A DNA stretch of 64,000 nucleotides from Rothia mucilaginosa (lineage in GTDB: Bacteria; Actinomycetota; Actinomycetes; Actinomycetales; Micrococcaceae), in contig NZ_JVSP01000014.1 in the NCBI RefSeq assembly GCF_001061665.1, positions 62,001 to 126,000 on the forward strand, written 5' to 3'. Numbering within the stretch: position 1 is the stretch's first letter; the number at the start of each line of letters is the position of its first letter. Shown here in pieces: positions 1-64,000 of the stretch. A model generated the notes under the pieces. The model was not told the origin of the DNA. It ran no database searches and saw nothing but the letters and a program-made list of their open reading frames with translations. Position numbers and translations under genes: made by a program.

Positions 1-434
1 GTGCGGCTTGCCGTATCTTCATCCGTGGACTCGCTATACACGACGCTATCAATTGCGCCGATGGGGCAGATCCTCGACCCGCGAACGGGGGTGTGCTGCT
101 CAATACCTTCAGAAGAAATCTTCATGTACGTGGCATTGACGCTCCACAGGTAGAACAAGAGGAAAGCAGTCATGAGTATGGATGCAATGTCTACAAATGA
201 GTTAGTCCCGGGGCCATTGAGCGACAAAAAATAGCAGATAATCGGGAAACCCGGGAAAAAGACAATAATGTACGCCAGCAGCGTTTGCGTACGACTAATG
301 TAGATTCCTTCACGCTTTTTCTTCTCGTCACGGCGCCGATTAACGATGTAGGTGGCCAGGGTGAAAAGCGTGAAAATAGTCGTGATGATGGAGCACGCAC
401 CCCAAAAGGTAATAGCAAATTCTTGAGACATCAT
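1..434 (-). CDS. Membrane protein of unknown function, 3' end beyond the window
   Basis: The reading frame is open from an ATG-ATG pair (434-432 and 431-429) to the left edge, giving at least 144 codons. It begins MMSQEFAITFWGACSII and shows about three hydrophobic segments: residues 8-32, 55-75 (AYIIVFFPGFPIICYFL) and 84-103 (DIASILMTAFLLFYLW). Between the first two is a basic stretch (NRRRDEKKKR), which suggests a cytoplasmic loop. The C-terminal part that is visible looks soluble. An in-frame TAA directly precedes the first ATG, and a GAAGGAG ribosome site lies about 10 bases upstream, so the start is well fixed. I do not recognise the family. A 26-codon reading frame ends right at this start and may be cotranslated with it. 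Confidence 0.75.
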   Translation of the reverse strand, partial: MMSQEFAITFWGACSIITTIFTLFTLATYIVNRRRDEKKKREGIYISRTQTLLAYIIVFFPGFPIICYFLSLNGPGTNSFVDIASILMTAFLLFYLWSVNATYMKISSEGIEQHTPVRGSRICPIGAIDSVVYSESTDEDTASR

Positions 435-515
435 TTAGCTATTCACTCCTTCAGCCGAGTTGGAGTCGGCGATGGTAGCAGAGTACGCTTCTCTGCTTAC
501 TTCAGCTGTGCTCAT
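435..515 (-). CDS. Candidate 26-residue upstream ORF, stop abutting the next start
   Basis: The ORF starts with ATG at 515-513, about 8 bases after an AAGGACG ribosome site, and encodes MSTAEVSREAYSATIADSNS followed by AEGVNS. Its TAA stop (437-435) touches the ATG-ATG start of the downstream membrane protein (TAAATGATG), the arrangement typical of translational coupling. It has no hydrophobic stretch and no recognisable domain. It is probably a leader ORF or a small cytosolic protein; chance is also possible at this length. Confidence 0.4.
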   Translation of the reverse strand: MSTAEVSREAYSATIADSNSAEGVNS

Positions 516-942
516 GGTATGTACGTCCTTGTGCGGTGGTTGGTGAATCGCGCCGGGGTGAGGCGGCGGGTACATCCTTAGCCTATCGCACCGTATCTGA
601 CCAGAAAGTTAACTGAGTGCAAGGCTCGGGTGAAGACTGGGCGACCATTCGTCAGAAGGGCCGGCTCAGCGGCGAATCGGCCCCCGTCGGCGCACGAAAT
701 TCACCCCGCAAAACGCTAGAATCCGGGCCGTACGCGGCGTGTTGACAAACTAATATTTCAGCAAAAATCCCGCCGGAAAAACGCGGACTAGCCCACATGC
801 CCTAAGCCTCAACTAGAAGGTGCACTCTGTACGCAAAAACTTTAACGTTTAACCTCTAGAATAAGAAAAGGTTCAAGGCGCGGCCGCACGCCGTACCAAC
901 ACCGCTCACTCTGCAGAAACACCAACCTTGAAAGGTACAATC
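516..942. other. Intergenic region, divergent promoters expected
   Basis: This 427-bp stretch separates divergently read genes and holds no convincing ORF. A TTGACA hexamer lies at 742-747 and a TAGAAT hexamer at 857-862, but they are not spaced as one promoter. The stretch from about 740 to 870 is more AT-rich than its surroundings. No operator or RNA structure was recognised. Confidence 0.4.
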
Positions 943-1158
943 ATGACCTCCAAGAAGTCCGCACGGCTTACCCGCCGCGCAGCCCTGGCCGCCGCCGGTG
1001 CTGGCGCAGCAACCGCCCTCGGTGCGCTGCTCACCCCCGCGCAGGCCTACTACAACCGACCCACCGTCCGTTACCGCCCGGCCTTCCGCTACACCTACCG
1101 TTACAACCGTTACGGCCGTCGTGAGCGCGTCATCATCGTTGATAACGGCGGTAACTAA
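943..1158 (+). CDS. Small exported Tyr/Arg-rich protein (71 aa)
   Basis: ATG 943 is chosen over the in-frame TTG at 928 because a GAAAGG ribosome site (930-935) fits ATG 943. The protein opens with a twin-arginine-like signal (LTRRAAL, then an Ala/Gly-rich hydrophobic core) and a good signal peptidase site after AQA. The predicted mature part is only 36 residues, with 7 Tyr and 9 Arg in an alternating pattern (FRYTYRYNRYGRR), ending in a hydrophobic VIIV and DNGGN. It is therefore strongly cationic and aromatic. No family is recognised. A hairpin terminator follows at 1206-1235, so it is probably a single-gene transcript. A role at the cell surface, as a cationic peptide or a wall-bound protein, is inference only. 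Confidence 0.7.
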   Translation: MTSKKSARLTRRAALAAAGAGAATALGALLTPAQAYYNRPTVRYRPAFRYTYRYNRYGRRERVIIVDNGGN

Positions 1159-1205
1159 ACCAAACGCCCGACCGGGTTATCCTCGTGTTCGGAACATATA
1201 CTAGG

Positions 1206-1235
1206 AGGCGGTGCCACACACTCGTGGCGCCGCCT
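1206..1235 (+). terminator. Hairpin terminator after the small exported protein
   Basis: AGGCGGTGCCAC (1206-1217) pairs with GTGGCGCCGCCT (1224-1235) around a 6-base loop with one mismatch, followed by a short T run. Confidence 0.7.
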
Positions 1236-1295
1236 TTGGCGTATCGTGCCGTACCCGTCGCGCGGTCCGCCCATCACCACGGATAGAGAGAACCC

Positions 1296-2048
1296 ATGAA
1301 TACGATCAAGCCCCTCACCCGCCGATCCGCCCTCGGCCTGCTCGCAGCAACCGGCGGCGCAACCCTCCTCGCAGCCTGCGGTGCTCAGCCGCAGGCAACC
1401 AGCGGCTCTGCGTCTGCATCCGGTAGCGCATCTGCTTCCGCATCGGCATCCAAGACCGCACGCACCGACTACTCCGGCGTTGCAACCCTCGACGGCTACA
1501 CCTCCAAGCCTGCTGACTACCAGCCTGGAACTCGCACCGAGCCCTCTAAGAACGCGCCCGTGCCCGTGAAGCCCGCCGTTGCCAACGAGAACAGCGTGGA
1601 AGGCCTCTACCAGTCCATCGCGTTCTTCGGTGCCGCCATTGAGTACTACATGCGTACCGGTAAGACCGAGCCCCTGCGTGAATGTGCGGTTGACAACTCC
1701 GAGCTGAAGAACATGCTCGAACCCGAAGAAGGCACCCTGGGTGCTGGTTTGCAGCAGGGCAAGATTTGGATGCAGGACCCGTCCGCCACCATCACCATGC
1801 TTACCGCACAGCCCGAGCGTGATGGCGACGCCTACGACTGGGATATCCGCCTGACCATGGACACCGGCGAGTTCATCGCAAGCAAGGACCGTGTGGAGAA
1901 CGCTACCTCCGATTCGGACCGTAAGAACGATGTGGAGCGCACCCTGCACGGCGTGTACGAGAACGGTGCGTGGAAGCTGACCGGCATGCGCACTTCCTCT
2001 TCCTCTTCGTCTTCTTCCTCTGCTTCCGCTTCGGCTTCTGACTCCTAA
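1296..2048 (+). CDS. Tat/Sec lipoprotein, DUF6318-like
   Basis: The protein has 250 residues. The N-terminus (LTRRSALGLLAATGGA) has a twin-arginine pair, and LLAACG is a clear lipobox, so it should be lipid-anchored on the outer face of the membrane. A low-complexity Ser/Ala linker (SASASGSASASASAS) follows. The globular part begins near residue 55 with the pattern YQPGTRTEPSKNAPVPVKP, then an EGLYQSIAFFGAAIEYYMRTG helix. This resembles the DUF6318 lipoproteins of actinobacteria, which fits by memory of the pattern and not by a search. The C-terminus is a run of about ten serines followed by ASASASDS. The function is unknown. It stands alone between terminators at 1206-1235 and 2089-2128. Confidence 0.75.
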   Translation: MNTIKPLTRRSALGLLAATGGATLLAACGAQPQATSGSASASGSASASASASKTARTDYSGVATLDGYTSKPADYQPGTRTEPSKNAPVPVKPAVANENSVEGLYQSIAFFGAAIEYYMRTGKTEPLRECAVDNSELKNMLEPEEGTLGAGLQQGKIWMQDPSATITMLTAQPERDGDAYDWDIRLTMDTGEFIASKDRVENATSDSDRKNDVERTLHGVYENGAWKLTGMRTSSSSSSSSSASASASDS

Positions 2049-2060
2049 AACTCAAGGGCC

Positions 2061-2128
2061 TAGAAGCGTATAGCTTCTACATCTAAAAGGCGCCCGCCCC
2101 GTGGCTGAAAAACCACGAGGCGGGCGCC
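2061..2128. terminator. Double hairpin, bidirectional terminator
   Basis: A small hairpin (TAGAAGC/GCTTCTA, 2061-2079) precedes a strong one at 2089-2128: GGCGCCCGCC and CGTGG arms pair with CCACG and GGCGGGCGCC. It lies between convergent genes and closely matches the hairpin at 5817-5857 that follows lacZ. Confidence 0.85.
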
Positions 2129-2163
2129 TCTCTCATGTGGTGAAGGACCTACCCTGCTTTTAC

Positions 2164-2630
2164 CTATGCAGAAGCAAGCTTCTCCTCAAGCTCCTTCACA
2201 ATCTTCGCGTGTTCCTTCTCAGAGATAGAAACCTTGAAGAAGAATGCGAGGAACGAGCACACAATAATGGCCAGCGGCACATAGAAAGCAGCCGTGTTGA
2301 ACGTCTGAATGTTCTGCGCGGTGAGGCTATTAGGATCTGCACCGTTAGTCATAGCGGCAGCAACAGCAACCACACCCACGATGCTGTTAGAGAGAGCACC
2401 AGCGATCTTGTCGAGCATCGGACGGACGGACAGGGTAACTGCCTCGTTGCGCTGACCGGTCTTCAGCTGGCCGTACTCAATGGAGTCGGTCAGCGCCAAG
2501 ATAGCGGTCATCTGAATGAAGGTGTTCGGGGTGTAGAACAGGACCAGTGCCACGTAGACCAGAGCCAAGTTCTGCGGGAAAAGAATGAACAGAATGTAGG
2601 CAACAATCATCACGCCTTTCGGCATCCTTA
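2164..2630 (-). pseudogene. C-terminal remnant of a GPH-family (LacS/MelB-like) sugar permease
   Basis: The recognisable protein begins around KGVMIVAYILFILFPQN and runs through LFYTPNTFIQMTAILALTDS and IEYGQLKTGQRNEAVTLSVR to EKLASA, about 155 residues. The motif DSIEYGQLK, the TLSVRP segment and the DKIAGALSN segment are hallmarks of the last four helices of glycoside-pentoside-hexuronide:cation symporters, which are normally about 450-500 residues. Roughly the first two thirds, including helices I-VIII, are absent. The frame stays open upstream to 2715, but that part (SFVRWKTCLPSSRIHLCL) is the reverse complement of the lacZ start region and not permease. The gene is therefore a truncated, non-functional lactose/galactoside transporter that once stood divergent to lacZ. 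Confidence 0.85.
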
Positions 2631-2669
2631 AAGGGACCAAACAAAGATGTATACGAGAGGAAGGAAGAC

Positions 2670-5600
2670 ATGTCTTCCACCGAACAAACGACTCCCGTAG
2701 TCTCCTCCCAGTCACCCTCAGCAGCGTGGCTTGATGACCCCACTGTGTACGCTGTCAACAGGGAGGCAGCGCACTCCGACCATCACTCCTCGAACCCCCA
2801 GCAGAGCCTCAACGGCACGTGGGCTGTCCGCACTGCATGGGCCTCAGAAATTGACGTCACCACCGCAGAATTCGCCGCCCCCGCCCTCGACGAAAGCGAC
2901 TACCAGAGCATCCCCGTCCCCGCCACCCTGGAAACTGAAGGACTCTGGTGCCCCGCCTACGTCAACATCCAGATGCCCTGGGACGGCCACGAAAACCCCG
3001 AAGCTCCTCACATCCCCGAGAAGAACCACGTAGCCCTCTACCGCAAGCACTTCACCCTGGAGAGCGACCTCAAGAAGATGCTGAGCGAATCGGGCCGCAT
3101 CGCGCTCGCCTTCGAAGGCTTCGCAACCGCAATTTACGTGTGGGTTGACGGCACCTTCGTCGGTTACGCAGAAGACGGTTACACCACCACCACCTTCGAC
3201 ATCACCGATATCGTCAGCAAGGACGCAGAAGGCAACCACACCCTGACCGTCGCATGCTACGAATACTCGAGTGCTTCATGGCTGGAAGGCCAGGACTCGT
3301 GGCGTTTCCACGGCCTCTTCCGCGCCGTGAACCTGGTAGCCCGCCCCGCAGTCAGCATCGCCTCCCTCACCGTTGAAGCAGACTACGACGCACCCACCGG
3401 CGAAGCACACCTGGACGCTCTCGTCACCCTCAACGGTGAAGAAATCAAGGCGTACACCCTGCAGGCCAGCGTCCTTGACGGCACCCAGGTCATCTGGTCT
3501 GGTACCGTCGCCGCTGAAGACGCATCCGTGCGCATCTCCTCCGACGCCCTTAAAGGTATCGCTCCCTGGTCGGCCGAATCGCCCTCTCTCTACACTCTGA
3601 CGGTGGACCTGCTCCACGACGGCAAGACCGTAGAATCTACCAGCCAGCGCGTCGGATTCCGTCGCTTCCGCATCGAGAACGGAATCATGACCCTCAACGG
3701 TCACCGAGTCCTCTTCAAGGGTGTCAACCGCCACGAGTTCCACCCGCGTACCGGCCGCGTCCTGACCGTTGAAGACATGACTTCAGAGATTCTCTTCTGC
3801 AAGCAGCACAACATCAACGCTATCCGCACCAGCCACTACCCCAACGATTCACGCTTCTACGCCCTGGCCGACGAATACGGTATCTACCTGGTTGACGAAG
3901 CAAACCTGGAAACTCACGGCTCCTGGTGCACCCCCGGTGACATCCCCACCCCCGAGACCACGATCCCCGGCTCCCGCATGGAATGGGAAGGCGCCTGCGT
4001 TGACCGCGTAGAATCCATGATTCGCCGCGACTACAACCACCCCTCCGTAGTAATCTGGTCGCTCGGTAACGAAGCATACGGCGGCGAAGTATTCCGCTCC
4101 ATGTACCGCCGAGTCCACGAACTGGACCCCAATCGCCCCGTACACTACGAAGGCATCACCTGGCACCGCGAATTTGATGACGTCACCGACATCGAATCCG
4201 GTATGTACACCCACGCTGACGTCGTCGAAAAGTACTTGTCGAACAACCCCCAGAAGCCCTTCATCATGTGCGAATACATGCACGCAATGGGCAACTCGGT
4301 CGGCGCTATCGACGAATACGTCGCACTGGAACGCTACCCCCACTACCAGGGCGGTTTCATCTGGGACATGATTGACCAGGCACTCTGGCACCCCGGTGAG
4401 AGCGAAGGCGCCCCCGAATACCTCGCCTACGGTGGCGCATTCGGCGAACGCCCCTGCGACTACGAATTCTCCGGTGACGGTATCCTCTTCGCCGACCGCA
4501 AGGTAAGCCCCAAGGCCGCTGAAGTGAAGGCAGTGTACTCCAACCTGCGCATCACCCCTGACCAGAAGGGCGTGACGGTCGTCAACGACAACCTCTTCAC
4601 CTCCACCGCAGACTACACCTTCAAGGCTAGCCTGCTGGTCAACGGCGTTCCTCAGTGGCAGGAAGACTACTTCTTCGACGTAGCCCCGGAATCCACCCAC
4701 GAGCTGGCAATTCCCTGGCCCCTGGAAGAATACGCTGCCGACAACGCAGAAGTAACCCTGGACGTCAGCCTCGTGCTCACTGAAGACGCCGCATGGGCTC
4801 CTGCCGGACACGAAATTGCCTTCGGTCAGTACGTCATCCCCGCATCGCAGGCTGAAGCAAACACCGCTGAAGACGCAGCAGATGCGACGGTGACCGTCGG
4901 CCGCTGGAACGTCGGTCTGCGCAACAACCATGCTGAAGTTATTCTGTCCCGCACTCAGGGCGGCATCGTCTCCTGGGTACACAACGGCACCGAGCATGTT
5001 ATTCGCCCCCCGAAGCTCACCACCTTCAGGCCCCTGACCGACAACGACCGCGGCGCCGGACACGGTTTCGAACGCGCCCAGTGGACCGTCGCAGGCCGCT
5101 ACGCCCGTTGCGCTAATGTTGCTGTCGAGCAGCCCAGCGATGACAGCGTGGCAGTGACCTACACCTACGAGCTGGCAACCCCCGCTCACACCGCTGTTAC
5201 GGTCCGCTACGAAGCACAGAGCACCGGCAACGTGCTAGTAACCATCGACTACCCCGGCGAGAAGGACGCACCGTCCCTGCCCGCATTCGGTCTGGAATGG
5301 GCACTGCCCGGCGAGTTCTCGCACCTGCGTTACTACGGCCTCGGCCCCGGCGACTCCTACCCCGACCGTTGCAGCGGTGTCCACCTGGGCGTGTGGGAAA
5401 GCACCCCCGAGCAGGACTACGCACCGTACCTGGTACCTCAGGAAAGCGGTAACCACATGGGTGTCCGTTGGGCTGAAGTAACGAACGACAGCAACCACGG
5501 CTTCCGTGTCCGCCAGCTGCAGACTGCCGGTGAGGGCCTGCACGTATCGCTCCTGCCCTACTCCTCCTACCAGATTGAGGAAGCTTCCTACCAGTGGGAG

Positions 5601-5750
5601 CTGCCCGAAAACAACCGCACCTACCTGCGTATCCTGGCAGGTCAGCTCGGCGTTGGTGGAGATGACTCGTGGGGTTCGCCGGTACACAGCCAGTACCACA
5701 TCGATGCAACCGAGCCGCTGCACATGGATATTGCGCTAGAAATTATCTAA
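2670..5750 (+). CDS. lacZ: Beta-galactosidase, glycoside hydrolase family 2
   Basis: The protein has 1026 residues, close to the 1023 of E. coli LacZ, so it appears full length. It hydrolyses lactose and other beta-galactosides in the cytoplasm. The GH2 order is visible: sugar-binding jelly roll (LETEGLWCPAYVNIQMPW), immunoglobulin-like domain, TIM barrel, and C-terminal domain 5. The acid/base is Glu468 in VIWSLGNEAYGG and the nucleophile is Glu535 in FIMCEYMHAMGNSVG. A GAGGAAGG ribosome site precedes ATG 2670. No signal peptide is present. Its usual partner, a GPH permease read in the opposite direction, is reduced to a 3' fragment whose break lies only about 40 bp upstream of the lacZ start. 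The original promoter may therefore be lost or replaced. Confidence 0.97.
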   Translation: MSSTEQTTPVVSSQSPSAAWLDDPTVYAVNREAAHSDHHSSNPQQSLNGTWAVRTAWASEIDVTTAEFAAPALDESDYQSIPVPATLETEGLWCPAYVNIQMPWDGHENPEAPHIPEKNHVALYRKHFTLESDLKKMLSESGRIALAFEGFATAIYVWVDGTFVGYAEDGYTTTTFDITDIVSKDAEGNHTLTVACYEYSSASWLEGQDSWRFHGLFRAVNLVARPAVSIASLTVEADYDAPTGEAHLDALVTLNGEEIKAYTLQASVLDGTQVIWSGTVAAEDASVRISSDALKGIAPWSAESPSLYTLTVDLLHDGKTVESTSQRVGFRRFRIENGIMTLNGHRVLFKGVNRHEFHPRTGRVLTVEDMTSEILFCKQHNINAIRTSHYPNDSRFYALADEYGIYLVDEANLETHGSWCTPGDIPTPETTIPGSRMEWEGACVDRVESMIRRDYNHPSVVIWSLGNEAYGGEVFRSMYRRVHELDPNRPVHYEGITWHREFDDVTDIESGMYTHADVVEKYLSNNPQKPFIMCEYMHAMGNSVGAIDEYVALERYPHYQGGFIWDMIDQALWHPGESEGAPEYLAYGGAFGERPCDYEFSGDGILFADRKVSPKAAEVKAVYSNLRITPDQKGVTVVNDNLFTSTADYTFKASLLVNGVPQWQEDYFFDVAPESTHELAIPWPLEEYAADNAEVTLDVSLVLTEDAAWAPAGHEIAFGQYVIPASQAEANTAEDAADATVTVGRWNVGLRNNHAEVILSRTQGGIVSWVHNGTEHVIRPPKLTTFRPLTDNDRGAGHGFERAQWTVAGRYARCANVAVEQPSDDSVAVTYTYELATPAHTAVTVRYEAQSTGNVLVTIDYPGEKDAPSLPAFGLEWALPGEFSHLRYYGLGPGDSYPDRCSGVHLGVWESTPEQDYAPYLVPQESGNHMGVRWAEVTNDSNHGFRVRQLQTAGEGLHVSLLPYSSYQIEEASYQWELPENNRTYLRILAGQLGVGGDDSWGSPVHSQYHIDATEPLHMDIALEII

Positions 5751-5816
5751 CGCAACGCTCTGCACAGTAGCAGTAGACGCCTACCTTCGTGTAGCGTCCA
5801 CAGCTCTCTAGAAAAG

Positions 5817-5857
5817 AGGCGCCCGCCTCGTGGGTTCAAGCCACGAGGCGGGCGCCT
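5817..5857. terminator. Bidirectional hairpin terminator after lacZ
   Basis: AGGCGCCCGCCTCGTGG pairs with CCACGAGGCGGGCGCCT, a perfect 17-bp stem followed by TTTCTC. It sits between convergent lacZ and the M13 peptidase gene and is a near copy of the hairpin at 2089-2128. Confidence 0.9.
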
Positions 5858-5897
5858 TTCTCATATACGCAATAAAGCATATACCCTTATCGGGCTG

Positions 5898-7880
5898 CTA
5901 CCAGATGCGCACGCGCTCCTCCGGAGCCAGGTACAGTGCATCGCCCTCAGAGACACCAAACGCCTCATAGAACTCATCAATATTGCGCATTACACCGTTC
6001 ACACGGAACTCATCCGGCGAATGCGGATCCACCGAAATCATCACCTCAGCATGCTGCGGGCGGGACTTCGTGCACCAGCCGCGAGCATTCGAGAAGAAGA
6101 AACGCTGAATACCGGTCATACCGTCAATCACCGGCGCATCAGCCAGCGACTCAATGCCCTGCTTCTTCAGAGCCAGACGGTACGCCTTCAACGCAATCGA
6201 CATGCCCGACAGGTCGCCAATGTTCTCGCCCAGAGTCAGCTCACCGTTCACGTGGAACTTCGGGTCCAGACCCACCGGAACGTACGCGTTGTACTGCTCC
6301 ACCAGTGCGGAGGTGCGCTCCTTGAACTTCGCGTAATCCTCCTCAGTCCACCAGCTCTCCAGCTTTCCGTCACCGTCATAGCGGGAACCCTGATCGTCAA
6401 AACCGTGACCAATCTCGTGGCCAATAATCATGCCGATATTGCCGTAGTTCGCCGCATCGTCAGCATCCGGGTTGAAGTACGGCGGCTGCAGAATAGCTGC
6501 CGGGAACACAATCTCATTCGCCGGCGGCATGTAGTACGCGTTCACGGTCTGCGGAGTCATCAGCCACTCCGACTTGTCCACCGGCTGACCCTTGCGGGCA
6601 ATCAGCCAGTCAGCATCAAACGCACCGGTACGGCGCAGGTTCTCGAACAGGTCACCGGGCACCAGCTCCAGTGCGGAGAAGTCACGCCACTTATCGGGGT
6701 AACCAATCTTGGTGACGAACTTCGACAGCTTCTCCAGCGCCTTCTGGCGGGTTGCCTCGGTCATCCAGTCCAGCGACTCAATAGACTCGCGGTACGCCTC
6801 CAGGAGGTTGCCGACCAGAACCAGCATCTTCTCCTTGTGCGAGGGCGGGAAGTGCACGGCCACGTACTCCTGGCCAATCTCTTCACCCAGAGCCTTCTCG
6901 ACGGCGCCCACGCCGCGCTTCCAGCGCTCACGAATCTGCTGAGTGCCGGAAAGGGTCTTGCCGTAGAAGTTGAAGCTCTCCTGAACCAGCTCGTCGTACA
7001 TGAACGGCGCACGCGAACGCAGAACAGTCCACACAGCCCACAGCTTCCAGCTCATCAGCGGGATGGAGGTGAACAGCTTCGCCGCACCCTCAAAGAAGGA
7101 CGGCTGGCCCACAATAACCTGGCCCAGGGTCTCCGGGTCGGCGCCAAGAGCCAGCAGCCACTGCGAGAACGGGAAGCCGGGGAACTTCTCGTCCAGCTCG
7201 GTCGCCTGGTACGGGTTGTAGGTTGCCTCAGCGTCGCGGTTCTCCACGACGTTCCAGTGCAGGCGAGCCAGCTCCGACTCGTGAGTGAACACCAGCTGAG
7301 CCGCCTGCTCCGGAGTCAGACCGAAGCCCTCAGCCAGACCGGTCAGCTCGAACATGCGGGCAATATGCTCAACGTACGCCGCGCACGCCTGCTCATGCTT
7401 CTCTTCACGGTAGTAGGATTCATCCGGCAGACCCAGACCCGACTGGTACAGGAAGAACGTGTAATTCTTCGGGTCCTTCGGGTCGTTGCTGGTGTACCAG
7501 GCGAACAGCTGCGGCAGACCCGCACGAGACAGCAGTGCCAGGGTCACAGCCAGGTGGGAGGGGGTTGCCGAGTTCAGAATCGGGGCGATTTCCTTCAGCA
7601 GCGGCTCCAGGCCGTCCGCCTCAATCTTCTCAACATCCATGAAGGAGTTGTACAGCGCGCCGATGCGGGACTCAGGCTGCTCCTTCGCGATCTTCTCCAC
7701 CAGCTCACGCACGTGCTTCTCTGCGTTATCGCGGAGGGTGTACAGGCCGCCATCCTTGGGGCGGTCCGCCGGGATTTCGTGGGTTGCTAGCCACTTACCA
7801 TTGACGTGGCGGAAGAAATCGTCGCCCGGCTTGACGGTTTCATCCACCCATTCTTTAGTGATTCCAGAGTTAGTAGTCAT
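5898..7880 (-). CDS. pepO: M13 family zinc endopeptidase (neprilysin/PepO type)
   Basis: The protein has 660 residues, the usual size for bacterial PepO. The zinc site is H488-E-I-G-H in MIIGHEIGHGFDDQG, with the third ligand in the GENIGDLSG segment downstream. The substrate-binding NAYYMPPANEIVFPAAILQPP block and the C-terminal RVNGVMRNIDEFYEAFGV also fit the family. The C-terminal VRIW matches the typical ending. No signal peptide or N-terminal membrane helix is visible, so it is probably a cytoplasmic oligopeptidase that trims imported peptides, unlike the membrane-anchored mammalian members. It stands alone with terminators on both sides. Confidence 0.95.
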   Translation of the reverse strand: MTTNSGITKEWVDETVKPGDDFFRHVNGKWLATHEIPADRPKDGGLYTLRDNAEKHVRELVEKIAKEQPESRIGALYNSFMDVEKIEADGLEPLLKEIAPILNSATPSHLAVTLALLSRAGLPQLFAWYTSNDPKDPKNYTFFLYQSGLGLPDESYYREEKHEQACAAYVEHIARMFELTGLAEGFGLTPEQAAQLVFTHESELARLHWNVVENRDAEATYNPYQATELDEKFPGFPFSQWLLALGADPETLGQVIVGQPSFFEGAAKLFTSIPLMSWKLWAVWTVLRSRAPFMYDELVQESFNFYGKTLSGTQQIRERWKRGVGAVEKALGEEIGQEYVAVHFPPSHKEKMLVLVGNLLEAYRESIESLDWMTEATRQKALEKLSKFVTKIGYPDKWRDFSALELVPGDLFENLRRTGAFDADWLIARKGQPVDKSEWLMTPQTVNAYYMPPANEIVFPAAILQPPYFNPDADDAANYGNIGMIIGHEIGHGFDDQGSRYDGDGKLESWWTEEDYAKFKERTSALVEQYNAYVPVGLDPKFHVNGELTLGENIGDLSGMSIALKAYRLALKKQGIESLADAPVIDGMTGIQRFFFSNARGWCTKSRPQHAEVMISVDPHSPDEFRVNGVMRNIDEFYEAFGVSEGDALYLAPEERVRIW

Positions 7881-8038
7881 GGTTCCATTCTATGTTCTTA
7901 CGCCCCCAAGCCACAGGATGCCCGGCACGGCACCCAGATGCTGGCTCACCGGTACAGGCGCTTCTCAGGGGCATTTTGCCGCTCCTCAGCGGGCTACGCG
8001 GGTGGCAGAGAAGGCGGTAGCCCCTTCAGGATGCAGAA

Positions 8039-8076
8039 AACCCGCCCGCACGGTCACACAACCGTACAGGCGGGTT
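8039..8076 (-). terminator. Terminator of the MFS carrier gene
   Basis: AACCCGCC (8039-8046) pairs with GGCGGGTT (8069-8076), with an inner ACGGT/ACCGT stem. It lies just after the stop of the minus-strand gene. Confidence 0.75.
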
Positions 8077-8129
8077 AACATCTACCCCCGAACTGTTAAG
8101 TAGTTCAGGAAAGAAGAAGCACTATTCGC

Positions 8130-9569
8130 TTAAGCCTGAGCCGCCAGCTTCTCCGCGCGCTCAGCCATCAGACGCTTCTCAGCACCGTTAACCAGCCAGA
8201 GGAACAAAACCGCCAGACCGGAGCACACAATCATGAAGACGAACGCGGTGCTCCAACCCCAGTGGTCAACAATAATGCCGATACCGGCAGAAGCCAGGGT
8301 TGCACCCAGCGCGTAACCGAACAGGCCGGTGAAGCCCGCAGCGGTACCCGCAACGTGCGAGGGAGACAGGTCAATAGCCTGCAGACCAATCAGCATGACC
8401 GGGCCGTAAATCAGGCCACCAATCAGAGCCAACGCAACGTACGCAATCCACAGGGGTGCATCCGAAGAGGGCAGCCAGTACAGCAGAATCGCGCCGACGG
8501 TCGCAATCAGGAACAGGATACCCGCGGGGGAGCGGCGACCCTTGAACATGCGGTCAGAAACGTAACCGCACAGCACGGTGCCACCAATGCCGGCAAGCTC
8601 CAGAATCGAGAAGCCCGCAATACCGCCCTCAAGGGAGGTGTGGCGCACATCGTGCAGGTACTTCGGCGCCCACACCAGCACGCCGTAACGCAGGGTGTAC
8701 ACGAACACGTTTGCCAGAGCCAGGTACACCATGGTCGAGTTGGTCAGCACGTGCTTACGGATGGTGGTCCAAGTGGACTCCGCACGATCCTCAGCGGTGG
8801 ACTCAACCTTGTGCGGGTCGTTGCGGTACACGTCAACGGTGGGCAGACCCTCAGCCTCGGGGTTATCACGAATCAGCAGCCACGCCACGAACGCCAGAAC
8901 GAAGCTGATGACGGCCGGGAACCAGAATGCAACCTCCCAGGTCTTACCGAACAGGGAGAAGCCCCAGGCCACCAGCAGGCCGGACAGCGCACCACCGACG
9001 TTGTGGGCGGTGTTCCACCACGAAACCTTCGCGCCGCGCTCGCTGGTGGAGAACCAGTTCACGAGCACGCGGCCCGAGGGAGGCCAGCCCATGCCCTGGA
9101 AGATGCCGTTGAAGACCATGATGGTTGCCATGATGGAGGCGATAGCGGCACCGTAGCCGGCCGCGCCCGCGCCTTCACCCATGTAGCCGGTCAGTGCCAG
9201 CAGAATGTTTGCAATACCCGAGAGCACCAGGCCGATGGGCAGGAACAGACGCGCGTTCGAGCGGTCGGAAATCATTGCGGTCAAGAACTTGCTGAAGCCG
9301 TAAGCCAGCAGCAGTGCCGTGGACAGTGCACCAATTGCTGCGTTGCTGAAGCCGAGTTCCTTGGTCAGAATCGGGGTGACCAGCGGGACGTTGTTACGAA
9401 TCAGGTAGAAGGTCGCGTAACCGATGAAGATACCCATGAAGACCTGCAGGCGCATGCGTGGGTACTTCGCATTAACTTCTGCTTCGCTGAGCTGGGGCTT
9501 GGGTGCCGGAATAGCGAGCCAGCGGGGTGCAGAACCCTTCTTCTTCTTTGATGAAGCGGTAGTAGTCAT
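8130..9569 (-). CDS. MFS organophosphate:phosphate antiporter-like carrier (GlpT/UhpT/UhpC type)
   Basis: The protein has 479 residues and twelve predicted membrane segments. The N-terminal pattern MRLQVFMGIFIGYATFYLIR followed by NNVPLVTPIL matches the GlpT/UhpT/UhpC subfamily, which exchanges glycerol-3-phosphate or hexose phosphates for phosphate. The loop with GWPPSGRVLVNWFSTSERG and the WWNTAHNVGGAL block are also typical. A cytosolic central loop (about residues 235-265) is acidic. Both termini are charged and cytoplasmic (KKKKGS; KRLMAERAEKL). Which substrate it carries cannot be told from sequence. The gene has its own terminator and a 568-bp upstream region with several palindromes. 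Confidence 0.85.
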   Translation of the reverse strand: MTTTASSKKKKGSAPRWLAIPAPKPQLSEAEVNAKYPRMRLQVFMGIFIGYATFYLIRNNVPLVTPILTKELGFSNAAIGALSTALLLAYGFSKFLTAMISDRSNARLFLPIGLVLSGIANILLALTGYMGEGAGAAGYGAAIASIMATIMVFNGIFQGMGWPPSGRVLVNWFSTSERGAKVSWWNTAHNVGGALSGLLVAWGFSLFGKTWEVAFWFPAVISFVLAFVAWLLIRDNPEAEGLPTVDVYRNDPHKVESTAEDRAESTWTTIRKHVLTNSTMVYLALANVFVYTLRYGVLVWAPKYLHDVRHTSLEGGIAGFSILELAGIGGTVLCGYVSDRMFKGRRSPAGILFLIATVGAILLYWLPSSDAPLWIAYVALALIGGLIYGPVMLIGLQAIDLSPSHVAGTAAGFTGLFGYALGATLASAGIGIIVDHWGWSTAFVFMIVCSGLAVLFLWLVNGAEKRLMAERAEKLAAQA

Positions 9570-10137
9570 GCTGGAATTCTAAAAACGGATTCTTATAAAA
9601 ATGCTAATTTGATGGGCATATGTGCATAGTATTCTTGCAACGGTGAACAGATATTCAGAACGCACGTTCTTTAAAAGCCGTTTCTGCCTTGAAATTCCGG
9701 TGAATCTGAAAATACCTGTGATGCGCATCTACCTATCGGGAGGCGGGGCCACACGGCGCGCGATGAATATAAATGCTTTCAATAAACGGCAAGAAAATGT
9801 TATGGTCAGACCACACATAAATTTAGGGTAATTTATACCCTAAATCCGTCGCGAAAACCACGTGGAAAACCACGTGGACGCCGCGAAACGAACCCGGGAC
9901 AAATCCGAAACGAACCCGCAACGGGCACCCCCCCGAGCACACAAAAGTCCGCCCGCACGGTGCAGAAGAAGCCGTGCGGGCGGACCCGTTATCTATCCCC
10001 AAAAGTTCGGCGTGCAGTCGGTACGCATACCGGCGGGAAGCCGAACAGCCGCCACCTACCGCGAATCACCGCGAGCAAACCATCATCCGGTCAACCCGCA
10101 GCAGGTAGCGGAACCTAAAGCTCTCCGGGTGGGAAAC
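9570..10137. promoter_or_regulatory. 568-bp noncoding region with palindromes and a tandem repeat
   Basis: There is no believable gene here; a 69-codon frame at 9622-9831 lacks a ribosome site and normal codon use. Visible elements are TGGTCAGACCA (9803-9813), a GntR-type palindrome; ATTTAGGGTA/TACCCTAAAT (9821-9845), perfect 10-bp arms around 5 bases; and AAAACCACGTGG twice in tandem (9854-9877), each with the palindrome CCACGTGG. These may be operators for the carrier that starts at 9569, although they lie 230-310 bp upstream of it. The rest (9990-10137) shows nothing recognisable. Confidence 0.4.
9947..9985 (-). terminator. Terminator of the metF-metE operon
   Basis: GTCCGCCCGCACGG (9947-9960) pairs perfectly with CCGTGCGGGCGGAC (9972-9985). 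On the minus strand it is followed by ACTTTTGT. It lies about 150 bp past the metE stop. Confidence 0.75.
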
Positions 10138-12465
10138 CTAGAGAGAAGCGCGAATCGCCTTGGTGGCGTCCACCAGGTGACGCAGAGACTGCTTGGTCTC
10201 CTCGTAATCACGAGTCTTCAGACCGCAGTCGGGGTTCACCCACAGGTCGGCAATCGTGCCGTAACCAATCGCAGCCTTCAGCAGGGATTCAATCTCCTCC
10301 TGCGAGGGAACACGCGGGGAGTGGATGTCCCATACGCCCGGGCCCAGACCGGAAACGAAGGTCTCCGGAATGTCAGCCAGCAGCTCCATGTGCGAGCGGG
10401 CGGCCTCGATGCTGGTTACGTCGGCGTTCAGAGCGTTAATCGAGTCGATAATCTCGTTGAACTCCGAGTAGCACAGGTGGGTGTGAATCTGGGTGGAGTC
10501 CTTCACGCCGCTGGTAGCCAGGCGGAAGGAGTTCACCGACCAGTCCAGGTACTGCGGCTGCTCATCGCGGCGCAGGGGCAGCAGCTCACGCAGAGCCGGC
10601 TCGTCCACCTGAATGATGCGGATGCCCGCCTCCTCCAGGTCGGCAATCTCGTCGGCAAGAGCCAGAGCCACCTGGTTAGCGGTCTCGCGGCGCGGCTGGT
10701 CGTCACGCACGAAGGACCACGCCAGAATCGTCACGGGGCCGGTGAGCATGCCCTTGACCGGCTTCTCGCTCAGCGACTGTGCGTGGGAGCTCCACGGCAC
10801 GGTGAACGCCTCACCGCGCAGGCCCTCGCCGTGACGCTTCACGTCACCGAACAGGATCGAGGGGCGGGTGCAACGCGAACCGTAGGACTGAACCCAGCCG
10901 TGGCGGGTGGTTGCGAAGCCATCGAAGTTCTCGGCGAAGTACTGAACCATGTCGTTACGCTCAGCCTCACCGTGAACCAGCACGTCCAGGCCCAGCTCCT
11001 CCTGCAGCTTGATGACCGAGGCGATCTCGTCACGCAGGAAGCCGTTCAGCTCCTCGGCGGAAATCTTGCCCGCACGAGCCTCCGCGCGGCGGCGGCGAAT
11101 CTCAGCGGTCTGGGGGAAGGAGCCGATGGTGGTGGTCGGCAGCTTCGGCAGGTTCAGGTCAGCCTGAGCCGCATGGCGAACGTCAATGGTCGGGCGGTCG
11201 AAGTCCTCGGCGGTCACAGCTGCGGCGCGGGCACGAATCTCGTCGTTGTGCTTGCGCGGGTCGGCGGCGAAGCGAGCCAGCGCCTCGTCAGCAGCCTTCA
11301 GCTCGGGCTCAACAGCGGCCTCACCCTCAGCCAGGCCGCGAGCCAGCAGTGCAATCTCAGCGACCTTCTGGTCGGCGAATGCCAGGCCGTCCACGGGAAC
11401 CTCGGCGGGGTCTTCCAGAGCCAGGTCGTGCGGCACGTGCTGCAGGGAGGTCGAGGAGGACACCGACACGGCACCCTCGGATGCGCCGGGCAGCGCCTCC
11501 AGAGTCTTCAGAGCCGCGCGAACATCGGCACGCCACACGTTGCGGCCGTTCACAACACCGGCAACCAGGTGCACACCAGCGGCAGAAACGGACTCAAGCT
11601 CAGCCTTCGAGTACACGCCGTGCACCAGGTCAAGATGCAGAGCCTCAATGCCGGTACCCAGCAGTGCCGGCAGGTTCTCACGCAGGGAACCGTAGGGGCT
11701 GGTCACCAGAATCTGCGGGCGCTTCTCGGCGGCGGCCAGGGCGCGGTAGGTGCGCTCGGCCAGCTCGGCAACCTTCGCGTTGTCGGCACGGTCCACGGTC
11801 AGGCCCGGCTCGTCCAGCTGAACCCACTCAACACCGCGCTCAGCCAGCTGCTCCAGCACCTGAGCGTAAGCGGCAACGAACTCGTCCAGTCGGTCGACGG
11901 GTGCGAAGTCTTCAGCGGAACCCTGCTCGGCCTTAGCGCCCAGCAGCAGGGTCAGCGGGCCAACAATCTGCGGACGAACCTTCACGCCAGCCTGCTTTGC
12001 GACCTCGAGCTGCTCGTCAATAGCCTCAAGGTTCAGCTTAATCTCGGTGCCGGCACCAATCTCGGGCACCAGGTAGTGGTAGTTGGTGTCGAACCACTTA
12101 GTCATCTCCAGCGGAGGCAGGGTCTCGGTACCGCGCGCCAGGGCGAAGTAGCCGGGCAGATCCAGCAGGCCGCGTGCATCCTTAGCCTCGGCCAGACGCT
12201 CGGGAACCAGGGTGAACAGGCGAACAACGTCGAGCACCTGGTCGTAGTAGGAGAAGGTCGCCGGAATCGAGTAGTCGTCAGCCTTCAGGCCCGCGGCGGT
12301 CACGCGCTCAAAGTAGGTGCGCTGCACGTCAGCGGCGGTCTCCTGCAGCTCCTGCAGGGTGACCTTGCCCTTCCAGAAAGCCTCCTGAGCCTTCTTCAGC
12401 TCACGGAAGCGGCCCACGCGGGGGTAACCAACAATAGTTGCGGCGGGGAAAGCAACGTTAGACAT
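10138..12465 (-). CDS. metE: Cobalamin-independent methionine synthase
   Basis: MetE transfers a methyl group from 5-methyltetrahydropteroyl-triglutamate to homocysteine, the last step of methionine synthesis. The start is ATG 12465 (MSNVAFPAATIVGYPRVGRF), with an AAAGGA ribosome site upstream; the frame is open further but without homology. The protein has 775 residues, slightly longer than E. coli MetE (753). Both halves of the double barrel are present. The zinc ligands are His and Cys in IHTHLCYSEFNEI and Cys in VNPDCGLKTR, and the catalytic histidine block is RVPSQEEIE with DIHSPR before it. It lies 147 bp downstream of metF on the same strand, under one upstream SAM riboswitch. No internal terminator is obvious, so the two genes probably form one operon. 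Confidence 0.97.
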   Translation of the reverse strand: MSNVAFPAATIVGYPRVGRFRELKKAQEAFWKGKVTLQELQETAADVQRTYFERVTAAGLKADDYSIPATFSYYDQVLDVVRLFTLVPERLAEAKDARGLLDLPGYFALARGTETLPPLEMTKWFDTNYHYLVPEIGAGTEIKLNLEAIDEQLEVAKQAGVKVRPQIVGPLTLLLGAKAEQGSAEDFAPVDRLDEFVAAYAQVLEQLAERGVEWVQLDEPGLTVDRADNAKVAELAERTYRALAAAEKRPQILVTSPYGSLRENLPALLGTGIEALHLDLVHGVYSKAELESVSAAGVHLVAGVVNGRNVWRADVRAALKTLEALPGASEGAVSVSSSTSLQHVPHDLALEDPAEVPVDGLAFADQKVAEIALLARGLAEGEAAVEPELKAADEALARFAADPRKHNDEIRARAAAVTAEDFDRPTIDVRHAAQADLNLPKLPTTTIGSFPQTAEIRRRRAEARAGKISAEELNGFLRDEIASVIKLQEELGLDVLVHGEAERNDMVQYFAENFDGFATTRHGWVQSYGSRCTRPSILFGDVKRHGEGLRGEAFTVPWSSHAQSLSEKPVKGMLTGPVTILAWSFVRDDQPRRETANQVALALADEIADLEEAGIRIIQVDEPALRELLPLRRDEQPQYLDWSVNSFRLATSGVKDSTQIHTHLCYSEFNEIIDSINALNADVTSIEAARSHMELLADIPETFVSGLGPGVWDIHSPRVPSQEEIESLLKAAIGYGTIADLWVNPDCGLKTRDYEETKQSLRHLVDATKAIRASL

Positions 12466-12612
12466 AGTGCATATTCCTTTACTGGGGATAGAAATGGGAG
12501 AATCAGCGGGCCCTGCCGGCCCCGTCAATGGGGCCGAGATCCGCGGGACGCTCCCGGGGTACTTTGGGGGAAACTTGGGTGGCGCATCCGCGCCGGGCGG
12601 AGCGGGTCGCGT

Positions 12613-13518
12613 TTAGGCGAATTCCAGCTCGCTCAGGGGCTGGGAGAAACGGTTGCTGTATCGGGGCAGGTCCAGCTGATCCAGAACGTCCAGCACCGCG
12701 GCATGCTCGTTGAAGGTGAAGAAGTGCAGGCCCGGTGCGCCCGCATCCATCACGGCGCGGCACTGGTTCAGTGCGTAGTCCACGCCGATGCGGTGCAGCT
12801 CTGCGCTGCTGGTTGCCGTCTCCAGGGCGTACGCAAGATCCGCCGGAACCGACATGCCCGCCATCTGGCAGAGGTTCTGCAGGCGCTTCAGGGAGGTCAC
12901 CGGCATGATGCCCGGAATAATCGGGATGTCCACACCCGCCAGGCGAGCCGAATCGACCAGGGCACTGTAGCGCTCATCCTCGAAGAACACCTGGGTGATA
13001 GCGAAATCCGCGCCGGCACGCTGCTTCGACAGCAGAATCTCAATATCCTGCAGCAGGGATGCGGACTCGGGGTGCTTCTGCGGGTACGCCGCCACACCGA
13101 TGGACACCTTACCCGCCGCCAGGTGGGCGAAATCTTCGCGTTCCACGCGGCGAATCAGCTCGACCAGGTAGCGGGCGAAGGGAAGCTCAGAAACCTGACC
13201 TTCCTGCACGTCACCGCGCAGCGCCAGGAAACCGCGCACGCCCAGACCCAGAATCAGGCGGACCGCACGCTCCAGCTCGTGCACCGAGTGGCCTGCACAA
13301 ATCAGGTGTGCCAGGGGGGTGAGGGAGGTTTCGTGCACCAGGTAGTCGAGCAGCGCCAGCGTCTTCTGACGGCGCTTCGCGTCACCGGAATAGGTGACCG
13401 AAACGTAGTCGGGGTTGGTACCCTCAAGCTCCGCAATGGTGCGAATCAGCGACTCACAGCTTGCGTGTGAGCGCGGAGGGAACAGCTCAAAAGAAAGAGC
13501 CGGGTGAACTGTCGTCAT
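12613..13518 (-). CDS. metF: 5,10-methylenetetrahydrofolate reductase
   Basis: MetF makes 5-methyl-THF, the methyl donor used by the MetE encoded next to it. The protein has 301 residues, the normal size. ATG 13518 is preferred over ATG 13524 because AAGGA stands 6 bases before the former and touches the latter. Family marks are LSFELFPPRS at the N-terminus (with the catalytic Glu), DYVSVTYSGD, the HLICAGHS segment, the GFLALRGDV FAD-site loop, FAITQVFFE, and IPGIMPVTSLKRL. It is the first gene after the SAM riboswitch and should be switched off when S-adenosylmethionine is plentiful. Confidence 0.95.
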   Translation of the reverse strand: MTTVHPALSFELFPPRSHASCESLIRTIAELEGTNPDYVSVTYSGDAKRRQKTLALLDYLVHETSLTPLAHLICAGHSVHELERAVRLILGLGVRGFLALRGDVQEGQVSELPFARYLVELIRRVEREDFAHLAAGKVSIGVAAYPQKHPESASLLQDIEILLSKQRAGADFAITQVFFEDERYSALVDSARLAGVDIPIIPGIMPVTSLKRLQNLCQMAGMSVPADLAYALETATSSAELHRIGVDYALNQCRAVMDAGAPGLHFFTFNEHAAVLDVLDQLDLPRYSNRFSQPLSELEFA

Positions 13519-13636
13519 AACCATCCTTCGTGTTCACCCGATAGATACGCACCGTAAGGGTGCGCGAATTCTTCTGCAGGATGCGCGCCACCGGTTTGCG
13601 GGTGCGCATCATCAAGGGGTGCCGAAGGGTATTCTT

Positions 13637-13752
13637 CTCTATCGGTTCTGGCGGGAGCACCTTGTCCGCACCCTGCACCGTGACGGTGGGGGATACTGGC
13701 GAGGTTGCTGCGACGTCGACGAGCCAGATCTCTCGGTCGCTCTTGATAGATA
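13637..13752 (-). ncRNA. SAM-I (S-box) riboswitch upstream of metF-metE
   Basis: Read on the minus strand, the element starts TCTATCAAGAGCG, then CGAGAGATCTGGC, the kink-turn GA pairs, GCAACC (complement of 13703-13708), a P3 stem, GGTGCTCCCGCCAGA, and ends GATAGAGA (13637-13644), which closes the P1 helix with TCTATC (13745-13750). Order and invariant blocks (AGAG, GCAACC, GGTGC) match the SAM-I consensus. About 120 bp remain before metF, including GATGCGC/GCGCATC and CGCACCCTTACGGTGCG hairpins that could form the expression platform. The call is by eye; a covariance search would settle it. Confidence 0.85.
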
Positions 13753-14031
13753 ACGCCTTCACTGTACCGGGCGTTTTGGAGGGTGCGCAAGAATTTCGGG
13801 GAATGATGGCCCAATATGTCGAGAGATGACGAGTCACCGAAATATGAACTTAATATGACCGACTATGACGAGGGGGGCTGGGGGCGTTGCGGGTAGGGCT
13901 GTCGGCTGACCCCTGAATGCCCGAAAATATCACAGATATATCTGCTTAATATTCTTGGACACGCACGAATATGTGTGTTTTATATTTCATTGAAGAGTAG
14001 AGTTGGTTAGTGAGGCACGGGTAGTGTTTCA
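13753..14031. other. Intergenic region between the divergent metF and ABC exporter genes
   Basis: The left part should hold the minus-strand promoter of the riboswitch transcript. From about 13920 the sequence turns AT-rich. Several tiny ORFs (9-13 codons) occur, none with a ribosome site. A TTAATATGAC/TCAATATGAC motif occurs at 13850 and 14073 and may be a short direct repeat. No clear promoter was identified. Confidence 0.35.
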
Positions 14032-14088
14032 ATGTCCGCTCATCGAGGAGTTTCAGGGCTCAAAGATGAGTTCAATATGACTTTGTGA
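14032..14088 (+). CDS. Candidate 18-residue leader ORF overlapping the ABC exporter start
   Basis: It runs from ATG 14032 to TGA 14086-14088 and encodes MSAHRGVSGLKDEFNMTL. Its stop overlaps the GTG start of the exporter gene (GTGA at 14085-14088), a coupling arrangement. Its own ribosome site is poor (GGGTAGTG). It could be a leader peptide, a tiny export substrate, or chance. Confidence 0.3.
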   Translation: MSAHRGVSGLKDEFNMTL

Positions 14089-15860
14089 GCGTGGTGAGAA
14101 TGAAAAAGCTATTTTCTTCTATACTCTGGTCCTTCCGCCTAGCATGGAAAACCTGTCCCACAACCCTGGTGAGCGTCGCCCTATCGCTAGCCGTCATTGC
14201 CTGCATTCCCTTGAGTCAGTCCCTGCTGATTGGTAATACAGTATCAGCCTTGAGCGGTTCAAATGGTGGTGCGGCCTGGATTTATATTATTGCTCTTGCC
14301 CTTGTTGTCGGAATTAATATCATTGCTAAACGCTGGGTCATAAGTAACATGCTCATCCTCAAATCAAAGGTGAACTATCGGGTTCACTGCATGTTAAATA
14401 ACAGGTTATCTATATTTCCGTTATCTGATATAGATAGCACAAAATCACAGGAAGATATACGTGCTGCTAGAGAGGCAATATCGAAACAGGAATTGCAGGT
14501 TCACACCATGTCAGTTATGACACTGGTGAGTGCCTTCGCAATGGTGTTACTTCTCTGTCTTAATATCGCGAACGTCAGCATTGTGGCAGCAATTTTTGCG
14601 GCACTGTGTTCACTACCCCTATCTATTGCAATGGTAATCCTCGCTAAACGTGATTACGCTATATACACCCTAATGTACGAGGATTATCGGGTAGAGAACT
14701 ACTATCTAGACAATCTGATGGCTCAAAGTCGCGCCCAAGAACTTCACCTCATGAGAGCCTCCCGATTTTTCTCGCAACGCGTAGCGTCCTGGCGACGCCG
14801 GGCGGCCGGTAGGGAATTGAGCCTTGAAAGTGTTAGAGGAATCATCTCCGTAGTTGCAGGGCTACTCTGCTCTGTCTTACTTTTTGCGTCCCTGTACTTC
14901 CTTGTGGATTCAGGAGCCGATATATCGTATGTGGCCGGATCGCTGATTGGAATCATTGCCTGTGTTGACGCGACCCAAGAGGTGGGATATTCATTTGGTC
15001 AGATTATTAATGGAGCATTATCTGTTCAGCAATTCCGAAGGGTATGCGACTCTGATACTTACGACCATGCTTCTGAGATAAAAACTTCTAACCCTAACCG
15101 TGAAAATATTTCAAAAATTATATGTAAAGATGTATCCGTTCAGTATGAGGGCGCGTCGTCTTTTGCGCTTAAAGATATTAATCTTGAGCTGATGAATAAT
15201 CAAATGATTGCAGTAGTTGGTGCCTCGGGCGCGGGAAAAACAACGCTAATAAATGCAATTCTTGGAATTACACCAATTGCCCAGGGGAGCATAACGTATA
15301 AGGGTGCTTCTTCTGAGAGTAAATACAACATGTTGGCAAATGTTGGTTTGGTGAGTCAAGACTACGGCCGTTATGAACTGACTGTGCGTGAAAATCTTCT
15401 TCTGGGTTTGCCGCAGGAGGCTGTTGAGCGTCTTGGTGATGCTGATTTGTGGTCGGCTTTGTCGGTGGCTTGTGCTGATGATTTTGTGCGTGGTCTTGAG
15501 GGTGGTTTGGATGCTCAGTTGGGTGAGTCGTTTGGTGGTGTTGGTCTTTCGGGTGGTCAGTGGCAGCGTTTGGCGTTGGCGCGTGTGGTTCTTCGGGATG
15601 CGCCGGTGTGGGTGTTGGATGAGCCGACCAGTGCTGTGGATGCTGAGACTGAGGAGGAGATTTTTGCTCGGTTGAAGGTGGCTGCTGTTGGGCGTTTGGT
15701 GGTGTTGGTGTCTCATCGTGCGTGGACGTTGCGTGGTGTTGATTCTGTGGTGGTGTTGGATGGTGGTTGTGTGGTGGAGCAAGGAACCTACCGGGAGCTA
15801 ACGACCGACCCTACATCACGCTTCAGAAAGCTCTTCGCCTCCCAACTGGAGGGGAAATAA
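14085..15860 (+). CDS. ABC exporter, fused membrane and ATPase domains
   Basis: The protein has 591 residues. Five or six membrane segments lie in residues 1-310 (ALSLAVIACIPLSQSLLIG; WIYIIALALVVGINIIAKRW; MTLVSAFAMVLLLCL; IISVVAGLLCSVLLFASLYF). An ATPase domain follows: Walker A GASGAGKTT, signature LSGGQWQRLALARV, Walker B VWVLDEPTSAVD, and the switch His in VLVSHR. It should export a lipid, peptide or drug as a homodimer or with a partner. No peptide precursor, immunity or modification gene is adjacent, so the substrate is open. The start may be GTG 14085 or ATG 14100. Composition is patchy: AT-rich to about 15370, then almost only G or T at third positions to about 15785, then normal. This suggests a recombinant gene. 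Confidence 0.9.
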   Translation: MSVVRMKKLFSSILWSFRLAWKTCPTTLVSVALSLAVIACIPLSQSLLIGNTVSALSGSNGGAAWIYIIALALVVGINIIAKRWVISNMLILKSKVNYRVHCMLNNRLSIFPLSDIDSTKSQEDIRAAREAISKQELQVHTMSVMTLVSAFAMVLLLCLNIANVSIVAAIFAALCSLPLSIAMVILAKRDYAIYTLMYEDYRVENYYLDNLMAQSRAQELHLMRASRFFSQRVASWRRRAAGRELSLESVRGIISVVAGLLCSVLLFASLYFLVDSGADISYVAGSLIGIIACVDATQEVGYSFGQIINGALSVQQFRRVCDSDTYDHASEIKTSNPNRENISKIICKDVSVQYEGASSFALKDINLELMNNQMIAVVGASGAGKTTLINAILGITPIAQGSITYKGASSESKYNMLANVGLVSQDYGRYELTVRENLLLGLPQEAVERLGDADLWSALSVACADDFVRGLEGGLDAQLGESFGGVGLSGGQWQRLALARVVLRDAPVWVLDEPTSAVDAETEEEIFARLKVAAVGRLVVLVSHRAWTLRGVDSVVVLDGGCVVEQGTYRELTTDPTSRFRKLFASQLEGK

Positions 15861-15896
15861 CCTTGCAACATACCCGCACAACGTAGAGTTAAAAGC

Positions 15897-16898
15897 ATGG
15901 AACGTATTGAATCTCCCGTCTACCGCAGGCTCGGCAACTCCGGCCTCGTCGTACCCAGCGTCGGCATCGGCTGCAACAACCTCGGCCGCCCCGGCACCCC
16001 CACCCGCACCCAAGAAGGCACCAACGAAGTCATCGCCGCCGCAGTCGACGCCGGCATTAGCTTCTTCGACATCGCCGACCTCTACGGCGCCGAACCCGGC
16101 CTCTCCGAAACCATGTTCGGTACCGCCCTCACCCAGCTCGGCCTCGACCGCGACGAACTGACCATTGTCACCAAATTCGGTCTGCCCGTCGGCGACCTCA
16201 ACGGCAACGACCGCAACGCCCGCGGATCCCGCCGCTACATCATGCGCGCCGTCGAAGGGTCCCTCCGCCGCCTCGGCACCGACTACATCGACCTGTACTT
16301 CTACCACAGCCCCGACCCCAACACCCCCATCGAAGAAACCCTCAGCGCCCTCGACCAGCTCGTACGCGACGGTAAGGTCCGCTACCTGGGCCACTCCAAC
16401 TTCTCCGGCTGGCAGCTCGCCCACGCCGAACACTGCGCCCACGAACTCGGCACCGAACGGTTCATCGTCGCAGAAAACCACTACAACCTGATCGACCGCC
16501 GCGCAGAACTAGAAATCCTGCCCGCCGCACAGCACTTCGGCATGGGTGTGCTGCCGTACTTCCCGCTCGCTAACGGACTGCTGACCGGCAAGTACCGCCG
16601 CGACAACATTCCCGCCGGTTCGCGCCTGTCCCACTCCAAGAAGAACGTGCTCGACGCCGCCAACTGGGACCAGCTCGAAGCCTTCCACAGCTTCTGCACC
16701 GAGCGTGGCATCACCGAGGTGCAGGCGGCGTTCTCCTGGCTCGCACAGCAGTCGCCGGTCACCTCCGTCATTGCCGGTGCGACCAGCGCCGAGCAGGTGC
16801 GCGCCAACGCACAGGCGGCATGCCTGCGCTTCGACGCTGAGGACCTCGCCGCCCTGGACGCCATCTTCCCGGCACCCGAGAAGATCGCGCTGTTCTAA
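15897..16898 (+). CDS. Aldo/keto reductase
   Basis: The protein has 333 residues and a single AKR barrel (beta-subunit/YghZ-like subgroup). It reduces carbonyl compounds with NADPH. The catalytic tetrad is visible: Asp and Tyr in FFDIADLYG, Lys in IVTKFG, His in LYFYHSPDP. The NADP-site block VTSVIAGATSAEQVRAN lies near the C-terminus. It begins 36 bp after the ABC exporter stop, without a terminator between them, so readthrough is possible. Its codons end almost only in C, in sharp contrast to that neighbour. The natural substrate cannot be inferred. Confidence 0.9.
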   Translation: MERIESPVYRRLGNSGLVVPSVGIGCNNLGRPGTPTRTQEGTNEVIAAAVDAGISFFDIADLYGAEPGLSETMFGTALTQLGLDRDELTIVTKFGLPVGDLNGNDRNARGSRRYIMRAVEGSLRRLGTDYIDLYFYHSPDPNTPIEETLSALDQLVRDGKVRYLGHSNFSGWQLAHAEHCAHELGTERFIVAENHYNLIDRRAELEILPAAQHFGMGVLPYFPLANGLLTGKYRRDNIPAGSRLSHSKKNVLDAANWDQLEAFHSFCTERGITEVQAAFSWLAQQSPVTSVIAGATSAEQVRANAQAACLRFDAEDLAALDAIFPAPEKIALF

Positions 16899-17015
16899 AC
16901 TCCGGCTCCCTCTCAAAGGGGCACTCAGGCGGTCGCATATGTCGGCCGTAATATACGCTGAAAAATGTCCGTGGTGAGAAATAAATATCACCCGCCGAAC
17001 GTTTTCGCTAGGATT

Positions 17016-17049
17016 AGGTGAGGTGCGTCTAACCTGACGCACCTCACCT
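17016..17049. promoter_or_regulatory. Perfect 14-bp inverted repeat upstream of the sugar porter
   Basis: AGGTGAGGTGCGTC (17016-17029) and its exact complement (17036-17049) flank a TAACCT loop, 75 bp before the MFS start. No T run follows on the plus strand. It could be an operator, a leader hairpin, or a terminator of the aldo/keto reductase gene. Confidence 0.5.
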
Positions 17050-17123
17050 CGCCTATATACCCACCCCTGCCGCCTGGAAGCAGTCCGGCAGGACCACCCG
17101 CCACCGGCACATCAAAGGACACC

Positions 17124-18566
17124 ATGAGCGCACAGAGCACCGCCTCCACCCTGCCCCCTCTGGGCACCGGGAAGCACAGCCGATACCTCGGCATCATTGC
17201 ACTCATCGCCACCTTCGGCGGTCTGCTCTTCGGCTACGACACCGGAGTGATCAACGGCGCGCTCGAACCCATGAGCCGCGAACTCGGTATGGACTCCACC
17301 GCCCAAGGCTGGGTCACCGGATCGCTCGCCTTTGCCGCCGCTATTGGCGCACTCGGATGCGGCCGCATCTCTGACCGGTACGGCCGCCGAACCACCATCA
17401 TTGGGCTCTCCACCATCTTCTTCATTGGTGCCCTGACCTGCGTGTTTGCACCCAATGTCGCCGTACTCATCACCGGACGCACCCTGCTCGGCCTGGCGGT
17501 CGGCGGCGCCTCCGCCGTGGTGCCCGTGTTCCTCGCAGAGCTCGCACCCTACGAAATTCGCGGCTCCCTCTCCGGCCGCAACGAGCTCATGGTTGTGGGC
17601 GGTCAGCTTGCCGCGTTCATCGTGAACGCCCTCATCGGCAACGTATGGGGCGAGCACGACGGCGTGTGGCGCTGGATGTTCGCCATCTGCACCCTGCCCG
17701 CCATCGGCCTGTTCGTCGGTATGCTGCGAGTGCCCGAGTCGCCGCGCTGGCTGCTGCGCGTCGGCAAGCGTGAACAGGCGCTTGAGGTGATGAAGCGCAT
17801 CCGCTCCGCCGAGCGTGCCGAAGCTGAGATTGCCGACATTGAACGCACCCTGCAGGCGGAGGCGACCACCCAGAACAATGCGGCGGGTAAGGAAAGCGTG
17901 GGCGTGCGCGGCTGGTTCGTGCGCATCCTGCTCGTCGGTATTCTGGTCGGCGCGGGCCAGCAGCTGACCGGCATCAACTCGATCATGTACTACGGCATTA
18001 AGGTGCTCAAGGAAGCCGGTTTCAGCGAATCCGCGGCGCTCATCGCGAATATTGCGCCGGGTACGATTGCGGTGCTCGGCTCGATCCTGTCGCTGCGCCT
18101 GATGGAGCGCGTGCCGCGCCGCGTCATGGTCATTACCGGCTACAGCTCGACCGCGTTTTTCCACGTGCTGATTGCGGGTGCATCCATGCTGCTGCCCGCC
18201 GATAATGCGGCGCGTCCCTGGATTCTGCTGGTGCTCATCGTCTGCTTTGTGGGCGCGATGCAGACCTGCCTGAACGTGTCGACGTGGGTGATTATGAGTG
18301 AGCTGTTCCCGCTGCGTGTGCGTGCGGCGGGTATGGGTATTTCGGCGTTTAGCGGCTGGATGATGAATGGTGTGCTGTCGCTGGCGTTCCCCGTGATTCT
18401 GGGCGCGGTCGGTCTGACCGGCTCCTTCATCGGCTTTGCCGTGGTGAACGTGGTCATTGCGCTGCTGATGTTCCGCAACCTGCCGGAGACTCGCGGCGTG
18501 AGCCTGGAACAGGTGGAGCGCGGCGTGATGGACGGCAGCGCCTACCCCTCCGCAGGCAAGCGCTAG
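17124..18566 (+). CDS. MFS sugar porter (xylose/inositol/glucose proton symporter type)
   Basis: The protein has 480 residues and twelve membrane segments. Sugar-porter marks are FGYDTGVINGAL in helix 1, GRISDRYGRRTTI between helices 2 and 3, PESPRWLL before the central loop, GQQLTGINSIMYYG in helix 7, and PETRG at the end of helix 12. The GQQLTGIN motif is typical of hexose, xylose or inositol carriers. An AAAGGA ribosome site precedes ATG 17124. The last 16 codons, stop and terminator are repeated at 19136-19249, where they follow a toxin fragment; the gene itself is intact. Confidence 0.92.
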   Translation: MSAQSTASTLPPLGTGKHSRYLGIIALIATFGGLLFGYDTGVINGALEPMSRELGMDSTAQGWVTGSLAFAAAIGALGCGRISDRYGRRTTIIGLSTIFFIGALTCVFAPNVAVLITGRTLLGLAVGGASAVVPVFLAELAPYEIRGSLSGRNELMVVGGQLAAFIVNALIGNVWGEHDGVWRWMFAICTLPAIGLFVGMLRVPESPRWLLRVGKREQALEVMKRIRSAERAEAEIADIERTLQAEATTQNNAAGKESVGVRGWFVRILLVGILVGAGQQLTGINSIMYYGIKVLKEAGFSESAALIANIAPGTIAVLGSILSLRLMERVPRRVMVITGYSSTAFFHVLIAGASMLLPADNAARPWILLVLIVCFVGAMQTCLNVSTWVIMSELFPLRVRAAGMGISAFSGWMMNGVLSLAFPVILGAVGLTGSFIGFAVVNVVIALLMFRNLPETRGVSLEQVERGVMDGSAYPSAGKR

Positions 18567-18632
18567 ATTCGGCGGTTTTTAGGCATGAATGAGGCGGGCG
18601 GCCCCTTCCCGGTGGAGGTGCCGCCCGCCTCG
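18519..18632 (+). repeat. Direct repeat, copy 1: MFS gene 3' end plus terminator
   Basis: This 114-bp segment covers the last codons of the sugar porter, its stop and its hairpin. Copy 2 at 19136-19249 has the same length without gaps, offset exactly 617 bp, with about 7 mismatches (roughly 94% identity). Confidence 0.9.
18591..18631. terminator. Terminator between the sugar porter and antitoxin genes
   Basis: GAGGCGGGCGGC (18591-18602) pairs with GCCGCCCGCCTC (18620-18631), with additional pairing inside. It serves convergent genes. Confidence 0.85.
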
Positions 18633-18649
18633 CAATATGCGTTGAAAGA

Positions 18650-18931
18650 CTAGTCTGCAGGGTTCTCTGCGAGGAACTCGTCGAGCCCGATGCGGTAGCC
18701 GTCATCTTCGGCGCGTGCCTTGCGAAGAGCCTCAATGTCGAGGAGCTCTTCGTACTCTTCCAGCAGCTTCAAATCTTCGTAGGAGATGAGCGCGGCAACA
18801 GTCTTACCATTGCGGCTGATGAGGGGACGTTCGCCGGAGAACACTGCCTCGTTGACTTTGGTTCCGAGGTTGTCGCGGAGTTCTTTAAGAGTCGTGACAT
18901 TGGAACGAGTCCGGTGAGTGGTGACAGTCAT
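18650..18931 (-). CDS. Phd/YefM-family antitoxin
   Basis: The protein has 93 residues. The N-terminal half (TLKELRDNLGTKVNEAVFSG, then ERPLISRNGKTVAALISYED) is the Phd/YefM dimerising and DNA-binding fold; the C-terminal acidic helices (LLEEYEELLDIEALRKARA) should wrap a RelE-type toxin. An AAAGGA site precedes ATG 18931. Such antitoxins repress their own promoter, expected at 18932-18990. The usual toxin gene does not follow on the same strand; a toxin fragment lies upstream on the opposite strand. It may therefore be an orphan antitoxin, able to neutralise a related toxin encoded elsewhere. Confidence 0.9.
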   Translation of the reverse strand: MTVTTHRTRSNVTTLKELRDNLGTKVNEAVFSGERPLISRNGKTVAALISYEDLKLLEEYEELLDIEALRKARAEDDGYRIGLDEFLAENPAD

Positions 18932-18985
18932 GACTGGTTCCTTTCTGGGGTTTGTCCGTTAGCTCCGAGGATAGTTCCTGTGCAG

Positions 18986-19129
18986 GTTCTATTCAAGAAG
19001 CTACAGGGCGAAGAAGGGTACAGGGCACGAGTAGGGAATTACCGCATTCTGTACACCATTGATAACGGTGCGGTTGTTGTTGAGGTCTTCCGAGTTGGTC
19101 ATCGACGCGAAGTCTATCGCGGCCTGTAG
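18986..19129 (+). pseudogene. RelE/ParE-type toxin remnant, N-terminus missing
   Basis: About 47 residues match the C-terminal half of RelE-like toxins: FKKLQGEEGYRARVGNYRIL, then YTIDNGAVVVEVFRVGHRRE and VYRGL. Intact members have about 85-90 residues; the N-terminal helical half is missing. The frame is open back to GTG 18914, but the added residues show no similarity and overlap the antitoxin gene on the other strand, and there is no ribosome site. The fragment is inverted relative to the normal antitoxin-toxin order and ends directly at the second 114-bp repeat. It is probably inactive. Confidence 0.8.
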
Positions 19130-19135
19130 AGTGAA

Positions 19136-19249
19136 CGCGGCGTGATGGACGGTAGCATCTACCCCTCCGCAGGCAAGCGCTAGATTCGGCGGGTTTTAGG
19201 CATGAATGAGGCGGGCGGCACCTCCCCGGTGGAGGCGCCGCCCGCCTCG
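19136..19249 (+). repeat. Direct repeat, copy 2: duplicate MFS 3' end plus terminator
   Basis: It begins a few bases after the toxin fragment's stop and would still encode MDGSIYPSAGKR before the same TAG, but has no gene in front of it. The embedded hairpin is at 19208-19248 (GAGGCGGGCGGC/GCCGCCCGCCTC). Confidence 0.9.
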
Positions 19250-19477
19250 TGCATCCCGTGACCCGCCGCCCCTCGCCCCACCGCACTGTTCGTTGAACGA
19301 GAAGCAAGGAACCCCTACCCTGAAACCTTGCCCGCAAGGTGCTACCTTCAAGAGGGTATTATTGACTTCAAAGTGCCGAAATATATGCTTGACCTGTGCG
19401 AGCACACACCGCGTAGCCACCGGAACGATTCGTCACCCGGTGCAATACACATGACTCTAACGAAATATAGGTGAACC

Positions 19478-20689
19478 ATGACTGAGAACGTACACAACGA
19501 CTGGGACCTCCGAAGCGAAGAGGTCCAGAAGGACCAGGTAGCTGCCTACGACGCAATGCGCCGCCGTTGCCCCGTCGCCCACGACGAATTCATGGGCTAC
19601 TCCGTCTTCAAGAACGCCGATGTACAGCACGTACTCGACCACCCCGAAATCTACTCCAACGTCGTCTCCACCCGCCACATCGCCGTCCCCAACGGCATGG
19701 ACGCCCCTGTGCACACCGCGTTCCGCGCCGTCAACGACAAGTACTTCACCCCCGAGCGCCTCGAAAAGTTCGCACCCGTCATCCGCGAAGCCGTGCAGGG
19801 CCTCATCGCGGACCTTCCTCGCGGCGAAGAGGTAGACGTCATGCAGGGCTTCGGTCAGGCATACGCAATGCGTGTGCAGAACGCCTTCATGGGCTGGCCC
19901 GCATGCCTCGAGCAGCCCCTCACCGAGTGGATTGAAAAGAACCGCGTCGCCACCCTGCGCCGTGACCGCGCAGAAATCGCCAAGGTCGCCCTCGAATTCG
20001 ACGGCTACATCCGCCAGCTGCTCGACGAGCGCCGCGAGGATGCCGCAGCCGGCAAGCCCAAGGACGTCACCGCCGAACTGCTCACCGACATCGTGGACCT
20101 GCCCGGCGAAGAGCCCCGCACCATGACCGACGAAGAGATCGTCAGCCTCATCCGCAACTGGACCGTGGGCGAGCTGTCCACCGTCTCCGCAACCGTGGGT
20201 GTGTTCGTGAACTTCCTGGCACGCAACCGCGCCGAGCAGGACCGCCTGCGCGCATCCCTCGCCGACGGCAACGCCCTGGAAGACTCCAGCGAAATCGCCC
20301 TCGCCGTCGAGGAAATCATGCGACTCGAGGACACCCTCGTCACTAACCGTCGCGTCACCACTCGGGACACCGAACTCGGCGGCCGCACCCTGCCCGCCGG
20401 CTCCCGCGTGACCATCAACTGGGCCAGCGCAAACCGCGACGAGGACGCCTTCGAAGACGCCCTCACCTACAACCCGCACCGCGACCAGTCCCGCAACCTC
20501 GTGTACGGCGACGGCATCCACGTCTGCCCCGGCGCGCCCCTGGCACGCCTGGAGCTGCGCATCCTGCTCGAGGAGCTACTGCGCGGCACCAAGTCGATTG
20601 AGATTGCAGACGAGAGCGAGAAGCCCGCAACCGTGAACGCCGTGTACCCGGTCTCCGGCTACTCGGTTGTGCGCGCCATCTTCAACTAG
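19478..20689 (+). CDS. Cytochrome P450
   Basis: The protein has 403 residues, soluble class. The heme ligand is Cys350 in YGDGIHVCPGAPLARLELRI, with Tyr where Phe is usual. The K-helix ExxR is EEIMR. The I-helix reads NWTVGELSTVSATVG: the acid-alcohol pair normally seen as (D/E)-T is replaced by Leu-Ser, which is unusual for oxygen activation. The gene has an AGGTGA ribosome site, stands alone, and ends with a terminator at 20712-20751. No ferredoxin or reductase is adjacent, so redox partners must come from elsewhere. The substrate is unknown. Confidence 0.93.
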   Translation: MTENVHNDWDLRSEEVQKDQVAAYDAMRRRCPVAHDEFMGYSVFKNADVQHVLDHPEIYSNVVSTRHIAVPNGMDAPVHTAFRAVNDKYFTPERLEKFAPVIREAVQGLIADLPRGEEVDVMQGFGQAYAMRVQNAFMGWPACLEQPLTEWIEKNRVATLRRDRAEIAKVALEFDGYIRQLLDERREDAAAGKPKDVTAELLTDIVDLPGEEPRTMTDEEIVSLIRNWTVGELSTVSATVGVFVNFLARNRAEQDRLRASLADGNALEDSSEIALAVEEIMRLEDTLVTNRRVTTRDTELGGRTLPAGSRVTINWASANRDEDAFEDALTYNPHRDQSRNLVYGDGIHVCPGAPLARLELRILLEELLRGTKSIEIADESEKPATVNAVYPVSGYSVVRAIFN

Positions 20690-20711
20690 GCACGCTCCAG
20701 CCATAAAAAGT

Positions 20712-20751
20712 GCGAGGCGCCGAACCCCGAGAATGGGGGTCGGCGCCTCGC
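20712..20751. terminator. Bidirectional terminator after the P450
   Basis: GCGAGGCGCCGA with ACCCC pairs with GGGG and TCGGCGCCTCGC around GAGAAT. It separates convergent genes. Confidence 0.85.
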
Positions 20752-20868
20752 GCTGTTAAGAGTGAATAGGGGCTAGAATATACCGCCCGTTATAACCGCC
20801 CGCTATAGACGGAGCAGAATATTCTTTAATGGCTATATACACTGGTCGGTTCTCTAAGCAAGCTGAGT

Positions 20869-21759
20869 TTAGCGGCCGGTAGCTGAGGGCTTCGCGGAAG
20901 AACGAGACGAGGCGCTCGCAGACGGACGAGCCGAAGCGCTTGCAGATGCCGAGGCGGAAACCTCCGCCGCCGCGCTTGCCGACTCCTCGGCCGATAGCGG
21001 CGTACCGTCCGCATGCACACCCGCTATTGCCGGGGTCACGCCGTTCACGAAGCTCAGCTTCGCCTGCTTGAAGTGATAATCCGGGGAGCAGGTCAGCTTG
21101 TACTTGGTATCCGCCAGCTCGCGAATCGTCTTCACATAATTCTGAGTCTCGGGGAAGGGCGGAACGCCGCCGTACTTCTCCACAGAACCCGGACCCGCGT
21201 TATAGCCGGCGAGCACCACATCCTGCAGCTCATCCTCATTAGAAGCGTACTTCGCCAAACGGGTGCGAAGCTCAGACAGGTAGCGGGCCTGCGCAGCAAT
21301 CGCATCGTGCGGGTTCAGCACGTTACCGCCGTTGCCGAAGCTGTAGTGCTCGGCGTTCCACGCCTCATCGGTAAACTGCGCGATACCCTTAGCGCCCTGG
21401 TGGGACACAACGCCCACGCGCCAGTGGCTCTCGGTCTCAATCTGCGCGGCCATCACGCCGGGGCGGAAACCCGACACCTTAGAGCCCTCCTCAAAATCGG
21501 ATCGGAGAGCCGCCGGAGCATACGAAAGCTCCGTCATGCCGCAGTAGTCGTCATAGGTGGCCGCCAAACCGGCGACGCCGCCACCTAAAAGAACCGCAGA
21601 GGCGATAATCTGCCAGTGCGCGAGAGCCCCGGCCAGAAAGCGAAGCGGGAAAGCTTTACGCGGCCGAGGAGAAGTCTGTGCGTCCGCCGAGGCGGAAGTG
21701 TGGTTGGAGGCGCTCGTAGCGTTACGCTCGGAAGGGGCGCCCGAAGTGCTATGTGCCAT
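20869..21759 (-). CDS. Membrane-anchored lytic transglycosylase (SLT domain)
   Basis: The protein has 296 residues. A disordered N-terminus of about 40 residues is followed by one membrane helix (FLAGALAHWQIIASAVLLGG, about 41-68), then an SLT domain outside the cell. The catalytic Glu110 lies in AAQIETESHW, followed by HQGAKGIAQFTDEAW and AGYNAGPGSVEKYGG, the standard SLT motifs. It should cleave peptidoglycan glycan strands to anhydromuropeptides. The C-terminal 45 residues are a Ser/Ala-rich tail (SASASASARPSASASSRSS). It appears monocistronic. Confidence 0.92.
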   Translation of the reverse strand: MAHSTSGAPSERNATSASNHTSASADAQTSPRPRKAFPLRFLAGALAHWQIIASAVLLGGGVAGLAATYDDYCGMTELSYAPAALRSDFEEGSKVSGFRPGVMAAQIETESHWRVGVVSHQGAKGIAQFTDEAWNAEHYSFGNGGNVLNPHDAIAAQARYLSELRTRLAKYASNEDELQDVVLAGYNAGPGSVEKYGGVPPFPETQNYVKTIRELADTKYKLTCSPDYHFKQAKLSFVNGVTPAIAGVHADGTPLSAEESASAAAEVSASASASASARPSASASSRSSAKPSATGR

Positions 21760-21928
21760 CCATCCAGACTAGCGCACCCGAGCCGCGGATGCCGACAAAA
21801 TACCCACGGATGAGGCTAAAAGCATAGTCAGCGCGGGATGCGCACCCCGCCCCATTCCGGGCAAACCGCCCTGCCGCCCGCCTGCGAGAAAGGAAGGACC
21901 CGCCCGGAAAGGCCCCCGGGTAGCGGAG

Positions 21929-21968
21929 GGCCCCGCCGCGCGCATCCGAGGATGCACCCGGCGGGGCC
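21929..21968 (-). terminator. Terminator of the copper nitrite reductase gene
   Basis: GGCCCCGCC pairs with GGCGGGGCC, with an inner GCATCC/GGATGC stem. It lies just past the stop at 22011. Confidence 0.75.
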
Positions 21969-22010
21969 TCACAAATCCCGCTGCCGCGAGGGCTCGGCTC
22001 ACGGGGTCGC

Positions 22011-25000
22011 CTAGCGGTCGGTCACCACAATCTTGCCGGCGGCGCCGCGCTCCATCTCCGCGAAGGAATGGTTCACGAACGTGTAAGTGCCGGACTCCAG
22101 GAACTGCATCTCCACGAAGCCGCCCTGGGCGGGGGCCAGATCCAGGGCCTGACTGTGGCCGTCACGGCTACCGTACGCATCCGCGCCGCGGCGCAACAGG
22201 TAGCCGCCCTCCTTATAGACCGTGTCGAACTGCGAACCGACCACGTGGAAACTCGTGCCGTGGTTCGGGCCCGCCGCCATCACCCAAATACGGACGCGCT
22301 CGCCCTTCTTCACCTGCAGGGGCTTTGCCTTGTACTGGGTCGCGTGGCCGTTGAACATGGTCAGCGTGGGGGTGCCCGCCGCAATCAGGTCGGGAGAGTT
22401 CTCCGCCAGCTTGTTGCCGTCGGAGGCGGTCTTGCCGGTGTCGTGCAGGTACGCCTCGCCCTGAACCATCACGTACTCGTGATCCACCTGATCCATGTCA
22501 GCCGGGTCAATGATGACCGAGCCATACATGCCCTGGGTCATGTGCAGGCTCAGCGGGGCGGTACCGCAGTGGTACAGCCAGATACCGGCGGCCTTCGCCT
22601 CGAAACGGTAGACGAGACGCTCACCGGGGGCGATGGTCTTCATCGTGTTATCGGGGGAAACCATGCCCGCGTGGAAGTCCAGCGAGTGGCCCATCGTGCC
22701 GTTATTGACGAGTGTAACTTCAAAAATATCGCCGACCTTGCCATGCAGAACCGGGGCCATGTTTTGCCCGTTGAAGGTCCACATGTGGACGGTTACGCCG
22801 GGGGCTACCTCGCGGTCGACCTCCTGCACCTCCAGGGTGACCTTGCGGACGGTCTTGCCGTTCACCTGCGTGGCGGTGTTCAGCGCCGGGATGTTCGGGT
22901 CGCGGTACTGGTAGCCGCTGCCGGGCGCCGCAGACATGTCAATCTTGCCGTTCGCGACCGTCATGAGGGTCGGGACGTTACCCGTCGCGGCGTGGTTGTG
23001 GGTGCCCGCAGAACCGTGGTTGTGGTCGCCCTGCGCCACCTGGTTTGCGGAGGCGCCGGTCGCCTTCACCTTGAACACCATGCCCAGGGAGCGGTGACCC
23101 GCCACGGAGCAGTAGCCTTCCTGATCGGCGGTAATGACACCGGCATCAACGGTTTTCGTTTCGCCGGGGTTGATGGTGCCGGTGGTTGCGCCGTTGTCGA
23201 AGGTCAGGTCGTGGGTCATGCCCTTGTCGTCGTTGGTGACCTCGACGACCAGGCGGTTACCGGCGGGGACCTCCACCTCGGCGGGGGTGAAACGGTAGTT
23301 GCTGGTCGCCTTCACCTGCACGGTGGTGGTCTGACCGGTTGCAGCCACGGAACCCGCCGAGGAGAACGACGGCAGGTTCAACGCGGACGGGTTCACGGCG
23401 AAGCCCAGCAGGAACGCCATGGCAACCGCGAGTGCCGCCTGGAAGCTCTGCTTGGCGTGCGGGACGGGTTCCGGGGTGAGCGCCTCCTGGTTGAAGACGG
23501 GCTTCTCGCCGCGGGCGCGTGCTGCCATCATTTCCTTGCGGGTGTTCACGGACGCCTTCACGCCGCGCACCATGAGCGGAATGAACGCCATGAGCGCCAA
23601 CGCACCCACGATAGCGACGGCAATCTTAATGGACTGGCCCACCATGGAGCTGGGCATCATGAAGATGAGCAGCGCCAGGTTCACGGCGGTTACGCGTGCC
23701 GCCGCGAAACGGCTGAACTCCTTGTTGGAGGCGCGAACCACCGCAGGGCCGCCACCCATACGCTGCGGCAGCAGGTAGCTCATCGCGCCGAGCAGCAGCT
23801 GCAGCAGGAAGCCGACCACAAAGATGGGGGTCACGGCGCGCATGTCCAGCTGCGCGAACGGGGTGGTTGCCACCATGTAGGCGGTGGTAGCCACGCCAAT
23901 AATCAGCCAGAGGAAGCCCATACCCACGCTCATCGGCGGGTACTCATTCGGGCGCTTGGTGCGCAGGGTACGCACCATCACCCAGGCGACAATCAGCAGG
24001 GCAACCAGGTAGACGACCAGGCCGGCTGCGGCGAGCGGACGCATCCCAAAAATCGCGCCGACAACGGTCAACGCCAAGCCGCCGCACATCAGGTATAGGG
24101 CGCGCAGGCTGTGGGTGAGCGCCTTATCAACCATCTTCGTGCGCAGCATGGTCGGCCAGAACGTCACCAGCGTACCCACCGCGGTAATGCCGACAAAGCC
24201 AAGCACGTTCACGACCTCATGGGCAAGCAAGAACTGCGAATGCAGGGTGCCGGACAGATTCGGGTAGGCAATCATGCCGCCAAACGCCGCACCGAGGGGC
24301 AGCAGCAGCGCCGCAACAATGTAGAAGCGAATGGTCACACCGAACCGCGACGGCAGAGCCTGACGCACCTGCTTCAGCAGGTAGATGCCGTGCCAGGCGA
24401 CCATCGACCCGACAATGAGGGCGCCCACCACCGTGGCGGCGTAGAGGCCGGGCACGCTCAGCTGACCGACCATGCCGATCATGAGCAGGAGGATACCGGC
24501 GTTCAGAATGAAGATGCGGCGCACCTGGGTTCCGCGGTGCTCGTCAGGAATCTTGATTTTCATGAGCGCTTCGGTGAAGTGCTGCGACCAAATCAGAATC
24601 GAGTTCGTAATCAGGCCGAGGGTGACAATATGCACCATCAGCCAGCCGCTATTCGGGATAAACCTGTGCAGCAGAAGTACGCCGATAAGGGTAAACATCC
24701 AGTGGGAGACCGGCTTGGAGGCGCGACGATGCCACGTGCCGCGGCCGGATGCGCGGCGCGCAATCTCTTCGGTGGTGAGGGAAGCGCCGGGAACGCCGGC
24801 CGGGCGCATGCCGATGCTCAGCCTGGAGGAGCCGCCTCCGGAGACGGCCGCACCGTCTGCCGCACCGTTTGCTGAACCGCCGGGCGCGCCGATGCTCAGG
24901 CCGCCGATGCTTCGGGGACGCTGGCCGTCGGGCTTGCCGCCGCCGGTTGCATCGGGGCGCTCGCCGCCGTTGGGTTTCTCGCCGTCAGATGGGGTGCCGA

Positions 25001-25013
25001 GATGTTCGCTCAC
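22011..25013 (-). CDS. nirK: NirK-type copper nitrite reductase fused to a membrane domain and an extra blue-copper domain
   Basis: The protein has 1000 residues. After a low-complexity N-terminus of about 90 residues come roughly twelve membrane segments (about 105-540), then a cupredoxin domain (about 570-650; copper ligands His601, Cys635, His640, Met645), a His-rich linker (GDHNHGSAGTHNH) and a NirK-like two-domain oxidase (about 725-1000). In the latter, type 1 copper ligands are His776, Cys816, His824, Met829; type 2 ligands are His781, His815 and His982 (VNHSF); catalytic Asp779 and His923 are present. It should reduce nitrite to nitric oxide outside the membrane, with the extra cupredoxin as a tethered electron donor. 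GTG start; a TATAAT lies about 125 bp upstream. A general multicopper oxidase role is the main alternative. Confidence 0.88.
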   Translation of the reverse strand: MSEHLGTPSDGEKPNGGERPDATGGGKPDGQRPRSIGGLSIGAPGGSANGAADGAAVSGGGSSRLSIGMRPAGVPGASLTTEEIARRASGRGTWHRRASKPVSHWMFTLIGVLLLHRFIPNSGWLMVHIVTLGLITNSILIWSQHFTEALMKIKIPDEHRGTQVRRIFILNAGILLLMIGMVGQLSVPGLYAATVVGALIVGSMVAWHGIYLLKQVRQALPSRFGVTIRFYIVAALLLPLGAAFGGMIAYPNLSGTLHSQFLLAHEVVNVLGFVGITAVGTLVTFWPTMLRTKMVDKALTHSLRALYLMCGGLALTVVGAIFGMRPLAAAGLVVYLVALLIVAWVMVRTLRTKRPNEYPPMSVGMGFLWLIIGVATTAYMVATTPFAQLDMRAVTPIFVVGFLLQLLLGAMSYLLPQRMGGGPAVVRASNKEFSRFAAARVTAVNLALLIFMMPSSMVGQSIKIAVAIVGALALMAFIPLMVRGVKASVNTRKEMMAARARGEKPVFNQEALTPEPVPHAKQSFQAALAVAMAFLLGFAVNPSALNLPSFSSAGSVAATGQTTTVQVKATSNYRFTPAEVEVPAGNRLVVEVTNDDKGMTHDLTFDNGATTGTINPGETKTVDAGVITADQEGYCSVAGHRSLGMVFKVKATGASANQVAQGDHNHGSAGTHNHAATGNVPTLMTVANGKIDMSAAPGSGYQYRDPNIPALNTATQVNGKTVRKVTLEVQEVDREVAPGVTVHMWTFNGQNMAPVLHGKVGDIFEVTLVNNGTMGHSLDFHAGMVSPDNTMKTIAPGERLVYRFEAKAAGIWLYHCGTAPLSLHMTQGMYGSVIIDPADMDQVDHEYVMVQGEAYLHDTGKTASDGNKLAENSPDLIAAGTPTLTMFNGHATQYKAKPLQVKKGERVRIWVMAAGPNHGTSFHVVGSQFDTVYKEGGYLLRRGADAYGSRDGHSQALDLAPAQGGFVEMQFLESGTYTFVNHSFAEMERGAAGKIVVTDR

Positions 25014-25360
25014 GCAATCACTGCTTTCACTGCTGGTTGTTCACGTCGGTACGTCGGTGTGTTTACGTCGGTGTGTTCGGGGGCGCTCCGCATCCGCTAG
25101 ACTCCGCGAAGGGCGCGTCGAGTGCCATATAAATCCATTATATTGCCCCATTTGTACCAAGTTTGAAGACAGTACGTGCGTATAAATGCGCTCTGCGGCC
25201 CGCCTCCTGAAGCCTGTGAATCTGCGCCCTGATGCATCGGATACACGCGCTTCGCGATACACTGTTATGGCTTGAAAACGCCGATGCCCCGCACTCTCAC
25301 GGGGCATCCGAAACACCCCGCGCCGGGATCCGCAGCTAAACCCCACAGTAAGGACATCTC
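25014..25360. promoter_or_regulatory. Divergent promoter region with leader hairpin
   Basis: A minus-strand TATAAT (complement of 25137-25142) is a good -10 for nirK, leaving a leader of about 120 bases. A GATGCCCC/GGGGCATC hairpin (25283-25308) stands 52 bp before the GT87 start and may lie in its leader. The section 25120-25190 is AT-rich. No FNR or NsrR site could be identified with confidence. Confidence 0.45.
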
Positions 25361-26746
25361 GTGGCCAGAACCGAATCCAAAACCCCGATTTGGGGCGTTA
25401 TTGCCGTCCTAGCGCTCCTGGCGGTGGGCGCCAATTTCCTGCTCCGAATCCTGAGCGACCCCGCCAGCGGCATGGATTTCTCCATTTACCGCCTGGGCGC
25501 CATGACCATTTTCGATAACGAGGGGTTCACCCAGGACCTGTACTCCCCGACCCTGAACGATCACGGCGTGATTAAGCCGCCGTTCACCTACCCGCCGTTT
25601 GCGGCGATGCTGTTCCTGCCCTTCGCGTTCATGCCCCTGGTCGTCGGTAAGGTGCTCATGGTGCTGGGGTCCGTGGTGGTGGCCTGGTGGCTTTCCACCA
25701 TCATCTACAACTACGTCAATGCGCGCGGTCGCGAACTGCCCCTGCAGCGGTACTTTGGCCGCGTGGGCACTATCGCCGTGCTGACCCTTCTGGTGGTTGC
25801 GGCGGGTCCCTGGCAGCGCACCATCGACCTGATTCAGATCAACCCGTTCATTACCGCGCTGATTCTGGCCGATTTTGTGCGCCCGGCGACCCGCGTGCCG
25901 CGCGGCGTGCTGATCGGCATTGCCGGCGGCGTGAAGCTCACTCCGCTCGTGTTCGGCCTCATCCTGCTGGTGCGCCGCGATTGGAAGGGCATCGTAACCC
26001 TGGGTGCGACCTTCTTCGCCACGATTGCGCTGGGCTTCATTCTGATGCCCAAGGAGGCACCGGAATTTTGGTTCTCGGCGCTGACGAATCCTTCGCGCGT
26101 GGGCGGCCTGAACTATGTGGATAACATTTCGATTCAGGGTTGGCTGTTGCACTTCGGCCTGTCCGAGGGTGCCGCGAAGCCCGTCTACTATGCTCTAGCG
26201 CTCGTGAGCATCGTGCTCACCGCCGGCCTGCTGTACCAGCTGGAACGCCGCGGTGCGGCCCTGGCGCAGGTGGCGGTGACCGCCTCTCTCATGGTGGCGC
26301 TTTCGCCGATTAGCTGGTCGCACCACAACGTGTTGCTGCCCCTGCTGGCGGTTGTGCTGGTGCTGGATGCGTTCCCCACCTACTTCGCCCCGCAGCCGGC
26401 CTGGTTGCGCGTGGGCGCCGCGTGCTTCGCCTGGGTCGCCGTACTGGGCCTGTACATTTCCCCGATGCGTATCGCCTCGTGGATGCACGGCTCCATGGAC
26501 GACATGGAGCACCTGGCCGCCGGTGCGCTGGCGGTGTCGGCGATTCCGGCGTTCTGCCTGTGGGTGACGATGATGCTCTGGTCGGTTGCCGCGCTGAGCG
26601 CCCCGGTGCGCGGCGCGAAGGTTGAGCCCGTGCAGTACGGCTCCGTGCCCAACGATGCACCCCTGGGCTGGTGGGGTGCCCGCGCCCTGGTGACCGGGCG
26701 CGCCGAGTCTGTACGTGCCGCTACCTCCCGGGGGGCAACCGCGTGA
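25361..26746 (+). CDS. GT87-family glycosyltransferase (first of a pair)
   Basis: The protein has 461 residues with about ten membrane segments, the GT-C architecture of polyprenyl-phosphate-mannose-dependent mannosyltransferases (DUF2029, PimE-related). Family blocks are DFSIYRLGAM in the first loop, PPFTYPPFAAMLFLPFAF, IQINPFITALILADFVRPAT, and GVLIGIAGGVKLTPLVFGLI. It would add mannose to a lipid-linked or surface glycan on the outer face of the membrane. GTG start with an AAGGA site. Its stop overlaps the start of a second, similar gene, so the two are translated together. Confidence 0.88.
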   Translation: MARTESKTPIWGVIAVLALLAVGANFLLRILSDPASGMDFSIYRLGAMTIFDNEGFTQDLYSPTLNDHGVIKPPFTYPPFAAMLFLPFAFMPLVVGKVLMVLGSVVVAWWLSTIIYNYVNARGRELPLQRYFGRVGTIAVLTLLVVAAGPWQRTIDLIQINPFITALILADFVRPATRVPRGVLIGIAGGVKLTPLVFGLILLVRRDWKGIVTLGATFFATIALGFILMPKEAPEFWFSALTNPSRVGGLNYVDNISIQGWLLHFGLSEGAAKPVYYALALVSIVLTAGLLYQLERRGAALAQVAVTASLMVALSPISWSHHNVLLPLLAVVLVLDAFPTYFAPQPAWLRVGAACFAWVAVLGLYISPMRIASWMHGSMDDMEHLAAGALAVSAIPAFCLWVTMMLWSVAALSAPVRGAKVEPVQYGSVPNDAPLGWWGARALVTGRAESVRAATSRGATA

Positions 26747-28275
26747 GCCACGCGAAAAACACTGAGAAGAACGCCGAAGATACCGAAAAGAATACCGGGG
26801 CGGTAGCGCCCGCTATCCCGTGGGCCTCGGCCTCCGCAGCTTCCGCCGAGGCTGCCGCGGCTACCGGGTCCGCCCAGGCTGCCGAGCCCGCCGAGCCTAC
26901 CCCGGCCGCGAAGCTGAAGGACCGCCCCGAGGAACCCGGTCACTCCGATGCATCCGAACGCATTCTCAGCCTGCGCGAACGCTTCTTCCGCGGCGGCGAT
27001 ATCTGGGCGCACCTGGTGTTCATCCTGGTGGCCGCCTACGCCCTCAACTACGTCACCCACGCCGCGGCCGACGACATCTACGTCTACCGACTGGGCGCGG
27101 TCTCCCTGGCCGACGGCCCCGACGGACTGCAGCTCTACAACTTCCGCACGCGCGGCCTGCCCTTCACCTACCCGCCGTTTGCGGCCCTGCTCTTCTACCC
27201 GCTCGCGTTCCTCACCGAACCGCAGAGCATGATGCTGATTACCGTCATCATCGGCGTGCTCAGCTACGTATGTGCCTACGCCCTGTACTCCTACGCGCGT
27301 AGCCGCGCCTGGCGTCTGCCCCTGCAGAAGTACCTGAGCTCCTGGGGTATGGTCTCGCTCATGGCGGCCCTCATTTGGGCCTGCGGCCCGTGGCGCCTCA
27401 CCACGCACTTCGGGCAGATTAACGCGATTATCCTCGCCCTAATCCTGGCCGACTTCATGCGCCCGGCCACCCGCGTGCCGCGCGGCGTGCTGCTGGGTAT
27501 TGCCGCCGGCATTAAGCTCACCCCGCTCGCCTTCGGCCTTCTGCTGCTTATGCGTAAGGACTGGAAGGGGCTTATCACCACGGCCCTGAGCTTCGCGGCA
27601 ACCGTGGGTATCGCGTACCTCGTCGTGCCCCAAGAATCGACGATTTACTGGTTCCAGGCGCTGCGCGACACCTCCCGCGTGGGTTGGTTCAGCTACTTCG
27701 ATAACGTGTCTATCATGGGCACCCTCACCCACGCGGGCCTGCAGCACCATCTGACCGTAACCGCCCTGTCGACCGTGCAGGTGGCCCTGACCCTGCTCAT
27801 CGTTCTGGTGACGGCCGTTCTGCTGATCCCGCTGATTCGCGCCCGCGCGGTCGTGTCGCAGCTGGCGCTGACGGCCTTCATGATGCTGCAGATCTCGCCG
27901 ATTAGCTGGTCGCACCACAACACCTGGTACCCGCTGATGCTGGCCGCCGTCGTGGTGGAAATCTTCCCGCTGTTTTACCGGTGGGCAAGCTCGTTCATTG
28001 CGACCCTCGGCGTTATCACGGCGAGCGTGGCGCTGGCGGGCATGTACATTTCCCCGTACTGGATTGTGCTGGCCTTCGCCCCGCACTTCAGCTCGGACAA
28101 CATCCTCATGGTGCCCGAGGGCTCGCTGGGCCTCATGGCGGGCACGTCCCCGTACCAGTTCATGTACGTGTTCACGGTGGTGACCTTCTTCGTGTACCTG
28201 GTACACCGCCAGCAGATTAATCGCGCCGCAGCCCGCGAGGGGGAACGCGTGACTACCCTGGGCGCCGCATACTAG
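26743..28275 (+). CDS. GT87-family glycosyltransferase (second of a pair)
   Basis: The chosen start is GTG 26743, overlapping the upstream stop by 4 bases (GTGA) with a GGGGG run before it; the frame is open further back but inside the first gene. The protein has 510 residues. A hydrophilic Ala/Glu-rich N-terminus of about 75 residues precedes a GT87 core closely matching its neighbour: DIYVYRLGAV, LPFTYPPFAALLFYPLAF, FGQINAIILALILADFMRPA, and GVLLGIAAGIKLTPLAFGLL. It is a tandem paralogue; the divergence suggests two different linkages or acceptors on the same envelope glycolipid. A terminator follows at 28317-28353. Confidence 0.88.
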   Translation: MSHAKNTEKNAEDTEKNTGAVAPAIPWASASAASAEAAAATGSAQAAEPAEPTPAAKLKDRPEEPGHSDASERILSLRERFFRGGDIWAHLVFILVAAYALNYVTHAAADDIYVYRLGAVSLADGPDGLQLYNFRTRGLPFTYPPFAALLFYPLAFLTEPQSMMLITVIIGVLSYVCAYALYSYARSRAWRLPLQKYLSSWGMVSLMAALIWACGPWRLTTHFGQINAIILALILADFMRPATRVPRGVLLGIAAGIKLTPLAFGLLLLMRKDWKGLITTALSFAATVGIAYLVVPQESTIYWFQALRDTSRVGWFSYFDNVSIMGTLTHAGLQHHLTVTALSTVQVALTLLIVLVTAVLLIPLIRARAVVSQLALTAFMMLQISPISWSHHNTWYPLMLAAVVVEIFPLFYRWASSFIATLGVITASVALAGMYISPYWIVLAFAPHFSSDNILMVPEGSLGLMAGTSPYQFMYVFTVVTFFVYLVHRQQINRAAAREGERVTTLGAAY

Positions 28276-28316
28276 AAACCGTCGCGACCCGCGGCCGCGC
28301 GAAGACCGCAGACGCA

Positions 28317-28353
28317 GAAGAGCCCCCGCATCCGAGGGATGCGGGGGCTCTTC
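28317..28353. terminator. Bidirectional terminator after the GT87 pair
   Basis: GAAGAGCCCCCGCATCC pairs perfectly with GGATGCGGGGGCTCTTC around GAG, between convergent genes. Confidence 0.9.
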
Positions 28354-28380
28354 CGGCGTGCCGCCACGGGCTACGGGCGG

Positions 28381-30441
28381 CTAGTGGGTGCCGATGCTCC
28401 AGTCAGCCGAGGAGGTGCTACGCACCTGCAGGAGGTTCTTGCCGGTGCTCTTCCACTCCATGCTGCTCTTCATGTTCGCCACGCTGGTGCCAAACATAAC
28501 GTCGCTACGGCTGGCGCTCAGCAGCGCGAAGCCGCGCTTGCTGTCCAGGCCCTTCGCCTCGAACTCCATGGTGGACTCGCCACCGTCGTAGGTGAAGGCG
28601 TAGTAGTTCATGTTCGTGTGGAACTTCTCGCCCTTGGCGTAGTTCGGTGCGGAGGATTCGTCGTACACGCGAATCAGCCACTCGCCCTTACCGTTGAGCT
28701 CCAGCTTGCGGGTGGGGCTGGAGGGGTTGGTGGTATCCAGCCACGCGGTGCCGCGGATGGGGGTGCGGTCGACGGTCATATCGATGACGCTCAGGCCGGT
28801 GGAAATCTCACCCTTCTCGGTGAGGCTGGTGATGTAGGCGCGGCTGCTCAGGTCGTCCGAGGGCTTGAACTCGTAGTAGACGATGCCCTTGGAGGCGTCG
28901 CCCTTCACCTTTTCGATGTCGATGTTCTTCTTATCCTCGGTGACGGTCTCCTTGTACTCCTTGTACTCGCCCTCGGGTAGCTTCGCCTCGGACGCGGTGG
29001 TCGAGGACGAGCCATCCGAAGACTGCGCGCTCGCCGAGGTGGAGGTGCCGTCCGCCTGGTTCGAGCGGTCGGAGGAGCCCGAGCCGCCGCGCGGCAGGAG
29101 CATCACGATGACCAGGATGAGGACGATCAGCAGGGCCAGCGCGGCACCGATGATGCCCAGAAGCTTGCCGCCGAATGGGCCCTTCTTCTTGGTCTCGGTA
29201 TCGGCGGGCTGGGAGTTCTGAGGCTCGTGCTGAGACGCGGAATCAGCCTGGGGGACGTAGGGGTTGAACGCTGCGGCGGGCTGAGCCTGTTGGCCACCCT
29301 GCTGACCTGCCTGACCGGACTGGCCGGCGGGCTGGTAGGGGTTGTAGGGCTGGCCGCCGTGCTGCGAGGCGAACTGCTCACCCTGGAACTGGCCGGGCTG
29401 GCCGCCGTGCTGCGGGGCGAACTGCTCACCCTGGAACTGGCCGGGCTGGCCGCCGAAGGAATCGGCGGCACCCTGGTGCGGGTTCTGCTGGCCCGCGAAG
29501 TCCTGACCCGCAAAGTCCTGACCGGTAAATTCCTGGCCCGCGGGAGCCTGCGGAGCAAACTCCTGGGCGGCGAAGGCCTGGGGAGCCGCGACGTCGGCGG
29601 GGGCCGGGGCGCTTGCCTCGGGGGCCTGCGCGGGCTGCTCGGGCGAGGAGTGGAACTCAATCAGCGGGGAGTTCTCGACGGAGTGGGGCAGGGAAGCCTC
29701 GGAGGGGGCGGGCTCCTCAACCGGCTCGGCGGGTGCTACTGCCTCGGCAACGGGCTCCGCGGGAACGTCTGCGGAGACGGGGGCCACGGGAATCGTCGGG
29801 GCGGCGGGGGCCACCTCGGCAACAACCTGCTCGACCACAATCTGCTCGGATACGACGGGTTCTGCGGGGGCCTCTTCGACCGGTGCCGCTGCCTCGGAAA
29901 TAGGCTCAGCAACGGGCTCCGCGGGGGTCTCCTGAACGGGCTCCGCGGGAGCCTCTGCGGCGGGGGCTTCGCCGGCGGGGTTCAGCACCTCTTGAGGCAG
30001 GGCGGTCTCCTGAAGCGGAACCGGGGTCAGGTAGCGCATGGGCTTCGGCTCTGCCTCGGTCTGCTCGGCTTCAGCCGACTCTGCGCCGGACTGCTCGGTC
30101 GCGATGGGCTCGGCCGCGACAGGCTCTGCGGGAGCCTCTTCGACCGGGACCGGAACCTCTGCGGAAATCTCGGTCGCCTCAACAGCAGGCTCCGCAACGG
30201 GTTCTGCGGGTGCCTCAGCGGCGGGCTCGGATGCGCCCAGCGCCTCGGCGGACTCTTCCGAAATGAGCGGCTCCAGGGGAGCGTCATCGACATCGATGGG
30301 CTCGGGGTCGGGCTCTTCGACCCACAGCTGCCAGCCATCGGGAACGGGACCCCAGGCCGGGTCGGGGCGCCAGGTAGGGGTAGGGGTCCAGCCTGCGGGC
30401 GGGGCGGGCCAATTGGGCGGCGGGTTGAAGACGAGTGCCAT
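28381..30441 (-). CDS. Membrane-anchored protein with long Pro/Ala/Glu-rich cytoplasmic region
   Basis: ATG 30441 (MALVFNPPPNWPAPPAGW) is preferred over ATG 30489, which lacks homology and a ribosome site. The protein has 686 residues. Its N-terminus repeats the pattern PPxWPxPxxGWxPxPxW (DUF2510-like). Residues about 50-330 are low-complexity repeats of APAEPVAE type, very acidic. Then comes a Gln/Gly/Phe-rich section with a 16-residue tandem repeat (GQFQGEQFAPQHGGQP), one membrane helix (LGIIGAALALLIVLILVIVM, about 420-440), and an outer domain of about 220 residues without recognised fold. The function is unknown. The layout, disordered inside and folded outside, suggests a sensor or wall-linked protein. 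It stands alone. Confidence 0.75.
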   Translation of the reverse strand: MALVFNPPPNWPAPPAGWTPTPTWRPDPAWGPVPDGWQLWVEEPDPEPIDVDDAPLEPLISEESAEALGASEPAAEAPAEPVAEPAVEATEISAEVPVPVEEAPAEPVAAEPIATEQSGAESAEAEQTEAEPKPMRYLTPVPLQETALPQEVLNPAGEAPAAEAPAEPVQETPAEPVAEPISEAAAPVEEAPAEPVVSEQIVVEQVVAEVAPAAPTIPVAPVSADVPAEPVAEAVAPAEPVEEPAPSEASLPHSVENSPLIEFHSSPEQPAQAPEASAPAPADVAAPQAFAAQEFAPQAPAGQEFTGQDFAGQDFAGQQNPHQGAADSFGGQPGQFQGEQFAPQHGGQPGQFQGEQFASQHGGQPYNPYQPAGQSGQAGQQGGQQAQPAAAFNPYVPQADSASQHEPQNSQPADTETKKKGPFGGKLLGIIGAALALLIVLILVIVMLLPRGGSGSSDRSNQADGTSTSASAQSSDGSSSTTASEAKLPEGEYKEYKETVTEDKKNIDIEKVKGDASKGIVYYEFKPSDDLSSRAYITSLTEKGEISTGLSVIDMTVDRTPIRGTAWLDTTNPSSPTRKLELNGKGEWLIRVYDESSAPNYAKGEKFHTNMNYYAFTYDGGESTMEFEAKGLDSKRGFALLSASRSDVMFGTSVANMKSSMEWKSTGKNLLQVRSTSSADWSIGTH
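29347..29456 (-). repeat. 48-bp tandem repeat inside the Pro/Gln-rich protein
   Basis: Two consecutive 48-bp units (29347-29394, 29395-29442) differ by one base, and 14 bp of a third follow. The period is a multiple of three, so copy-number change would keep the frame. Confidence 0.85.
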
Positions 30442-30757
30442 AAGAAAGCAGCCTTTCTGGTGCTGAAAACACCCCGGAAGAGCGGTCATCAGCGACTATG
30501 TATATGACGTGTATTATCGCTTCAAATTATGGCACAGCTTTATGGGTCAAAAGCCTTGCCTGGTCGTTTTTGAGAGGATTCACGGCAGACTCTTCACTTT
30601 CGTAACATTCTGCGTTAATCCGCGGTTCAAGATTGGGGTTTGAGCTTAGGTTGAGGGTTTTGCGCGCGGTGCGCGATGCAACCGGAACGGCAGGAGTCCC
30701 CGCTCGCGTGACACCTCGTGCCGGTATCCGCCCGAGCTGCCCGGCTAGGATTAAGGT
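30442..30757. other. Intergenic region between divergent genes
   Basis: The region holds no credible ORF. Around 30500-30535 it is AT-rich and on the minus strand contains GATAATAC, a possible -10 for the gene starting at 30441. The right part carries no clear promoter for the CPBP gene. Confidence 0.35.
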
Positions 30758-31744
30758 ATGAACACAACGCGGCCCCCCGCATCCCCGCAAGCACCGTTCG
30801 GCCCCGCAGCCTCGGGCCGCTCCTCCCGTACCGACGGCCTGGCCTACCATCGTCTTTCGCACGCCGACCCGGAGACCCGCTGGTACTCGCCCCTGCTGGA
30901 GGGCCTGCTCGGCGTCGTCGTCTTCATTGGCCTGTCCCTCATGCTGTCGCTCCTCATGGCCGCGGCTGCTATGGGTTCGGGTCTTTCCCTGCGCGAGATT
31001 ACCGAGAACCGCTCCCTCGTTATGGAGCACCCGGCGCTGTTCGCCCTGACCTTCCTCTCGCTCATCGCCATCGTGCCTTCGCTCTTTCTGGCGCGCCTGG
31101 TCGTGGGCCCGAAGCCCTGGGGCCTGATTCATTCGGTGGCGGGCCGCCTGCGCCGTTCGCTCCTGTTGCCGTACCTGGGCTTGGGCTTCGTGATCTACGG
31201 TATTTACTACGCAGTGATGGTGGCGGTGAGCGGTGCATCCCTGCCTGATTATCGTTATTCGCAACCTTCACAGGTTGAATTTTGGGTTATTGCGGTGCTG
31301 ATCCTGCTTCTGGTGCCCGTGCAGTGCTACGCGGAGGAGCTCGCCTACCGCGGGTTCATGATGCAGACGCTGGGCCGCTGGATTCGTACCCCCTGGCTGC
31401 CGATTGTGCTGCCGGCGGCGCTCTTCATGTTCTCCCACACTTACGATGCGTGGGGCCTGGGCTTCGTGTTTGCGATGGGCGTGTACGCCGGGTTCCTGTG
31501 CTGGTACACCGGCGGCCTGGAGGCCTCCGTCAGCCTGCACGTGGCCAATAACGTGACCCTGCTGCTGCTCTCTCTTGTGGCGGGTCTGGACCCCTTCGCC
31601 TCCGAGGGGGTGGCCCCCATGGATGCGCTGCAGGGCATCGCGCTGGAGGGCCTGTACGTGGTGCTCGCCTGCCTGATCTTCAACGCACGCGCTCGCCGCG
31701 GCGAGGTTTCACGTGAAACACAACCGCTCAAGGTTGATAACTAG
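30758..31744 (+). CDS. CPBP-family intramembrane metalloprotease
   Basis: The protein has 328 residues with seven or eight membrane segments. The CPBP (Abi, CAAX-protease-like) motifs are complete: EELAYRGFMMQTLGRW (EExxxR), FMFSHTYD (FxxxH) and HVANNVTLLLL (HxxxN). Members cut within the membrane and are linked to maturation of prenylated or signal peptides and to bacteriocin self-immunity. There is no bacteriocin gene nearby, so a general role is more likely. GATTAAGG precedes ATG 30758. Confidence 0.88.
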   Translation: MNTTRPPASPQAPFGPAASGRSSRTDGLAYHRLSHADPETRWYSPLLEGLLGVVVFIGLSLMLSLLMAAAAMGSGLSLREITENRSLVMEHPALFALTFLSLIAIVPSLFLARLVVGPKPWGLIHSVAGRLRRSLLLPYLGLGFVIYGIYYAVMVAVSGASLPDYRYSQPSQVEFWVIAVLILLLVPVQCYAEELAYRGFMMQTLGRWIRTPWLPIVLPAALFMFSHTYDAWGLGFVFAMGVYAGFLCWYTGGLEASVSLHVANNVTLLLLSLVAGLDPFASEGVAPMDALQGIALEGLYVVLACLIFNARARRGEVSRETQPLKVDN

Positions 31745-31893
31745 GGTCTGCGATGGCCGGGGCCCGCGATACCTAGCGCATGCGGCGGGTAGCCCTCGCT
31801 CGACTATCTGCCCGCCGCCGCCCCATCCGGGCCCCATCTGGACTTTCACCCCAACTCACCCCGTCAACACCCAAGAAAAGGTAGGGTTAAACC

Positions 31894-33201
31894 ATGACTG
31901 TTGATGCTGTAAAGAATATTGAAGACCTCGCCGCATTTGTGGCGGAGTCGCCGGTCTCCTACCTCGCCGCGCGCACGGTGGCGCGTCGCCTGCAGGCCGC
32001 CGGGTTCACCGAACTGGTCGAAACCGAGGCCTGGGAGCCGCAGGTCGCAACCGGCCGCCACTTCGTCGTCCGCGACGGTGCGATTATCGCCTGGGCCGGT
32101 GGCGCGAAGGCGCAGAAGGCAAGCGGCTACCGCGTGCTGGGTGCGCACACCGACTCGCCCTCCCTGAAGATTAAGCCCTCCTCCTCCATCACCACGAAGG
32201 GCTGGCACCAGATCGCCGTGGAGAACTACGGCGGTGCCCTGCTGAACTCCTTCCTGGACCGCGAGCTGTGCGTGGCGGGTCGCATCACCGTCATGGAGGA
32301 TGGCGAGCTGAAGGACCGCCTGGTGCGTACCGGCCCGATTGCGCGCATCCCGCAGCTGGCGCCGCACCTGGACCACAAGCGCAACGAACTGGTGCTGGAC
32401 AAGCAGTTCAACATGTACCCCGTGTGGGGTGTGGACCCCGCGGAGAACGACGTGCTCGGCTACATGGCGAAGCACGTGATTGACGGCGAGCCGGTCGACC
32501 CGCAGAACATCGTGGGTTACGACCTGCTGTTCGCCGACTCGCAGCCGCCGCGCCGCTTCGGTGCGGATCAGGAGCTGTTCGCTTCCGGTCGCCTGGATAA
32601 CCTGTCTTCGGTGCACGCGGGTCTGACTGCCCTGGAGCGTTACGTTGCCGATAACGCGGATGAGGATGCCACCGAGACCGTGATGCTCGCGGCGTTCGAC
32701 CACGAGGAGCTCGGCTCCGAGTCGCGTAGTGGTGCGGCTGGCCCGTTCCTGGAGGATATTCTGGTGCGCCTGTCGGCTGCCCGCGGTGAGAGCACGGAGG
32801 AGTACCGCCGTTCGGTGGCGGCGTCGTTCTGCCTGTCGGCTGATGCCGGTCACCTGGTGCACCCGAACTATCAGGGTCACCACGACCCGACCGTGCAGCC
32901 GCTGCCCGGTGGTGGCCCGCTGCTGAAGATTAACGCGAACCAGCGTTACGCGACGGATTCGGTGGGTGCTGGCGTGTTTGCTGCGGCGTGTGCGAAGGCC
33001 GGTGTGCCGTATCAGGAGTTCGTGTCGAATAACAATATGCCGTGCGGCTCGACGATTGGCCCGATTACGGCAACCCGCCTGGGCATGCGCACCGTGGATG
33101 TGGGTATTGGCCTGCTGTCGATGCATTCGATGCGCGAGATGTGCCATGTGGACGATATGGCGTACATGACCCGCGCGGTGGAAGGCTTCTTCCGCCTCTA
33201 A
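31894..33201 (+). CDS. apeB: M18 family aminopeptidase
   Basis: The protein has 435 residues, normal for bacterial M18 (aspartyl/leucyl aminopeptidase) enzymes that trim peptides in the cytoplasm as large tetrahedral complexes. Di-zinc ligands are visible: His in LGAHTDSPSLKIKP, Asp in SGRLDNLSS, Glu-Glu in AAFDHEELGSES, Asp in CLSADAGH, and His near the end in MHSMREMCHVDD. An AAAGG site stands about 12 bases before ATG 31894. Codons shift from C-ending at the 5' end to mixed T/G-ending at the 3' end. A terminator with T run follows. Confidence 0.95.
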   Translation: MTVDAVKNIEDLAAFVAESPVSYLAARTVARRLQAAGFTELVETEAWEPQVATGRHFVVRDGAIIAWAGGAKAQKASGYRVLGAHTDSPSLKIKPSSSITTKGWHQIAVENYGGALLNSFLDRELCVAGRITVMEDGELKDRLVRTGPIARIPQLAPHLDHKRNELVLDKQFNMYPVWGVDPAENDVLGYMAKHVIDGEPVDPQNIVGYDLLFADSQPPRRFGADQELFASGRLDNLSSVHAGLTALERYVADNADEDATETVMLAAFDHEELGSESRSGAAGPFLEDILVRLSAARGESTEEYRRSVAASFCLSADAGHLVHPNYQGHHDPTVQPLPGGGPLLKINANQRYATDSVGAGVFAAACAKAGVPYQEFVSNNNMPCGSTIGPITATRLGMRTVDVGIGLLSMHSMREMCHVDDMAYMTRAVEGFFRL

Positions 33202-33236
33202 ATTGAACCCCGCTGAGGTATGAACAGCTGGGGAGC

Positions 33237-33267
33237 GGGCGCCGGGAACGTATGGTTCCCGGCGCCC
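33237..33267 (+). terminator. Intrinsic terminator of the M18 gene
   Basis: GGGCGCCGGGAAC pairs perfectly with GTTCCCGGCGCCC around GTATG, followed by TTATTTTTT. Confidence 0.92.
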
Positions 33268-33287
33268 TTATTTTTTAAAAATTTTTC

Positions 33288-33297
33288 GGGGGGGGGG
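33288..33297. repeat. Run of ten G in the upstream region of a small membrane protein gene
   Basis: A homopolymer of 10 G follows an AT-rich stretch. It lies 165 bp before the start at 33463. A perfect palindrome, GATGGTGCACCATC, lies at 33399-33412. Both may affect expression of that gene; neither is proven. Confidence 0.5.
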
Positions 33298-33462
33298 AGC
33301 TGTTTACCTCTTGAATAGGGTTTATGTGTACTGTAAAGTAACCCACAATACGTTATACACGTGTTGCACACTACTTGTTTTTGAGAAGTTTTCACCAATG
33401 ATGGTGCACCATCAGCTCGTCACCGGCGTAGCGAGCGAACCCCACCATGAAAGGCGATTCCC

Positions 33463-33810
33463 ATGTTCTTCGATATTTCTCTGATCCCGCTGGCGGTTTT
33501 GATTATTGTGGGTCAGCTGAAAAAAGCACCACCAAGGTTGCTAAACAACCCCAGCTATCAGAAGGAGAGGGAGCAGGTGCGAAAGCACCTGCGCATCCTG
33601 GATGTGCTCGGCGTGGGTTTTGCTCTTGCCCTGATGATTATTCAGTGGGGTAACCCCGCGTTATCGCTTGCCTTTCAGGCGTTCGTTATTTGGGGGGTTC
33701 CCAGCCAGCTGTATAGGCTCTGGCAGAAGTTCAATGTGCCGCGTGGGGTACTCTTCGCGTGTGCTGTAGCCCTGATCGTTATTGAGTTTGGGTTGGCGCT
33801 CCTACCCTAA
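33463..33810 (+). CDS. Small membrane protein of unknown function (115 aa)
   Basis: An AAAGGCG site precedes ATG 33463. The protein has three or four hydrophobic segments: ISLIPLAVLIIVGQL, LDVLGVGFALALMIIQWG, ALSLAFQAFVIWGVP and GVLFACAVALIVIEFGLALL. A basic loop (KKAPPRLLNNPSYQKEREQV) follows the first. I do not recognise the family. It is flanked upstream by a G10 run and a palindrome and downstream by the hairpin at 33826-33866. Confidence 0.65.
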   Translation: MFFDISLIPLAVLIIVGQLKKAPPRLLNNPSYQKEREQVRKHLRILDVLGVGFALALMIIQWGNPALSLAFQAFVIWGVPSQLYRLWQKFNVPRGVLFACAVALIVIEFGLALLP

Positions 33811-33825
33811 CCTGCACCCTATAAC

Positions 33826-33866
33826 AGTTGTGGCGGTGACCGAATGAAACGGTCACCGCCACAACT
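33826..33866. terminator. Bidirectional hairpin, copy 1
   Basis: AGTTGTGGCGGTGACC pairs perfectly with GGTCACCGCCACAACT around GAATGAAAC, followed by ATTTTT. The stem is identical to that at 35643-35681. Confidence 0.9.
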
Positions 33867-33906
33867 ATTTTTAAGATGAGACAGACTCAGATTAGACGGG
33901 GTTCGA

Positions 33907-34653
33907 TTAGACAGGGTTGTCGGGGCTGGGTAGGGTTACCACCTCGGACCAGCGCGTATCCTGAGCGGCCGCACGGTTCGCATCGCTCTTCTGCTTCACA
34001 TCGGCGGGTGCCTGCTGTGCCCACGCCTCAAAAGCAACAATGTAGTTCTCGGGGTAGTTTGCCGCGAGCAGTTCCTGGCGGGTCGGGAAGTACTCCTTAC
34101 CCTCTCGAATATCGACGTAGTTGCTTGCCTTGTAGGGGTCTGCGCTCTGGATGTCAGCGCGCGGGCCGGAGGCTACCTTTCCGCTTGCCACGTTATTGTC
34201 ATCGATAGCGCGTACCCATGCTGCGGCGTAGGTGTGATCGGCCTTGTTCTTCTCGTACAGTGCCAGGCACTCGGCTCCTGCTGATTCAGCTTCGGCGCGG
34301 GTGGGGAAGTTCGCCTGGTTGCGCACAACATGCCGTGCGGAGACGTAGGAGGGCAGTGCAGTGCCACGGTCGGCGCTGATGGCTTCCTGCTGCTTGAGGG
34401 TTTCAGCTTTCGCGGCTTCGTCAGGTTCAAGGCAGGGGGTGGAGCTCTTCTTCGCCGCGGAAGAGGAAGCGGACCCGGTGGCGCTTGAAGCTGACGGGGA
34501 GGAAGTCACGGTCGTATTCGAGGGCGCGGGAGTGCTGGATGCCGTGCTGGTGGAGCTACCGCAGGAGGCAAGAAGCAGGGGAAGAATCGCCAGCGCGGCA
34601 CTTCGTCGTAGACCGCTGGAACGGAACGAAAGAAGAGCAGGGGTGTGGGTCAT
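33907..34653 (-). CDS. Lipoprotein, paralogue of the divergent gene at 34947
   Basis: The protein has 248 residues. The signal ends in a lipobox (LLLASCGSS), followed by a Ser/Thr/Pro/Ala linker of about 45 residues. The globular part contains CLEPDEAAKAETLKQQEA, a PSYVSARHVVRNQANFPTRA block, ADPYKASNYVDIREGKEYFP and the end motif APADVKQKSDANRAAA. These line up with YPAYIQYRHILADGG, TDPFAGSEYRDIKNRNEFIP and APADIKTLSDANRARF of the neighbour, so they are clearly paralogues. The function is unknown. It would be anchored on the outer membrane face. The gene is head to head with its paralogue over a 293-bp gap. Confidence 0.75.
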   Translation of the reverse strand: MTHTPALLSFRSSGLRRSAALAILPLLLASCGSSTSTASSTPAPSNTTVTSSPSASSATGSASSSAAKKSSTPCLEPDEAAKAETLKQQEAISADRGTALPSYVSARHVVRNQANFPTRAEAESAGAECLALYEKNKADHTYAAAWVRAIDDNNVASGKVASGPRADIQSADPYKASNYVDIREGKEYFPTRQELLAANYPENYIVAFEAWAQQAPADVKQKSDANRAAAQDTRWSEVVTLPSPDNPV

Positions 34654-34946
34654 GAGACCACCTCACAAGAGGGATGGAACGATATATTGCGTCTCAGTAT
34701 ATGTTGGACGGTGTAGCATGTGGGGTGTTTTGCAAATACCCACACGGAATGGCAAAAATTTCAGCGAATTATCTGGAGTATTTAATCACTGTTAGTAGAT
34801 TACGGCTTGTCAGAAGTATTTAAAGGGGAAGGAAAAGGCAATATTGGTTTTACTGAAAAAGACACATATTTTCATTGACCATATATCAAATTTGTAGGTA
34901 TAGTGGGGCACAATACCTTACTACACCCACGTTATGAGGTGGCCCC
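34654..34946. promoter_or_regulatory. AT-rich divergent promoter region of the lipoprotein pair
   Basis: The two ends are related in inverted orientation: reading toward each gene, TGTGAGGTGGTCTCATG on the left matches TATGAGGTGGCCCCATG on the right, and similarity continues weakly about 40 bp further out (ATACTGAG.. and ATAGTGGG..). The centre is AT-rich and holds no ORF. GAGGTGG supplies both ribosome sites. Confidence 0.55.
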
Positions 34947-35612
34947 ATGGCTCTCACCCCGAAGACCTTCTCCGACCGCAGCAGCATTGTACGATGCGGT
35001 ACCATCGCGGTTGTCCTGCCCCTGTTTCTTGCTGCCTGCGGTGGTGCGAACACCGCGGCAAGCAACACCTCCTCACCCTCCACGGCGAGCGCCTCAGCAA
35101 CGGCAAGCACCACGCCGCCCGTCAGCTGCTCCTCATACTCTGCCGAAGATCTCGCCTCAGCAGAAGCCGCCAAGCCCGTCCCGCGCACCGATGAACAATA
35201 CCCCGCGTACATCCAGTACCGGCACATTCTCGCAGACGGCGGCCACATCATTGAGCCCAGCGAAATCGACAGCAAGTGCCACGCCGCACTCAAAGCAGGG
35301 CGGAGCACCCTCCCCGAATACGTTCAAAACATTGATGCCTACAACGCCCGCCCCAGCGTCGGAGTCACCGACCCCTTCGCCGGTAGCGAGTACCGAGACA
35401 TCAAGAACCGCAACGAATTCATCCCCCACCGCGCAGACCTGGAAGAAGCCGCCTACCCCGAGATGATTATTCGTCTCTACGAAAAGTGGTACGAGGCAGC
35501 CCCCGCAGACATCAAGACGCTCAGCGACGCGAACCGTGCACGATTCCTCGCCACGAGCGCCTACCAGCAGTGGAAGGCCCAGCCCCAAACCCCCAGCAGC
35601 TCCCGCGCATAA
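34947..35612 (+). CDS. Lipoprotein, paralogue of the divergent gene at 33907
   Basis: The protein has 221 residues. The N-terminus (MALTPKTFSDRSSIVRCG) lines up without gaps with its neighbour, and the lipobox is FLAACGGA. A Ser/Thr/Ala linker precedes a Cys-containing domain (VSCSSYSAEDLASAEA). The blocks YPAYIQYRHILADGG, SKCHAALKAG, TDPFAGSEYRDIKNRNEFIP and APADIKTLSDANRARF match the paralogue. Two conserved cysteines (in VSCSS and SKCHA; PCLEP and AECLA in the other protein) may form a disulfide. The function is unknown. The hairpin at 35643-35681 ends the transcript. Confidence 0.75.
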   Translation: MALTPKTFSDRSSIVRCGTIAVVLPLFLAACGGANTAASNTSSPSTASASATASTTPPVSCSSYSAEDLASAEAAKPVPRTDEQYPAYIQYRHILADGGHIIEPSEIDSKCHAALKAGRSTLPEYVQNIDAYNARPSVGVTDPFAGSEYRDIKNRNEFIPHRADLEEAAYPEMIIRLYEKWYEAAPADIKTLSDANRARFLATSAYQQWKAQPQTPSSSRA

Positions 35613-35642
35613 ACCCACTCACGCATAAGCCCACTCAAAAAC

Positions 35643-35681
35643 AGTTGTGGCGGTGACCGAATAACGGTCACCGCCACAACT
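35643..35681. terminator. Bidirectional hairpin, copy 2
   Basis: It has the same 16-bp stem as at 33826-33866 but a GAATAAC loop. The loop orientation is the same as in copy 1, so the two are direct repeats. It separates the lipoprotein gene from convergent pdxT. Confidence 0.9.
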
Positions 35682-35706
35682 CTTTAAATGATTCTCCAGG
35701 GAGGGG

Positions 35707-36345
35707 CTACTTGCCCTTCACCTCGCGTGCCAGAGCCAGCAGCTCCTCATGCACGGTCGTATCGCCCGTAACCTCCGGGTGGAAAGAAATACCGATCAGG
35801 TTGCCCGAACGCACACCCACAATCTTCCCCTCATGACGAGCTGTCACCTGCACACCCTCACCAGTGCCGGTCACAATCGGCGCACGAATAAACGCCGTAT
35901 CAATAACCACCTCATCACCGGCAGGGGTCAGCCACGGCAGGCGCACCTCCGCAGAATCAACCTGCGAACCAAAAGCGTTACGACCCACCGAAACATCCAA
36001 AACACCCAGCGACTGCTGACCCGGTGCCGGATCATCAATACGCTCCGACAACATAATCAGGCCAGCGCACGTGCCCAGGGTCGGCATGCCCGAAGAAATC
36101 GCCTCAATCAGCGGTTCACGCACACCAAAAATACGGGTCAGACGGTCAATCGTTGACGACTCACCACCCGGCAGAACCAGCGCATCCAGACCCTCAAGCT
36201 GCTCACCGGTACGCACCCAGCGCACCTGCGCACCCAGGGACTCCAGCATCAGCGCATGCTCACTCACGCCGCCCTGCAACGCCAAAACACCAACCGTCAA
36301 ACCCTCACCCGGCAAAACACCGGTAGGCTGAACCTTCTCAACCAT
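35707..36345 (-). CDS. pdxT: Pyridoxal 5'-phosphate synthase glutaminase subunit
   Basis: PdxT releases ammonia from glutamine for PdxS. ATG 36345 is chosen because AAGGGAG lies 8 bases before it; GTG 36360 overlaps that site. The protein has 212 residues. Triad-type glutaminase motifs are present: LVLPGGESSTID, the nucleophile Cys in LGTCAGLIM, and His-Glu in GISFHPEVTGD. The N-terminal VGVLALQGGVSEH is the signature of the family (GALQG-type). It lies 115 bp after pdxS on the same strand; a weak GGGTGGG/CCCACCC hairpin (36389-36418) in the gap might reduce readthrough. Confidence 0.96.
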   Translation of the reverse strand: MVEKVQPTGVLPGEGLTVGVLALQGGVSEHALMLESLGAQVRWVRTGEQLEGLDALVLPGGESSTIDRLTRIFGVREPLIEAISSGMPTLGTCAGLIMLSERIDDPAPGQQSLGVLDVSVGRNAFGSQVDSAEVRLPWLTPAGDEVVIDTAFIRAPIVTGTGEGVQVTARHEGKIVGVRSGNLIGISFHPEVTGDTTVHEELLALAREVKGK

Positions 36346-36460
36346 CACCGCTCCCTTCACAAAACAACAAACACAACAAACGCAAGGAGGGTGGGACCCG
36401 CCTCAGCGAACCCCACCCCCTCATCAAACACTCACCCCGAATACGGGGTGCGCGCACGAA

Positions 36461-37366
36461 TTACCAGCCGCGCTCCGCCAGGCGGTGCGGTGCCGGAATG
36501 TCAGCAACGTTAATGCCGACCATAGCCTCACCCAGGCCGCGAGAAGCCTCAGCAACCTTCTCCGGGTCATTGTAGAAAGCAGTAGCCTTCACAATAGCCT
36601 TCGCACGAGCAACCGGGTCGCCCGACTTGAAGATACCGGAACCAACGAACACGCCGTCAGCGCCCAGCTGCATCATCATCGCGGCGTCAGCGGGGGTAGC
36701 CACGCCACCAGCAGTGAACATCACGACGGGCAGCTTGCCGGTCTGAGCAACCTCAAGAACCAGCTCGTACGGTGCAGCCAGTTCCTTAGCCTTCACGTAC
36801 AGTTCGTCGGGCATGGTGTTGTACAGGCCCTGCAGCTCAGCAATCTGACGCTTAATGGTGCGGATGTGCTTAGTCGCCTCAGAGACGTCACCGGTGCCAG
36901 CCTCGCCCTTCGAGCGAATCATAGCGGCACCCTCGGTGATGCGGCGCAGAGCCTCACCCAGGTTGGTAGCACCACACACGAAAGGAACCTTGAACTGGTG
37001 CTTATCAATGTGGTTCACGTAGTCAGCGGGGGAAAGAACCTCAGACTCGTCAATGTAGTCGACCTTCAGGGTCTCCAGGATCTGAGCTTCAACGAAGTGG
37101 CCGATGCGTGCCTTCGCCATGACCGGGATCGAAACAGCATCAATGATGCCCTCAATCATGTCCGGGTCAGACATACGAGCCACGCCGCCCTGCGCACGAA
37201 TATCCGCGGGAACGCGCTCGAGAGCCATGACGGCAACAGCGCCAGCATCTTCAGCGATCTTAGCCTGTTCGGGGGTGACGACGTCCATGATGACGCCGCC
37301 CTTGAGCATGTCGGCCAGGCCGCGCTTAACAAGCGGGCTGCCGGTTACGGTGTTGTTATCAGTCAT
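36461..37366 (-). CDS. pdxS: Pyridoxal 5'-phosphate synthase, synthase subunit
   Basis: PdxS builds PLP from ribose 5-phosphate, glyceraldehyde 3-phosphate and ammonia as a dodecamer with PdxT. The protein has 301 residues, full length. Clear blocks are [74 protein letters not shown], and [27 protein letters not shown]. The catalytic lysines of the barrel (in MAKARIGH and in the N-terminal MLKGG) are present. The start is ATG 37366 with AAGG upstream. No MocR-type regulator (PdxR) is adjacent. Confidence 0.98.
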
Positions 37367-37743
37367 GACCTTATCTTCTCACGTTCTGAGTGTTCGCGCG
37401 CACTCACGGGGGCGGAATTTCTGTTCTCTGACACAGTACGACCCCAAGTTCACGTCAGAACGACACAAAACGTCATGAAACGTGCCCGCACCCACGAATT
37501 AGACAGCCCCGCCAGAGAGTGCAGGGAATAAAACCGCCGGTATACTCTTTAACCCGGTAGAACCCTGCACGCGGGCACCGCGGGTAGGCGCTCACCACGT
37601 CGTAAACGCCACCTAGAACAAAAGCCCGCAGGGCAACCATCAACACATTTCACAGACTATGTAGCGCACCAGGAACTGCGCCCGGGCACACCCATATCAG
37701 CACCCGAGCGTCCAGTACCCCTGTGCCCAAGAAAAGGAACAGC
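37367..37743. other. Divergent promoter region of pdxS and the antiporter
   Basis: A TATACT hexamer at 37541-37546 may be the -10 of the antiporter, which would give a leader of about 190 bases. CGTCAGAACG/ACGTCATGAAACG half-repeats lie around 37453-37480. No terminator or ORF of note was seen. Confidence 0.4.
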
Positions 37744-39384
37744 ATGCTCGAAGTCGTTATCGCACTATCGCTGGCAATTCTTCTGGGTAATATCCTCGCC
37801 CATAAAATACGGATAACCCCCGCCATTCTGCTCATTTTCCTGGGGCTTGTGCTGGCGCTCATCCCCATTCACGCCATGCACGAGGTGCGCGAGGTCGGGC
37901 TGCCACCGCACGTGATTCTCGAAATCTTCCTGCCCGTGATGCTGTTCTGGGAGACCCGAAACACCTCCTGGCGTGAGGCGCGCGCTCGTCTGCGCGGCAT
38001 TCTGCTCTCGGGCACGGTGCTCGTAATTTTCACGGCGTTCGTTATCGCCTGGGTGCTTCACACATTTATGGGCGTCTACCTGTGGCCTGTGGCGCTGATT
38101 ATCGGTGTGGCGCTCGCCCCCACCGATGCTGTGGCCGTGGCAACGCTCAACGGCAAACTCCCCAAATCTTCCATCACCACCCTTAAAGCGGAAGCACTCA
38201 TTAACGACGGCACCACCCTAGTTCTTTTCGCACTCGCCCTGCAGCTTGCGGGTGGTCATGAACTTACCCTGGGGACTGCATCCGGAATGTTCTTCTTCTC
38301 GTTCCTGATTGGAACTCTCGTTGGCCTGGCCGTCGGATGGGGTGTAGATAAGCTGCGTGCGCACATCGGCAACCCCATGAACTTCAGCGTGTTCATGTTT
38401 ACCGTGCCGTTTATTGCTTTCTTCCTGGCTGAAGAGATCGAGCCTTTTGAGGGCATGAAAGGTTCCGGAGTGGTGGCTGTGGTGGTCGCCGCTTTCTACC
38501 TGACCTATCGCGGACCGGATACCATCAAACCCCAAAACCGTTTCTACGGTCTGCCCATCTGGTCGTTTGTCTCCTATGTCATGAACGGTGCGCTCTTCGT
38601 GCTCGTGGGTGTTCAGCTGCCCAGCGCCACAGCGCCTGTGGATGATGTTCTTCGTGAATACAACTATGCGTGGGCTTTGACGTTCGCCGTGATTGTGGTG
38701 GCATGGCTTGTTTCCATTGCGGCGCGTTTTATTTTCCTGCACGTCTCGATCGGTATTATTCGTGCCCTTGACCGTTCAGAAAAGCAGAAGCAGCTGCGCA
38801 CAACTTTCCGTGGCCGTGTAGTGAGTACCTTTGCGGGACTGCGCGGCGGTGTTTCCCTCGCGGTGGCTCTCTCCGTGCCGACTGATGTTCCCGCGCGTGA
38901 CTTTATTATCTTTGTTGTTGCGGGCGTGGTTCTGCTGTCGATGGTGGTTCAGGGGATGCTCCTGCCGCTCGTTATTAGGTGGGCGAAAATTCCGGTTGAT
39001 ACCACCGAAGAAGATGAGATTAATGAAGCAATCCGCACGATCATTGCCGAGTCCTTCGACTCTGTGGCTGAGATCGGCCAGGAAATTGGTGCACCACAGT
39101 GGATTATCGACCGCATTGCCGACGAACAGATGTACAACGCGAGTATACACCGCAACCTGCACGCCGTTCGTAAAGACGGTGCGAATGCGCCGGAAGAAGC
39201 CCGCCGCATTATTGAAGCGGGCGACCTTGAGAAAGAGCTGCGCCTGCGGCATTTGGAGAAGCAACGCAGCGTGCTCAAGCGCCTGCGTAATGAGCGCATA
39301 ATCGACACGAATGTGCTCCACGCGATTCAGGAAATCCTGGATATTGAGGAGGTTCGCGTGCTTGGTCCGGTTGAACTCGAATAG
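37744..39384 (+). CDS. CPA1-type sodium/proton antiporter
   Basis: The start is ATG 37744, preceded by AAAAGGA; the frame is open back to GTG 37723. The protein has 546 residues with about twelve membrane segments, then a cytoplasmic tail of about 130 residues with coiled-coil character (EEARRIIEAGDLEKELRLRH). The transport motif ALAPTDAVAVATL (with the Asp of the family's ion site), the EALINDGTTLVLF block and RGGVSLAVALSVP are those of NhaP/NHE antiporters. It should expel Na+ (or K+) in exchange for protons and help pH or salt homeostasis. It ends at a strong terminator. Confidence 0.92.
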   Translation: MLEVVIALSLAILLGNILAHKIRITPAILLIFLGLVLALIPIHAMHEVREVGLPPHVILEIFLPVMLFWETRNTSWREARARLRGILLSGTVLVIFTAFVIAWVLHTFMGVYLWPVALIIGVALAPTDAVAVATLNGKLPKSSITTLKAEALINDGTTLVLFALALQLAGGHELTLGTASGMFFFSFLIGTLVGLAVGWGVDKLRAHIGNPMNFSVFMFTVPFIAFFLAEEIEPFEGMKGSGVVAVVVAAFYLTYRGPDTIKPQNRFYGLPIWSFVSYVMNGALFVLVGVQLPSATAPVDDVLREYNYAWALTFAVIVVAWLVSIAARFIFLHVSIGIIRALDRSEKQKQLRTTFRGRVVSTFAGLRGGVSLAVALSVPTDVPARDFIIFVVAGVVLLSMVVQGMLLPLVIRWAKIPVDTTEEDEINEAIRTIIAESFDSVAEIGQEIGAPQWIIDRIADEQMYNASIHRNLHAVRKDGANAPEEARRIIEAGDLEKELRLRHLEKQRSVLKRLRNERIIDTNVLHAIQEILDIEEVRVLGPVELE

Positions 39385-39415
39385 CTCACACTCCTACATG
39401 CGATACGTATGAGGC

Positions 39416-39450
39416 GAGGCGCCCCACCCCTAAACGGGGAGGGGCGCCTC
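39416..39450 (+). terminator. Intrinsic terminator of the antiporter gene
   Basis: GAGGCGCCCC with ACCCC pairs with GGGGA and GGGGCGCCTC around TAAAC, followed by GTTACTTTTTT. Confidence 0.92.
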
Positions 39451-39580
39451 GTTACTTTTTTGTCTAAACCCCTAGCCCAACCACTACGTGGAAACGGTAC
39501 AATACACTAGCCCGTTTTTTGTGCGGACCACGCTTCTTACCGCGCACCGGACACAACACAGACTAGAACCACAGGAACCT

Positions 39581-41083
39581 ATGACGTCCCACCAGACTGA
39601 AAACAACGCGCCCAAAAATAGCGCAGCACCCAAAAATAGCGCACCCGCCGCAGGACACCGCCCGCACGGCGTAAGCGAAGACCCGCAGAACATCTACCTG
39701 CTCAAAGACGCCCCCATCCTCAAGGCGCTCCTCTCCCTCGGCGTGCCCATGGCGCTCGGCCTCGCCATCACCAGCATCTACAACGTGGTGAACTCCTACT
39801 TCGTCGGCCACTACGGCGGCACCGAAGACCTCGCCGCCACCAGCTACGGCGTGCCCGTCTTCGGCGTCATCATGGCAATCGCCGGCCTGTTCGGCCTGGG
39901 CTCCTCAACCCTCGCCTCCCGCAAGCTCGGTGAAGGCCAGCCCGCCCACGAAATTCACCGCGTCACCTCCTTCGCCCTCTACTCGGCGCTCGGTGCCGGT
40001 ATCGTCGCGGCGGCTATCGGCTTCATCCTCGCTGACCCGATCACCAGCATCATGGGTGCATCCGGCGGCTCCTACGAACCGACCCGTATCTACGTGCACC
40101 TCATGTTCCTCGGCGCGCCCCTCGCTATCGGCATGTTCACCCTCGAACAGCTCGTCCGATCCGAAGGCTACGCCAAGCAGTCCATGTACGGCATCATCGT
40201 CGGCACCGTCGTCACCTGCATCTTCGACGTACTGTTCATCGCCATCATGGGCATGGGCGTCGCCGGTGCCGGTTGGGCGATGCTGCTGGCGAACGGCGCA
40301 TCCATGCTGTACTACCTGCTGTTCCTGATGCGTCAGAGCGAGAACTTCTCCGCAAACATCCGCGACTTCTCCCTCGACCCCGCCATTATCAAGCCCGTGG
40401 TCGCGGTCGGTGCCGCCGAGCTCATTCAGAGCCTCAACCTGATCTTCGCCGCCCTGCTGCTGAACAACCTCGCCGCCTCCTACGGTGACGACACCGTCGC
40501 AGCGTTCGGCCTGGCAATGCGCCTGAACATGGTGCCCGAAATGCTGTGCATGGGCCTGTGCATGGGCGGTATCCCGCTGTACGCCTACGCGTACGGTGCC
40601 CGCAACGGCGCCCGCGTGAAGGAGGCGCTGCGCACCGCAACGATCCTGTCCGTGGCGACCTCCGCGATCATCACCATTCCGGTGCTGATTTTCCGCCGTG
40701 AACTGCTCGCCGTGGTTGGCGATGCAAGCCTCATCGACACCGGCGAAGAGGTCATGGTCGCGCTCATGCTCGCCGCCGTGTTCAACGCGGTCAGCATCGT
40801 GTTTGTGTCTTGGTTCCAGGCGTCCGGTAAGGGCGGCCCGGCAATGCTGATGACCATCGGTATTGCGTTGCTGTTCTTCCCCGCCGTGTACTTCGGCAAC
40901 ATGTGGTTCGGATTTAAGGGTCTGACCTGGGCGTTCCCCTTCACCCAGGTGCTCGCCTGCGCGCTGGGCCTGGTGCTGTTCCTCGCCACGGGTGGTGCGA
41001 AGGTACCGCCCGCTGAAGCTGAGGTTGAGACTGAAGGTTCTGAGGATTCGGACGTTCAGGCTGCCGCCGCATCGAAGGCATAA
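39581..41083 (+). CDS. MATE-family multidrug efflux protein
   Basis: ATG 39581 with ACAGGAA upstream is preferred over ATG 39488, whose extra residues look noncoding. The protein has 500 residues and twelve membrane segments in two similar halves. The first half carries SLGVPMALGLAITSIYNVVN, then SYFVGHYGGTEDLAATSYGV; the second AFGLAMRLNMVPEMLCMGLC and MGGIPLYAYAYGARN. This is the MATE (NorM/DinF-like) fold, which exports cationic drugs or metabolites by Na+ or H+ antiport. Hydrophilic tails occur at both ends, the C-terminal one acidic. A terminator follows at 41136-41172. Confidence 0.9.
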   Translation: MTSHQTENNAPKNSAAPKNSAPAAGHRPHGVSEDPQNIYLLKDAPILKALLSLGVPMALGLAITSIYNVVNSYFVGHYGGTEDLAATSYGVPVFGVIMAIAGLFGLGSSTLASRKLGEGQPAHEIHRVTSFALYSALGAGIVAAAIGFILADPITSIMGASGGSYEPTRIYVHLMFLGAPLAIGMFTLEQLVRSEGYAKQSMYGIIVGTVVTCIFDVLFIAIMGMGVAGAGWAMLLANGASMLYYLLFLMRQSENFSANIRDFSLDPAIIKPVVAVGAAELIQSLNLIFAALLLNNLAASYGDDTVAAFGLAMRLNMVPEMLCMGLCMGGIPLYAYAYGARNGARVKEALRTATILSVATSAIITIPVLIFRRELLAVVGDASLIDTGEEVMVALMLAAVFNAVSIVFVSWFQASGKGGPAMLMTIGIALLFFPAVYFGNMWFGFKGLTWAFPFTQVLACALGLVLFLATGGAKVPPAEAEVETEGSEDSDVQAAAASKA

Positions 41084-41135
41084 ACGCCTCTGAACGCGAG
41101 CGCTCGCCAGCACCTACGCAGTCAGCGTTTACACG

Positions 41136-41172
41136 AAAGCTCCGGACTCCCGCATAGGAGCCCGGAGCTTTT
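41136..41172. terminator. Bidirectional terminator between the MATE gene and nadE
   Basis: AAAGCTCCGG pairs with CCGGAGCTTT, with an inner ACTCC/GGAG stem, followed by TTACG. Confidence 0.85.
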
Positions 41173-41197
41173 ACGTTAGTTTTACGGCGGTAAAGCG

Positions 41198-42031
41198 CTA
41201 GTTCTTCCACCAGGAATCAAAAATCGTCACCGGAGTGGTGCGCTTATGGCGGCTACGCAGGTAAATCTGCTCCAGCTTCGCAGCTGCCGCCTCGTCGATT
41301 TCCTTACCCTCCAGGTAGTCATCAATCTGCGGGTACGTCAGACCCAGCTCATCCTCATCGGTGCGGCCGGGTACGCCGTCCAGCAGGTCAGCCGTCGGCG
41401 GCTTAGCCCACAGACGCTCAGACGCACCCAAAACACGCAGCAGCAGCTGGTTCTGGCGCTTATTCAGGCCGTACAGCGGCAGCAGGTCCGCGCCGCCGTC
41501 ACCGAACTTCGTGAAGAAACCCGTAATGGACTCCGCCGCATGGTCGGTACCAACCACCAGGTAGCCGGGACCGCCAGCAACCGCGTACTGGGCGATCATG
41601 CGGGCGCGCGCCTTCACATTACCCTTGTTGAAGTCGCTGATCTGCTCGCCGGTCGCGGCAACGTAGGCGCTGTCGAAACCGTCGACAGCCTCCGCAATGT
41701 TGAAGGTCAGGGAGCGGGTGGGCTGGATGAAACGCAGCGCCTCCTGCGCGTCCTCTTCGTCGTGCTGCACACGGTAGGGCAGGCGCACCGCCACGAACTC
41801 GGTGGTGCGGCCACGCTCGTTGAGGCGGTCGACCGCCAGCTGGCAGAGGCGACCCGCCAGGGTGGAGTCGATACCGCCGCTGATGCCCAGTACCAGGCCG
41901 CGGCTTCCGGTGGCTTCCAGGTAGTCGCAGATGAACTGGATGCGGCGCTCCACTTCTTCGCGTGCCTGCTCTTCGGTCATGTTGGGCTTGACGCCCATTT
42001 CACGGATGATTTGTGCCTGTAATTCACGCAT
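41198..42031 (-). CDS. nadE: NH3-dependent NAD+ synthetase
   Basis: NadE converts deamido-NAD to NAD with ATP and ammonia, the last step of NAD synthesis. The protein has 277 residues, the short ammonia-dependent form without a glutaminase domain. The PP-loop is LVLGISGGIDSTLAGRL. Other family blocks are VRLPYRVQHDEEDAQEAL, NKGNVKARARMIAQYAVAGG, LVVGTDHAAESITGFFTKFG and LPLYGLNKRQ. The C-terminus (RSRHKRTTPVTIFDSWWKN) is typical. It is a single gene that ends at the shared terminator. Confidence 0.97.
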   Translation of the reverse strand: MRELQAQIIREMGVKPNMTEEQAREEVERRIQFICDYLEATGSRGLVLGISGGIDSTLAGRLCQLAVDRLNERGRTTEFVAVRLPYRVQHDEEDAQEALRFIQPTRSLTFNIAEAVDGFDSAYVAATGEQISDFNKGNVKARARMIAQYAVAGGPGYLVVGTDHAAESITGFFTKFGDGGADLLPLYGLNKRQNQLLLRVLGASERLWAKPPTADLLDGVPGRTDEDELGLTYPQIDDYLEGKEIDEAAAAKLEQIYLRSRHKRTTPVTIFDSWWKN

Positions 42032-42319
42032 GACTTAAGTGTACGCTCCACCTTATAGCCAGCGCGGTGAACCGCCGAGGGAGGCGAGGTAGTGTTCCAC
42101 ACGGTGCGTTCAGCGCGGCGTACGCGGCGGGTTCAGTATCGTTTCAGCCCTGAAAATACACAGCATACTCACCGGTAAAAACCCTGTGCGACAACCCGCG
42201 CGGCTGTTAGCATGAACATACGGTTCAAATACCGTTCAAAATAGCCGGTGATGAGGGAAAACGCCCCCACACCTGCTACGCCACAGAACACGTCAACCAA
42301 GGACGGTGAAGACAGCACC

Positions 42320-42622
42320 ATGGCAAAAACAAAAACTGAACTCTACGACGAGCTCGTAGACATCGAAACCAGCCTCGAAAACCACCCGCTCACCTCGGGG
42401 AAAATAGCGGAGGCGAACATCATCATCGAGCAGATGAAGGAGCAGGGCGCCACCCCGGAAGAAATCAATGAGGCACTCACCCGGCAGGGGCTGCCCTCCC
42501 TTGTGGAGATTGGTAAGAGTACCTTGCTTCAGTCTTTTAGCCTCTGGAAGCTGAGTCACCGCAAGTTAAAGGTGGAAGCCGCCATTGAGAAAATCAACCG
42601 TAAAGAAGCCCGCCAGCGCTAA
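42320..42622 (+). CDS. Small helical protein of unknown function (100 aa)
   Basis: The ATG 42320 start (MAKTKTELYDELVDIETSLE) gives a fully helical, charged protein. The frame is open to ATG 42251, but the added part (ENAPTPATPQNTSTK) has no ribosome site and looks untranslated. The residues KIAEANIIIEQMKEQGATPE and the C-terminal KLKVEAAIEKINRKEARQR suggest amphipathic helices and possibly a coiled coil. I see no known family. A terminator at 42654-42696 follows directly. Confidence 0.6.
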   Translation: MAKTKTELYDELVDIETSLENHPLTSGKIAEANIIIEQMKEQGATPEEINEALTRQGLPSLVEIGKSTLLQSFSLWKLSHRKLKVEAAIEKINRKEARQR

Positions 42623-42653
42623 CTAGCCCGCCTCGGGCAGAGGTGAGGCAAGC

Positions 42654-42696
42654 AAATACCCCCGGCAGATGCGTACGGCATCCACCGGGGGTATTT
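42654..42696. terminator. Bidirectional terminator
   Basis: AAATACCCCCGG pairs perfectly with CCGGGGGTATTT, with an inner GATGC/GCATC stem. It separates convergent genes. Confidence 0.88.
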
Positions 42697-42719
42697 AGCG
42701 TTCAAATATAACGTTCCGA

Positions 42720-45700
42720 CTAGCGGTTATTCAGCACACGCACGTTGTAGCGGTGTAGGAACGCCGCCATCGCGCCACGCTCAATCGGCTGAACCGGGCG
42801 GAACGAACCATCCGGCCAACCCGTCGTAATCCGCTGATCGGCCAACCACGCAATCTCGCGGTAGAACTGGCTGCCGGTCGACACGTCGCTAAACGGCGAT
42901 ACCGCAGGAGCCGAATATGCCGGCGAACCCGCGTAACGGTAGAAGAACGCCGCCATCGCGTCACGGTTCACCGCATCATTCGGGCGGAACGTACCGTCAG
43001 ACCAGCCGGTCGTAATGCCGCGGGCGCGCATCCACTCAATCTCCTTGTAGAACGGGTGGTCGCGCGGCACATCCTTGAAGCTCGGGGTGCTCGGCGCGGT
43101 GAACTGCGGCGAACCCGCCATGCGGTAGAAGAACGCCGCCATCGCGCCGCGCTCCACCGAACCATTCGGGCGGAACGTGCCATCCGGGTAGCCGGTCGTA
43201 ATACGACGCTGAGCCAGCCAGTTAATGTCGTTCACGAACGGGTAATCCGCCGGAACATCCTTGAAATGCGCGCTCTCGGCGGGAGCCTCGGAGGACGACG
43301 ACACACGCAGAACCTGCGCACGCTCACCGGCCGCACCGTTCACGCCCGACAGGTCGCCGGTCGCGTTGTGCATGTGCAGGAACAGGGCAGAGCCCTTCGC
43401 CTCACCGCTGCGGTGCGCCACCAGGTTCGTGCCCGGTGCGTCCACGAACAGGTTCGGAACGCCCGCCGAATCGCCGCTGAACCACAGCGCCGGGGTGGCG
43501 TAGTTGAACGACACTGACTCGGTCGTATCCACCACGGTCGTGGCGGAGAACGCGCTCGCGGTGGTCACCGAGTACGAAATCTCGGTTGACTCAGCCTCGG
43601 GGTCCAGGCCCAGAACGCTCAGCGGAACACTCATCACCAGGGTGTTCGAATCCATGATGTTCGTATCGGTATCGCCCCAGGTGCCGTTCAGCGGGTACAG
43701 GGCGTTGGCGATTGCGTGCCACTTGCCGTCCAGGCCGCGCTGCGAAACCTTCACGAGCGGGTAGTCCAGGCCCTTCTCGCGCACCGTCTGCAGGCGGTAA
43801 TCGGTCGTGCCATCCTTATCGGTGTCGATGAAGACGTAGTAGGTGCCGCGCGGGGTCACCTCCGACCAGTTACCCCAGGTCGAAATACCGAAGGACAGCT
43901 GCGCCTGCGAGGTGTCCTGACCGGCAGCCTTCAGCGCCGCCACGTTCGAGGTGGCACCCACGTACTGCAGGTCCATGCGGGAATCCGAACCCACACCCAG
44001 CTTCGCGGTCGGGATGCGCGGGCTCGAAGCACCCAGCTCGAAGGCACCCAGCAGGGAGCGGTAACCGCCCTGATTCACGGCGGTGCCCTCAACGGACAGG
44101 CGCTGCTCCAACGCACCGGCGCCGTTCGAATCGAAGTGGATATCCGCACCGGCCACGCGCAGCGCGCTCACCGGCTTCGGGGCCACGTGCAGGGGCATAC
44201 GCAGGGTCTTCACCGCGGCCGAGGAATCAGCATCGGTCAGGATCAGGCGGCCCGAGGCGCTCGCAATGTACTGGCGGGCACCCGAAATGGTCACCATGCC
44301 GGTCGAGTAGTTCAGCGAATCCTGGGTCGGGTACATCGAGGGGTCGATGGTCTTCTCAAGCTTCGACGGGTCGATGCGCACCGTCACGGTGAACGTGGCG
44401 GTCTGGCCGGCACCCACAGACACCGACTGCGGGTAGGAGAACTCCACACCCGGGATGCTCGTGCTGCCGTCGTAAGATACGGCGTAGGTGTGCGCCACCG
44501 AATCGGTGTTCTCAACGCTCACACGGTGCTGCAGGGTCTGCACGCCGGCGTTCGGGGTGTACTCAACCACGCCGAAGGTATCCGAAACCTGCTCGGGGCG
44601 GGCGGCGTTGAACAGCATCACGCGGTCGGCCACCGCCGCACGCGTGTTGATGCGGCCGGTACCCACGCGGTCCACCGCGTAGGGGTTGCCCCAGGCATCC
44701 TGCATGCGGTGGTCGGCGGTGTTCATGATGGCGGTCTTAATCATGCGCGGGCCGTACTCCGGGTGCGCCTGCATAATCAGCGCCGCAACACCCGCCACGA
44801 ACGGCGTGGACATGGACGTACCGGTCTTTACGGTTGCCTCGGTACCGCCGCCAACCAGGATCGAGGAAATGTTCGTGCCCGGTGCCGCAACGTCCGGCTT
44901 CGTGATGCCGTGCGAGCCGTGCATACCGCGCGCGGTCGAGGTGTTCGCCTGATCCAGCTTGCCGTTCTGCACGCGAATCGACTCGCGCAGGTTCTCGCCG
45001 AGCTGCAGGGTCAGGTTGCCCGAATCAATCTGGGAGGAGAGGCGCTCCACCTGGCTCTTGGCCAGACGCACGCCCGGAATAGCGGAGTTGCCGCCGATGG
45101 CGGTGTCGCCCACCTCCGTGTCGGAGGCGATGACCACGCCGGTCGCGCCGGCAGCCTGCAGGTTATCGAAGCGCACGCGCGAACCGCAGGGGGCGGTGCC
45201 GTCGGCCTCAGCCCAGTCGATGAGGGCCCACTTGCCCTTCAGCGCCGCGGCCTCCTCCTCGGTGAAGGCCTCGCACGCGTAGCGGTTGCGGGTTGCGGCA
45301 CGCACCACGGTGCCGCGCAGCTGCTCCTCGGTCGCCTTCGAGTAGTCGAAGCTCACCGAGTAGTCGCCGTAGGTGTCCGCCTCGTTCGCGGGGGAGAGAA
45401 TCTTCACGCGATCCGCCATCTGGGTCGAACCAATCGAGTTCGCCACGGTCAGGCTGTAGGCGCTGGTGCCGGGGCCGCCCGAGTTGGAGTAGGTGTCACC
45501 CACGGCGTTGTAGTTGTTGGCGTTACCCGCCGCAACCACGGAGAGGATGCCCTCGCGGTAGAGGGAACCGACCGCGTAGTTCACGGTCTCGTCGAACACG
45601 CCGAACTCGTTGCCCAGCGACAGGTTCGCGATGTCGGCGCGGTCGGAGAAGTCGCCGTCATCGTTGGGATCGAGCACGCGGTCAAGGCCCAGGGGGACAA

Positions 45701-46757
45701 ACGCGGTGGTGCCCTTACAACCGAAGATGCGCAGGCCAATCAGCTGAGCCTCCGGTGCGGAGCCCGGGCCGATCTTCATGTCCTTGAGCTGCTCCTCGGT
45801 GAGCTTGGAGTAGTCGCCGCGGAAGGTCGAGCCATCCGCGTTCACGCCGTAGCCCGCCGCGGTACCGGCCACATGGCTACCGTGGCCGCCGCAGTCCAGC
45901 GGGTTCGCGTCCGGGTGGGGAGTGGAAGTCTCCTTCTTAGCGGAGTTGTAGTCGTCACCGACCAGGTCGTAGCCGCCCAGGAACTTCTTCGGGTCGTAGG
46001 TGCCCTCGGGAATCGTGTCGGAGGCTTTTGCCTTCTCGTAGGCCTCCTTAGTGCCGGGGCCGCCCAAATCGGCGTGAGTGTAGTCGATGCCGGTATCGAG
46101 CACCACAATCTTCACGCCCTTACCGGTGTAGCCGGTGGAGGCGGTGTTCTGCGCGTGCTGCTGAGCCCACACGGAGAGCGTGTCGGTATCGAGCACGGAA
46201 CCGGTGTTCTGCGGCGCCATGTCCTCAATGATGCTGATGCGCTCAACATCGGAACGGTTCGCCAGCGCGCGAATCTGCTCGACGTTACCGTAGAGCGCCA
46301 CGCCGCGCATCGTGTTGTGGGTGGTGTACAGAACCTGCGCGCCGGATTCCTTCGCGGCGGAGGCGCCCTGCTGCTGCACGCTGGCGCGGATTGCCTGCAC
46401 CTGTGCTTGCGCGTTTACGGGGGCCTGCGCGCGGGAGCGGACCGCATCCGGCTGGGTCTGCGCGTACGCACCCTGACCCTTGAAGCGCACGAACACGGCG
46501 CGTTCGCCGGTTGCGCCGTCCAGGCTGGGGGAGAGCACCTCGGTCGGGTTCGGCGTCTCGGCGGATGCGCTACGCGGCGCATCCACGTCACCGCGCACCA
46601 CGCCGGGTGCGGCGTACGCCTGGGTTCCGAAGGGTAGGGAAGTCAGCCCGAGGGTCAGGCCCAGCACTAGGGCGCCACAGCCGCGGGCTACGCGCCGAAG
46701 TCCTCGCGGTGGCCGCGAACCCTTCGGAGCGGGGGTAGCTTCAGGGAGAATAGCCAC
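42720..46757 (-). CDS. Secreted S8 subtilase with PA domain and three SLH repeats (copy 1)
   Basis: GTG 46757 follows AAGGAG. The protein has 1345 residues. Order: signal peptide (about 1-50), I9-type propeptide (about 85-180, ending near SDVERISII), S8 domain with Asp221 (VVLDTGIDYTHAD), His292 (GGHGSHVAGT) and Ser in GTSMSTPFVAG near residue 650, interrupted by a PA insertion (GSRVRFDNLQAAGATGVVIA). Fn3-like and beta-rich modules follow, with a calcium-type DTDKDGTTD stretch, then three SLH repeats (about 1165-1340; each has ITTGYPDGTFRP or ITTGWxDGxFRP). It should be a surface-bound protease acting on host or microbial proteins. It is the last of three paralogous genes in tandem. Confidence 0.95.
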   Translation of the reverse strand: MAILPEATPAPKGSRPPRGLRRVARGCGALVLGLTLGLTSLPFGTQAYAAPGVVRGDVDAPRSASAETPNPTEVLSPSLDGATGERAVFVRFKGQGAYAQTQPDAVRSRAQAPVNAQAQVQAIRASVQQQGASAAKESGAQVLYTTHNTMRGVALYGNVEQIRALANRSDVERISIIEDMAPQNTGSVLDTDTLSVWAQQHAQNTASTGYTGKGVKIVVLDTGIDYTHADLGGPGTKEAYEKAKASDTIPEGTYDPKKFLGGYDLVGDDYNSAKKETSTPHPDANPLDCGGHGSHVAGTAAGYGVNADGSTFRGDYSKLTEEQLKDMKIGPGSAPEAQLIGLRIFGCKGTTAFVPLGLDRVLDPNDDGDFSDRADIANLSLGNEFGVFDETVNYAVGSLYREGILSVVAAGNANNYNAVGDTYSNSGGPGTSAYSLTVANSIGSTQMADRVKILSPANEADTYGDYSVSFDYSKATEEQLRGTVVRAATRNRYACEAFTEEEAAALKGKWALIDWAEADGTAPCGSRVRFDNLQAAGATGVVIASDTEVGDTAIGGNSAIPGVRLAKSQVERLSSQIDSGNLTLQLGENLRESIRVQNGKLDQANTSTARGMHGSHGITKPDVAAPGTNISSILVGGGTEATVKTGTSMSTPFVAGVAALIMQAHPEYGPRMIKTAIMNTADHRMQDAWGNPYAVDRVGTGRINTRAAVADRVMLFNAARPEQVSDTFGVVEYTPNAGVQTLQHRVSVENTDSVAHTYAVSYDGSTSIPGVEFSYPQSVSVGAGQTATFTVTVRIDPSKLEKTIDPSMYPTQDSLNYSTGMVTISGARQYIASASGRLILTDADSSAAVKTLRMPLHVAPKPVSALRVAGADIHFDSNGAGALEQRLSVEGTAVNQGGYRSLLGAFELGASSPRIPTAKLGVGSDSRMDLQYVGATSNVAALKAAGQDTSQAQLSFGISTWGNWSEVTPRGTYYVFIDTDKDGTTDYRLQTVREKGLDYPLVKVSQRGLDGKWHAIANALYPLNGTWGDTDTNIMDSNTLVMSVPLSVLGLDPEAESTEISYSVTTASAFSATTVVDTTESVSFNYATPALWFSGDSAGVPNLFVDAPGTNLVAHRSGEAKGSALFLHMHNATGDLSGVNGAAGERAQVLRVSSSSEAPAESAHFKDVPADYPFVNDINWLAQRRITTGYPDGTFRPNGSVERGAMAAFFYRMAGSPQFTAPSTPSFKDVPRDHPFYKEIEWMRARGITTGWSDGTFRPNDAVNRDAMAAFFYRYAGSPAYSAPAVSPFSDVSTGSQFYREIAWLADQRITTGWPDGSFRPVQPIERGAMAAFLHRYNVRVLNNR

Positions 46758-47094
46758 TGGATGCTCCTTGATTCTCTTGTAATGGTGTGTTTCTAGGGGT
46801 CTTCGGCCCGTGCTTCAACGACGGGGTTCAAGCGGGCGCTGAAAGAACCCTCACCATTGTCTCAAGGAGATGGGTGTTTAACCTAGTCAGACTCGTGAAA
46901 CACCGCGGTGCGGAACGTAACAACGGCGAGGGGGCCGTACCGGGCAGCATTGCTGCACGCGGTACGACCCCCTCGCCCTTGACCAGAATCAGCCGTGACC
47001 GGAACCAGCCGTGACTCACCGGCACCTCAGCCGGGGCGGCATCCCGGCCCACGCGGTGAGCCGGTCAGCCAGTCAGCCGGTCAGCCGGGCCTCA
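46758..47094. other. Intergenic region between subtilase copies 1 and 2
   Basis: It contains the copy-2 terminator at 46925-46977 and, to its left, the presumed promoter of copy 1 (46780-46920). No ORF with a ribosome site was seen. Confidence 0.45.
46925..46977 (-). terminator. Long terminator hairpin after subtilase copy 2
   Basis: GGCGAGGGGGCCGTACC with GCAGC pairs with GCTGC and GGTACGACCCCCTCGCC, a stem of over 20 bp with minor mismatches. Confidence 0.85.
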
Positions 47095-50000
47095 CTACTG
47101 GTCGGCGCTGTACCCCAGCACGCTCGTGCCGTAACGGAACACGAACGCCGCCATAGCGTCGCGGTGCACCGGCTCCACCGGGCGGAACGAACCATCGGGC
47201 CAGCCGGTGGTCACGCCCTGCGAGGCCAGCCAGCTGATCTCGCGGTAGAACAGGTTATCCGTCGAAACGTCCGTGAAACGGGCCTGGGCGGGAGCCTCGT
47301 ACGCGGGCGAGCCGGCGTAACGGTAGAAGAACGCGGCCATCGAGTCACGGTTCACCGAGGAATCGGGGCGGAACGTGCCGTCCGACCAGCCGGTCGTGAT
47401 GCCCTGGGCCTTCATCCACTCAATCTCCTTGTAGTAGGGGTGGTTGAGTGGAACGTCCTTGAAGCTGGGCGTACTCGGGGCGGTGAACTGCGGCGAGCCG
47501 CTCATGCGGTAGAAGTACGCGGCCATGGTGGCGCGGTCCATGTTGTTCAGCGGACGGAAGGTGCCGTCCGGGTAGCCGCGGTCAATCTGGTGCGAGGCAA
47601 TCCAGGTGATTTCGCGGTAGAACTGGTTCTCCGCCGGAACGTCGGTGAAGCGTGCCTCGTGGATGGTACGCGGAACGTCCACGACCTGCGCGCGGTCACC
47701 GTCGGCGACACCCTGCTGGGTCGTGCGGCCGCTCAGGTCGCCGGTGCCGTTGTGCAGGTGCAGGAACAGAGCCTGACGCTCCTTGTTGTTGTTCTTGCGG
47801 TGAACGGTCAGCTGACCGCCGTCGCGGTCCACGAACAGGCCGGGTACGCCCGACTCCTCACCGGTGAACCACACACCGGGGTTGAACGGGGAGAAGGTGA
47901 TCGCATCCGTCGCATCGACGTAGGCGTTGCCCTCGTTGTACCAGGTGTCGGTCTGTACCGTGTACTTGATGCTCTGAGCCTTCTCAGCGGTCAGGCCCAG
48001 GTCCTTCAGCGGTACACCCAGAATCATGGTGTTGGTGTCCATGATGTTGGTGTCGGTGTCGCCCCAGGCGCTGTTCAGCGGGTAGCGAGCCACCACGGTG
48101 GATGCGTTACCGGAGATGGACCAGACCTTCACCAGCGGGTAGTCCAGACCCTTCTCTCGGGTTACCTCGAGCGTGTAGTCGGCCTTCGAATCGCCGGTGG
48201 TGTCGATCTGCACCTGTACCTGACGGCCCCAGTGCATGCTGTCCCAGGTGCCCCAGGTCGAAATACCGAAGAACAGAGAACCATCGTTCGGGTTCTTGCC
48301 GGCAGCCTTCAACGCCGGAGCATCCGAGGCGGCACCCACATACTGCAGGTCAACAGCCTGGTTCGAGGGCAGCTTCAGCTGGCCGGTCGGAATACGGCCG
48401 CTGACCGCGCCCAGCTCAAACGCACCCAGCAGCGAACGGTAACCGCCCTGGTTCAGGGTCGTACCGCGCAGAGTCACCGTGGACTCCTTATCGGCAATGC
48501 CCTTGTAATCAATACGGGACGCATCAACACGCATCTTCGAGACGGGCTTCGGAGCCACGTGAATCGACTGGCGGATTGCCTCGCGGCCATTCTCAGAGAA
48601 AATCAGGCGACCAGAAGCGCTCGCAATGTACTGGCGCTTGCCGGCAATCAGAGTCTTACCGGTCGTCCAGTCCTGAGCGACCTGGTCGGCGCTCATCGCC
48701 GGGTCCATGGTCTTCTCCAGCTTGGAGGGGTCGATGCGCACGGTCACGGTCACGTTCTTACGCTCACCGGCACCCACGCTCACCTGCTGCGGGTAGGAGT
48801 ACTCCACACCCGGGATGGTCGTGCTTGCCTCGTAGCTCAGAGTGTAGGTGTGAGCCTGCGAATCGGTGTTGTCCAGAACGATTTCACGCTGAACAGTCTG
48901 AATACCCGAATCAGGGGTGTACTCCAGCACACCAAACGCGGTCGAAACACGCTCGGGGGTCTTCGCATCGTACGCAATAACCTTCGCGTCCACGGCGGCG
49001 CGAGCATTCACCATGCCCGTACCCACACGATCCACCGCGTACTGCGCACCCTGCTCATTCTTGATCGGGGTGGACGCGCCGTTCATCAGCGCAGCCTTAA
49101 TCATCTGCGGGTTGTAATCCTGATGCGCCTGCATCACCAGGGCGGCGATACCGGTCACGTGCGGGGTCGCCATGGAGGTACCGGTGAAGGAAACACCCTT
49201 ATTACCCGTGCCCACAGCGGCAGACACAATCTCAGTACCCGGTGCCGCAAGGTCAGGCTTAATGAAGCCATCGGAGCCGTGCTGACCGCGAGCGCTCGAG
49301 GAATTCAAATCAAAAGCGTGCGAGTGAGGACCGCGGCCCGAAGCCTTGTAGTCCAGGTTCATCTCGACGGTCACCGGACCGGCAGCCAGAGCCTTCTCCA
49401 GGTCCTTCGTCGAAGAAGCAGTCAGACGCAGACCCGGAATGGTCGTATTACCACCAATGCCGATCGTGTAGCGCTCAGCCTTACCGGCCATCACCACGCC
49501 AACACCGCCGGCAGCCTGAACGTTATCGAAACGCACCTTCGAACCGCACGGGAACGACAAGTCGTCCTGATCCCACTCGAAGTAAACCCACTTACCCTTC
49601 AGGGCCTTCGCCTCTTCAGCGGTGAAAGCCTCGCAAGCGTAACGGTTACGCTTCGGCGCGGCAACAACCTCGCCGCGCAACTGATCAGCGGACGCCTTCG
49701 AATAATCGAAGTTCACCGAATAATCACCCTGCAACCACTCCAAACCAGTCTTCGTGGTCACGCGGGCACGGTCAATCGGCTGAGTGGAGCCGTAGGCGTT
49801 CGCCACCGACAGCGCCGCAGCAGCATTCGCCGGGCTACCCGAATCGGAGTAGGTGTCACCCACACCGTTGTAGTTATTGGCGTTACCGGCAGCAGCCACA
49901 GTGAACACACCCTGGCGCGCCATCGTATCAATCATGTACGACTCAGGGTCGTCAGCCGGGGCGAACTCGCCACCGAGCGACAGGTTCACAATGTCGGCGC

Positions 50001-51081
50001 GGTCAGAGAAATCACCGTCACCATTCGGGTCCATCACGGTATCGAGCGCCTTCATCACAACACTCGAATTGCCGTAGCAACCGAACACACGAATCGCCAA
50101 AATCTGAGCCTCAGGAGCAGTACCGGGGCCAATGGACATGCCCTTCAGCTGCTCCTCCGTCAGGTTCTTGTAATCGCCACGGTAAGTCGTACCGTTCGCC
50201 GTCACACCATAACCGGCGGCAGTACCCGCCACGTGCGTGCCGTGACCGCCAGAACCGAAACCATCCGGGCGGCAATCCAGCGGGTTATTATCCGGCTGCG
50301 GAGTCGACTTCTCAGCCACCGACGCATTGTAGTCATCACCGACCAAGTCAATGCCGCCAATGAACTTATTACGATCAATCAGGCCCGAATCAGCGGACGG
50401 AAGCTCCGTCATGGCCTTGGCCTTCAGATAGGCGTCCACGGTTCCGGGGCCGCCAAAGTCGGCGTGAGTGTAGTCCACGCCCGAGTCGACGATCGCAATC
50501 TTCACGCCCTTACCCGTGTACCCCGTGTGATCGCGGGTCCAGGTGGCGAGGGTCTTCGTGTCGATCTCGCTGCCGGAGTTCATGCGCTCCTTCGCGATAA
50601 TCGGCGAAATACGCTCCACATCAGGGCGCTCCGCCAACGCACGAATCTGCGCAGCATCACCAGTAATCGCCGCACCACGCATCGCATTATGCGTGGTGTA
50701 CATCAGTTTAGAACCAGAAGCAGCCGCCACAGACTGAGCCTGCGACTGCACCTGGGCTGCAATAGCCTGCACCTGCGCCTGACGGTTCGCCGGCGCCTCC
50801 TTACGTGCCAGAACAGCCGCGGACTGGGTCTGCTCAAATGCACCCTTGCCCTTGAACTGCACATACACGGTGATCTGGCCTTCAGCCTTCTGCAGGCCCG
50901 GGCTGATACGCGAGGCAGCGTCACCGGATGCGCTCGCAGTGCTTCCTTCGACCTGCTGGGGGCTCTGAGCGTGAGCTGCAGAGAAAGTGGCGGGAACGCC
51001 GAGAGTAAGGGCAAGAGCCGCACTCAAACCGGTCGCACCGACAGCCTTCATTCTGCGGCGTGGCGCATGAGGCGTTGTCAT
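47095..51081 (-). CDS. Secreted S8 subtilase with PA domain and three SLH repeats (copy 2)
   Basis: ATG 51081 is preceded by GAAGGAGG; the frame is open to 51306 but without signal-like sequence. The protein has 1328 residues. The signal peptide is MTTPHAPRRRMKAVGATGLS and following, ending AHA. Propeptide, then S8 triad: Asp in AIVDSGVDYTHAD, His in GSGGHGTHVAG, Ser in FTGTSMATPHVTG. The PA insertion (CGSKVRFDNVQAAGGVGVVM), beta-rich modules with DTTGDSKADY, and three SLH repeats (ITWIASHQIDRGYPDGTFRP first) follow. The first SLH repeat differs most from those of copies 1 and 3. The role should resemble that of its neighbours, with different cleavage preference or regulation. It has its own terminator and a 246-bp upstream gap, so it is probably transcribed alone. 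Confidence 0.95.
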   Translation of the reverse strand: MTTPHAPRRRMKAVGATGLSAALALTLGVPATFSAAHAQSPQQVEGSTASASGDAASRISPGLQKAEGQITVYVQFKGKGAFEQTQSAAVLARKEAPANRQAQVQAIAAQVQSQAQSVAAASGSKLMYTTHNAMRGAAITGDAAQIRALAERPDVERISPIIAKERMNSGSEIDTKTLATWTRDHTGYTGKGVKIAIVDSGVDYTHADFGGPGTVDAYLKAKAMTELPSADSGLIDRNKFIGGIDLVGDDYNASVAEKSTPQPDNNPLDCRPDGFGSGGHGTHVAGTAAGYGVTANGTTYRGDYKNLTEEQLKGMSIGPGTAPEAQILAIRVFGCYGNSSVVMKALDTVMDPNGDGDFSDRADIVNLSLGGEFAPADDPESYMIDTMARQGVFTVAAAGNANNYNGVGDTYSDSGSPANAAAALSVANAYGSTQPIDRARVTTKTGLEWLQGDYSVNFDYSKASADQLRGEVVAAPKRNRYACEAFTAEEAKALKGKWVYFEWDQDDLSFPCGSKVRFDNVQAAGGVGVVMAGKAERYTIGIGGNTTIPGLRLTASSTKDLEKALAAGPVTVEMNLDYKASGRGPHSHAFDLNSSSARGQHGSDGFIKPDLAAPGTEIVSAAVGTGNKGVSFTGTSMATPHVTGIAALVMQAHQDYNPQMIKAALMNGASTPIKNEQGAQYAVDRVGTGMVNARAAVDAKVIAYDAKTPERVSTAFGVLEYTPDSGIQTVQREIVLDNTDSQAHTYTLSYEASTTIPGVEYSYPQQVSVGAGERKNVTVTVRIDPSKLEKTMDPAMSADQVAQDWTTGKTLIAGKRQYIASASGRLIFSENGREAIRQSIHVAPKPVSKMRVDASRIDYKGIADKESTVTLRGTTLNQGGYRSLLGAFELGAVSGRIPTGQLKLPSNQAVDLQYVGAASDAPALKAAGKNPNDGSLFFGISTWGTWDSMHWGRQVQVQIDTTGDSKADYTLEVTREKGLDYPLVKVWSISGNASTVVARYPLNSAWGDTDTNIMDTNTMILGVPLKDLGLTAEKAQSIKYTVQTDTWYNEGNAYVDATDAITFSPFNPGVWFTGEESGVPGLFVDRDGGQLTVHRKNNNKERQALFLHLHNGTGDLSGRTTQQGVADGDRAQVVDVPRTIHEARFTDVPAENQFYREITWIASHQIDRGYPDGTFRPLNNMDRATMAAYFYRMSGSPQFTAPSTPSFKDVPLNHPYYKEIEWMKAQGITTGWSDGTFRPDSSVNRDSMAAFFYRYAGSPAYEAPAQARFTDVSTDNLFYREISWLASQGVTTGWPDGSFRPVEPVHRDAMAAFVFRYGTSVLGYSADQ

Positions 51082-51263
51082 GGAATCCTCCTTCGGATTT
51101 TCTATTTTTCGATAGTGCTGTGTGCTCTGTGGTTGTGTATCGGTGATGCGCGGAGGCGGCCCCACCGGCAGACGACGAGTGAGTGCATCCGCCGGTGAAA
51201 CCGCCACCAAAACTTGAGAGGTTCCGGGATTTTCAGGCCCCGGACCCTGCCGGTTCCAGGTAT

Positions 51264-51293
51264 CCCTCCCACCCCATGCAGGAGGTGGGAGGG
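51264..51293 (-). terminator. Terminator of subtilase copy 3
   Basis: CCCTCCCACC pairs with GGTGGGAGGG around 10 bases, about 35 bp after the stop of the minus-strand gene. Confidence 0.75.
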
Positions 51294-51327
51294 GGACCCG
51301 AACCATTCGCTACCGGTTAGCTACCGT

Positions 51328-54300
51328 CTAGCGTCCGGCGAGGTTCGCCACCTTCTCGCTGTAGCGGTAGATGAACGCCGCCATCGCATCGCGGGCGATG
51401 GGGGTCACCGGGCGGTAGGTGCCGTCGGGCCAACCGGTGCTGATGCCGGTTGATGCCAGCCAGGTGATTTCGCGATAGAACTGGCTATCGGCGGGCACAT
51501 CCTTGAACGGGCTGGTCACGGGCAGATCAACGTGCGGCGAGCCGGCGTAGCGGTAGAAGAACGCCGCCATCGCATCGCGGTTGACCGGTGCGTTCGGGCG
51601 GAACGTGCCGTCCGACCAGCCGGTCGTGATGCCGCGGGCCTTCATCCACTCAATCTCCTTGTAGAAGGGGTGGGTGGTCGGCACATCCGAGAAGCTGGGC
51701 GTGCTCGGGGCGGTGAACTGCGGCGAGCCTGCCATGCGGTAGAAGAACGCCGCCATCGCGCCGCGCTCAACGGACTCCAACGGGCGGTAGGTGCCGTCCG
51801 GGTAGCCGGTGGTGATGCGACGCTGAGCCAGCCACGAAATCTCGGTGTAGAACTGGTCACCGGACTTCACGTCGGTGAAGCGGGACGGGGTGATGTACTC
51901 GTCCTGCTGTTCCTTGACGTTCAGCACCTCGGCGCGGTCGCCGGTTGCGCCGTTCACGCCCGAGAGGTCGCCGGTGCCGTTGTGCAGGTGCAGCAGCAGT
52001 GCCTTTGCGGGGGTGCCGGATTCGCCGAGCGCGGGGAGGGCGTCGGCGGAGCGGTGCGCCTCAAGGGAGCTACCGGGGGCGTCCGGGAAGAGGCCTGCCA
52101 CGGAGGAGGAGTCGCCGCTGAACCACAGCTTGGGGCTGAAGGGGCGGTACTTGATCCAGCCGGTTTCGCTGACGTTGCCCCACTCGTACTGGGTGGTGGC
52201 GCTGACGCGGTACTGGATGTCCGGGTTGTTGGCGCTGGTCAGGCCCAGGTCCTTGAGGGGTGCACCCATCACGAGGGTGTTGGTGTCCATCATGTTGGTG
52301 TCCGTATCGCCCCAGGCGCCGTTGAGCGGGTAGTAGGCGAGCTCGACGAGGCTACCGTTCTTGTAGCCGTAGAGGCGAACCAGCGGGAAGTCCAGGCCCT
52401 TGGCGCGGTCGGTGACCAGCTTGTAGTCGGCGCGGTTGTTGCCGTCGGTGTCAATCTCCACGGTGAAGGTGTTCTCGTAGGAGACAACATCCCAGTTGGC
52501 CCAGGTGGAGATGCCGAAGCGCAGGGTACCGTCGTCGGCGTTACCGCCGGCTGCCTTCAGCGCGGGAGCATCCGAGGAAGCACCCACGTACTGCAGGTTC
52601 GCCTTGACGTTGCTGTTCAGCGACAGGGAGGTGGGGGCCACGCGGTCCACGCTCGCACCGTACTCGAAGGCGCCGAGCAGGGAGCGGTAGCCGCCCTTGT
52701 TGACCTCGGTGCCCTTGAGGGCGACGGGGGTCTTCTGCCAGCCGGTGTCTGCCTTCTGAGCCTCTTCGCTAGAGGGCTTCTGAGAGAAGGTCAGGGTGCG
52801 GTCGGCGGCGTGCATGGTGCTGACGGACTTGGGGGCCACGTGGATGGGCACGCGCAGGTTCTGGCCGTTGTCCTCGGCGAGAACGAGTCGGCCGGAGGCG
52901 CTGGCGATGTACTGGCGGTACTGCGCCGGCACGGTTTCAACGCCGGTGTAGTAGTCGGTCGCGTTCTGGGTGACGTCTGCCGCGGGGTCGCGGGTCTTTT
53001 CCAGCTTGGACGGGTCGATGCGCACGCTCAGGGTGAAGTTCTTGGTTTCACCGGGTGCCAGCGTCACGGACTCGGGGAACGAGTATTCCACTCCGGGAAT
53101 ATTGGTGCTGGGGGCGTAGGACAGCGCGTAGGTGTGCGCGGCGGAATCGGTGTTCTCCACCGTCACCTCGCGGGTGAGAGTCTGAACGCCGGCATCCGGG
53201 GCGTACTCGAGCACGCCGAAGCTCACCGAGGTCGTGTTCGGGCTCTGGGCGTTGTAGGCCAGGGACTTCGACTGCACAGCCGCAAGGGTGTCCACGCGTC
53301 CGGCACCCACGCGGTCCACCGCGTAGACGTCACCGGATTCGGTGCGCACATCGTGGGTTGCGGTGTTGACGAGGGCCGACTTGACCTGTGCGGGGGTGTA
53401 GCTCGGGTGGCTCTGAATGACCAGGGCCGCGGAACCGGTCACGTAGGGGGCGGCCATGGAGGTGCCGCTGAAGGTCACGGAGCCGTTACCGGTCGCCACC
53501 GCCGCGGAGGTGATGTACGAACCGGGCGCCGCAATGTCGGGCTTGGTGTAGCCATAGCTGCCGTGGAAACCGCGGGCACTCATGGGGTTCAGCTGATCCA
53601 GCTTATCGGTGTCCACGCGCAGGGAGGACTTCAGCTCGTTGCCGAGGCGCACGGTCAGGGGCTTACCTGCCGCTTCTGCTGCGGTGATCTGTGCACGCAG
53701 GTCCTTAGCGGCGGATGCTGCCAGGCGGAAACCGGGCAGGGTCTCGTTACCGGCAATACCCAGGCCGGGCTCCTCGTCATTGCCTGCAAGCAGCACGCCC
53801 TTGGCGCCTGCCGCCTGCAGGTTGTCGAAGCGCACCTTGGAGCCGCAGGCGAGTTCACCGTCATCTTTAGCCCAGTCGATGAGCACCCACTTGCCCTTTA
53901 CAGCTGCCGCTTCGTCGGCGCTGAGGGCGTTGCAGGCGTAGCGGTTGTTCTCGGAGATTGCGGTGAGTTCACCGGTGAATTCCTTGCTACCTGCCTGTGC
54001 CCAGGGGTAGGAGACGCTGTAGTCGCCGCGTACCTTGCGGGTGGTGCCGGTGGCGGGGTCGGTCAGTTCTGCCGCATCCACGGCGCGGGTGGAGCCGTAG
54101 GCGTTAGCTACGGTGATTGCGCTGGCTGCGGTGGCGGGGTGACCGGAGTTGGAGTAGGTGTCGCCGCGCAGGCTGTAGTCGTTGGCGTTACCCGCGGAGA
54201 TCACGGAGAGCACGCCGGCGCGGGTGAGCGCGTCAACGGCGTAGGCTTCGGGGTCGTCCTGCGGGGAGAATTCGCCGCCGAGGGACATGTTGACCACGTT

Positions 54301-55368
54301 CACGCGGTCGGAGAAGTCGCCGTCACCGTTGGGGTCGAGGGCGCGGTCGAGCGCCTCGATCACCACGTTGGTGCTGCCGCTGCAGCCGAAGACGCGGAAG
54401 GCGTAGATTTCAGCGTCGGGGGCGACGCCGGGGCCGATCTTCATGGTCTTGAGCTGCTCTGCGGTGAGCTTGCTGTAGTCGCCGGTGAAGGTGGTGCCGT
54501 CGGCGTTCACGCCGTAGCCCGCTGCGGTGCCCGCCACGTGGGTACCGTGGCCGCCGGTGGTGCAGTCGAGCGGGTTGCCGTCGGGGGTTGCGGTGTTGCT
54601 GCCGTCGTAGGCGTCACCGACGAGGTCGTAGCCGCCAGCAACCTTGGTGCGGTTGATGAGCCCGGAGTCTGCGGAGGGCAGCTCGGTGAGCTTGGATGCC
54701 TTCTCATAGTCTTCGAGCTTGCCGCTACCGCCGAAGTCGGTGTGGGTGTAGTCGATGCCGGAGTCGATGACGGCGATCTTCACGCCCTTGCCGGTGTATC
54801 CGCCCGCGCCGGCGGGGTTGGTGGTGCCGGTCCAGGTGGCGAGGGAGCCCGCGTCAATGGCGGCACCCGCGTTCTGGCGGTACTTGGGCAGGATGGGCGA
54901 GATCTTCTCCACGTCGGAGCGGCTGGCGAGTGCCCTAATGGACTCTGCGTCACCGCGCACTGCCACGCCGCGTACTGCGTTGTGGGTGGTGTAGAGGACC
55001 TGCGCGCCGGACTGGCTGCTGACCTGCTGTGCCTGGCTCTGCACCTGCGAGGCGATGGCCTGCACCTGTGAGCTGGTGTTGACGGGTGCCTGCGTGCCGG
55101 CGCGTACGCCTGCGGGCTGGGTCTGTTCAAAGGCGCCCTTACCCTTGAAGCGGACGAAGGCGGTCACGGTGCCGCTGGCGTTCTTCATGCTGTCACTGAT
55201 GACCTGCTGCTTGATTGCGTCGGGGTCTTCGGCGGCCTGGGCGGTGCCGCCGAGTGCGGCCAGGGGGCTCAGCGCCATGCTGAGGGTGAGGACGCCGCTG
55301 TAGACCCTGCGGCGGGTCTGCGTGCGCCGACGTGGTGCACGCGGGGTGGGGGAGTCGGTGGTGGTCAC
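51328..55368 (-). CDS. Secreted S8 subtilase with PA domain and three SLH repeats (copy 3)
   Basis: GTG 55368 follows AAAGGAG. The protein has 1346 residues. The signal peptide contains RRVYSGVLTLSMALSPLAAL and ends AQA. Triad: Asp in AVIDSGIDYTHTD, His in TTGGHGTHVAG, Ser in FSGTSMAAPYVTG. The PA insertion (CGSKVRFDNLQAAGAKGVLL), modules with DTDGNNRADY, and three SLH repeats (ITTGYPDGTYRP, ITTGWSDGTFRP, ISTGWPDGTYRP) are present. It is first in the transcription direction of the cluster. The same domain order and nearly constant length across all three copies point to tandem duplication. SLH domains classically bind pyruvylated wall polymers; whether this organism makes such a polymer cannot be seen here. 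Confidence 0.95.
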   Translation of the reverse strand: MTTTDSPTPRAPRRRTQTRRRVYSGVLTLSMALSPLAALGGTAQAAEDPDAIKQQVISDSMKNASGTVTAFVRFKGKGAFEQTQPAGVRAGTQAPVNTSSQVQAIASQVQSQAQQVSSQSGAQVLYTTHNAVRGVAVRGDAESIRALASRSDVEKISPILPKYRQNAGAAIDAGSLATWTGTTNPAGAGGYTGKGVKIAVIDSGIDYTHTDFGGSGKLEDYEKASKLTELPSADSGLINRTKVAGGYDLVGDAYDGSNTATPDGNPLDCTTGGHGTHVAGTAAGYGVNADGTTFTGDYSKLTAEQLKTMKIGPGVAPDAEIYAFRVFGCSGSTNVVIEALDRALDPNGDGDFSDRVNVVNMSLGGEFSPQDDPEAYAVDALTRAGVLSVISAGNANDYSLRGDTYSNSGHPATAASAITVANAYGSTRAVDAAELTDPATGTTRKVRGDYSVSYPWAQAGSKEFTGELTAISENNRYACNALSADEAAAVKGKWVLIDWAKDDGELACGSKVRFDNLQAAGAKGVLLAGNDEEPGLGIAGNETLPGFRLAASAAKDLRAQITAAEAAGKPLTVRLGNELKSSLRVDTDKLDQLNPMSARGFHGSYGYTKPDIAAPGSYITSAAVATGNGSVTFSGTSMAAPYVTGSAALVIQSHPSYTPAQVKSALVNTATHDVRTESGDVYAVDRVGAGRVDTLAAVQSKSLAYNAQSPNTTSVSFGVLEYAPDAGVQTLTREVTVENTDSAAHTYALSYAPSTNIPGVEYSFPESVTLAPGETKNFTLSVRIDPSKLEKTRDPAADVTQNATDYYTGVETVPAQYRQYIASASGRLVLAEDNGQNLRVPIHVAPKSVSTMHAADRTLTFSQKPSSEEAQKADTGWQKTPVALKGTEVNKGGYRSLLGAFEYGASVDRVAPTSLSLNSNVKANLQYVGASSDAPALKAAGGNADDGTLRFGISTWANWDVVSYENTFTVEIDTDGNNRADYKLVTDRAKGLDFPLVRLYGYKNGSLVELAYYPLNGAWGDTDTNMMDTNTLVMGAPLKDLGLTSANNPDIQYRVSATTQYEWGNVSETGWIKYRPFSPKLWFSGDSSSVAGLFPDAPGSSLEAHRSADALPALGESGTPAKALLLHLHNGTGDLSGVNGATGDRAEVLNVKEQQDEYITPSRFTDVKSGDQFYTEISWLAQRRITTGYPDGTYRPLESVERGAMAAFFYRMAGSPQFTAPSTPSFSDVPTTHPFYKEIEWMKARGITTGWSDGTFRPNAPVNRDAMAAFFYRYAGSPHVDLPVTSPFKDVPADSQFYREITWLASTGISTGWPDGTYRPVTPIARDAMAAFIYRYSEKVANLAGR

Positions 55369-55762
55369 GGTGCTCCTTTGCTTGGCTCCTGTGGTGTTTC
55401 TGGGAGGCGTTTGTGAATATGGTGCGGGTTGTCCCGCAGGTTATACCTGAGAATAAACCCTCAGATGTGAACCACAATACACCTTTAAGGGGTTGATAAA
55501 GGGATTTTCGGTTGTGCGCGCCACAAAATAGACTCTCATGACACATTGTGAACATTGAGAGTTCTGCCAGGTCCGTGTGGGATGGTGAAAGAAGAACCGT
55601 CGGTGTCGAAGGGAACCGGGGCCGGGCGGGGAGCCCGCCTCCGGCGTTCGCGTTCTGGATCCGATGGATCCGCGTAATATACGCGCACTAAAAAGTGTTC
55701 CACCTGCGCAAACACGTGGCAGGGATAGGATTAAGTTACGACCACCGCCGAAGGAGATTGCG
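55369..55762. promoter_or_regulatory. 394-bp intergenic region with palindromes
   Basis: The region lies upstream of subtilase copy 3 (minus) and a membrane-protein gene (plus). It carries CTGAG/CTCAG around 8 bases (55446-55463, leader of copy 3), GGCGGG/CCCGCC (about 55625-55639), and the perfect palindrome CGCGTA-ATA-TACGCG (55671-55685), 78 bp before the plus-strand start. No ORF of note was seen. Confidence 0.4.
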
Positions 55763-56472
55763 ATGACCGAGCACGCTTCGCAACAGTCGCGAAAAGAGCA
55801 AGAGTCCTACCAGCCCCTGTGGGATGACTCCTTGCCCGTTCCGAGCTACATGAACATCTCCCTGGGGAATGGCGAGGCCCCGGCCGAAGCTTCCCCGCAG
55901 CAAGCCTCGGAGAACACCGCATTACCGACCGCCGAGAGCGCGCCGGAGCGGGAGCCGGGAGTCTACTCTTACACCCCCACCCTCAAGGTGACGCCCACGC
56001 CAATCTTTGGCACGCCCGACCCCTCCCTCCAGCGGATGCACATTCAGGATATTCCGGGCACCCGCCCCGCCCCCGAGAGCGCCATGAAGGGCCCCGGCGC
56101 CGCCACCAACCAGCGGTTACCGGAAGGAACGGTCGGCTATATTCGCGAGGTGGATGCGCTGTACCCCGACGGCGCCCCACCACCTGGGAAATAACCCGCG
56201 GCGCATGGCTCTTTTTCGCCATCGTAGTCTTCTGCAACCCGCTGATTGACGCTTTGATCATCTATCCCTTTGATAATCAGGCGGCCGTGTCACTCTCCTT
56301 TCTTGGGGCCATTCTGGCGCTGGGCACCTACGGTATTCCGGTGATTCTCTGGTTCGTCTTCTTGATTATGGCCATCAGCAAGGTGTGCAAGAAATACTCC
56401 GAGGTGAGGGAACAGCGCTGGAACGCCGAGGATGCCCCCGCGTTCTGGTACTACCCCGTGTATATCGGCTAA
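55763..56472 (+). pseudogene. Membrane protein gene apparently split by a frameshift
   Basis: ATG 55763 with GAAGGAG upstream starts a 143-codon frame (MTEHASQQSRKEQ...), hydrophilic and Pro-rich, that stops at 56194. The -1 frame, open across that stop, continues TRGAWLFFAIVVFCNPLIDA, then a second hydrophobic stretch (TYGIPVILWFVFLIMAISKV) and a conserved-looking tail (AEDAPAFWYYPVYIG), ending at 56472. Within the second part the only start is a TTG inside the first membrane segment, with no ribosome site, so it is not an independent gene. One extra base near CCCC (56175-56178) or a slip at GGGAAAT (56186-56192) would join both into a protein of about 236 residues. It could be a true mutation, a sequencing error, or programmed frameshifting. 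Family unknown. Confidence 0.65.
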
Positions 56473-56646
56473 CCCCGCAGACCGCAAACCCGGCGAGCCG
56501 TGAAGTTTTTATCCGCCATCCCACCGAGGTTAACGCTCTATTTACCTTGCGCTGATAGGGTGGAGGCATCATAAGGGCTCCGGGGGCACCGGATGGGCGC
56601 CCCTCCCCGCCGTATTCGCTCATTGATTAAAGAAAGAACGAAGACA

Positions 56647-57144
56647 ATGTCGCAGTATCCCGACGACCAGTACAACCAACCCCAGCAGCCTCCCTATGGC
56701 CAGCAGGTGCCGAACTACCAGGCCGGTTACCAGCAGAACTATTACCCGCAGGATTCCTACACTCTCGCCCCCTCCTCGGCGGACGATAAGAACATGGCGA
56801 TTCTGGCCCACCTGGCCTCGGCCATTCTCTCGCTGCTGTCCTTCTCAACCCTGAGCGTGATTGCTCCGCTCGTGATGTGGTTCATCTACAAGGACAAGCC
56901 CGGCTACAACTTCACGAAGGAATCCGCCCGCCGCGCGTTCAACTTCAACTTCTCCCTGTGGGTCATTAGCGCCGCCGCCTGGCTGGCGATTGTGCTGACC
57001 TTCGGCATCCTCGGCCTCATCCTGTGGGTGGTGCCCGCGGTGGTGACCATCCTGATGGTCGTCTTCCACTCGCTGGCCGCCGTCGCAGCCGCTCGCTGCG
57101 ACCTGTACGAGTACCCGATGACCTTCATCAAGATCATCAAGTAG
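56647..57144 (+). CDS. DUF4870-like membrane protein
   Basis: The start is ATG 56647 (MSQYPDDQYNQPQQPPYGQQ); the ribosome site is weak (AGAACGAAG). The protein has 165 residues. A Tyr/Gln/Pro-rich N-terminus of about 50 residues is followed by NMAILAHLASAILSLLSFST, the loop KDKPGYNFTKESARRAFNFN, and two more membrane segments. The loop with FTKESARRAFNFNFS is characteristic of DUF4870 (Tic20-like) proteins, whose function is not established. It is probably transcribed alone. Confidence 0.85.
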   Translation: MSQYPDDQYNQPQQPPYGQQVPNYQAGYQQNYYPQDSYTLAPSSADDKNMAILAHLASAILSLLSFSTLSVIAPLVMWFIYKDKPGYNFTKESARRAFNFNFSLWVISAAAWLAIVLTFGILGLILWVVPAVVTILMVVFHSLAAVAAARCDLYEYPMTFIKIIK

Positions 57145-57369
57145 TCTTCACGGCTTATACCGGTAGCGCCCCCGCCCGAATATCGGATGGGGGCGTTGCT
57201 GTGCCCGGGTATGGCACGCCTGTTGACCGTTCACACGGGACTTAAAGGGAACGGCACGGTATCATGGGAAGAGGTGTGCCTATTCACTCCACATTCACTC
57301 TACGGATGATGGGACGCCGCCGCGCCGTGAAATCCGGTGCGTCTCTTCGAAGCTTTCAAGGAGCACAAA

Positions 57370-58662
57370 ATGTCAGCTGTCGTGATTGTGGGCGCCCAGT
57401 GGGGCGATGAGGGTAAGGGCAAGGCTACCGACCTGCTCGGCCCCCGCGTAGACTACGTGGTCAAGCCCAACGGCGGTAACAACGCCGGTCACACCGTGGT
57501 GGTGAACGGCCAGAAGTTTGAGCTGAAGCTGCTGCCCGCCGGTATTCTGAGCGACAACGCCGTCCCCGTGATTGGTAACGGCGTGGTCGTGAACCCCGAG
57601 GCTCTCTTCGCAGAGATCGAAGGCCTCGAGGCCCGCGGCGCTGACACCTCCCGCCTGAAGATTTCCGCTAACGCGCACCTGGTGGCACCCTACCACCAGA
57701 CCATGGACAAGGTGACCGAGCGCTTCCTCGGCAAGCGCGCCATCGGCACCACCGGCCGCGGTATCGGCCCCGCCTACATGGACAAGGTTGGCCGCCTCGG
57801 CGTGCGCGTGCAGGACATCCTCGACGAATCCATCCTGCGCCAGAAGGTTGAGGGCGCGCTGCGCCAGAAGAACCAGCTGCTGGTGAAGGTCTACAACCGC
57901 CGCCACGTTGAGGTTGAGGAAATCGTCGAGTACTTCATGTCCTACGCCGAGCGCCTCAAGCCCATGATCGTGGACACCACCCAGCTGCTGAACAAGGCGC
58001 TGGACGAGGGTAAGACCCTGCTGATGGAGGGCGGCCAGGCCACCTTCCTGGACGTGGACCACGGCACCTACCCGTTCGTGACCTCCTCGAACCCGACCGC
58101 CGGCGGCGCCTGCGTGGGTTCGGGTGTGGGCCCGACCCGCATCACCCGCGTAATCGGTATCCAGAAGGCGTACACCACCCGCGTGGGTGCCGGCCCCTTC
58201 CCGACCGAGCTGTTCGATGAGATGGGCGACTACCTGCGCACCACCGGCGGCGAGTTCGGTGTGAACACCGGCCGCCCCCGCCGCTGCGGCTGGTACGATT
58301 CCGTGCTGGCACGCCAGGCCGTGCGCATCAACGGCTTCACCGACCTGTTCATCACCAAGCTGGACGTGCTGACCGGCCTGGAGAAGATTCCGGTCTGCGT
58401 GGCCTACGATGTGGACGGCGTGCGTCACGACGAGATGCCGATGACCCAGACCGATTTCCACCACGCCAAGCCGATTTACGAGTACTTTGACGGCTGGACC
58501 GAAAACATTTCGGATGCGAAGAGCCTGGATGAGCTGCCCGAGAACGCCCGCAAGTACGTGCTGAAGCTGGAGGAGCTCTCTGGCTGCCGTATTTCCGCGA
58601 TTGGTGTGGGCCCGGACCGCGACCAGACCATTGTGGTTCGCGACCTCATCAACGAAGACTAA
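57370..58662 (+). CDS. purA: Adenylosuccinate synthetase
   Basis: PurA joins IMP and aspartate with GTP, the first committed step to AMP. ATG 57370 follows CAAGGAG. The protein has 430 residues, normal size. Motifs: [17 protein letters not shown] (GTP loop with catalytic Asp), [11 protein letters not shown] (with catalytic His), [57 protein letters not shown], and [19 protein letters not shown]. It is a single gene with its own terminator. Confidence 0.98.
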
Positions 58663-58681
58663 GCTCAAAAGCTCAATACGC

Positions 58682-58726
58682 GAAAGCCCCCGGAGGCTAC
58701 CTTATAGGTGTCTTCCGGGGGCTTTC
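58682..58726 (+). terminator. Terminator of purA
   Basis: GAAAGCCCCCGGA pairs perfectly with TCCGGGGGCTTTC, with a partly paired 19-base loop. Confidence 0.88.
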
Positions 58727-58866
58727 CCATACTATCGACAGGAGCGTGATCGGAGACTTATCACATGGCGGGTGGGAGGCGCCTGCGGGTGACTGCGGAG
58801 AGGTGCATCCCGTATGCTGGGTAAGGGCCACAAAAGTGGTGCTAGTGCGTTCAGAGGAGAAAAACG

Positions 58867-59892
58867 ATGTCCTATATCACCGGAGCTATCTACCCGAGCT
58901 CGGACCGCCCTCAGCTGGGTGCCACCGAGGAAGAAACCCTCCGCGCCTACGCGGACAAGAACACCGCCGTAGCCCTCGGATACGCCAACCCCGACATCCA
59001 CGAACTACACGCCCTGCAAAAAACCTTCAACCTGCACGAACTCGCCATCGAAGACGCCACCCGCGGCCACCAGCGCGCCAAGCTCGAACGCTACGGAGAC
59101 TCCCTCTTCGCGGTCATCCGCCCCGCCATCTACCTCGACAAAGAAGAAGAAGTGCGTCTTAGCGAACTGCACCTCTTCACTGGCCCCCGCTACACCCTCG
59201 CACTCGTTCGCGACGAACAGCGCATCAACGACAAGTTCAACCTGCTCTACGCCACCCCCGATGCATCCCCCGCCCGACTGCTGCACCGCATCCTCGACAG
59301 CACTGTCGACAGGTACGCCCCCGTGCTCGAGGGACTCGAGAACGACAACGACGAGATTGAAGACATCCTCTTCTCCACCAACGAGCGGCGAGACGCCAAC
59401 TCCCTCGCCCAGCGCATCTACGAGCTGCTCAACCAGGTCATCGACTTTCAGCGAGCCTGCCGACCCCTCGAACCGATGATGGGTCGCATCATTGAAGGCC
59501 TACGCACCGGCGCGCTCGACCCGTCCCCCTACCCGGGCGCGAGCCAGGGCGAGGTTGAAGACGAGGCCGTGGAGCTGGCCCGCCAGTTCCGCAACGTGCT
59601 CGACCACGTAACCCAAACAAAAGAACGCCTCGAAGACCTTCGCAGCTCCCTCGAAAACGCCCTGCGCGTGCACGACACCCTGCTCGGCCAGCAACAGAAC
59701 GACGACACCAAACGAATCTCCGCCTACGCGGCACTCCTCATGGTGCCCACTATCGTTGGCTCGGTGTACGGTATGAACTTTGAGGTTATGCCCGAGCTCA
59801 AGTGGGAGTTCGGCTACCCCGCAGCCCTGCTGCTGATGCTGGTCTCCTGTCTGCTCCTCTACTGGTTCTTCAAGAAGAATAAGTGGCTCTAA
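58867..59892 (+). CDS. corA: CorA-family magnesium/divalent metal channel
   Basis: The protein has 341 residues. A large acidic cytoplasmic domain is followed by a long coiled-coil stalk helix (RLEDLRSSLENALRVHDTLL) and two C-terminal membrane helices: SAYAALLMVPTIVGSVYGMNF with the selectivity motif YGMNF, then PAALLLMLVSCLLLYWFFKK. The loop after GMN (EVMPELKWEFGYP) is typical. It should form a pentameric channel for Mg2+ or Co2+. AGAGGAG lies 8 bases before ATG 58867. Confidence 0.95.
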   Translation: MSYITGAIYPSSDRPQLGATEEETLRAYADKNTAVALGYANPDIHELHALQKTFNLHELAIEDATRGHQRAKLERYGDSLFAVIRPAIYLDKEEEVRLSELHLFTGPRYTLALVRDEQRINDKFNLLYATPDASPARLLHRILDSTVDRYAPVLEGLENDNDEIEDILFSTNERRDANSLAQRIYELLNQVIDFQRACRPLEPMMGRIIEGLRTGALDPSPYPGASQGEVEDEAVELARQFRNVLDHVTQTKERLEDLRSSLENALRVHDTLLGQQQNDDTKRISAYAALLMVPTIVGSVYGMNFEVMPELKWEFGYPAALLLMLVSCLLLYWFFKKNKWL

Positions 59893-59958
59893 CAGTCCAC
59901 AAAACGGCACTGGCTAGGCCTTTGAACGCGTATGCCGAGTAGGGCATACACACATGCC

Positions 59959-60642
59959 TTACGCGGCGCGGTCGTACTGGGCGCGCATCGCGCGGCGGCA
60001 ATCGCGGCGCTCACGCTTGAACTTCGTGCACACAGCCTTCGGGTCGTCGAACATGGAGAAGTCCTTCGGCTCAGCCGCCAGACCCAAGGTCGACAGCTCA
60101 ACCATCGAAAGCATCGCGTAGAACGTCTTGCGGCGCAGCTCAAAATTGCAGGCACCCGGAGCGGATTCCACCGCGAATACCGCATCGGTGCACTCCAGAG
60201 AACGCATGGCCCAGTGCTTGACCCACAGGTCACCATTGACCGGGCTCACGCCCAGGCGGGTCAGCGCCAGCCCGGTACCCTGCACGCGCTCAAAACGCAG
60301 GCACATCTCCAGGTCCTTCTCCAGGGGGAACACGAACAGCAGAGCGTTCTGCGCTGCCGCACGAAGCTCAGTCAGGTTCGCCTCGTAACCGGAAGCACCC
60401 TGAGTCAGCTGACGCATCACGCGGCCCATAGTGGAAGATACCGGCGCGGTACGGAAGCACGAACCTTCGGCAACCAGCTGTTCCAGAACGGTGCGGAACT
60501 CCTCCACCTCGAAGCGTTCCATACGCACCACGGTGCCGCACTGCATCAGCCAGTTGAACTCTTCATCACGACGAAGCTGCTCATCGGCAGTGCAAGAAAT
60601 CTGCGCCTGTGCGTACTGGCCCTCGCGAGTGGTGTTTTCCAT
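59959..60642 (-). CDS. Protein of unknown function (227 aa)
   Basis: The start is ATG 60642 with GGAAGGAA upstream. The protein is soluble with no signal or membrane segment. It has seven cysteines, including some in QISCTADEQ, LMQCGTVV and PGACNFELRRK, and a basic C-terminus (FKRERRDCRRAMRAQYDRAA). The centre (ASGYEANLTELRAAAQNALL) is helical. I recognise no family. The reading frame has good codon use and a clear ribosome site, so it is very likely real. It stands alone between corA (convergent) and the iron permeases. Confidence 0.7.
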   Translation of the reverse strand: MENTTREGQYAQAQISCTADEQLRRDEEFNWLMQCGTVVRMERFEVEEFRTVLEQLVAEGSCFRTAPVSSTMGRVMRQLTQGASGYEANLTELRAAAQNALLFVFPLEKDLEMCLRFERVQGTGLALTRLGVSPVNGDLWVKHWAMRSLECTDAVFAVESAPGACNFELRRKTFYAMLSMVELSTLGLAAEPKDFSMFDDPKAVCTKFKRERRDCRRAMRAQYDRAA

Positions 60643-60803
60643 GACCGTTCCTTCCGTAGATGCTGAATTAATCCGCTGGCAACACCGCGGGAGGCGGTGT
60701 GCTCGGCCGGAAGGATCGTCCCTTCCAACACCTACACTCTATGAGCGACCCCTGACACGATAAGCGTTCTTTGTTTTACCCCCGGGTAAATCTAGAAAAT
60801 ATT

Positions 60804-60850
60804 TAACGCGCCGCCGGGCACCTCGCTGAGAGGCACCCGGCGGCGCGTTA
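60804..60850 (-). terminator. Terminator of the iron permease operon
   Basis: TAACGCGCCGCCGGG pairs perfectly with CCCGGCGGCGCGTTA, with inner CACCTC/GAGG pairing. On the minus strand AAATATTTT follows. Confidence 0.9.
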
Positions 60851-60874
60851 CAGGTTCGTGGTTTGCGGCGAAGG

Positions 60875-61924
60875 CTAGTGGCGCTGACGGTTCAGCAACC
60901 ACAGCATATACAGGCCACCAATCGCACCCGTCACCAGGCCCACTGGAATCTGGAAGGGCGCCAGCGCGCGGGCCGCCACAAAATCGGCCAGCACCAGGAT
61001 TGCCGCACCCATCAGGGCCGAATGCCACATGGCCGTGCCCGGCGTGCGCCAGAAGCGGCGCGCCAGCTGCGGGGCAATCAGCGCCAGGAAGCCAATCGGG
61101 CCCGCGACGGAAATCGCAATAGCCACCAGCAACACGGCGGCGGCCACCAGCAGGTTCACGCTCCTCCTGACCGGCAGGCCCAGACCCGCCGCCAGGTCGT
61201 CGCCGAGCTCCAGGGTGCGCAGGCGGCGCGTCAGCATCAAAATCAGGGGAATCGCAATCACCAGGATGACGGACTGCACCTCCATCTGCCCCCACGAGAT
61301 GGCATTGAGCGAACCGTGCTGCCAGGTCTTCGCGGCTTCGGCCTTCTCCAGGTCGCCGCGCGTAATCAGGTAGTCGTTCACGGAGCTGAGCATCGCGCTC
61401 ACCGCGATACCGATGAGCACCATCTTCTGACCCATCGTGGCGCCGCCGCCCAGGCCGGCCAATAGCATCACCACGGCCGCCGTCACGAAACCACCCAGGA
61501 TGGCGCCCATGCCCATGCCCACGCCGGTTGCGGCCAACGGGCCGATGAGCACCACCGACAGGGCGCCGGTCGCGGAGCCCACCGTGAAGCCGATAATATC
61601 CGGCGAACCCAGAGCATTGCGCGACACCGACTGGAAAATCGCGCCCGACAGGCCCAGGGCCGCACCCACGACAAGGGCCGCGAGCATGCGGGGCAGTCGC
61701 TGATTGAGCACCAGCTGACGCTCAATCTCGGTTCCCTCGCCCTGGAATATCAGGCGGAAGACCTGCTCGGGGGTCATCTCGTAGCTCCCGTAGATCAGGG
61801 ATGCGGCGGCCACCACCAGAATGAGTGCCACCACCAGCAGGGTGCGGGGAATCGGGGTGCGGTAGCGTCCCGGGATGCGGATGCGCCCGCCCGCAGTGCG
61901 GGAGGACATTGAAACAGTGCTCAT
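60875..61924 (-). CDS. FecCD-family iron-siderophore ABC permease (second)
   Basis: The protein has 349 residues and about nine or ten membrane segments. FecCD marks are LNQRLPRMLAALVVGAALGL, SGAIFQSVSRNALGSPDIIG, TLELGDDLAAGLGLPVRRSV, and VAGPIGFLALIAPQLARRFW, which includes the loop that contacts the ATPase. It starts 40 bp after the stop of the upstream permease, so the two are one operon and form a heterodimer. ATG 61924 follows GGTGAAAG. No ATPase gene lies in the window on this strand; it must be elsewhere or beyond the right edge. Confidence 0.93.
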   Translation of the reverse strand: MSTVSMSSRTAGGRIRIPGRYRTPIPRTLLVVALILVVAAASLIYGSYEMTPEQVFRLIFQGEGTEIERQLVLNQRLPRMLAALVVGAALGLSGAIFQSVSRNALGSPDIIGFTVGSATGALSVVLIGPLAATGVGMGMGAILGGFVTAAVVMLLAGLGGGATMGQKMVLIGIAVSAMLSSVNDYLITRGDLEKAEAAKTWQHGSLNAISWGQMEVQSVILVIAIPLILMLTRRLRTLELGDDLAAGLGLPVRRSVNLLVAAAVLLVAIAISVAGPIGFLALIAPQLARRFWRTPGTAMWHSALMGAAILVLADFVAARALAPFQIPVGLVTGAIGGLYMLWLLNRQRH

Positions 61925-61964
61925 ACGTCTTTCACCACGCTAAATCGTTGCGCCAAACGGGAGT

Positions 61965-63212
61965 CTAGAATACGGGGCTGTGGCCGTGCTCGGGGGAGTG
62001 GGCGGGGCCCGCCTCGTCGTGGGCCTGCGCCTTCGCGCCCATGCGGCTCTTCTTCGCGCCCCTCGGACCGGTGCTCAGATGCATCACCAGGAGCATGAGC
62101 ACGGGTGCGCCGATGAACGCGGTCACGATGCCCACCTCAAGCTCGCTGGGCACAACCAGCACGCGGCCTAGAATATCGGCGGCGAGCACGAGCGCCGGGC
62201 CGTACACGAGCGAGAGCGGTAGCACCCGCCCGATATCGGCGCCGGCCAGCAGGCGGATGACGTGGGGCACAACCAGACCCACGAAGCCGATGGGGCCGGC
62301 GATTGCGGTCGAGGCGCCGCAGAGCGCCATGATGGCCATGATGGTCGCGGCGCGCACCAAGGTGACGGGCACGCCCAGGCCGGCGGCCGCATCCTCACCG
62401 AGAGCCAGCGCGCGCAGCGGGCCGATCAGCATGAAGGAAAGCACCAGGCCCACCGCCACGAACGGCAGGGCCGAGAGCACCTGCTCGAAGGTGCGGTTTT
62501 CCAGGGAGCCGACCACCCAGAAGCGGTGCGAGTCGAAGGCTTTGGAGTTAAACATCGTGATGACGCCGGTAACGGTTCCCAGGCAGGCGTTGACCGCCAC
62601 GCCGGTCAGCACGAGACGGGCCGTCGAGTCCAGGTTGGGTTTGGAGTCGACCAGGCCCATCATGAAGACGAGGGTTGCGGCCACGCCGGAACCCAGCAAG
62701 GCCAGCCACAGCTGCACGAATGGGGAGGACACTCCGAAGACACCCACGCCCACGACCACGGAGGCGGCCGCACCCGAGTTCACGCCCAGCAGGCCCGGCT
62801 CGGCCAGCGGGTTGCGGCTCAGCGCCTGCATGAGCACGCCCGATACCGCCAGGGCCGCACCCACCAGCAGCGCCGCGGCGGTGCGCGGTGCGCGTTTGGC
62901 CCAGATGAGCTTGGACTCGATGGTGTTCGCGTCCGGTTTCAGGAAGCCATCGACGGACCTATCCAGAGCGAACATGTGCGAACCCACCGCGAAGGAGAGA
63001 GCGCAGAGGAACACGAGCAGCAGGCATCCGAGGATGAGCGCGATGGTGACGCGCGAGATAGACGGCCCCTTACCGTTCTTGCCGCCGAGCTGGTCGGAGG
63101 AGCCGGAGAGCGCCCGAACCGCCGCGATGGATTCCTTGCTGGGGGCGGCGCGGTAGGCCGTGGTGCGCGCGGGGGCGCTTGCCGGGGTGGCTGCGGTGTT
63201 CTGTGGTGTCAT
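61965..63212 (-). CDS. FecCD-family iron-siderophore ABC permease (first)
   Basis: The protein has 415 residues. A hydrophilic N-terminus of about 50 residues precedes nine or ten membrane segments. FecCD marks are WAKRAPRTAAALLVGAALAV, SGVLMQALSRNPLAEPGLLG, LALGEDAAAGLGVPVTLVRA and IAGPIGFVGLVVPHVIRLLA. It ends in a His-rich tail (GPAHSPEHGHSPVF). It partners with the permease next to it and with the binding lipoprotein read in the opposite direction from 63361. The shared upstream region contains an iron box, so it is probably induced when iron is low. Confidence 0.93.
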   Translation of the reverse strand: MTPQNTAATPASAPARTTAYRAAPSKESIAAVRALSGSSDQLGGKNGKGPSISRVTIALILGCLLLVFLCALSFAVGSHMFALDRSVDGFLKPDANTIESKLIWAKRAPRTAAALLVGAALAVSGVLMQALSRNPLAEPGLLGVNSGAAASVVVGVGVFGVSSPFVQLWLALLGSGVAATLVFMMGLVDSKPNLDSTARLVLTGVAVNACLGTVTGVITMFNSKAFDSHRFWVVGSLENRTFEQVLSALPFVAVGLVLSFMLIGPLRALALGEDAAAGLGVPVTLVRAATIMAIMALCGASTAIAGPIGFVGLVVPHVIRLLAGADIGRVLPLSLVYGPALVLAADILGRVLVVPSELEVGIVTAFIGAPVLMLLVMHLSTGPRGAKKSRMGAKAQAHDEAGPAHSPEHGHSPVF

Positions 63213-63336
63213 CGTGGCTGCTTGTGGGTTGTCGTGCGGTTACCGTACAGGAGGTGAGGGTGAATTATTACGATGTTCAGGCAGTCCTAAACGTGAGATA
63301 TGCAATAAAATCTGAGCCCTTTAGTATCCTACAGGT

Positions 63337-63355
63337 TTAGATGAGGCTATCCTAA
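63337..63355. promoter_or_regulatory. DtxR/IdeR-like iron box
   Basis: TTAGATGAGGCTATCCTAA matches the 19-bp consensus TTAGGTTAGGCTAACCTAA at 16 positions. It is centred between two divergent iron-uptake transcripts and only 5 bp before the ATG at 63361. A DtxR/IdeR-type repressor with bound iron would block transcription here. A weaker half-site (CAGTCCTAA, about 63281-63289) lies further left. Confidence 0.75.
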
Positions 63356-63360
63356 TATGC

Positions 63361-64000
63361 ATGGCAAATATGACAAATAAGATCACCCGCCGCTCCTTCG
63401 GCGCACTCGCACTCGGCTCCTTCGGCGCCCTCGCCCTGGCGGCATGCGGCTCCTCCAACACTTCCGGCTCTTCCTCCTCCGCGTCTGCTTCTGCGACCGG
63501 TAAGAAGGTGGCACCCTCCGCCCTGCCCTCCGGCATGGGCACCACCACCGTTGACGGCGAATTCCCCCGCACCGTCAAGCACTTCCGCGGTGAAACCACC
63601 ATCAAATCCGCACCCTCCAAGGTCGTGATTCTCTCCACCGGTCAGCTCGACGGCGTGCTCTCCCTGGGCGTCGTGCCGGTCGGCGCAGCAACCGCCGGTG
63701 ACGCCGACCTGGTCCCCACCTACCTGAAGACTAAGTTCTCCGATAAGTCCGCAGAGCTCGACAAGATTGCTAAGGTCGGCAAGCGCACCGACCCGGACGT
63801 TGAGGCCATCGCAAACCTCAAGCCCGACCTGATCCTCATCAACAACACCAACAAGAAGGGCGAGCTGTACGAGTCCCTCGCGAAAATCGCGCCGACCGTG
63901 GTCACCGAGGGCACCGGCGTCAACTGGAAGCAGGACTTCCTGCTGATTGCCGCCGCGCTGGGCACCACCGAGAAGGCTGAGAAGCTCATGGAGGAGTACA
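63361..64000 (+). CDS. Iron-siderophore substrate-binding lipoprotein, 3' end beyond the window
   Basis: The frame is open from ATG 63361 (or ATG 63370) to the right edge, 213 codons. The signal has an Arg pair (KITRRSFGALALGSFGALAL) and a lipobox AACGSS, then a Ser/Ala linker. The binding domain begins near residue 60: VKHFRGETTIKSAPSKVVIL, STGQLDGVLSLGVVPVGAAT, IANLKPDLILINNTNKK, and LAKIAPTVVTEG, the pattern of class III (FepB/FhuD-like) periplasmic binding proteins. It should capture a ferric siderophore for the two FecCD permeases. No ribosome site is visible, and the iron box lies almost at the start, so the mRNA may have a very short leader. Confidence 0.93.
   Translation, partial: MANMTNKITRRSFGALALGSFGALALAACGSSNTSGSSSSASASATGKKVAPSALPSGMGTTTVDGEFPRTVKHFRGETTIKSAPSKVVILSTGQLDGVLSLGVVPVGAATAGDADLVPTYLKTKFSDKSAELDKIAKVGKRTDPDVEAIANLKPDLILINNTNKKGELYESLAKIAPTVVTEGTGVNWKQDFLLIAAALGTTEKAEKLMEEY

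Follow-up and report, generated by a model that had tools for sequence, protein, structure and literature searches.

A probably decayed head-to-head Phd/YefM-RelE toxin-antitoxin pair between hairpin repeats in Rothia mucilaginosa

Introduction

The type II toxin-antitoxin (TA) systems of Escherichia coli, whether in canonical or reverse gene order, are described in passages of PMC7167474 as bicistronic operons. The nearest described relatives of the locus reported here are the YefM-YoeB and Phd-RelE operons, which combine the families PF02604 and PF05016. The Rothia locus shares both families with them, together with the small size and, in intact relatives, a palindrome with a TGTACA core; passages of PMC3303803 give TGTACA as the operator core of E. 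coli yefM/yoeB. Unlike in these operons, the two Rothia genes are on opposite strands, head to head; the window (the whole stretch of 64,000 nucleotides of R. mucilaginosa DNA that was analysed) also has a truncated toxin and no operator palindrome.

Two other described systems offer partial parallels, one of them from the ccd families, which differ from Phd/RelE. Like the Rothia locus, the ccdO157 pair is an islet by itself and degenerates among related strains, and chromosomal anti-addiction antitoxins have been proposed to protect against related toxins (passages of PMC2654758). The Rothia locus is unlike ccdO157 in having flanking repeats that stem from the tail of the upstream gene, and a toxin tail that differs purely synonymously between two species. 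The relBE modules of Acinetobacter plasmids are also small TA cassettes between repeats, found in one of two almost identical plasmids (parts of PMC7885321). Their pdif repeats are XerC/XerD sites shared by many plasmid modules, whereas the Rothia repeats are 117 nt long, derive from a chromosomal gene and occur at one locus.

Head-to-head type II protein pairs were not found in titles, abstract openings and passages of the open-licence papers searched, nor in passages of PMC7157771, PMC4803016, PMC5812544, PMC9424990, PMC2701414 and PMC10135026; titles and abstract openings likewise yielded nothing on a TA pair in R. mucilaginosa. TAfinder 2.0, which accompanies TADB 3.0, requires both TA genes on one strand (parts of PMC10767807), and would therefore overlook head-to-head pairs.

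The toxin-antitoxin remnant and its flanking repeats

The locus lies between a sugar porter gene and a cytochrome P450 gene and contains the following features, in window coordinates:

17124..18566, plus strand: sugar porter (MFS), whose last codons open repeat 1 (PF00083, E 1.6e-102)
18516-18632, plus strand: repeat 1, the porter 3' end, stop and hairpin (self-comparison and folding)
18650..18931, minus strand: phd/yefM antitoxin, 93 aa, full length (PF02604, E 3.4e-11)
18980..19129, plus strand: truncated relE, with homology from 18993 and a possible 49-aa ORF from a GTG at 18980, a guessed start (profile search and alignment)
18992..18993, strand not applicable: deletion scar, where 263 bp present in the relative G013 are missing (alignment)
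19133-19249, plus strand: repeat 2, the second copy of the porter 3' end and hairpin (self-comparison and folding)
19478..20689, plus strand: cytochrome P450, the right-hand flank (family search)

The antitoxin scores above the cutoffs of both PF02604 (43.2 bits against 29.8) and TIGR01552 (25.6 against 20.8). The plus-strand ORF ending at 19129 matches the 89-position ParE_toxin profile at positions 54-89 only, and the window toxin is therefore N-terminally truncated. The initial annotation, made from the sequence of the window, had placed a whole Phd/YefM gene on the minus strand and an N-terminally truncated RelE on the plus strand between two repeats, and both profiles bear this out. The toxin stop, which it had described as touching the second repeat, lies 3 bp upstream of repeat 2, which begins at 19133. 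Consensus scans detected no promoter upstream of the window phd or at the truncated toxin, and no recombinase was seen among the ORFs between the repeats (from the ORF list; the Pfam search covered the two TA ORFs). The frame of the toxin remnant is open for 178 codons (18593-19129, plus strand), antisense across the whole of phd, in the window and in the relative G014 alike.

Direct repeats stand at both borders of the TA remnant, and one of them is the porter's own 3' end; repeat 2 is therefore the copy. The two are 117 nt long, 93% identical and gap-free at a spacing of 617 bp; the initial annotation had reported the same spacing, with a length of 114 bp and about 94% identity. Their top 100-nt match, from 18519, has 94/100 identities, the highest in the window at spacings of 100-3000; three triplet-shuffled control windows reached a maximum of 52-53/100. 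In its own genome the repeat stretch matches this locus alone at E 1e-3, two extra hits being the repeat's palindrome on the opposite strand. A generic terminator found at many loci, raised in the initial annotation as an objection to its own reading, was rejected: the repeat occupies a single own-genome locus, and the unrelated hairpin beside a second pair, in the genome G016, flanks only that TA pair (35 Rothia genomes, E 1e-3). As single-stranded sequences the hairpins of repeats 1 and 2 fold well (z -4.9 and -6.5, respectively), but in neither repeat of the window did the terminator scan report one with a T-run; the terminators of the initial annotation are thus putative.

Elsewhere in the window, outside the TA locus, a direct repeat of 210 nt with 72% identity and a spacing of 1580 occupies 25805-27594. 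On the minus strand at 42720-55368, three paralogous ORFs of 1345-1403 aa stand in tandem; each combines a subtilase with a PA domain and three stretches of S-layer homology. In the middle ORF the PA domain is below cutoff, and repeats are in register between the ORFs.

The same site in related genomes

After a search of 35 Rothia genomes, the site was read in six informative ones, window included; of the other 29, three (G002, G016 and G022) have a Phd relative, each elsewhere. The close group compared comprised four genomes, one per species. The P450 gene downstream of the site is also present in G001, G006, G013, G014 and G027.

The site occurs in four states: an intact pair in G013, a truncated one in the window and G014, an antitoxin piece in G001 and G006, and none in G027. 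In G013 the order is repeat 1, phd on the minus strand, a full relE on the plus strand, repeat 2, about 1.5 kb of cargo, a third hairpin copy and the P450 flank, and the toxin spans positions 1-89 of the 89-position profile. G014 has repeat 1, phd, a toxin truncated exactly as in the window and the P450 flank, but no repeat 2; any trace of that repeat is at most a doubtful, gapped resemblance over about 30 bp that the repeat finder did not report. G027 has the porter, one damaged hairpin and the P450 gene, with no TA gene, an empty site with one repeat of the kind that the initial annotation had proposed to look for. G001 and G006 retain a C-terminal piece of the antitoxin (41 and 51 codons, 77% and 71% identical) at the same site and on the same strand; no toxin was seen at the site in either, and no direct repeat of at least 25 nt. 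These pieces could be a retained mini-antitoxin or plain decay.

The relatives thus do not all share one arrangement; a uniform arrangement is what the initial annotation had counted against its own reading. The intact copy in G013 and the phd piece in more distant species argue that, across these six genomes, the pair is old at the porter-P450 site and decayed along different routes. The differing states also speak against a precise, excisable 617-bp cassette, as first proposed: the repeats do not delimit an exact mobile unit of that size, because G014 has the pair without repeat 2 and G013 has a third hairpin and extra cargo.

The G013 cargo (L053) contains two ORFs, a lipoprotein-like one of 402 aa and, upstream of it, a small one; Pfam gave no match for either. 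The 402-aa ORF has a low GC content (0.46) and relatives in five other Rothia genomes at 21-34% identity, the one in G006 lying about 23 kb from the porter. The short ORFs that follow the porter in G001 (L057) and G006 (L056) differ from each other by 4 nonsynonymous and 2 synonymous changes.

The left half of repeat 2 of the window resembles G013 repeat 2. Its right half resembles the third hairpin of G013 together with the P450 flank, and carries the hairpin allele of that third copy and of the only copy in G014. Either a G013-like ancestor dropped the extra cargo by hairpin-hairpin recombination, or cargo later split the corresponding hairpin in G013; under both options the hairpins would be the sites of change. 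Across the species the hairpin alleles are shuffled. The repeats may be insertion scars that were later used for deletion.

A shared 263-bp deletion

The window and G014 have an identical deletion junction relative to G013, with 263 bp lost. The deletion took most of the phd-relE intergenic DNA, the palindrome AAAAAGTGTACACTTTTT and the N-terminal half of the toxin, and the remaining window spacer contains no palindrome of at least 8 bp. The window toxin has probably been disarmed in this way, with the whole antitoxin kept.

Head-to-head orientation and the operator palindrome

The TA genes lie on opposite strands in the window, G013, G014 and G016. G016 holds a second intact phd/relE pair, head to head, at a different locus, between two genes that we take, by reading, to be dcd and a MauE-like gene. 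The full-length toxins of G013 and G016 score above the PF05016 cutoff and just below that of TIGR02385. Between phd and relE, G013 has a perfect TGTACA-core palindrome and G016 has AGTGTACACT; the palindromes measure 18 bp and 10 bp, respectively, both contain GTGTACAC, and both are missing from the window. A TGTACA-core operator palindrome also occurs in G002, whose pair is canonical. Consensus scans detected no promoter between G013 phd and relE. The hairpins of G013 repeats 1 and 2 were flagged as terminator-like toward phd and relE, a weak signal of 4 sites against 1.3 expected by chance.

Same-strand order prevails among the RelE loci surveyed. The loci from RelE searches were classified with a broad Phd profile, weaker matches without loci being excluded. 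In the RelE family survey (104 of 395 genomes matching), 25 of the 30 loci handed back have the antitoxin upstream on the same strand, two are intact head-to-head pairs (G013 and G016), two are truncated (window and G014), and one is partnerless at a contig edge; the script label 'convergent' for the window and G014 loci came from the long open frame overlapping phd. The RelE order survey (52 of 396 genomes matching) gave 30 loci, three already in the family set, and all 27 new ones are same-strand, one being labelled 'downstream' owing to an extended frame. Both surveys combined give a same-strand partner at 52 of 57 distinct RelE loci. A phylum-wide Phd search matched 3 of 396 genomes, window included, the other two being same-strand pairs. 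Counted by eye, 32 Phd places comprise 19 same-strand pairs, two intact head-to-head pairs, two truncated ones, two remnants and seven without an adjacent RelE row. Among these seven, G170 has a weaker same-strand RelE, none was found in G288, G022, G168 and G057, and two are without a locus. The first, narrow profiles agree with this Phd-RelE neighbour count.

The inverted order had been called abnormal. It is indeed rare by these counts, but it is intact in G013 and is not a rearrangement specific to one genome. The orientation is not confined to the porter-P450 site, since G016 has an intact pair in the same order at another locus, and the opposite strands do not reflect local scrambling. 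Trees, for which the program warns of long branches, group G013 with G016 (RelE support 94/85; Phd 84/73, with G022 beside them). They give moderate support to a single origin of the head-to-head order, against which stands the G022 Phd, clustering with G013 and G016 yet with no RelE neighbour found.

The second locus is also flanked by hairpins. The left hairpin of G016 has one more copy, 80% identical, to the right of the pair, and none elsewhere in 35 Rothia genomes at E 1e-3 save its palindrome read backwards. These repeats are unrelated in sequence to those of the window locus, so that head-to-head pairs at two loci are each bracketed by hairpin repeats specific to their own site. The dcd and MauE-like genes lie close together in several related species, and no copy of the G016 hairpin was found in the upstream stretch of eight of these (in G023 the stretch is still inside dcd).

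Selection on the toxin stump

The 132-nt toxin tail differs between the window and G014 at 8 positions, all third-position and synonymous; the chance of 8/8 in a neutral stretch is P 2e-5 to 8e-5, depending on transition bias. The 44-residue toxin tail is identical in three species. Phd differs between the window and G014 by 6 synonymous and 0 nonsynonymous changes, and the spacer at 2 of 63 positions (P 0.04 to 0.0001, assuming a divergence of 10-20%); two 150-bp windows at 19200-19499, mostly the gap between repeat 2 and the P450 gene, are 60-77% identical to G013 and G014. For the TA block the synonymous to nonsynonymous counts are 14:0, compared with 108:38 for the porter and P450 genes taken together (Fisher P 0.04). 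These comparisons suggest that the toxin stump may still be under selection. A single-sequence model of the possible 49-aa ORF shows an all-beta fold (pLDDT 81, pTM 0.52), and the junction codons of this ORF contain one non-synonymous change.

Among the window, G013 and G014, dS is 0.046-0.095 for Phd against 0.133-0.218 for porter and P450. The possibility that the TA block was recently imported from another species, considered in view of the low Phd dS, was rejected: with 8 synonymous differences between the window and G014 across the 132 nt of the toxin tail, the block as a whole does not look young.

Proposed history and alternative explanations

The locus is best explained, with reasonable though incomplete confidence, as a decayed, divergently oriented Phd/YefM-RelE pair, with a toxin truncated by deletion, a whole antitoxin and repeats left as scars; as such it agrees with the earlier description as a TA remnant, the pair being intact in G013 and its toxin truncated in the window. 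An ancestor shared by several Rothia species would have received the pair between the sugar porter and the P450 gene. In G013, where the pair is intact, a Phd/RelE complex is predicted to repress both promoters from the region of the TGTACA-core palindrome. One 263-bp deletion would then have removed the palindrome stretch and the toxin's N-terminal half in the window and G014, and the antitoxin left in the window may, as an orphan, protect against intact copies carried by related strains. The direct repeats would be locus-specific duplications of porter tail and hairpin from the insertion history, between which hairpin-hairpin recombination could delete or swap the intervening DNA, as the differing states of the relatives suggest. 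Two observations count against this explanation: the exclusively synonymous changes in the tail are unexpected for a simply dead toxin, and the scans detected no promoter between the G013 genes or upstream of phd in the window. A former repeat 2 in G014 would depend on that doubtful gapped resemblance of about 30 bp.

The synonymous tail is also what would favour a truncated toxin that is alive, an unlikely reading in which a RelE core of about 49 aa is made and selected together with Phd, for instance as a co-repressor or antitoxin sink. The 8/8 synonymous changes, the tail of 44 residues common to three species, the low spacer divergence (2/63) and the all-beta model (pLDDT 81, pTM 0.52) would all fit it; yet the pattern comes from three sequences, full-length alleles could have brought in synonymous variants by recombination, the junction codons hold a non-synonymous change, the start codon is guessed and no promoter was found. 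Slightly less probable again is a broader proposal, that Rothia has a class of head-to-head type II TA pairs inserting between duplicated hairpins, and that in two species a deletion made a selected antitoxin plus mini-RelE whose toxin core of about 45 residues would have a new, non-toxic role.

Other explanations concern the repeats. An old tandem duplication of porter tail and hairpin, which later took up unrelated cargo and in which the orientation is an accident of rearrangement, is a minority possibility that we would not dismiss lightly: the two repeats have diverged by 7%, the species show shuffled alleles of the hairpin, and G013 has a second, unrelated cargo between hairpin copies. 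Its claim about orientation, and that half alone, is contradicted by the same order with an operator-like palindrome, intact elsewhere in G016. That the 617-bp unit could move or be excised as a cassette, docking at a gene's 3' end by repeat recombination, we consider very doubtful. Locus-specific direct repeats do surround both the window pair and the intact G016 pair, G027 has a single hairpin and no pair, and a parallel is known in TA genes flanked by pdif sites (parts of PMC7885321). However, the repeats differ between the window and G016 loci and hence are not element ends, no recombinase was seen among the ORFs between them (one might act in trans), the pair occurs without repeat 2 in G014, and a phd piece occurs without repeats in G001 and G006. 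Relatives of the Phd protein were also absent at E 1e-5 from 72,556 plasmid and 50,697 phage records, and the phage records gave no DNA match; the single viral contig returned has the usual same-strand TA order.

Significance

If the intact pairs work, toxin and antitoxin would be made from two promoters with no shared operon transcript, and it could then be tested how an excess of antitoxin is maintained. At the porter-P450 site, TA decay can be followed as a natural series, with the toxin probably disarmed and the antitoxin retained.

Follow-up and report, generated by a model that had tools for sequence, protein, structure and literature searches.

The three tandem subtilases that the oral bacterium Rothia mucilaginosa encodes in the window (the whole 64,000-nucleotide stretch of DNA analysed here) are probably held on a pyruvylated polymer of the cell wall through their SLH trimers, and the epitope that these trimers would read is predicted to be made by a glycosyltransferase and pyruvyltransferase pair (GT-PT) encoded elsewhere in the genome. 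The reading that best fits the sequences is a non-covalent anchoring like that of the Firmicutes SLH-CsaB systems, differing from them in the sugar environment and in having a GT-PT module devoted to it. The SLH architecture and the presence of SLH domains in Micrococcales are already known (PMC5817068, PMC6801904, PMC6107788); what is probably new here is an answer, via the GT-PT module, to the question of what SLH anchors bind. That question was raised in an earlier note on this DNA, whose observation is confirmed and whose interpretation is partly supported.

The assembly amounts to 2.24 Mb in 16 contigs. Three tandem subtilases of about 1.3 kilo-residues had been noticed at this place, and three minus-strand genes of that size are present, as defined by open reading frames, Pfam and comparison with Rothia aeria, with the protease domains placed by Pfam:

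51328..55368, minus strand: gene 3, SLH subtilase of 1346 residues, the first transcribed copy
47095..51081, minus strand: gene 2, SLH subtilase of about 1328 residues
42720..46757, minus strand: gene 1, SLH subtilase of 1345 residues
53314..54792, minus strand: gene 3 Peptidase_S8 domain, with a PA insertion at 53713-53976
49054..50514, minus strand: gene 2 Peptidase_S8 domain, with a PA insertion at 49414-49677, just under the Pfam cut-off
44706..46124, minus strand: gene 1 Peptidase_S8 domain, with a PA insertion at 45039-45314

The start of gene 2 is most likely the ATG at 51081, which has GAAGGAGG just ahead of it, and a start at 51306 is disfavoured. Because the three genes share 55-56% pairwise identity, the array is not a product of chance. 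Each encodes a signal peptide, a propeptide, an S8 domain with a PA insertion, beta-rich modules and three SLH repeats. The S8 domain (E 1e-40 to 1e-47) and the PA insertion claimed for all three proteins were both recovered, that of gene 2 marginally (23.3 bits, cut-off 23.9). The I9 propeptide fared less evenly: Inhibitor_I9 is under the Pfam cut-off for genes 2 and 3 and unreported for gene 1, whereas the AlphaFold2 model of gene 3 places a beta-alpha-beta-beta-alpha-beta unit in this region (fragment residues 25-116, pLDDT about 75-91). A DxDxDGxxD-like stretch, likewise attributed to all three, is intact in gene 1 only (DTDKDGTTD) and altered in genes 2 (DTTGDSKAD) and 3 (DTDGNNRAD). The Asp-His-Ser triad, D221/H292/S648 in gene 1, is unchanged across 18 homologues. 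The three genes do not differ in their catalytic residues or in the SLG/AGN motifs on the pocket side, and give no sign of the differing protease specificities suggested earlier; the model of the protease part (pLDDT 71) is too weak for substrate pockets to be compared. The best sequence and fold matches of this part are Vpr (8jmw), streptococcal C5a peptidase (7bj3, 3eif) and plant SBT3/cucumisin, at 16-20% identity over the aligned region, but these solved entries have no SLH trimer. Thermoanaerobacter tengcongensis NP_624131.1 (Subt-PA-DUF1034-Big_2-SLH; PMC2605481) is likewise a subtilase with both PA and SLH domains, but comes from a Firmicute, has two SLH domains and carries other middle modules than the Rothia proteins.

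The genes were also thought to have a terminator each, and a predicted hairpin does follow every one of them:

51257..51302, minus strand: hairpin 3' of gene 3, fold z -2.5, no clean U-tract
46925..46977, minus strand: strong hairpin 3' of gene 2, fold z -6.5
42652..42699, minus strand: strong hairpin 3' of gene 1, fold z -5.5

Clean U-tracts are missing from all three, however, and a promoter and terminator consensus scan gave no more matches than shuffled sequences. Rfam returned no RNA elements in 40000-58700. Independent termination of the three genes is plausible from the predicted hairpins.

The SLH regions were placed by Pfam, together with residue alignment for genes 1 and 2 and with AlphaFold2 and Foldseek for gene 3:

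51331..51891, minus strand: gene 3 SLH trimer, with Gly29 and Arg43 in all three repeats
47098..47664, minus strand: gene 2 SLH trimer
42723..43280, minus strand: gene 1 SLH trimer

The count of three SLH repeats per protein, and nine in the locus, is borne out by Pfam (PF00395, E 9e-29 to 8e-34), with whole-protein scores of 99.6-115.8 bits against a gathering cut-off of 20.8 and each single repeat above it as well. The AlphaFold2 model of the gene 3 trimer has a pLDDT of 95.5, and every one of its 15 PDB matches at E<=0.001 in Foldseek is a solved structure of a Sap or SpaA SLH trimer, among them 3pyw (E 6e-10, TM 0.82-0.86), 6bt4 and 6cwc. The modelled three-pronged spindle is that of a genuine SLH trimer, and a divergent non-SLH fold, named earlier as the finding that would overturn the assignment, is rejected by the model and its matches. 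The view of SLH domains as classically Firmicutes or thermophile anchors does not hold for this group, since they occur in 43 of the 149 genomes of the family (Micrococcaceae) and 63 of the 278 of the order, and Micrococcales are named among SLH-bearing groups in reviews (PMC5817068).

Conservation within the ligand pocket was followed through 26 trimers, that is, 78 repeats. Trp13, which in the Firmicutes pocket stacks on ManNAc, is present in 0/78, position 13 being Q, V, L, K or P; the Glu of the TRAE motif has almost always given way to Ala or Gln, and Ala stands at the position equivalent to Lys130. Gly29 and Arg43, by contrast, are each found in 78/78, position 14 is aromatic in 75/78 and Trp20 is kept in 76/78. 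In SpaA it is Gly29 and Arg43 that contact the pyruvate (PMC6081394). The Rothia trimers thus share with the SLH-CsaB systems of Bacillus anthracis and Paenibacillus alvei (Sap, SpaA, SlhA) the fold, as modelled here, and Gly29/Arg43, but unlike them are without Trp13, the TRAE Glu and the Lys130 equivalent. With Gly29 and Arg43 kept and Trp13 and the Lys130 equivalent lost, the pyruvate-reading part of the pocket appears to be retained and the sugar-reading part to be different, so that a pyruvylated sugar is probably recognised otherwise than in Bacillus or Paenibacillus, and position 14 or Trp20 may substitute for the lost Trp13. These losses could also be taken to mean that the ligand of the trimers is peptidoglycan or a wall glycan without pyruvate, and that the product of the GT-PT pair is an exopolysaccharide or capsule, the genes of the pair merely travelling with those for surface proteins. 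We consider this unlikely; the invariance of the pyruvate-contacting residues is the first point against it, and the distribution of the pyruvyltransferase, set out below, supplies others.

A CsaB-like candidate for making a pyruvylated ligand is present, and the supposition of a genome without a csaB homologue is rejected. Genome-wide, Pfam finds one PF04230 gene, encoding 566 residues (81.7 bits against a cut-off of 25.3), which lies 3 bp behind a GT2 glycosyltransferase gene; the pair is on contig 9 (L022:5977-8745), remote from the protease array both here and in R. aeria. Enzymes of the PF04230 family also modify exopolysaccharides. The csaB homologue that the earlier note proposed to search for is therefore present as a CsaB-like PF04230 gene, SLH-linked in relatives, but it is not a CsaB equivalog: against TIGR03609 it scores 71 bits, under the curated cut-off of 213.1. 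No pyruvyltransferase in the order passes this cut-off (0/278 genomes), which is a point in favour of a non-pyruvylated ligand. The enzyme is nevertheless homologous to CsaB of B. anthracis and P. alvei, with the residues for PEP conserved: in an alignment with a Paenibacillus CsaB, on which the P. alvei numbers were placed by spacing, it keeps the counterparts of Arg148, Arg306 and His308 and has Arg in place of Lys328. In P. alvei CsaB the first three are PEP-binding, and K328R retains reduced activity (PMC10435577). A search of the PDB with the pyruvyltransferase sequence gave no match. Unlike the Firmicutes CsaB, the Rothia type is either paired or fused with a GT2 enzyme.

The argument that this GT-PT pair serves the SLH proteins draws on gene neighbourhoods and co-occurrence. 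A pyruvyltransferase orthologue occurs in 23 of the 149 Micrococcaceae genomes, and 20 of these 23 are SLH-positive (Fisher 3e-10, a value that, like the other Fisher p-values, overstates independence because the genomes are related); permutation within five genera gives p 0.003. In 13 of these 20 SLH-positive genomes the orthologue has an SLH gene, usually for an SLH subtilase of ~1300 residues, no more than about 10 kb away, against 0.7-1.3 expected; of the other PF04230 genes, about 47 by manual count, only 4 are near an SLH gene (p 4e-6 against 13/20). Chance nearness of just any pyruvyltransferase is rejected, since the remaining PF04230 genes of these genomes, about 43, lack an SLH gene in their vicinity, and this specificity of the linkage for one GT-PT type also tells against a non-pyruvylated ligand. 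The pair flanks the SLH subtilase in the Rothia nasimurium loci, G278 and G325. Elsewhere in the order, families other than the Micrococcaceae have GT and PT fused into one ORF directly beside SLH genes (L143, L209-L211, L213-L219), with L212 having the PT ORF but no GT detected in it. The linkage is comparable to that of csaB with slhA and spaA in P. alvei (PMC6801904). Across the order, the CsaB model finds a match in 51/63 SLH-positive and 103/215 SLH-negative genomes (p 3e-6). The pyruvyltransferase went undetected in 4/43 SLH-positive genomes of the family and 12/63 of the order, as a non-pyruvylated ligand would allow. A class-wide survey found SLH in 6/247 genomes, too few for an association test. 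No report of the association of GT-PT with SLH genes, or of the GT-PT fusion, was found in the literature searched; for a Bifidobacterium strain a link between SLH and pyruvyltransferase is mentioned, by analogy (PMC10057886). As a separate observation, a second, weaker pyruvyltransferase family adjoins an SLH subtilase in four genomes (L135-L138); its co-occurrence with SLH is loose (9/15 genomes), and it carries no weight in the argument.

The best related loci of the array are in Rothia, where it sits between two conserved neighbours:

57337..58662, plus strand: purA, conserved left neighbour in Rothia (synteny in L027, L029, L135, L138, L140, L230 and L231)
41198..42031, minus strand: nadE, conserved right neighbour (synteny in L027, L029, L140, L144 and L231)

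R. aeria (AP017895.1) has a triplet between purA and nadE whose copies are 54-69% identical to the window genes, gene 3 being closest to the first of them (61%), and two further complete Rothia genomes carry the triplet, with 92% identity for gene 3. Two genomes depart from this pattern in ways that bear on the ligand. In G248, a near relative whose flanks remain 96% (purA) and 99% (nadE) identical, all that is left of the array is a 97-residue scar with 82% identity to gene 3, and the GT-PT pair survives only as a remnant with an internal deletion, a joint decay that tells against a non-pyruvylated ligand. The subtilase at the corresponding position in G377 stops short of the SLH region, no SLH was detected in the genome and a diverged pyruvyltransferase (29%) lies beside it; retention of a pyruvyltransferase without SLH counts against strict coupling and favours the non-pyruvylated alternative.

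The proposal that the proteases are anchored through a pyruvylated epitope would run as follows. The PA-containing subtilases would be secreted and then gain enzyme activity through loss of the propeptide, and binding by the C-terminal SLH trimer would retain them at the cell wall without a covalent bond. The most likely ligand of the trimer is a polymer of the wall whose structure would include a ketal-pyruvylated sugar, assembled and pyruvylated by the GT2 glycosyltransferase and the CsaB-like pyruvyltransferase. The physiological role of the surface proteases may be to digest proline- and glutamine-rich food or saliva proteins. Rothia subtilases are known as gluten-degrading enzymes (PMC7761627, PMC6522598), a group marked by cleavage of gliadin after QPQ/LPY; those of R. 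aeria (BAV86562.1) and R. mucilaginosa are, like the window genes, S8 subtilases of the same genus, but they were studied for their activity on gluten, and the text of PMC7761627 makes no mention of SLH.

This literature also bears on whether the SLH regions still anchor at all. The active R. aeria zymogram band lies near 75 kDa, below the size of a 1.3-kilo-residue precursor, albeit in a non-denaturing gel, and G377 has an SLH-less version, so that proteases released by processing and acting in solution could be envisaged. We regard this as highly improbable: publications describe the activity as cell-associated, and it withstands ethanol, and invariant ligand residues in 78 repeats imply selection. 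Slimmer still is the chance that the trimers bind not the producer's wall but another partner, such as a host or neighbour-species glycan or a surface lattice. It draws on Propionibacterium freudenreichii, whose SlpB is involved in adhesion to HT-29 cells, but guanidine also extracts the SLH proteins of that species from the wall of the producer (PMC6107788), and the linkage to the producer's own pyruvyltransferase points inward. SlpA, SlpB and SlpE are, like the Rothia trio, actinobacterial SLH proteins, bound non-covalently to the wall as the trio would be; unlike it, they are non-proteases (PMC6107788).

Beyond wall anchoring of the array itself, a broader reading has about an even chance of being right: the Micrococcales would have their own branch of SLH anchoring, in which the dedicated GT2-PT module, often one fused enzyme, would make a pyruvylated sugar other than ManNAc on a wall polymer, and a matching pocket, with Gly29 and Arg43 kept, Trp13 replaced and Phe14 and Trp20 conserved, would read it. 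If true, this would give a function to pyruvylated wall polymers, which in actinobacteria are otherwise only taxonomic markers. The GT-PT link also indicates that the CsaB annotation model overlooks the relevant actinobacterial enzymes. Through this link, what SLH anchors hold becomes testable in human commensals, and the answer bears on how Rothia may retain its gluten-degrading proteases at the cell surface.

Four genomes that lack the CsaB-like type carry a second pyruvyltransferase family next to the SLH subtilase, and in other families of the order SLH protein genes are immediately adjoined by single ORFs of approximately 770-1030 aa, in which a GT2 glycosyltransferase is fused to a pyruvyltransferase.

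L135:8668-9873, L136:8651-9835, L137:9530-11029, L138:9007-10215: second-family pyruvyltransferase beside SLH subtilase
L209, L210, L211, L213-L219, L143: fused GT2-pyruvyltransferase ORFs beside SLH genes

The cut-off of TIGR03609, the CsaB equivalog model, was reached in none of the 278 genomes of the order-wide scan, and standard annotation would therefore leave such enzymes unnamed as CsaB.

The subtilase array and the glycosyltransferase-pyruvyltransferase pair have been lost in parallel in the related genome G248, where both have left scars.

L231:6703-6993 and L229:6740-7258: scars of the array and the pair

In another genome, G377, an SLH-less subtilase adjoins a diverged pyruvyltransferase and purA (L230:4315-11036). 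In R. aeria AP017895.1, the middle one of the subtilase copies (L029:14436-18248) is split across several frames, reflecting either a broken gene or sequencing errors.

Elsewhere in the window's genome, contig 16 encodes a cluster of at least six more secreted proteins whose SLH repeats are weak and divergent, several of them missing Arg43, one of the residues that contact pyruvate in Firmicutes SpaA.

L024:1768-11012 and L023:6880-7980: divergent SLH protein cluster, contig 16

Within a few kb lie ORFs (L023:8-2471) that, recognised by eye, we take to resemble the type I-E CRISPR proteins Cas5, Cas6e and Cas1. Two big beta-propeller-like surface proteins (L023:8330-14076) end in the C-terminal sorting signals LASTG/LAKTG, and for this reason anchoring of the sortase type is probably present alongside SLH anchoring.
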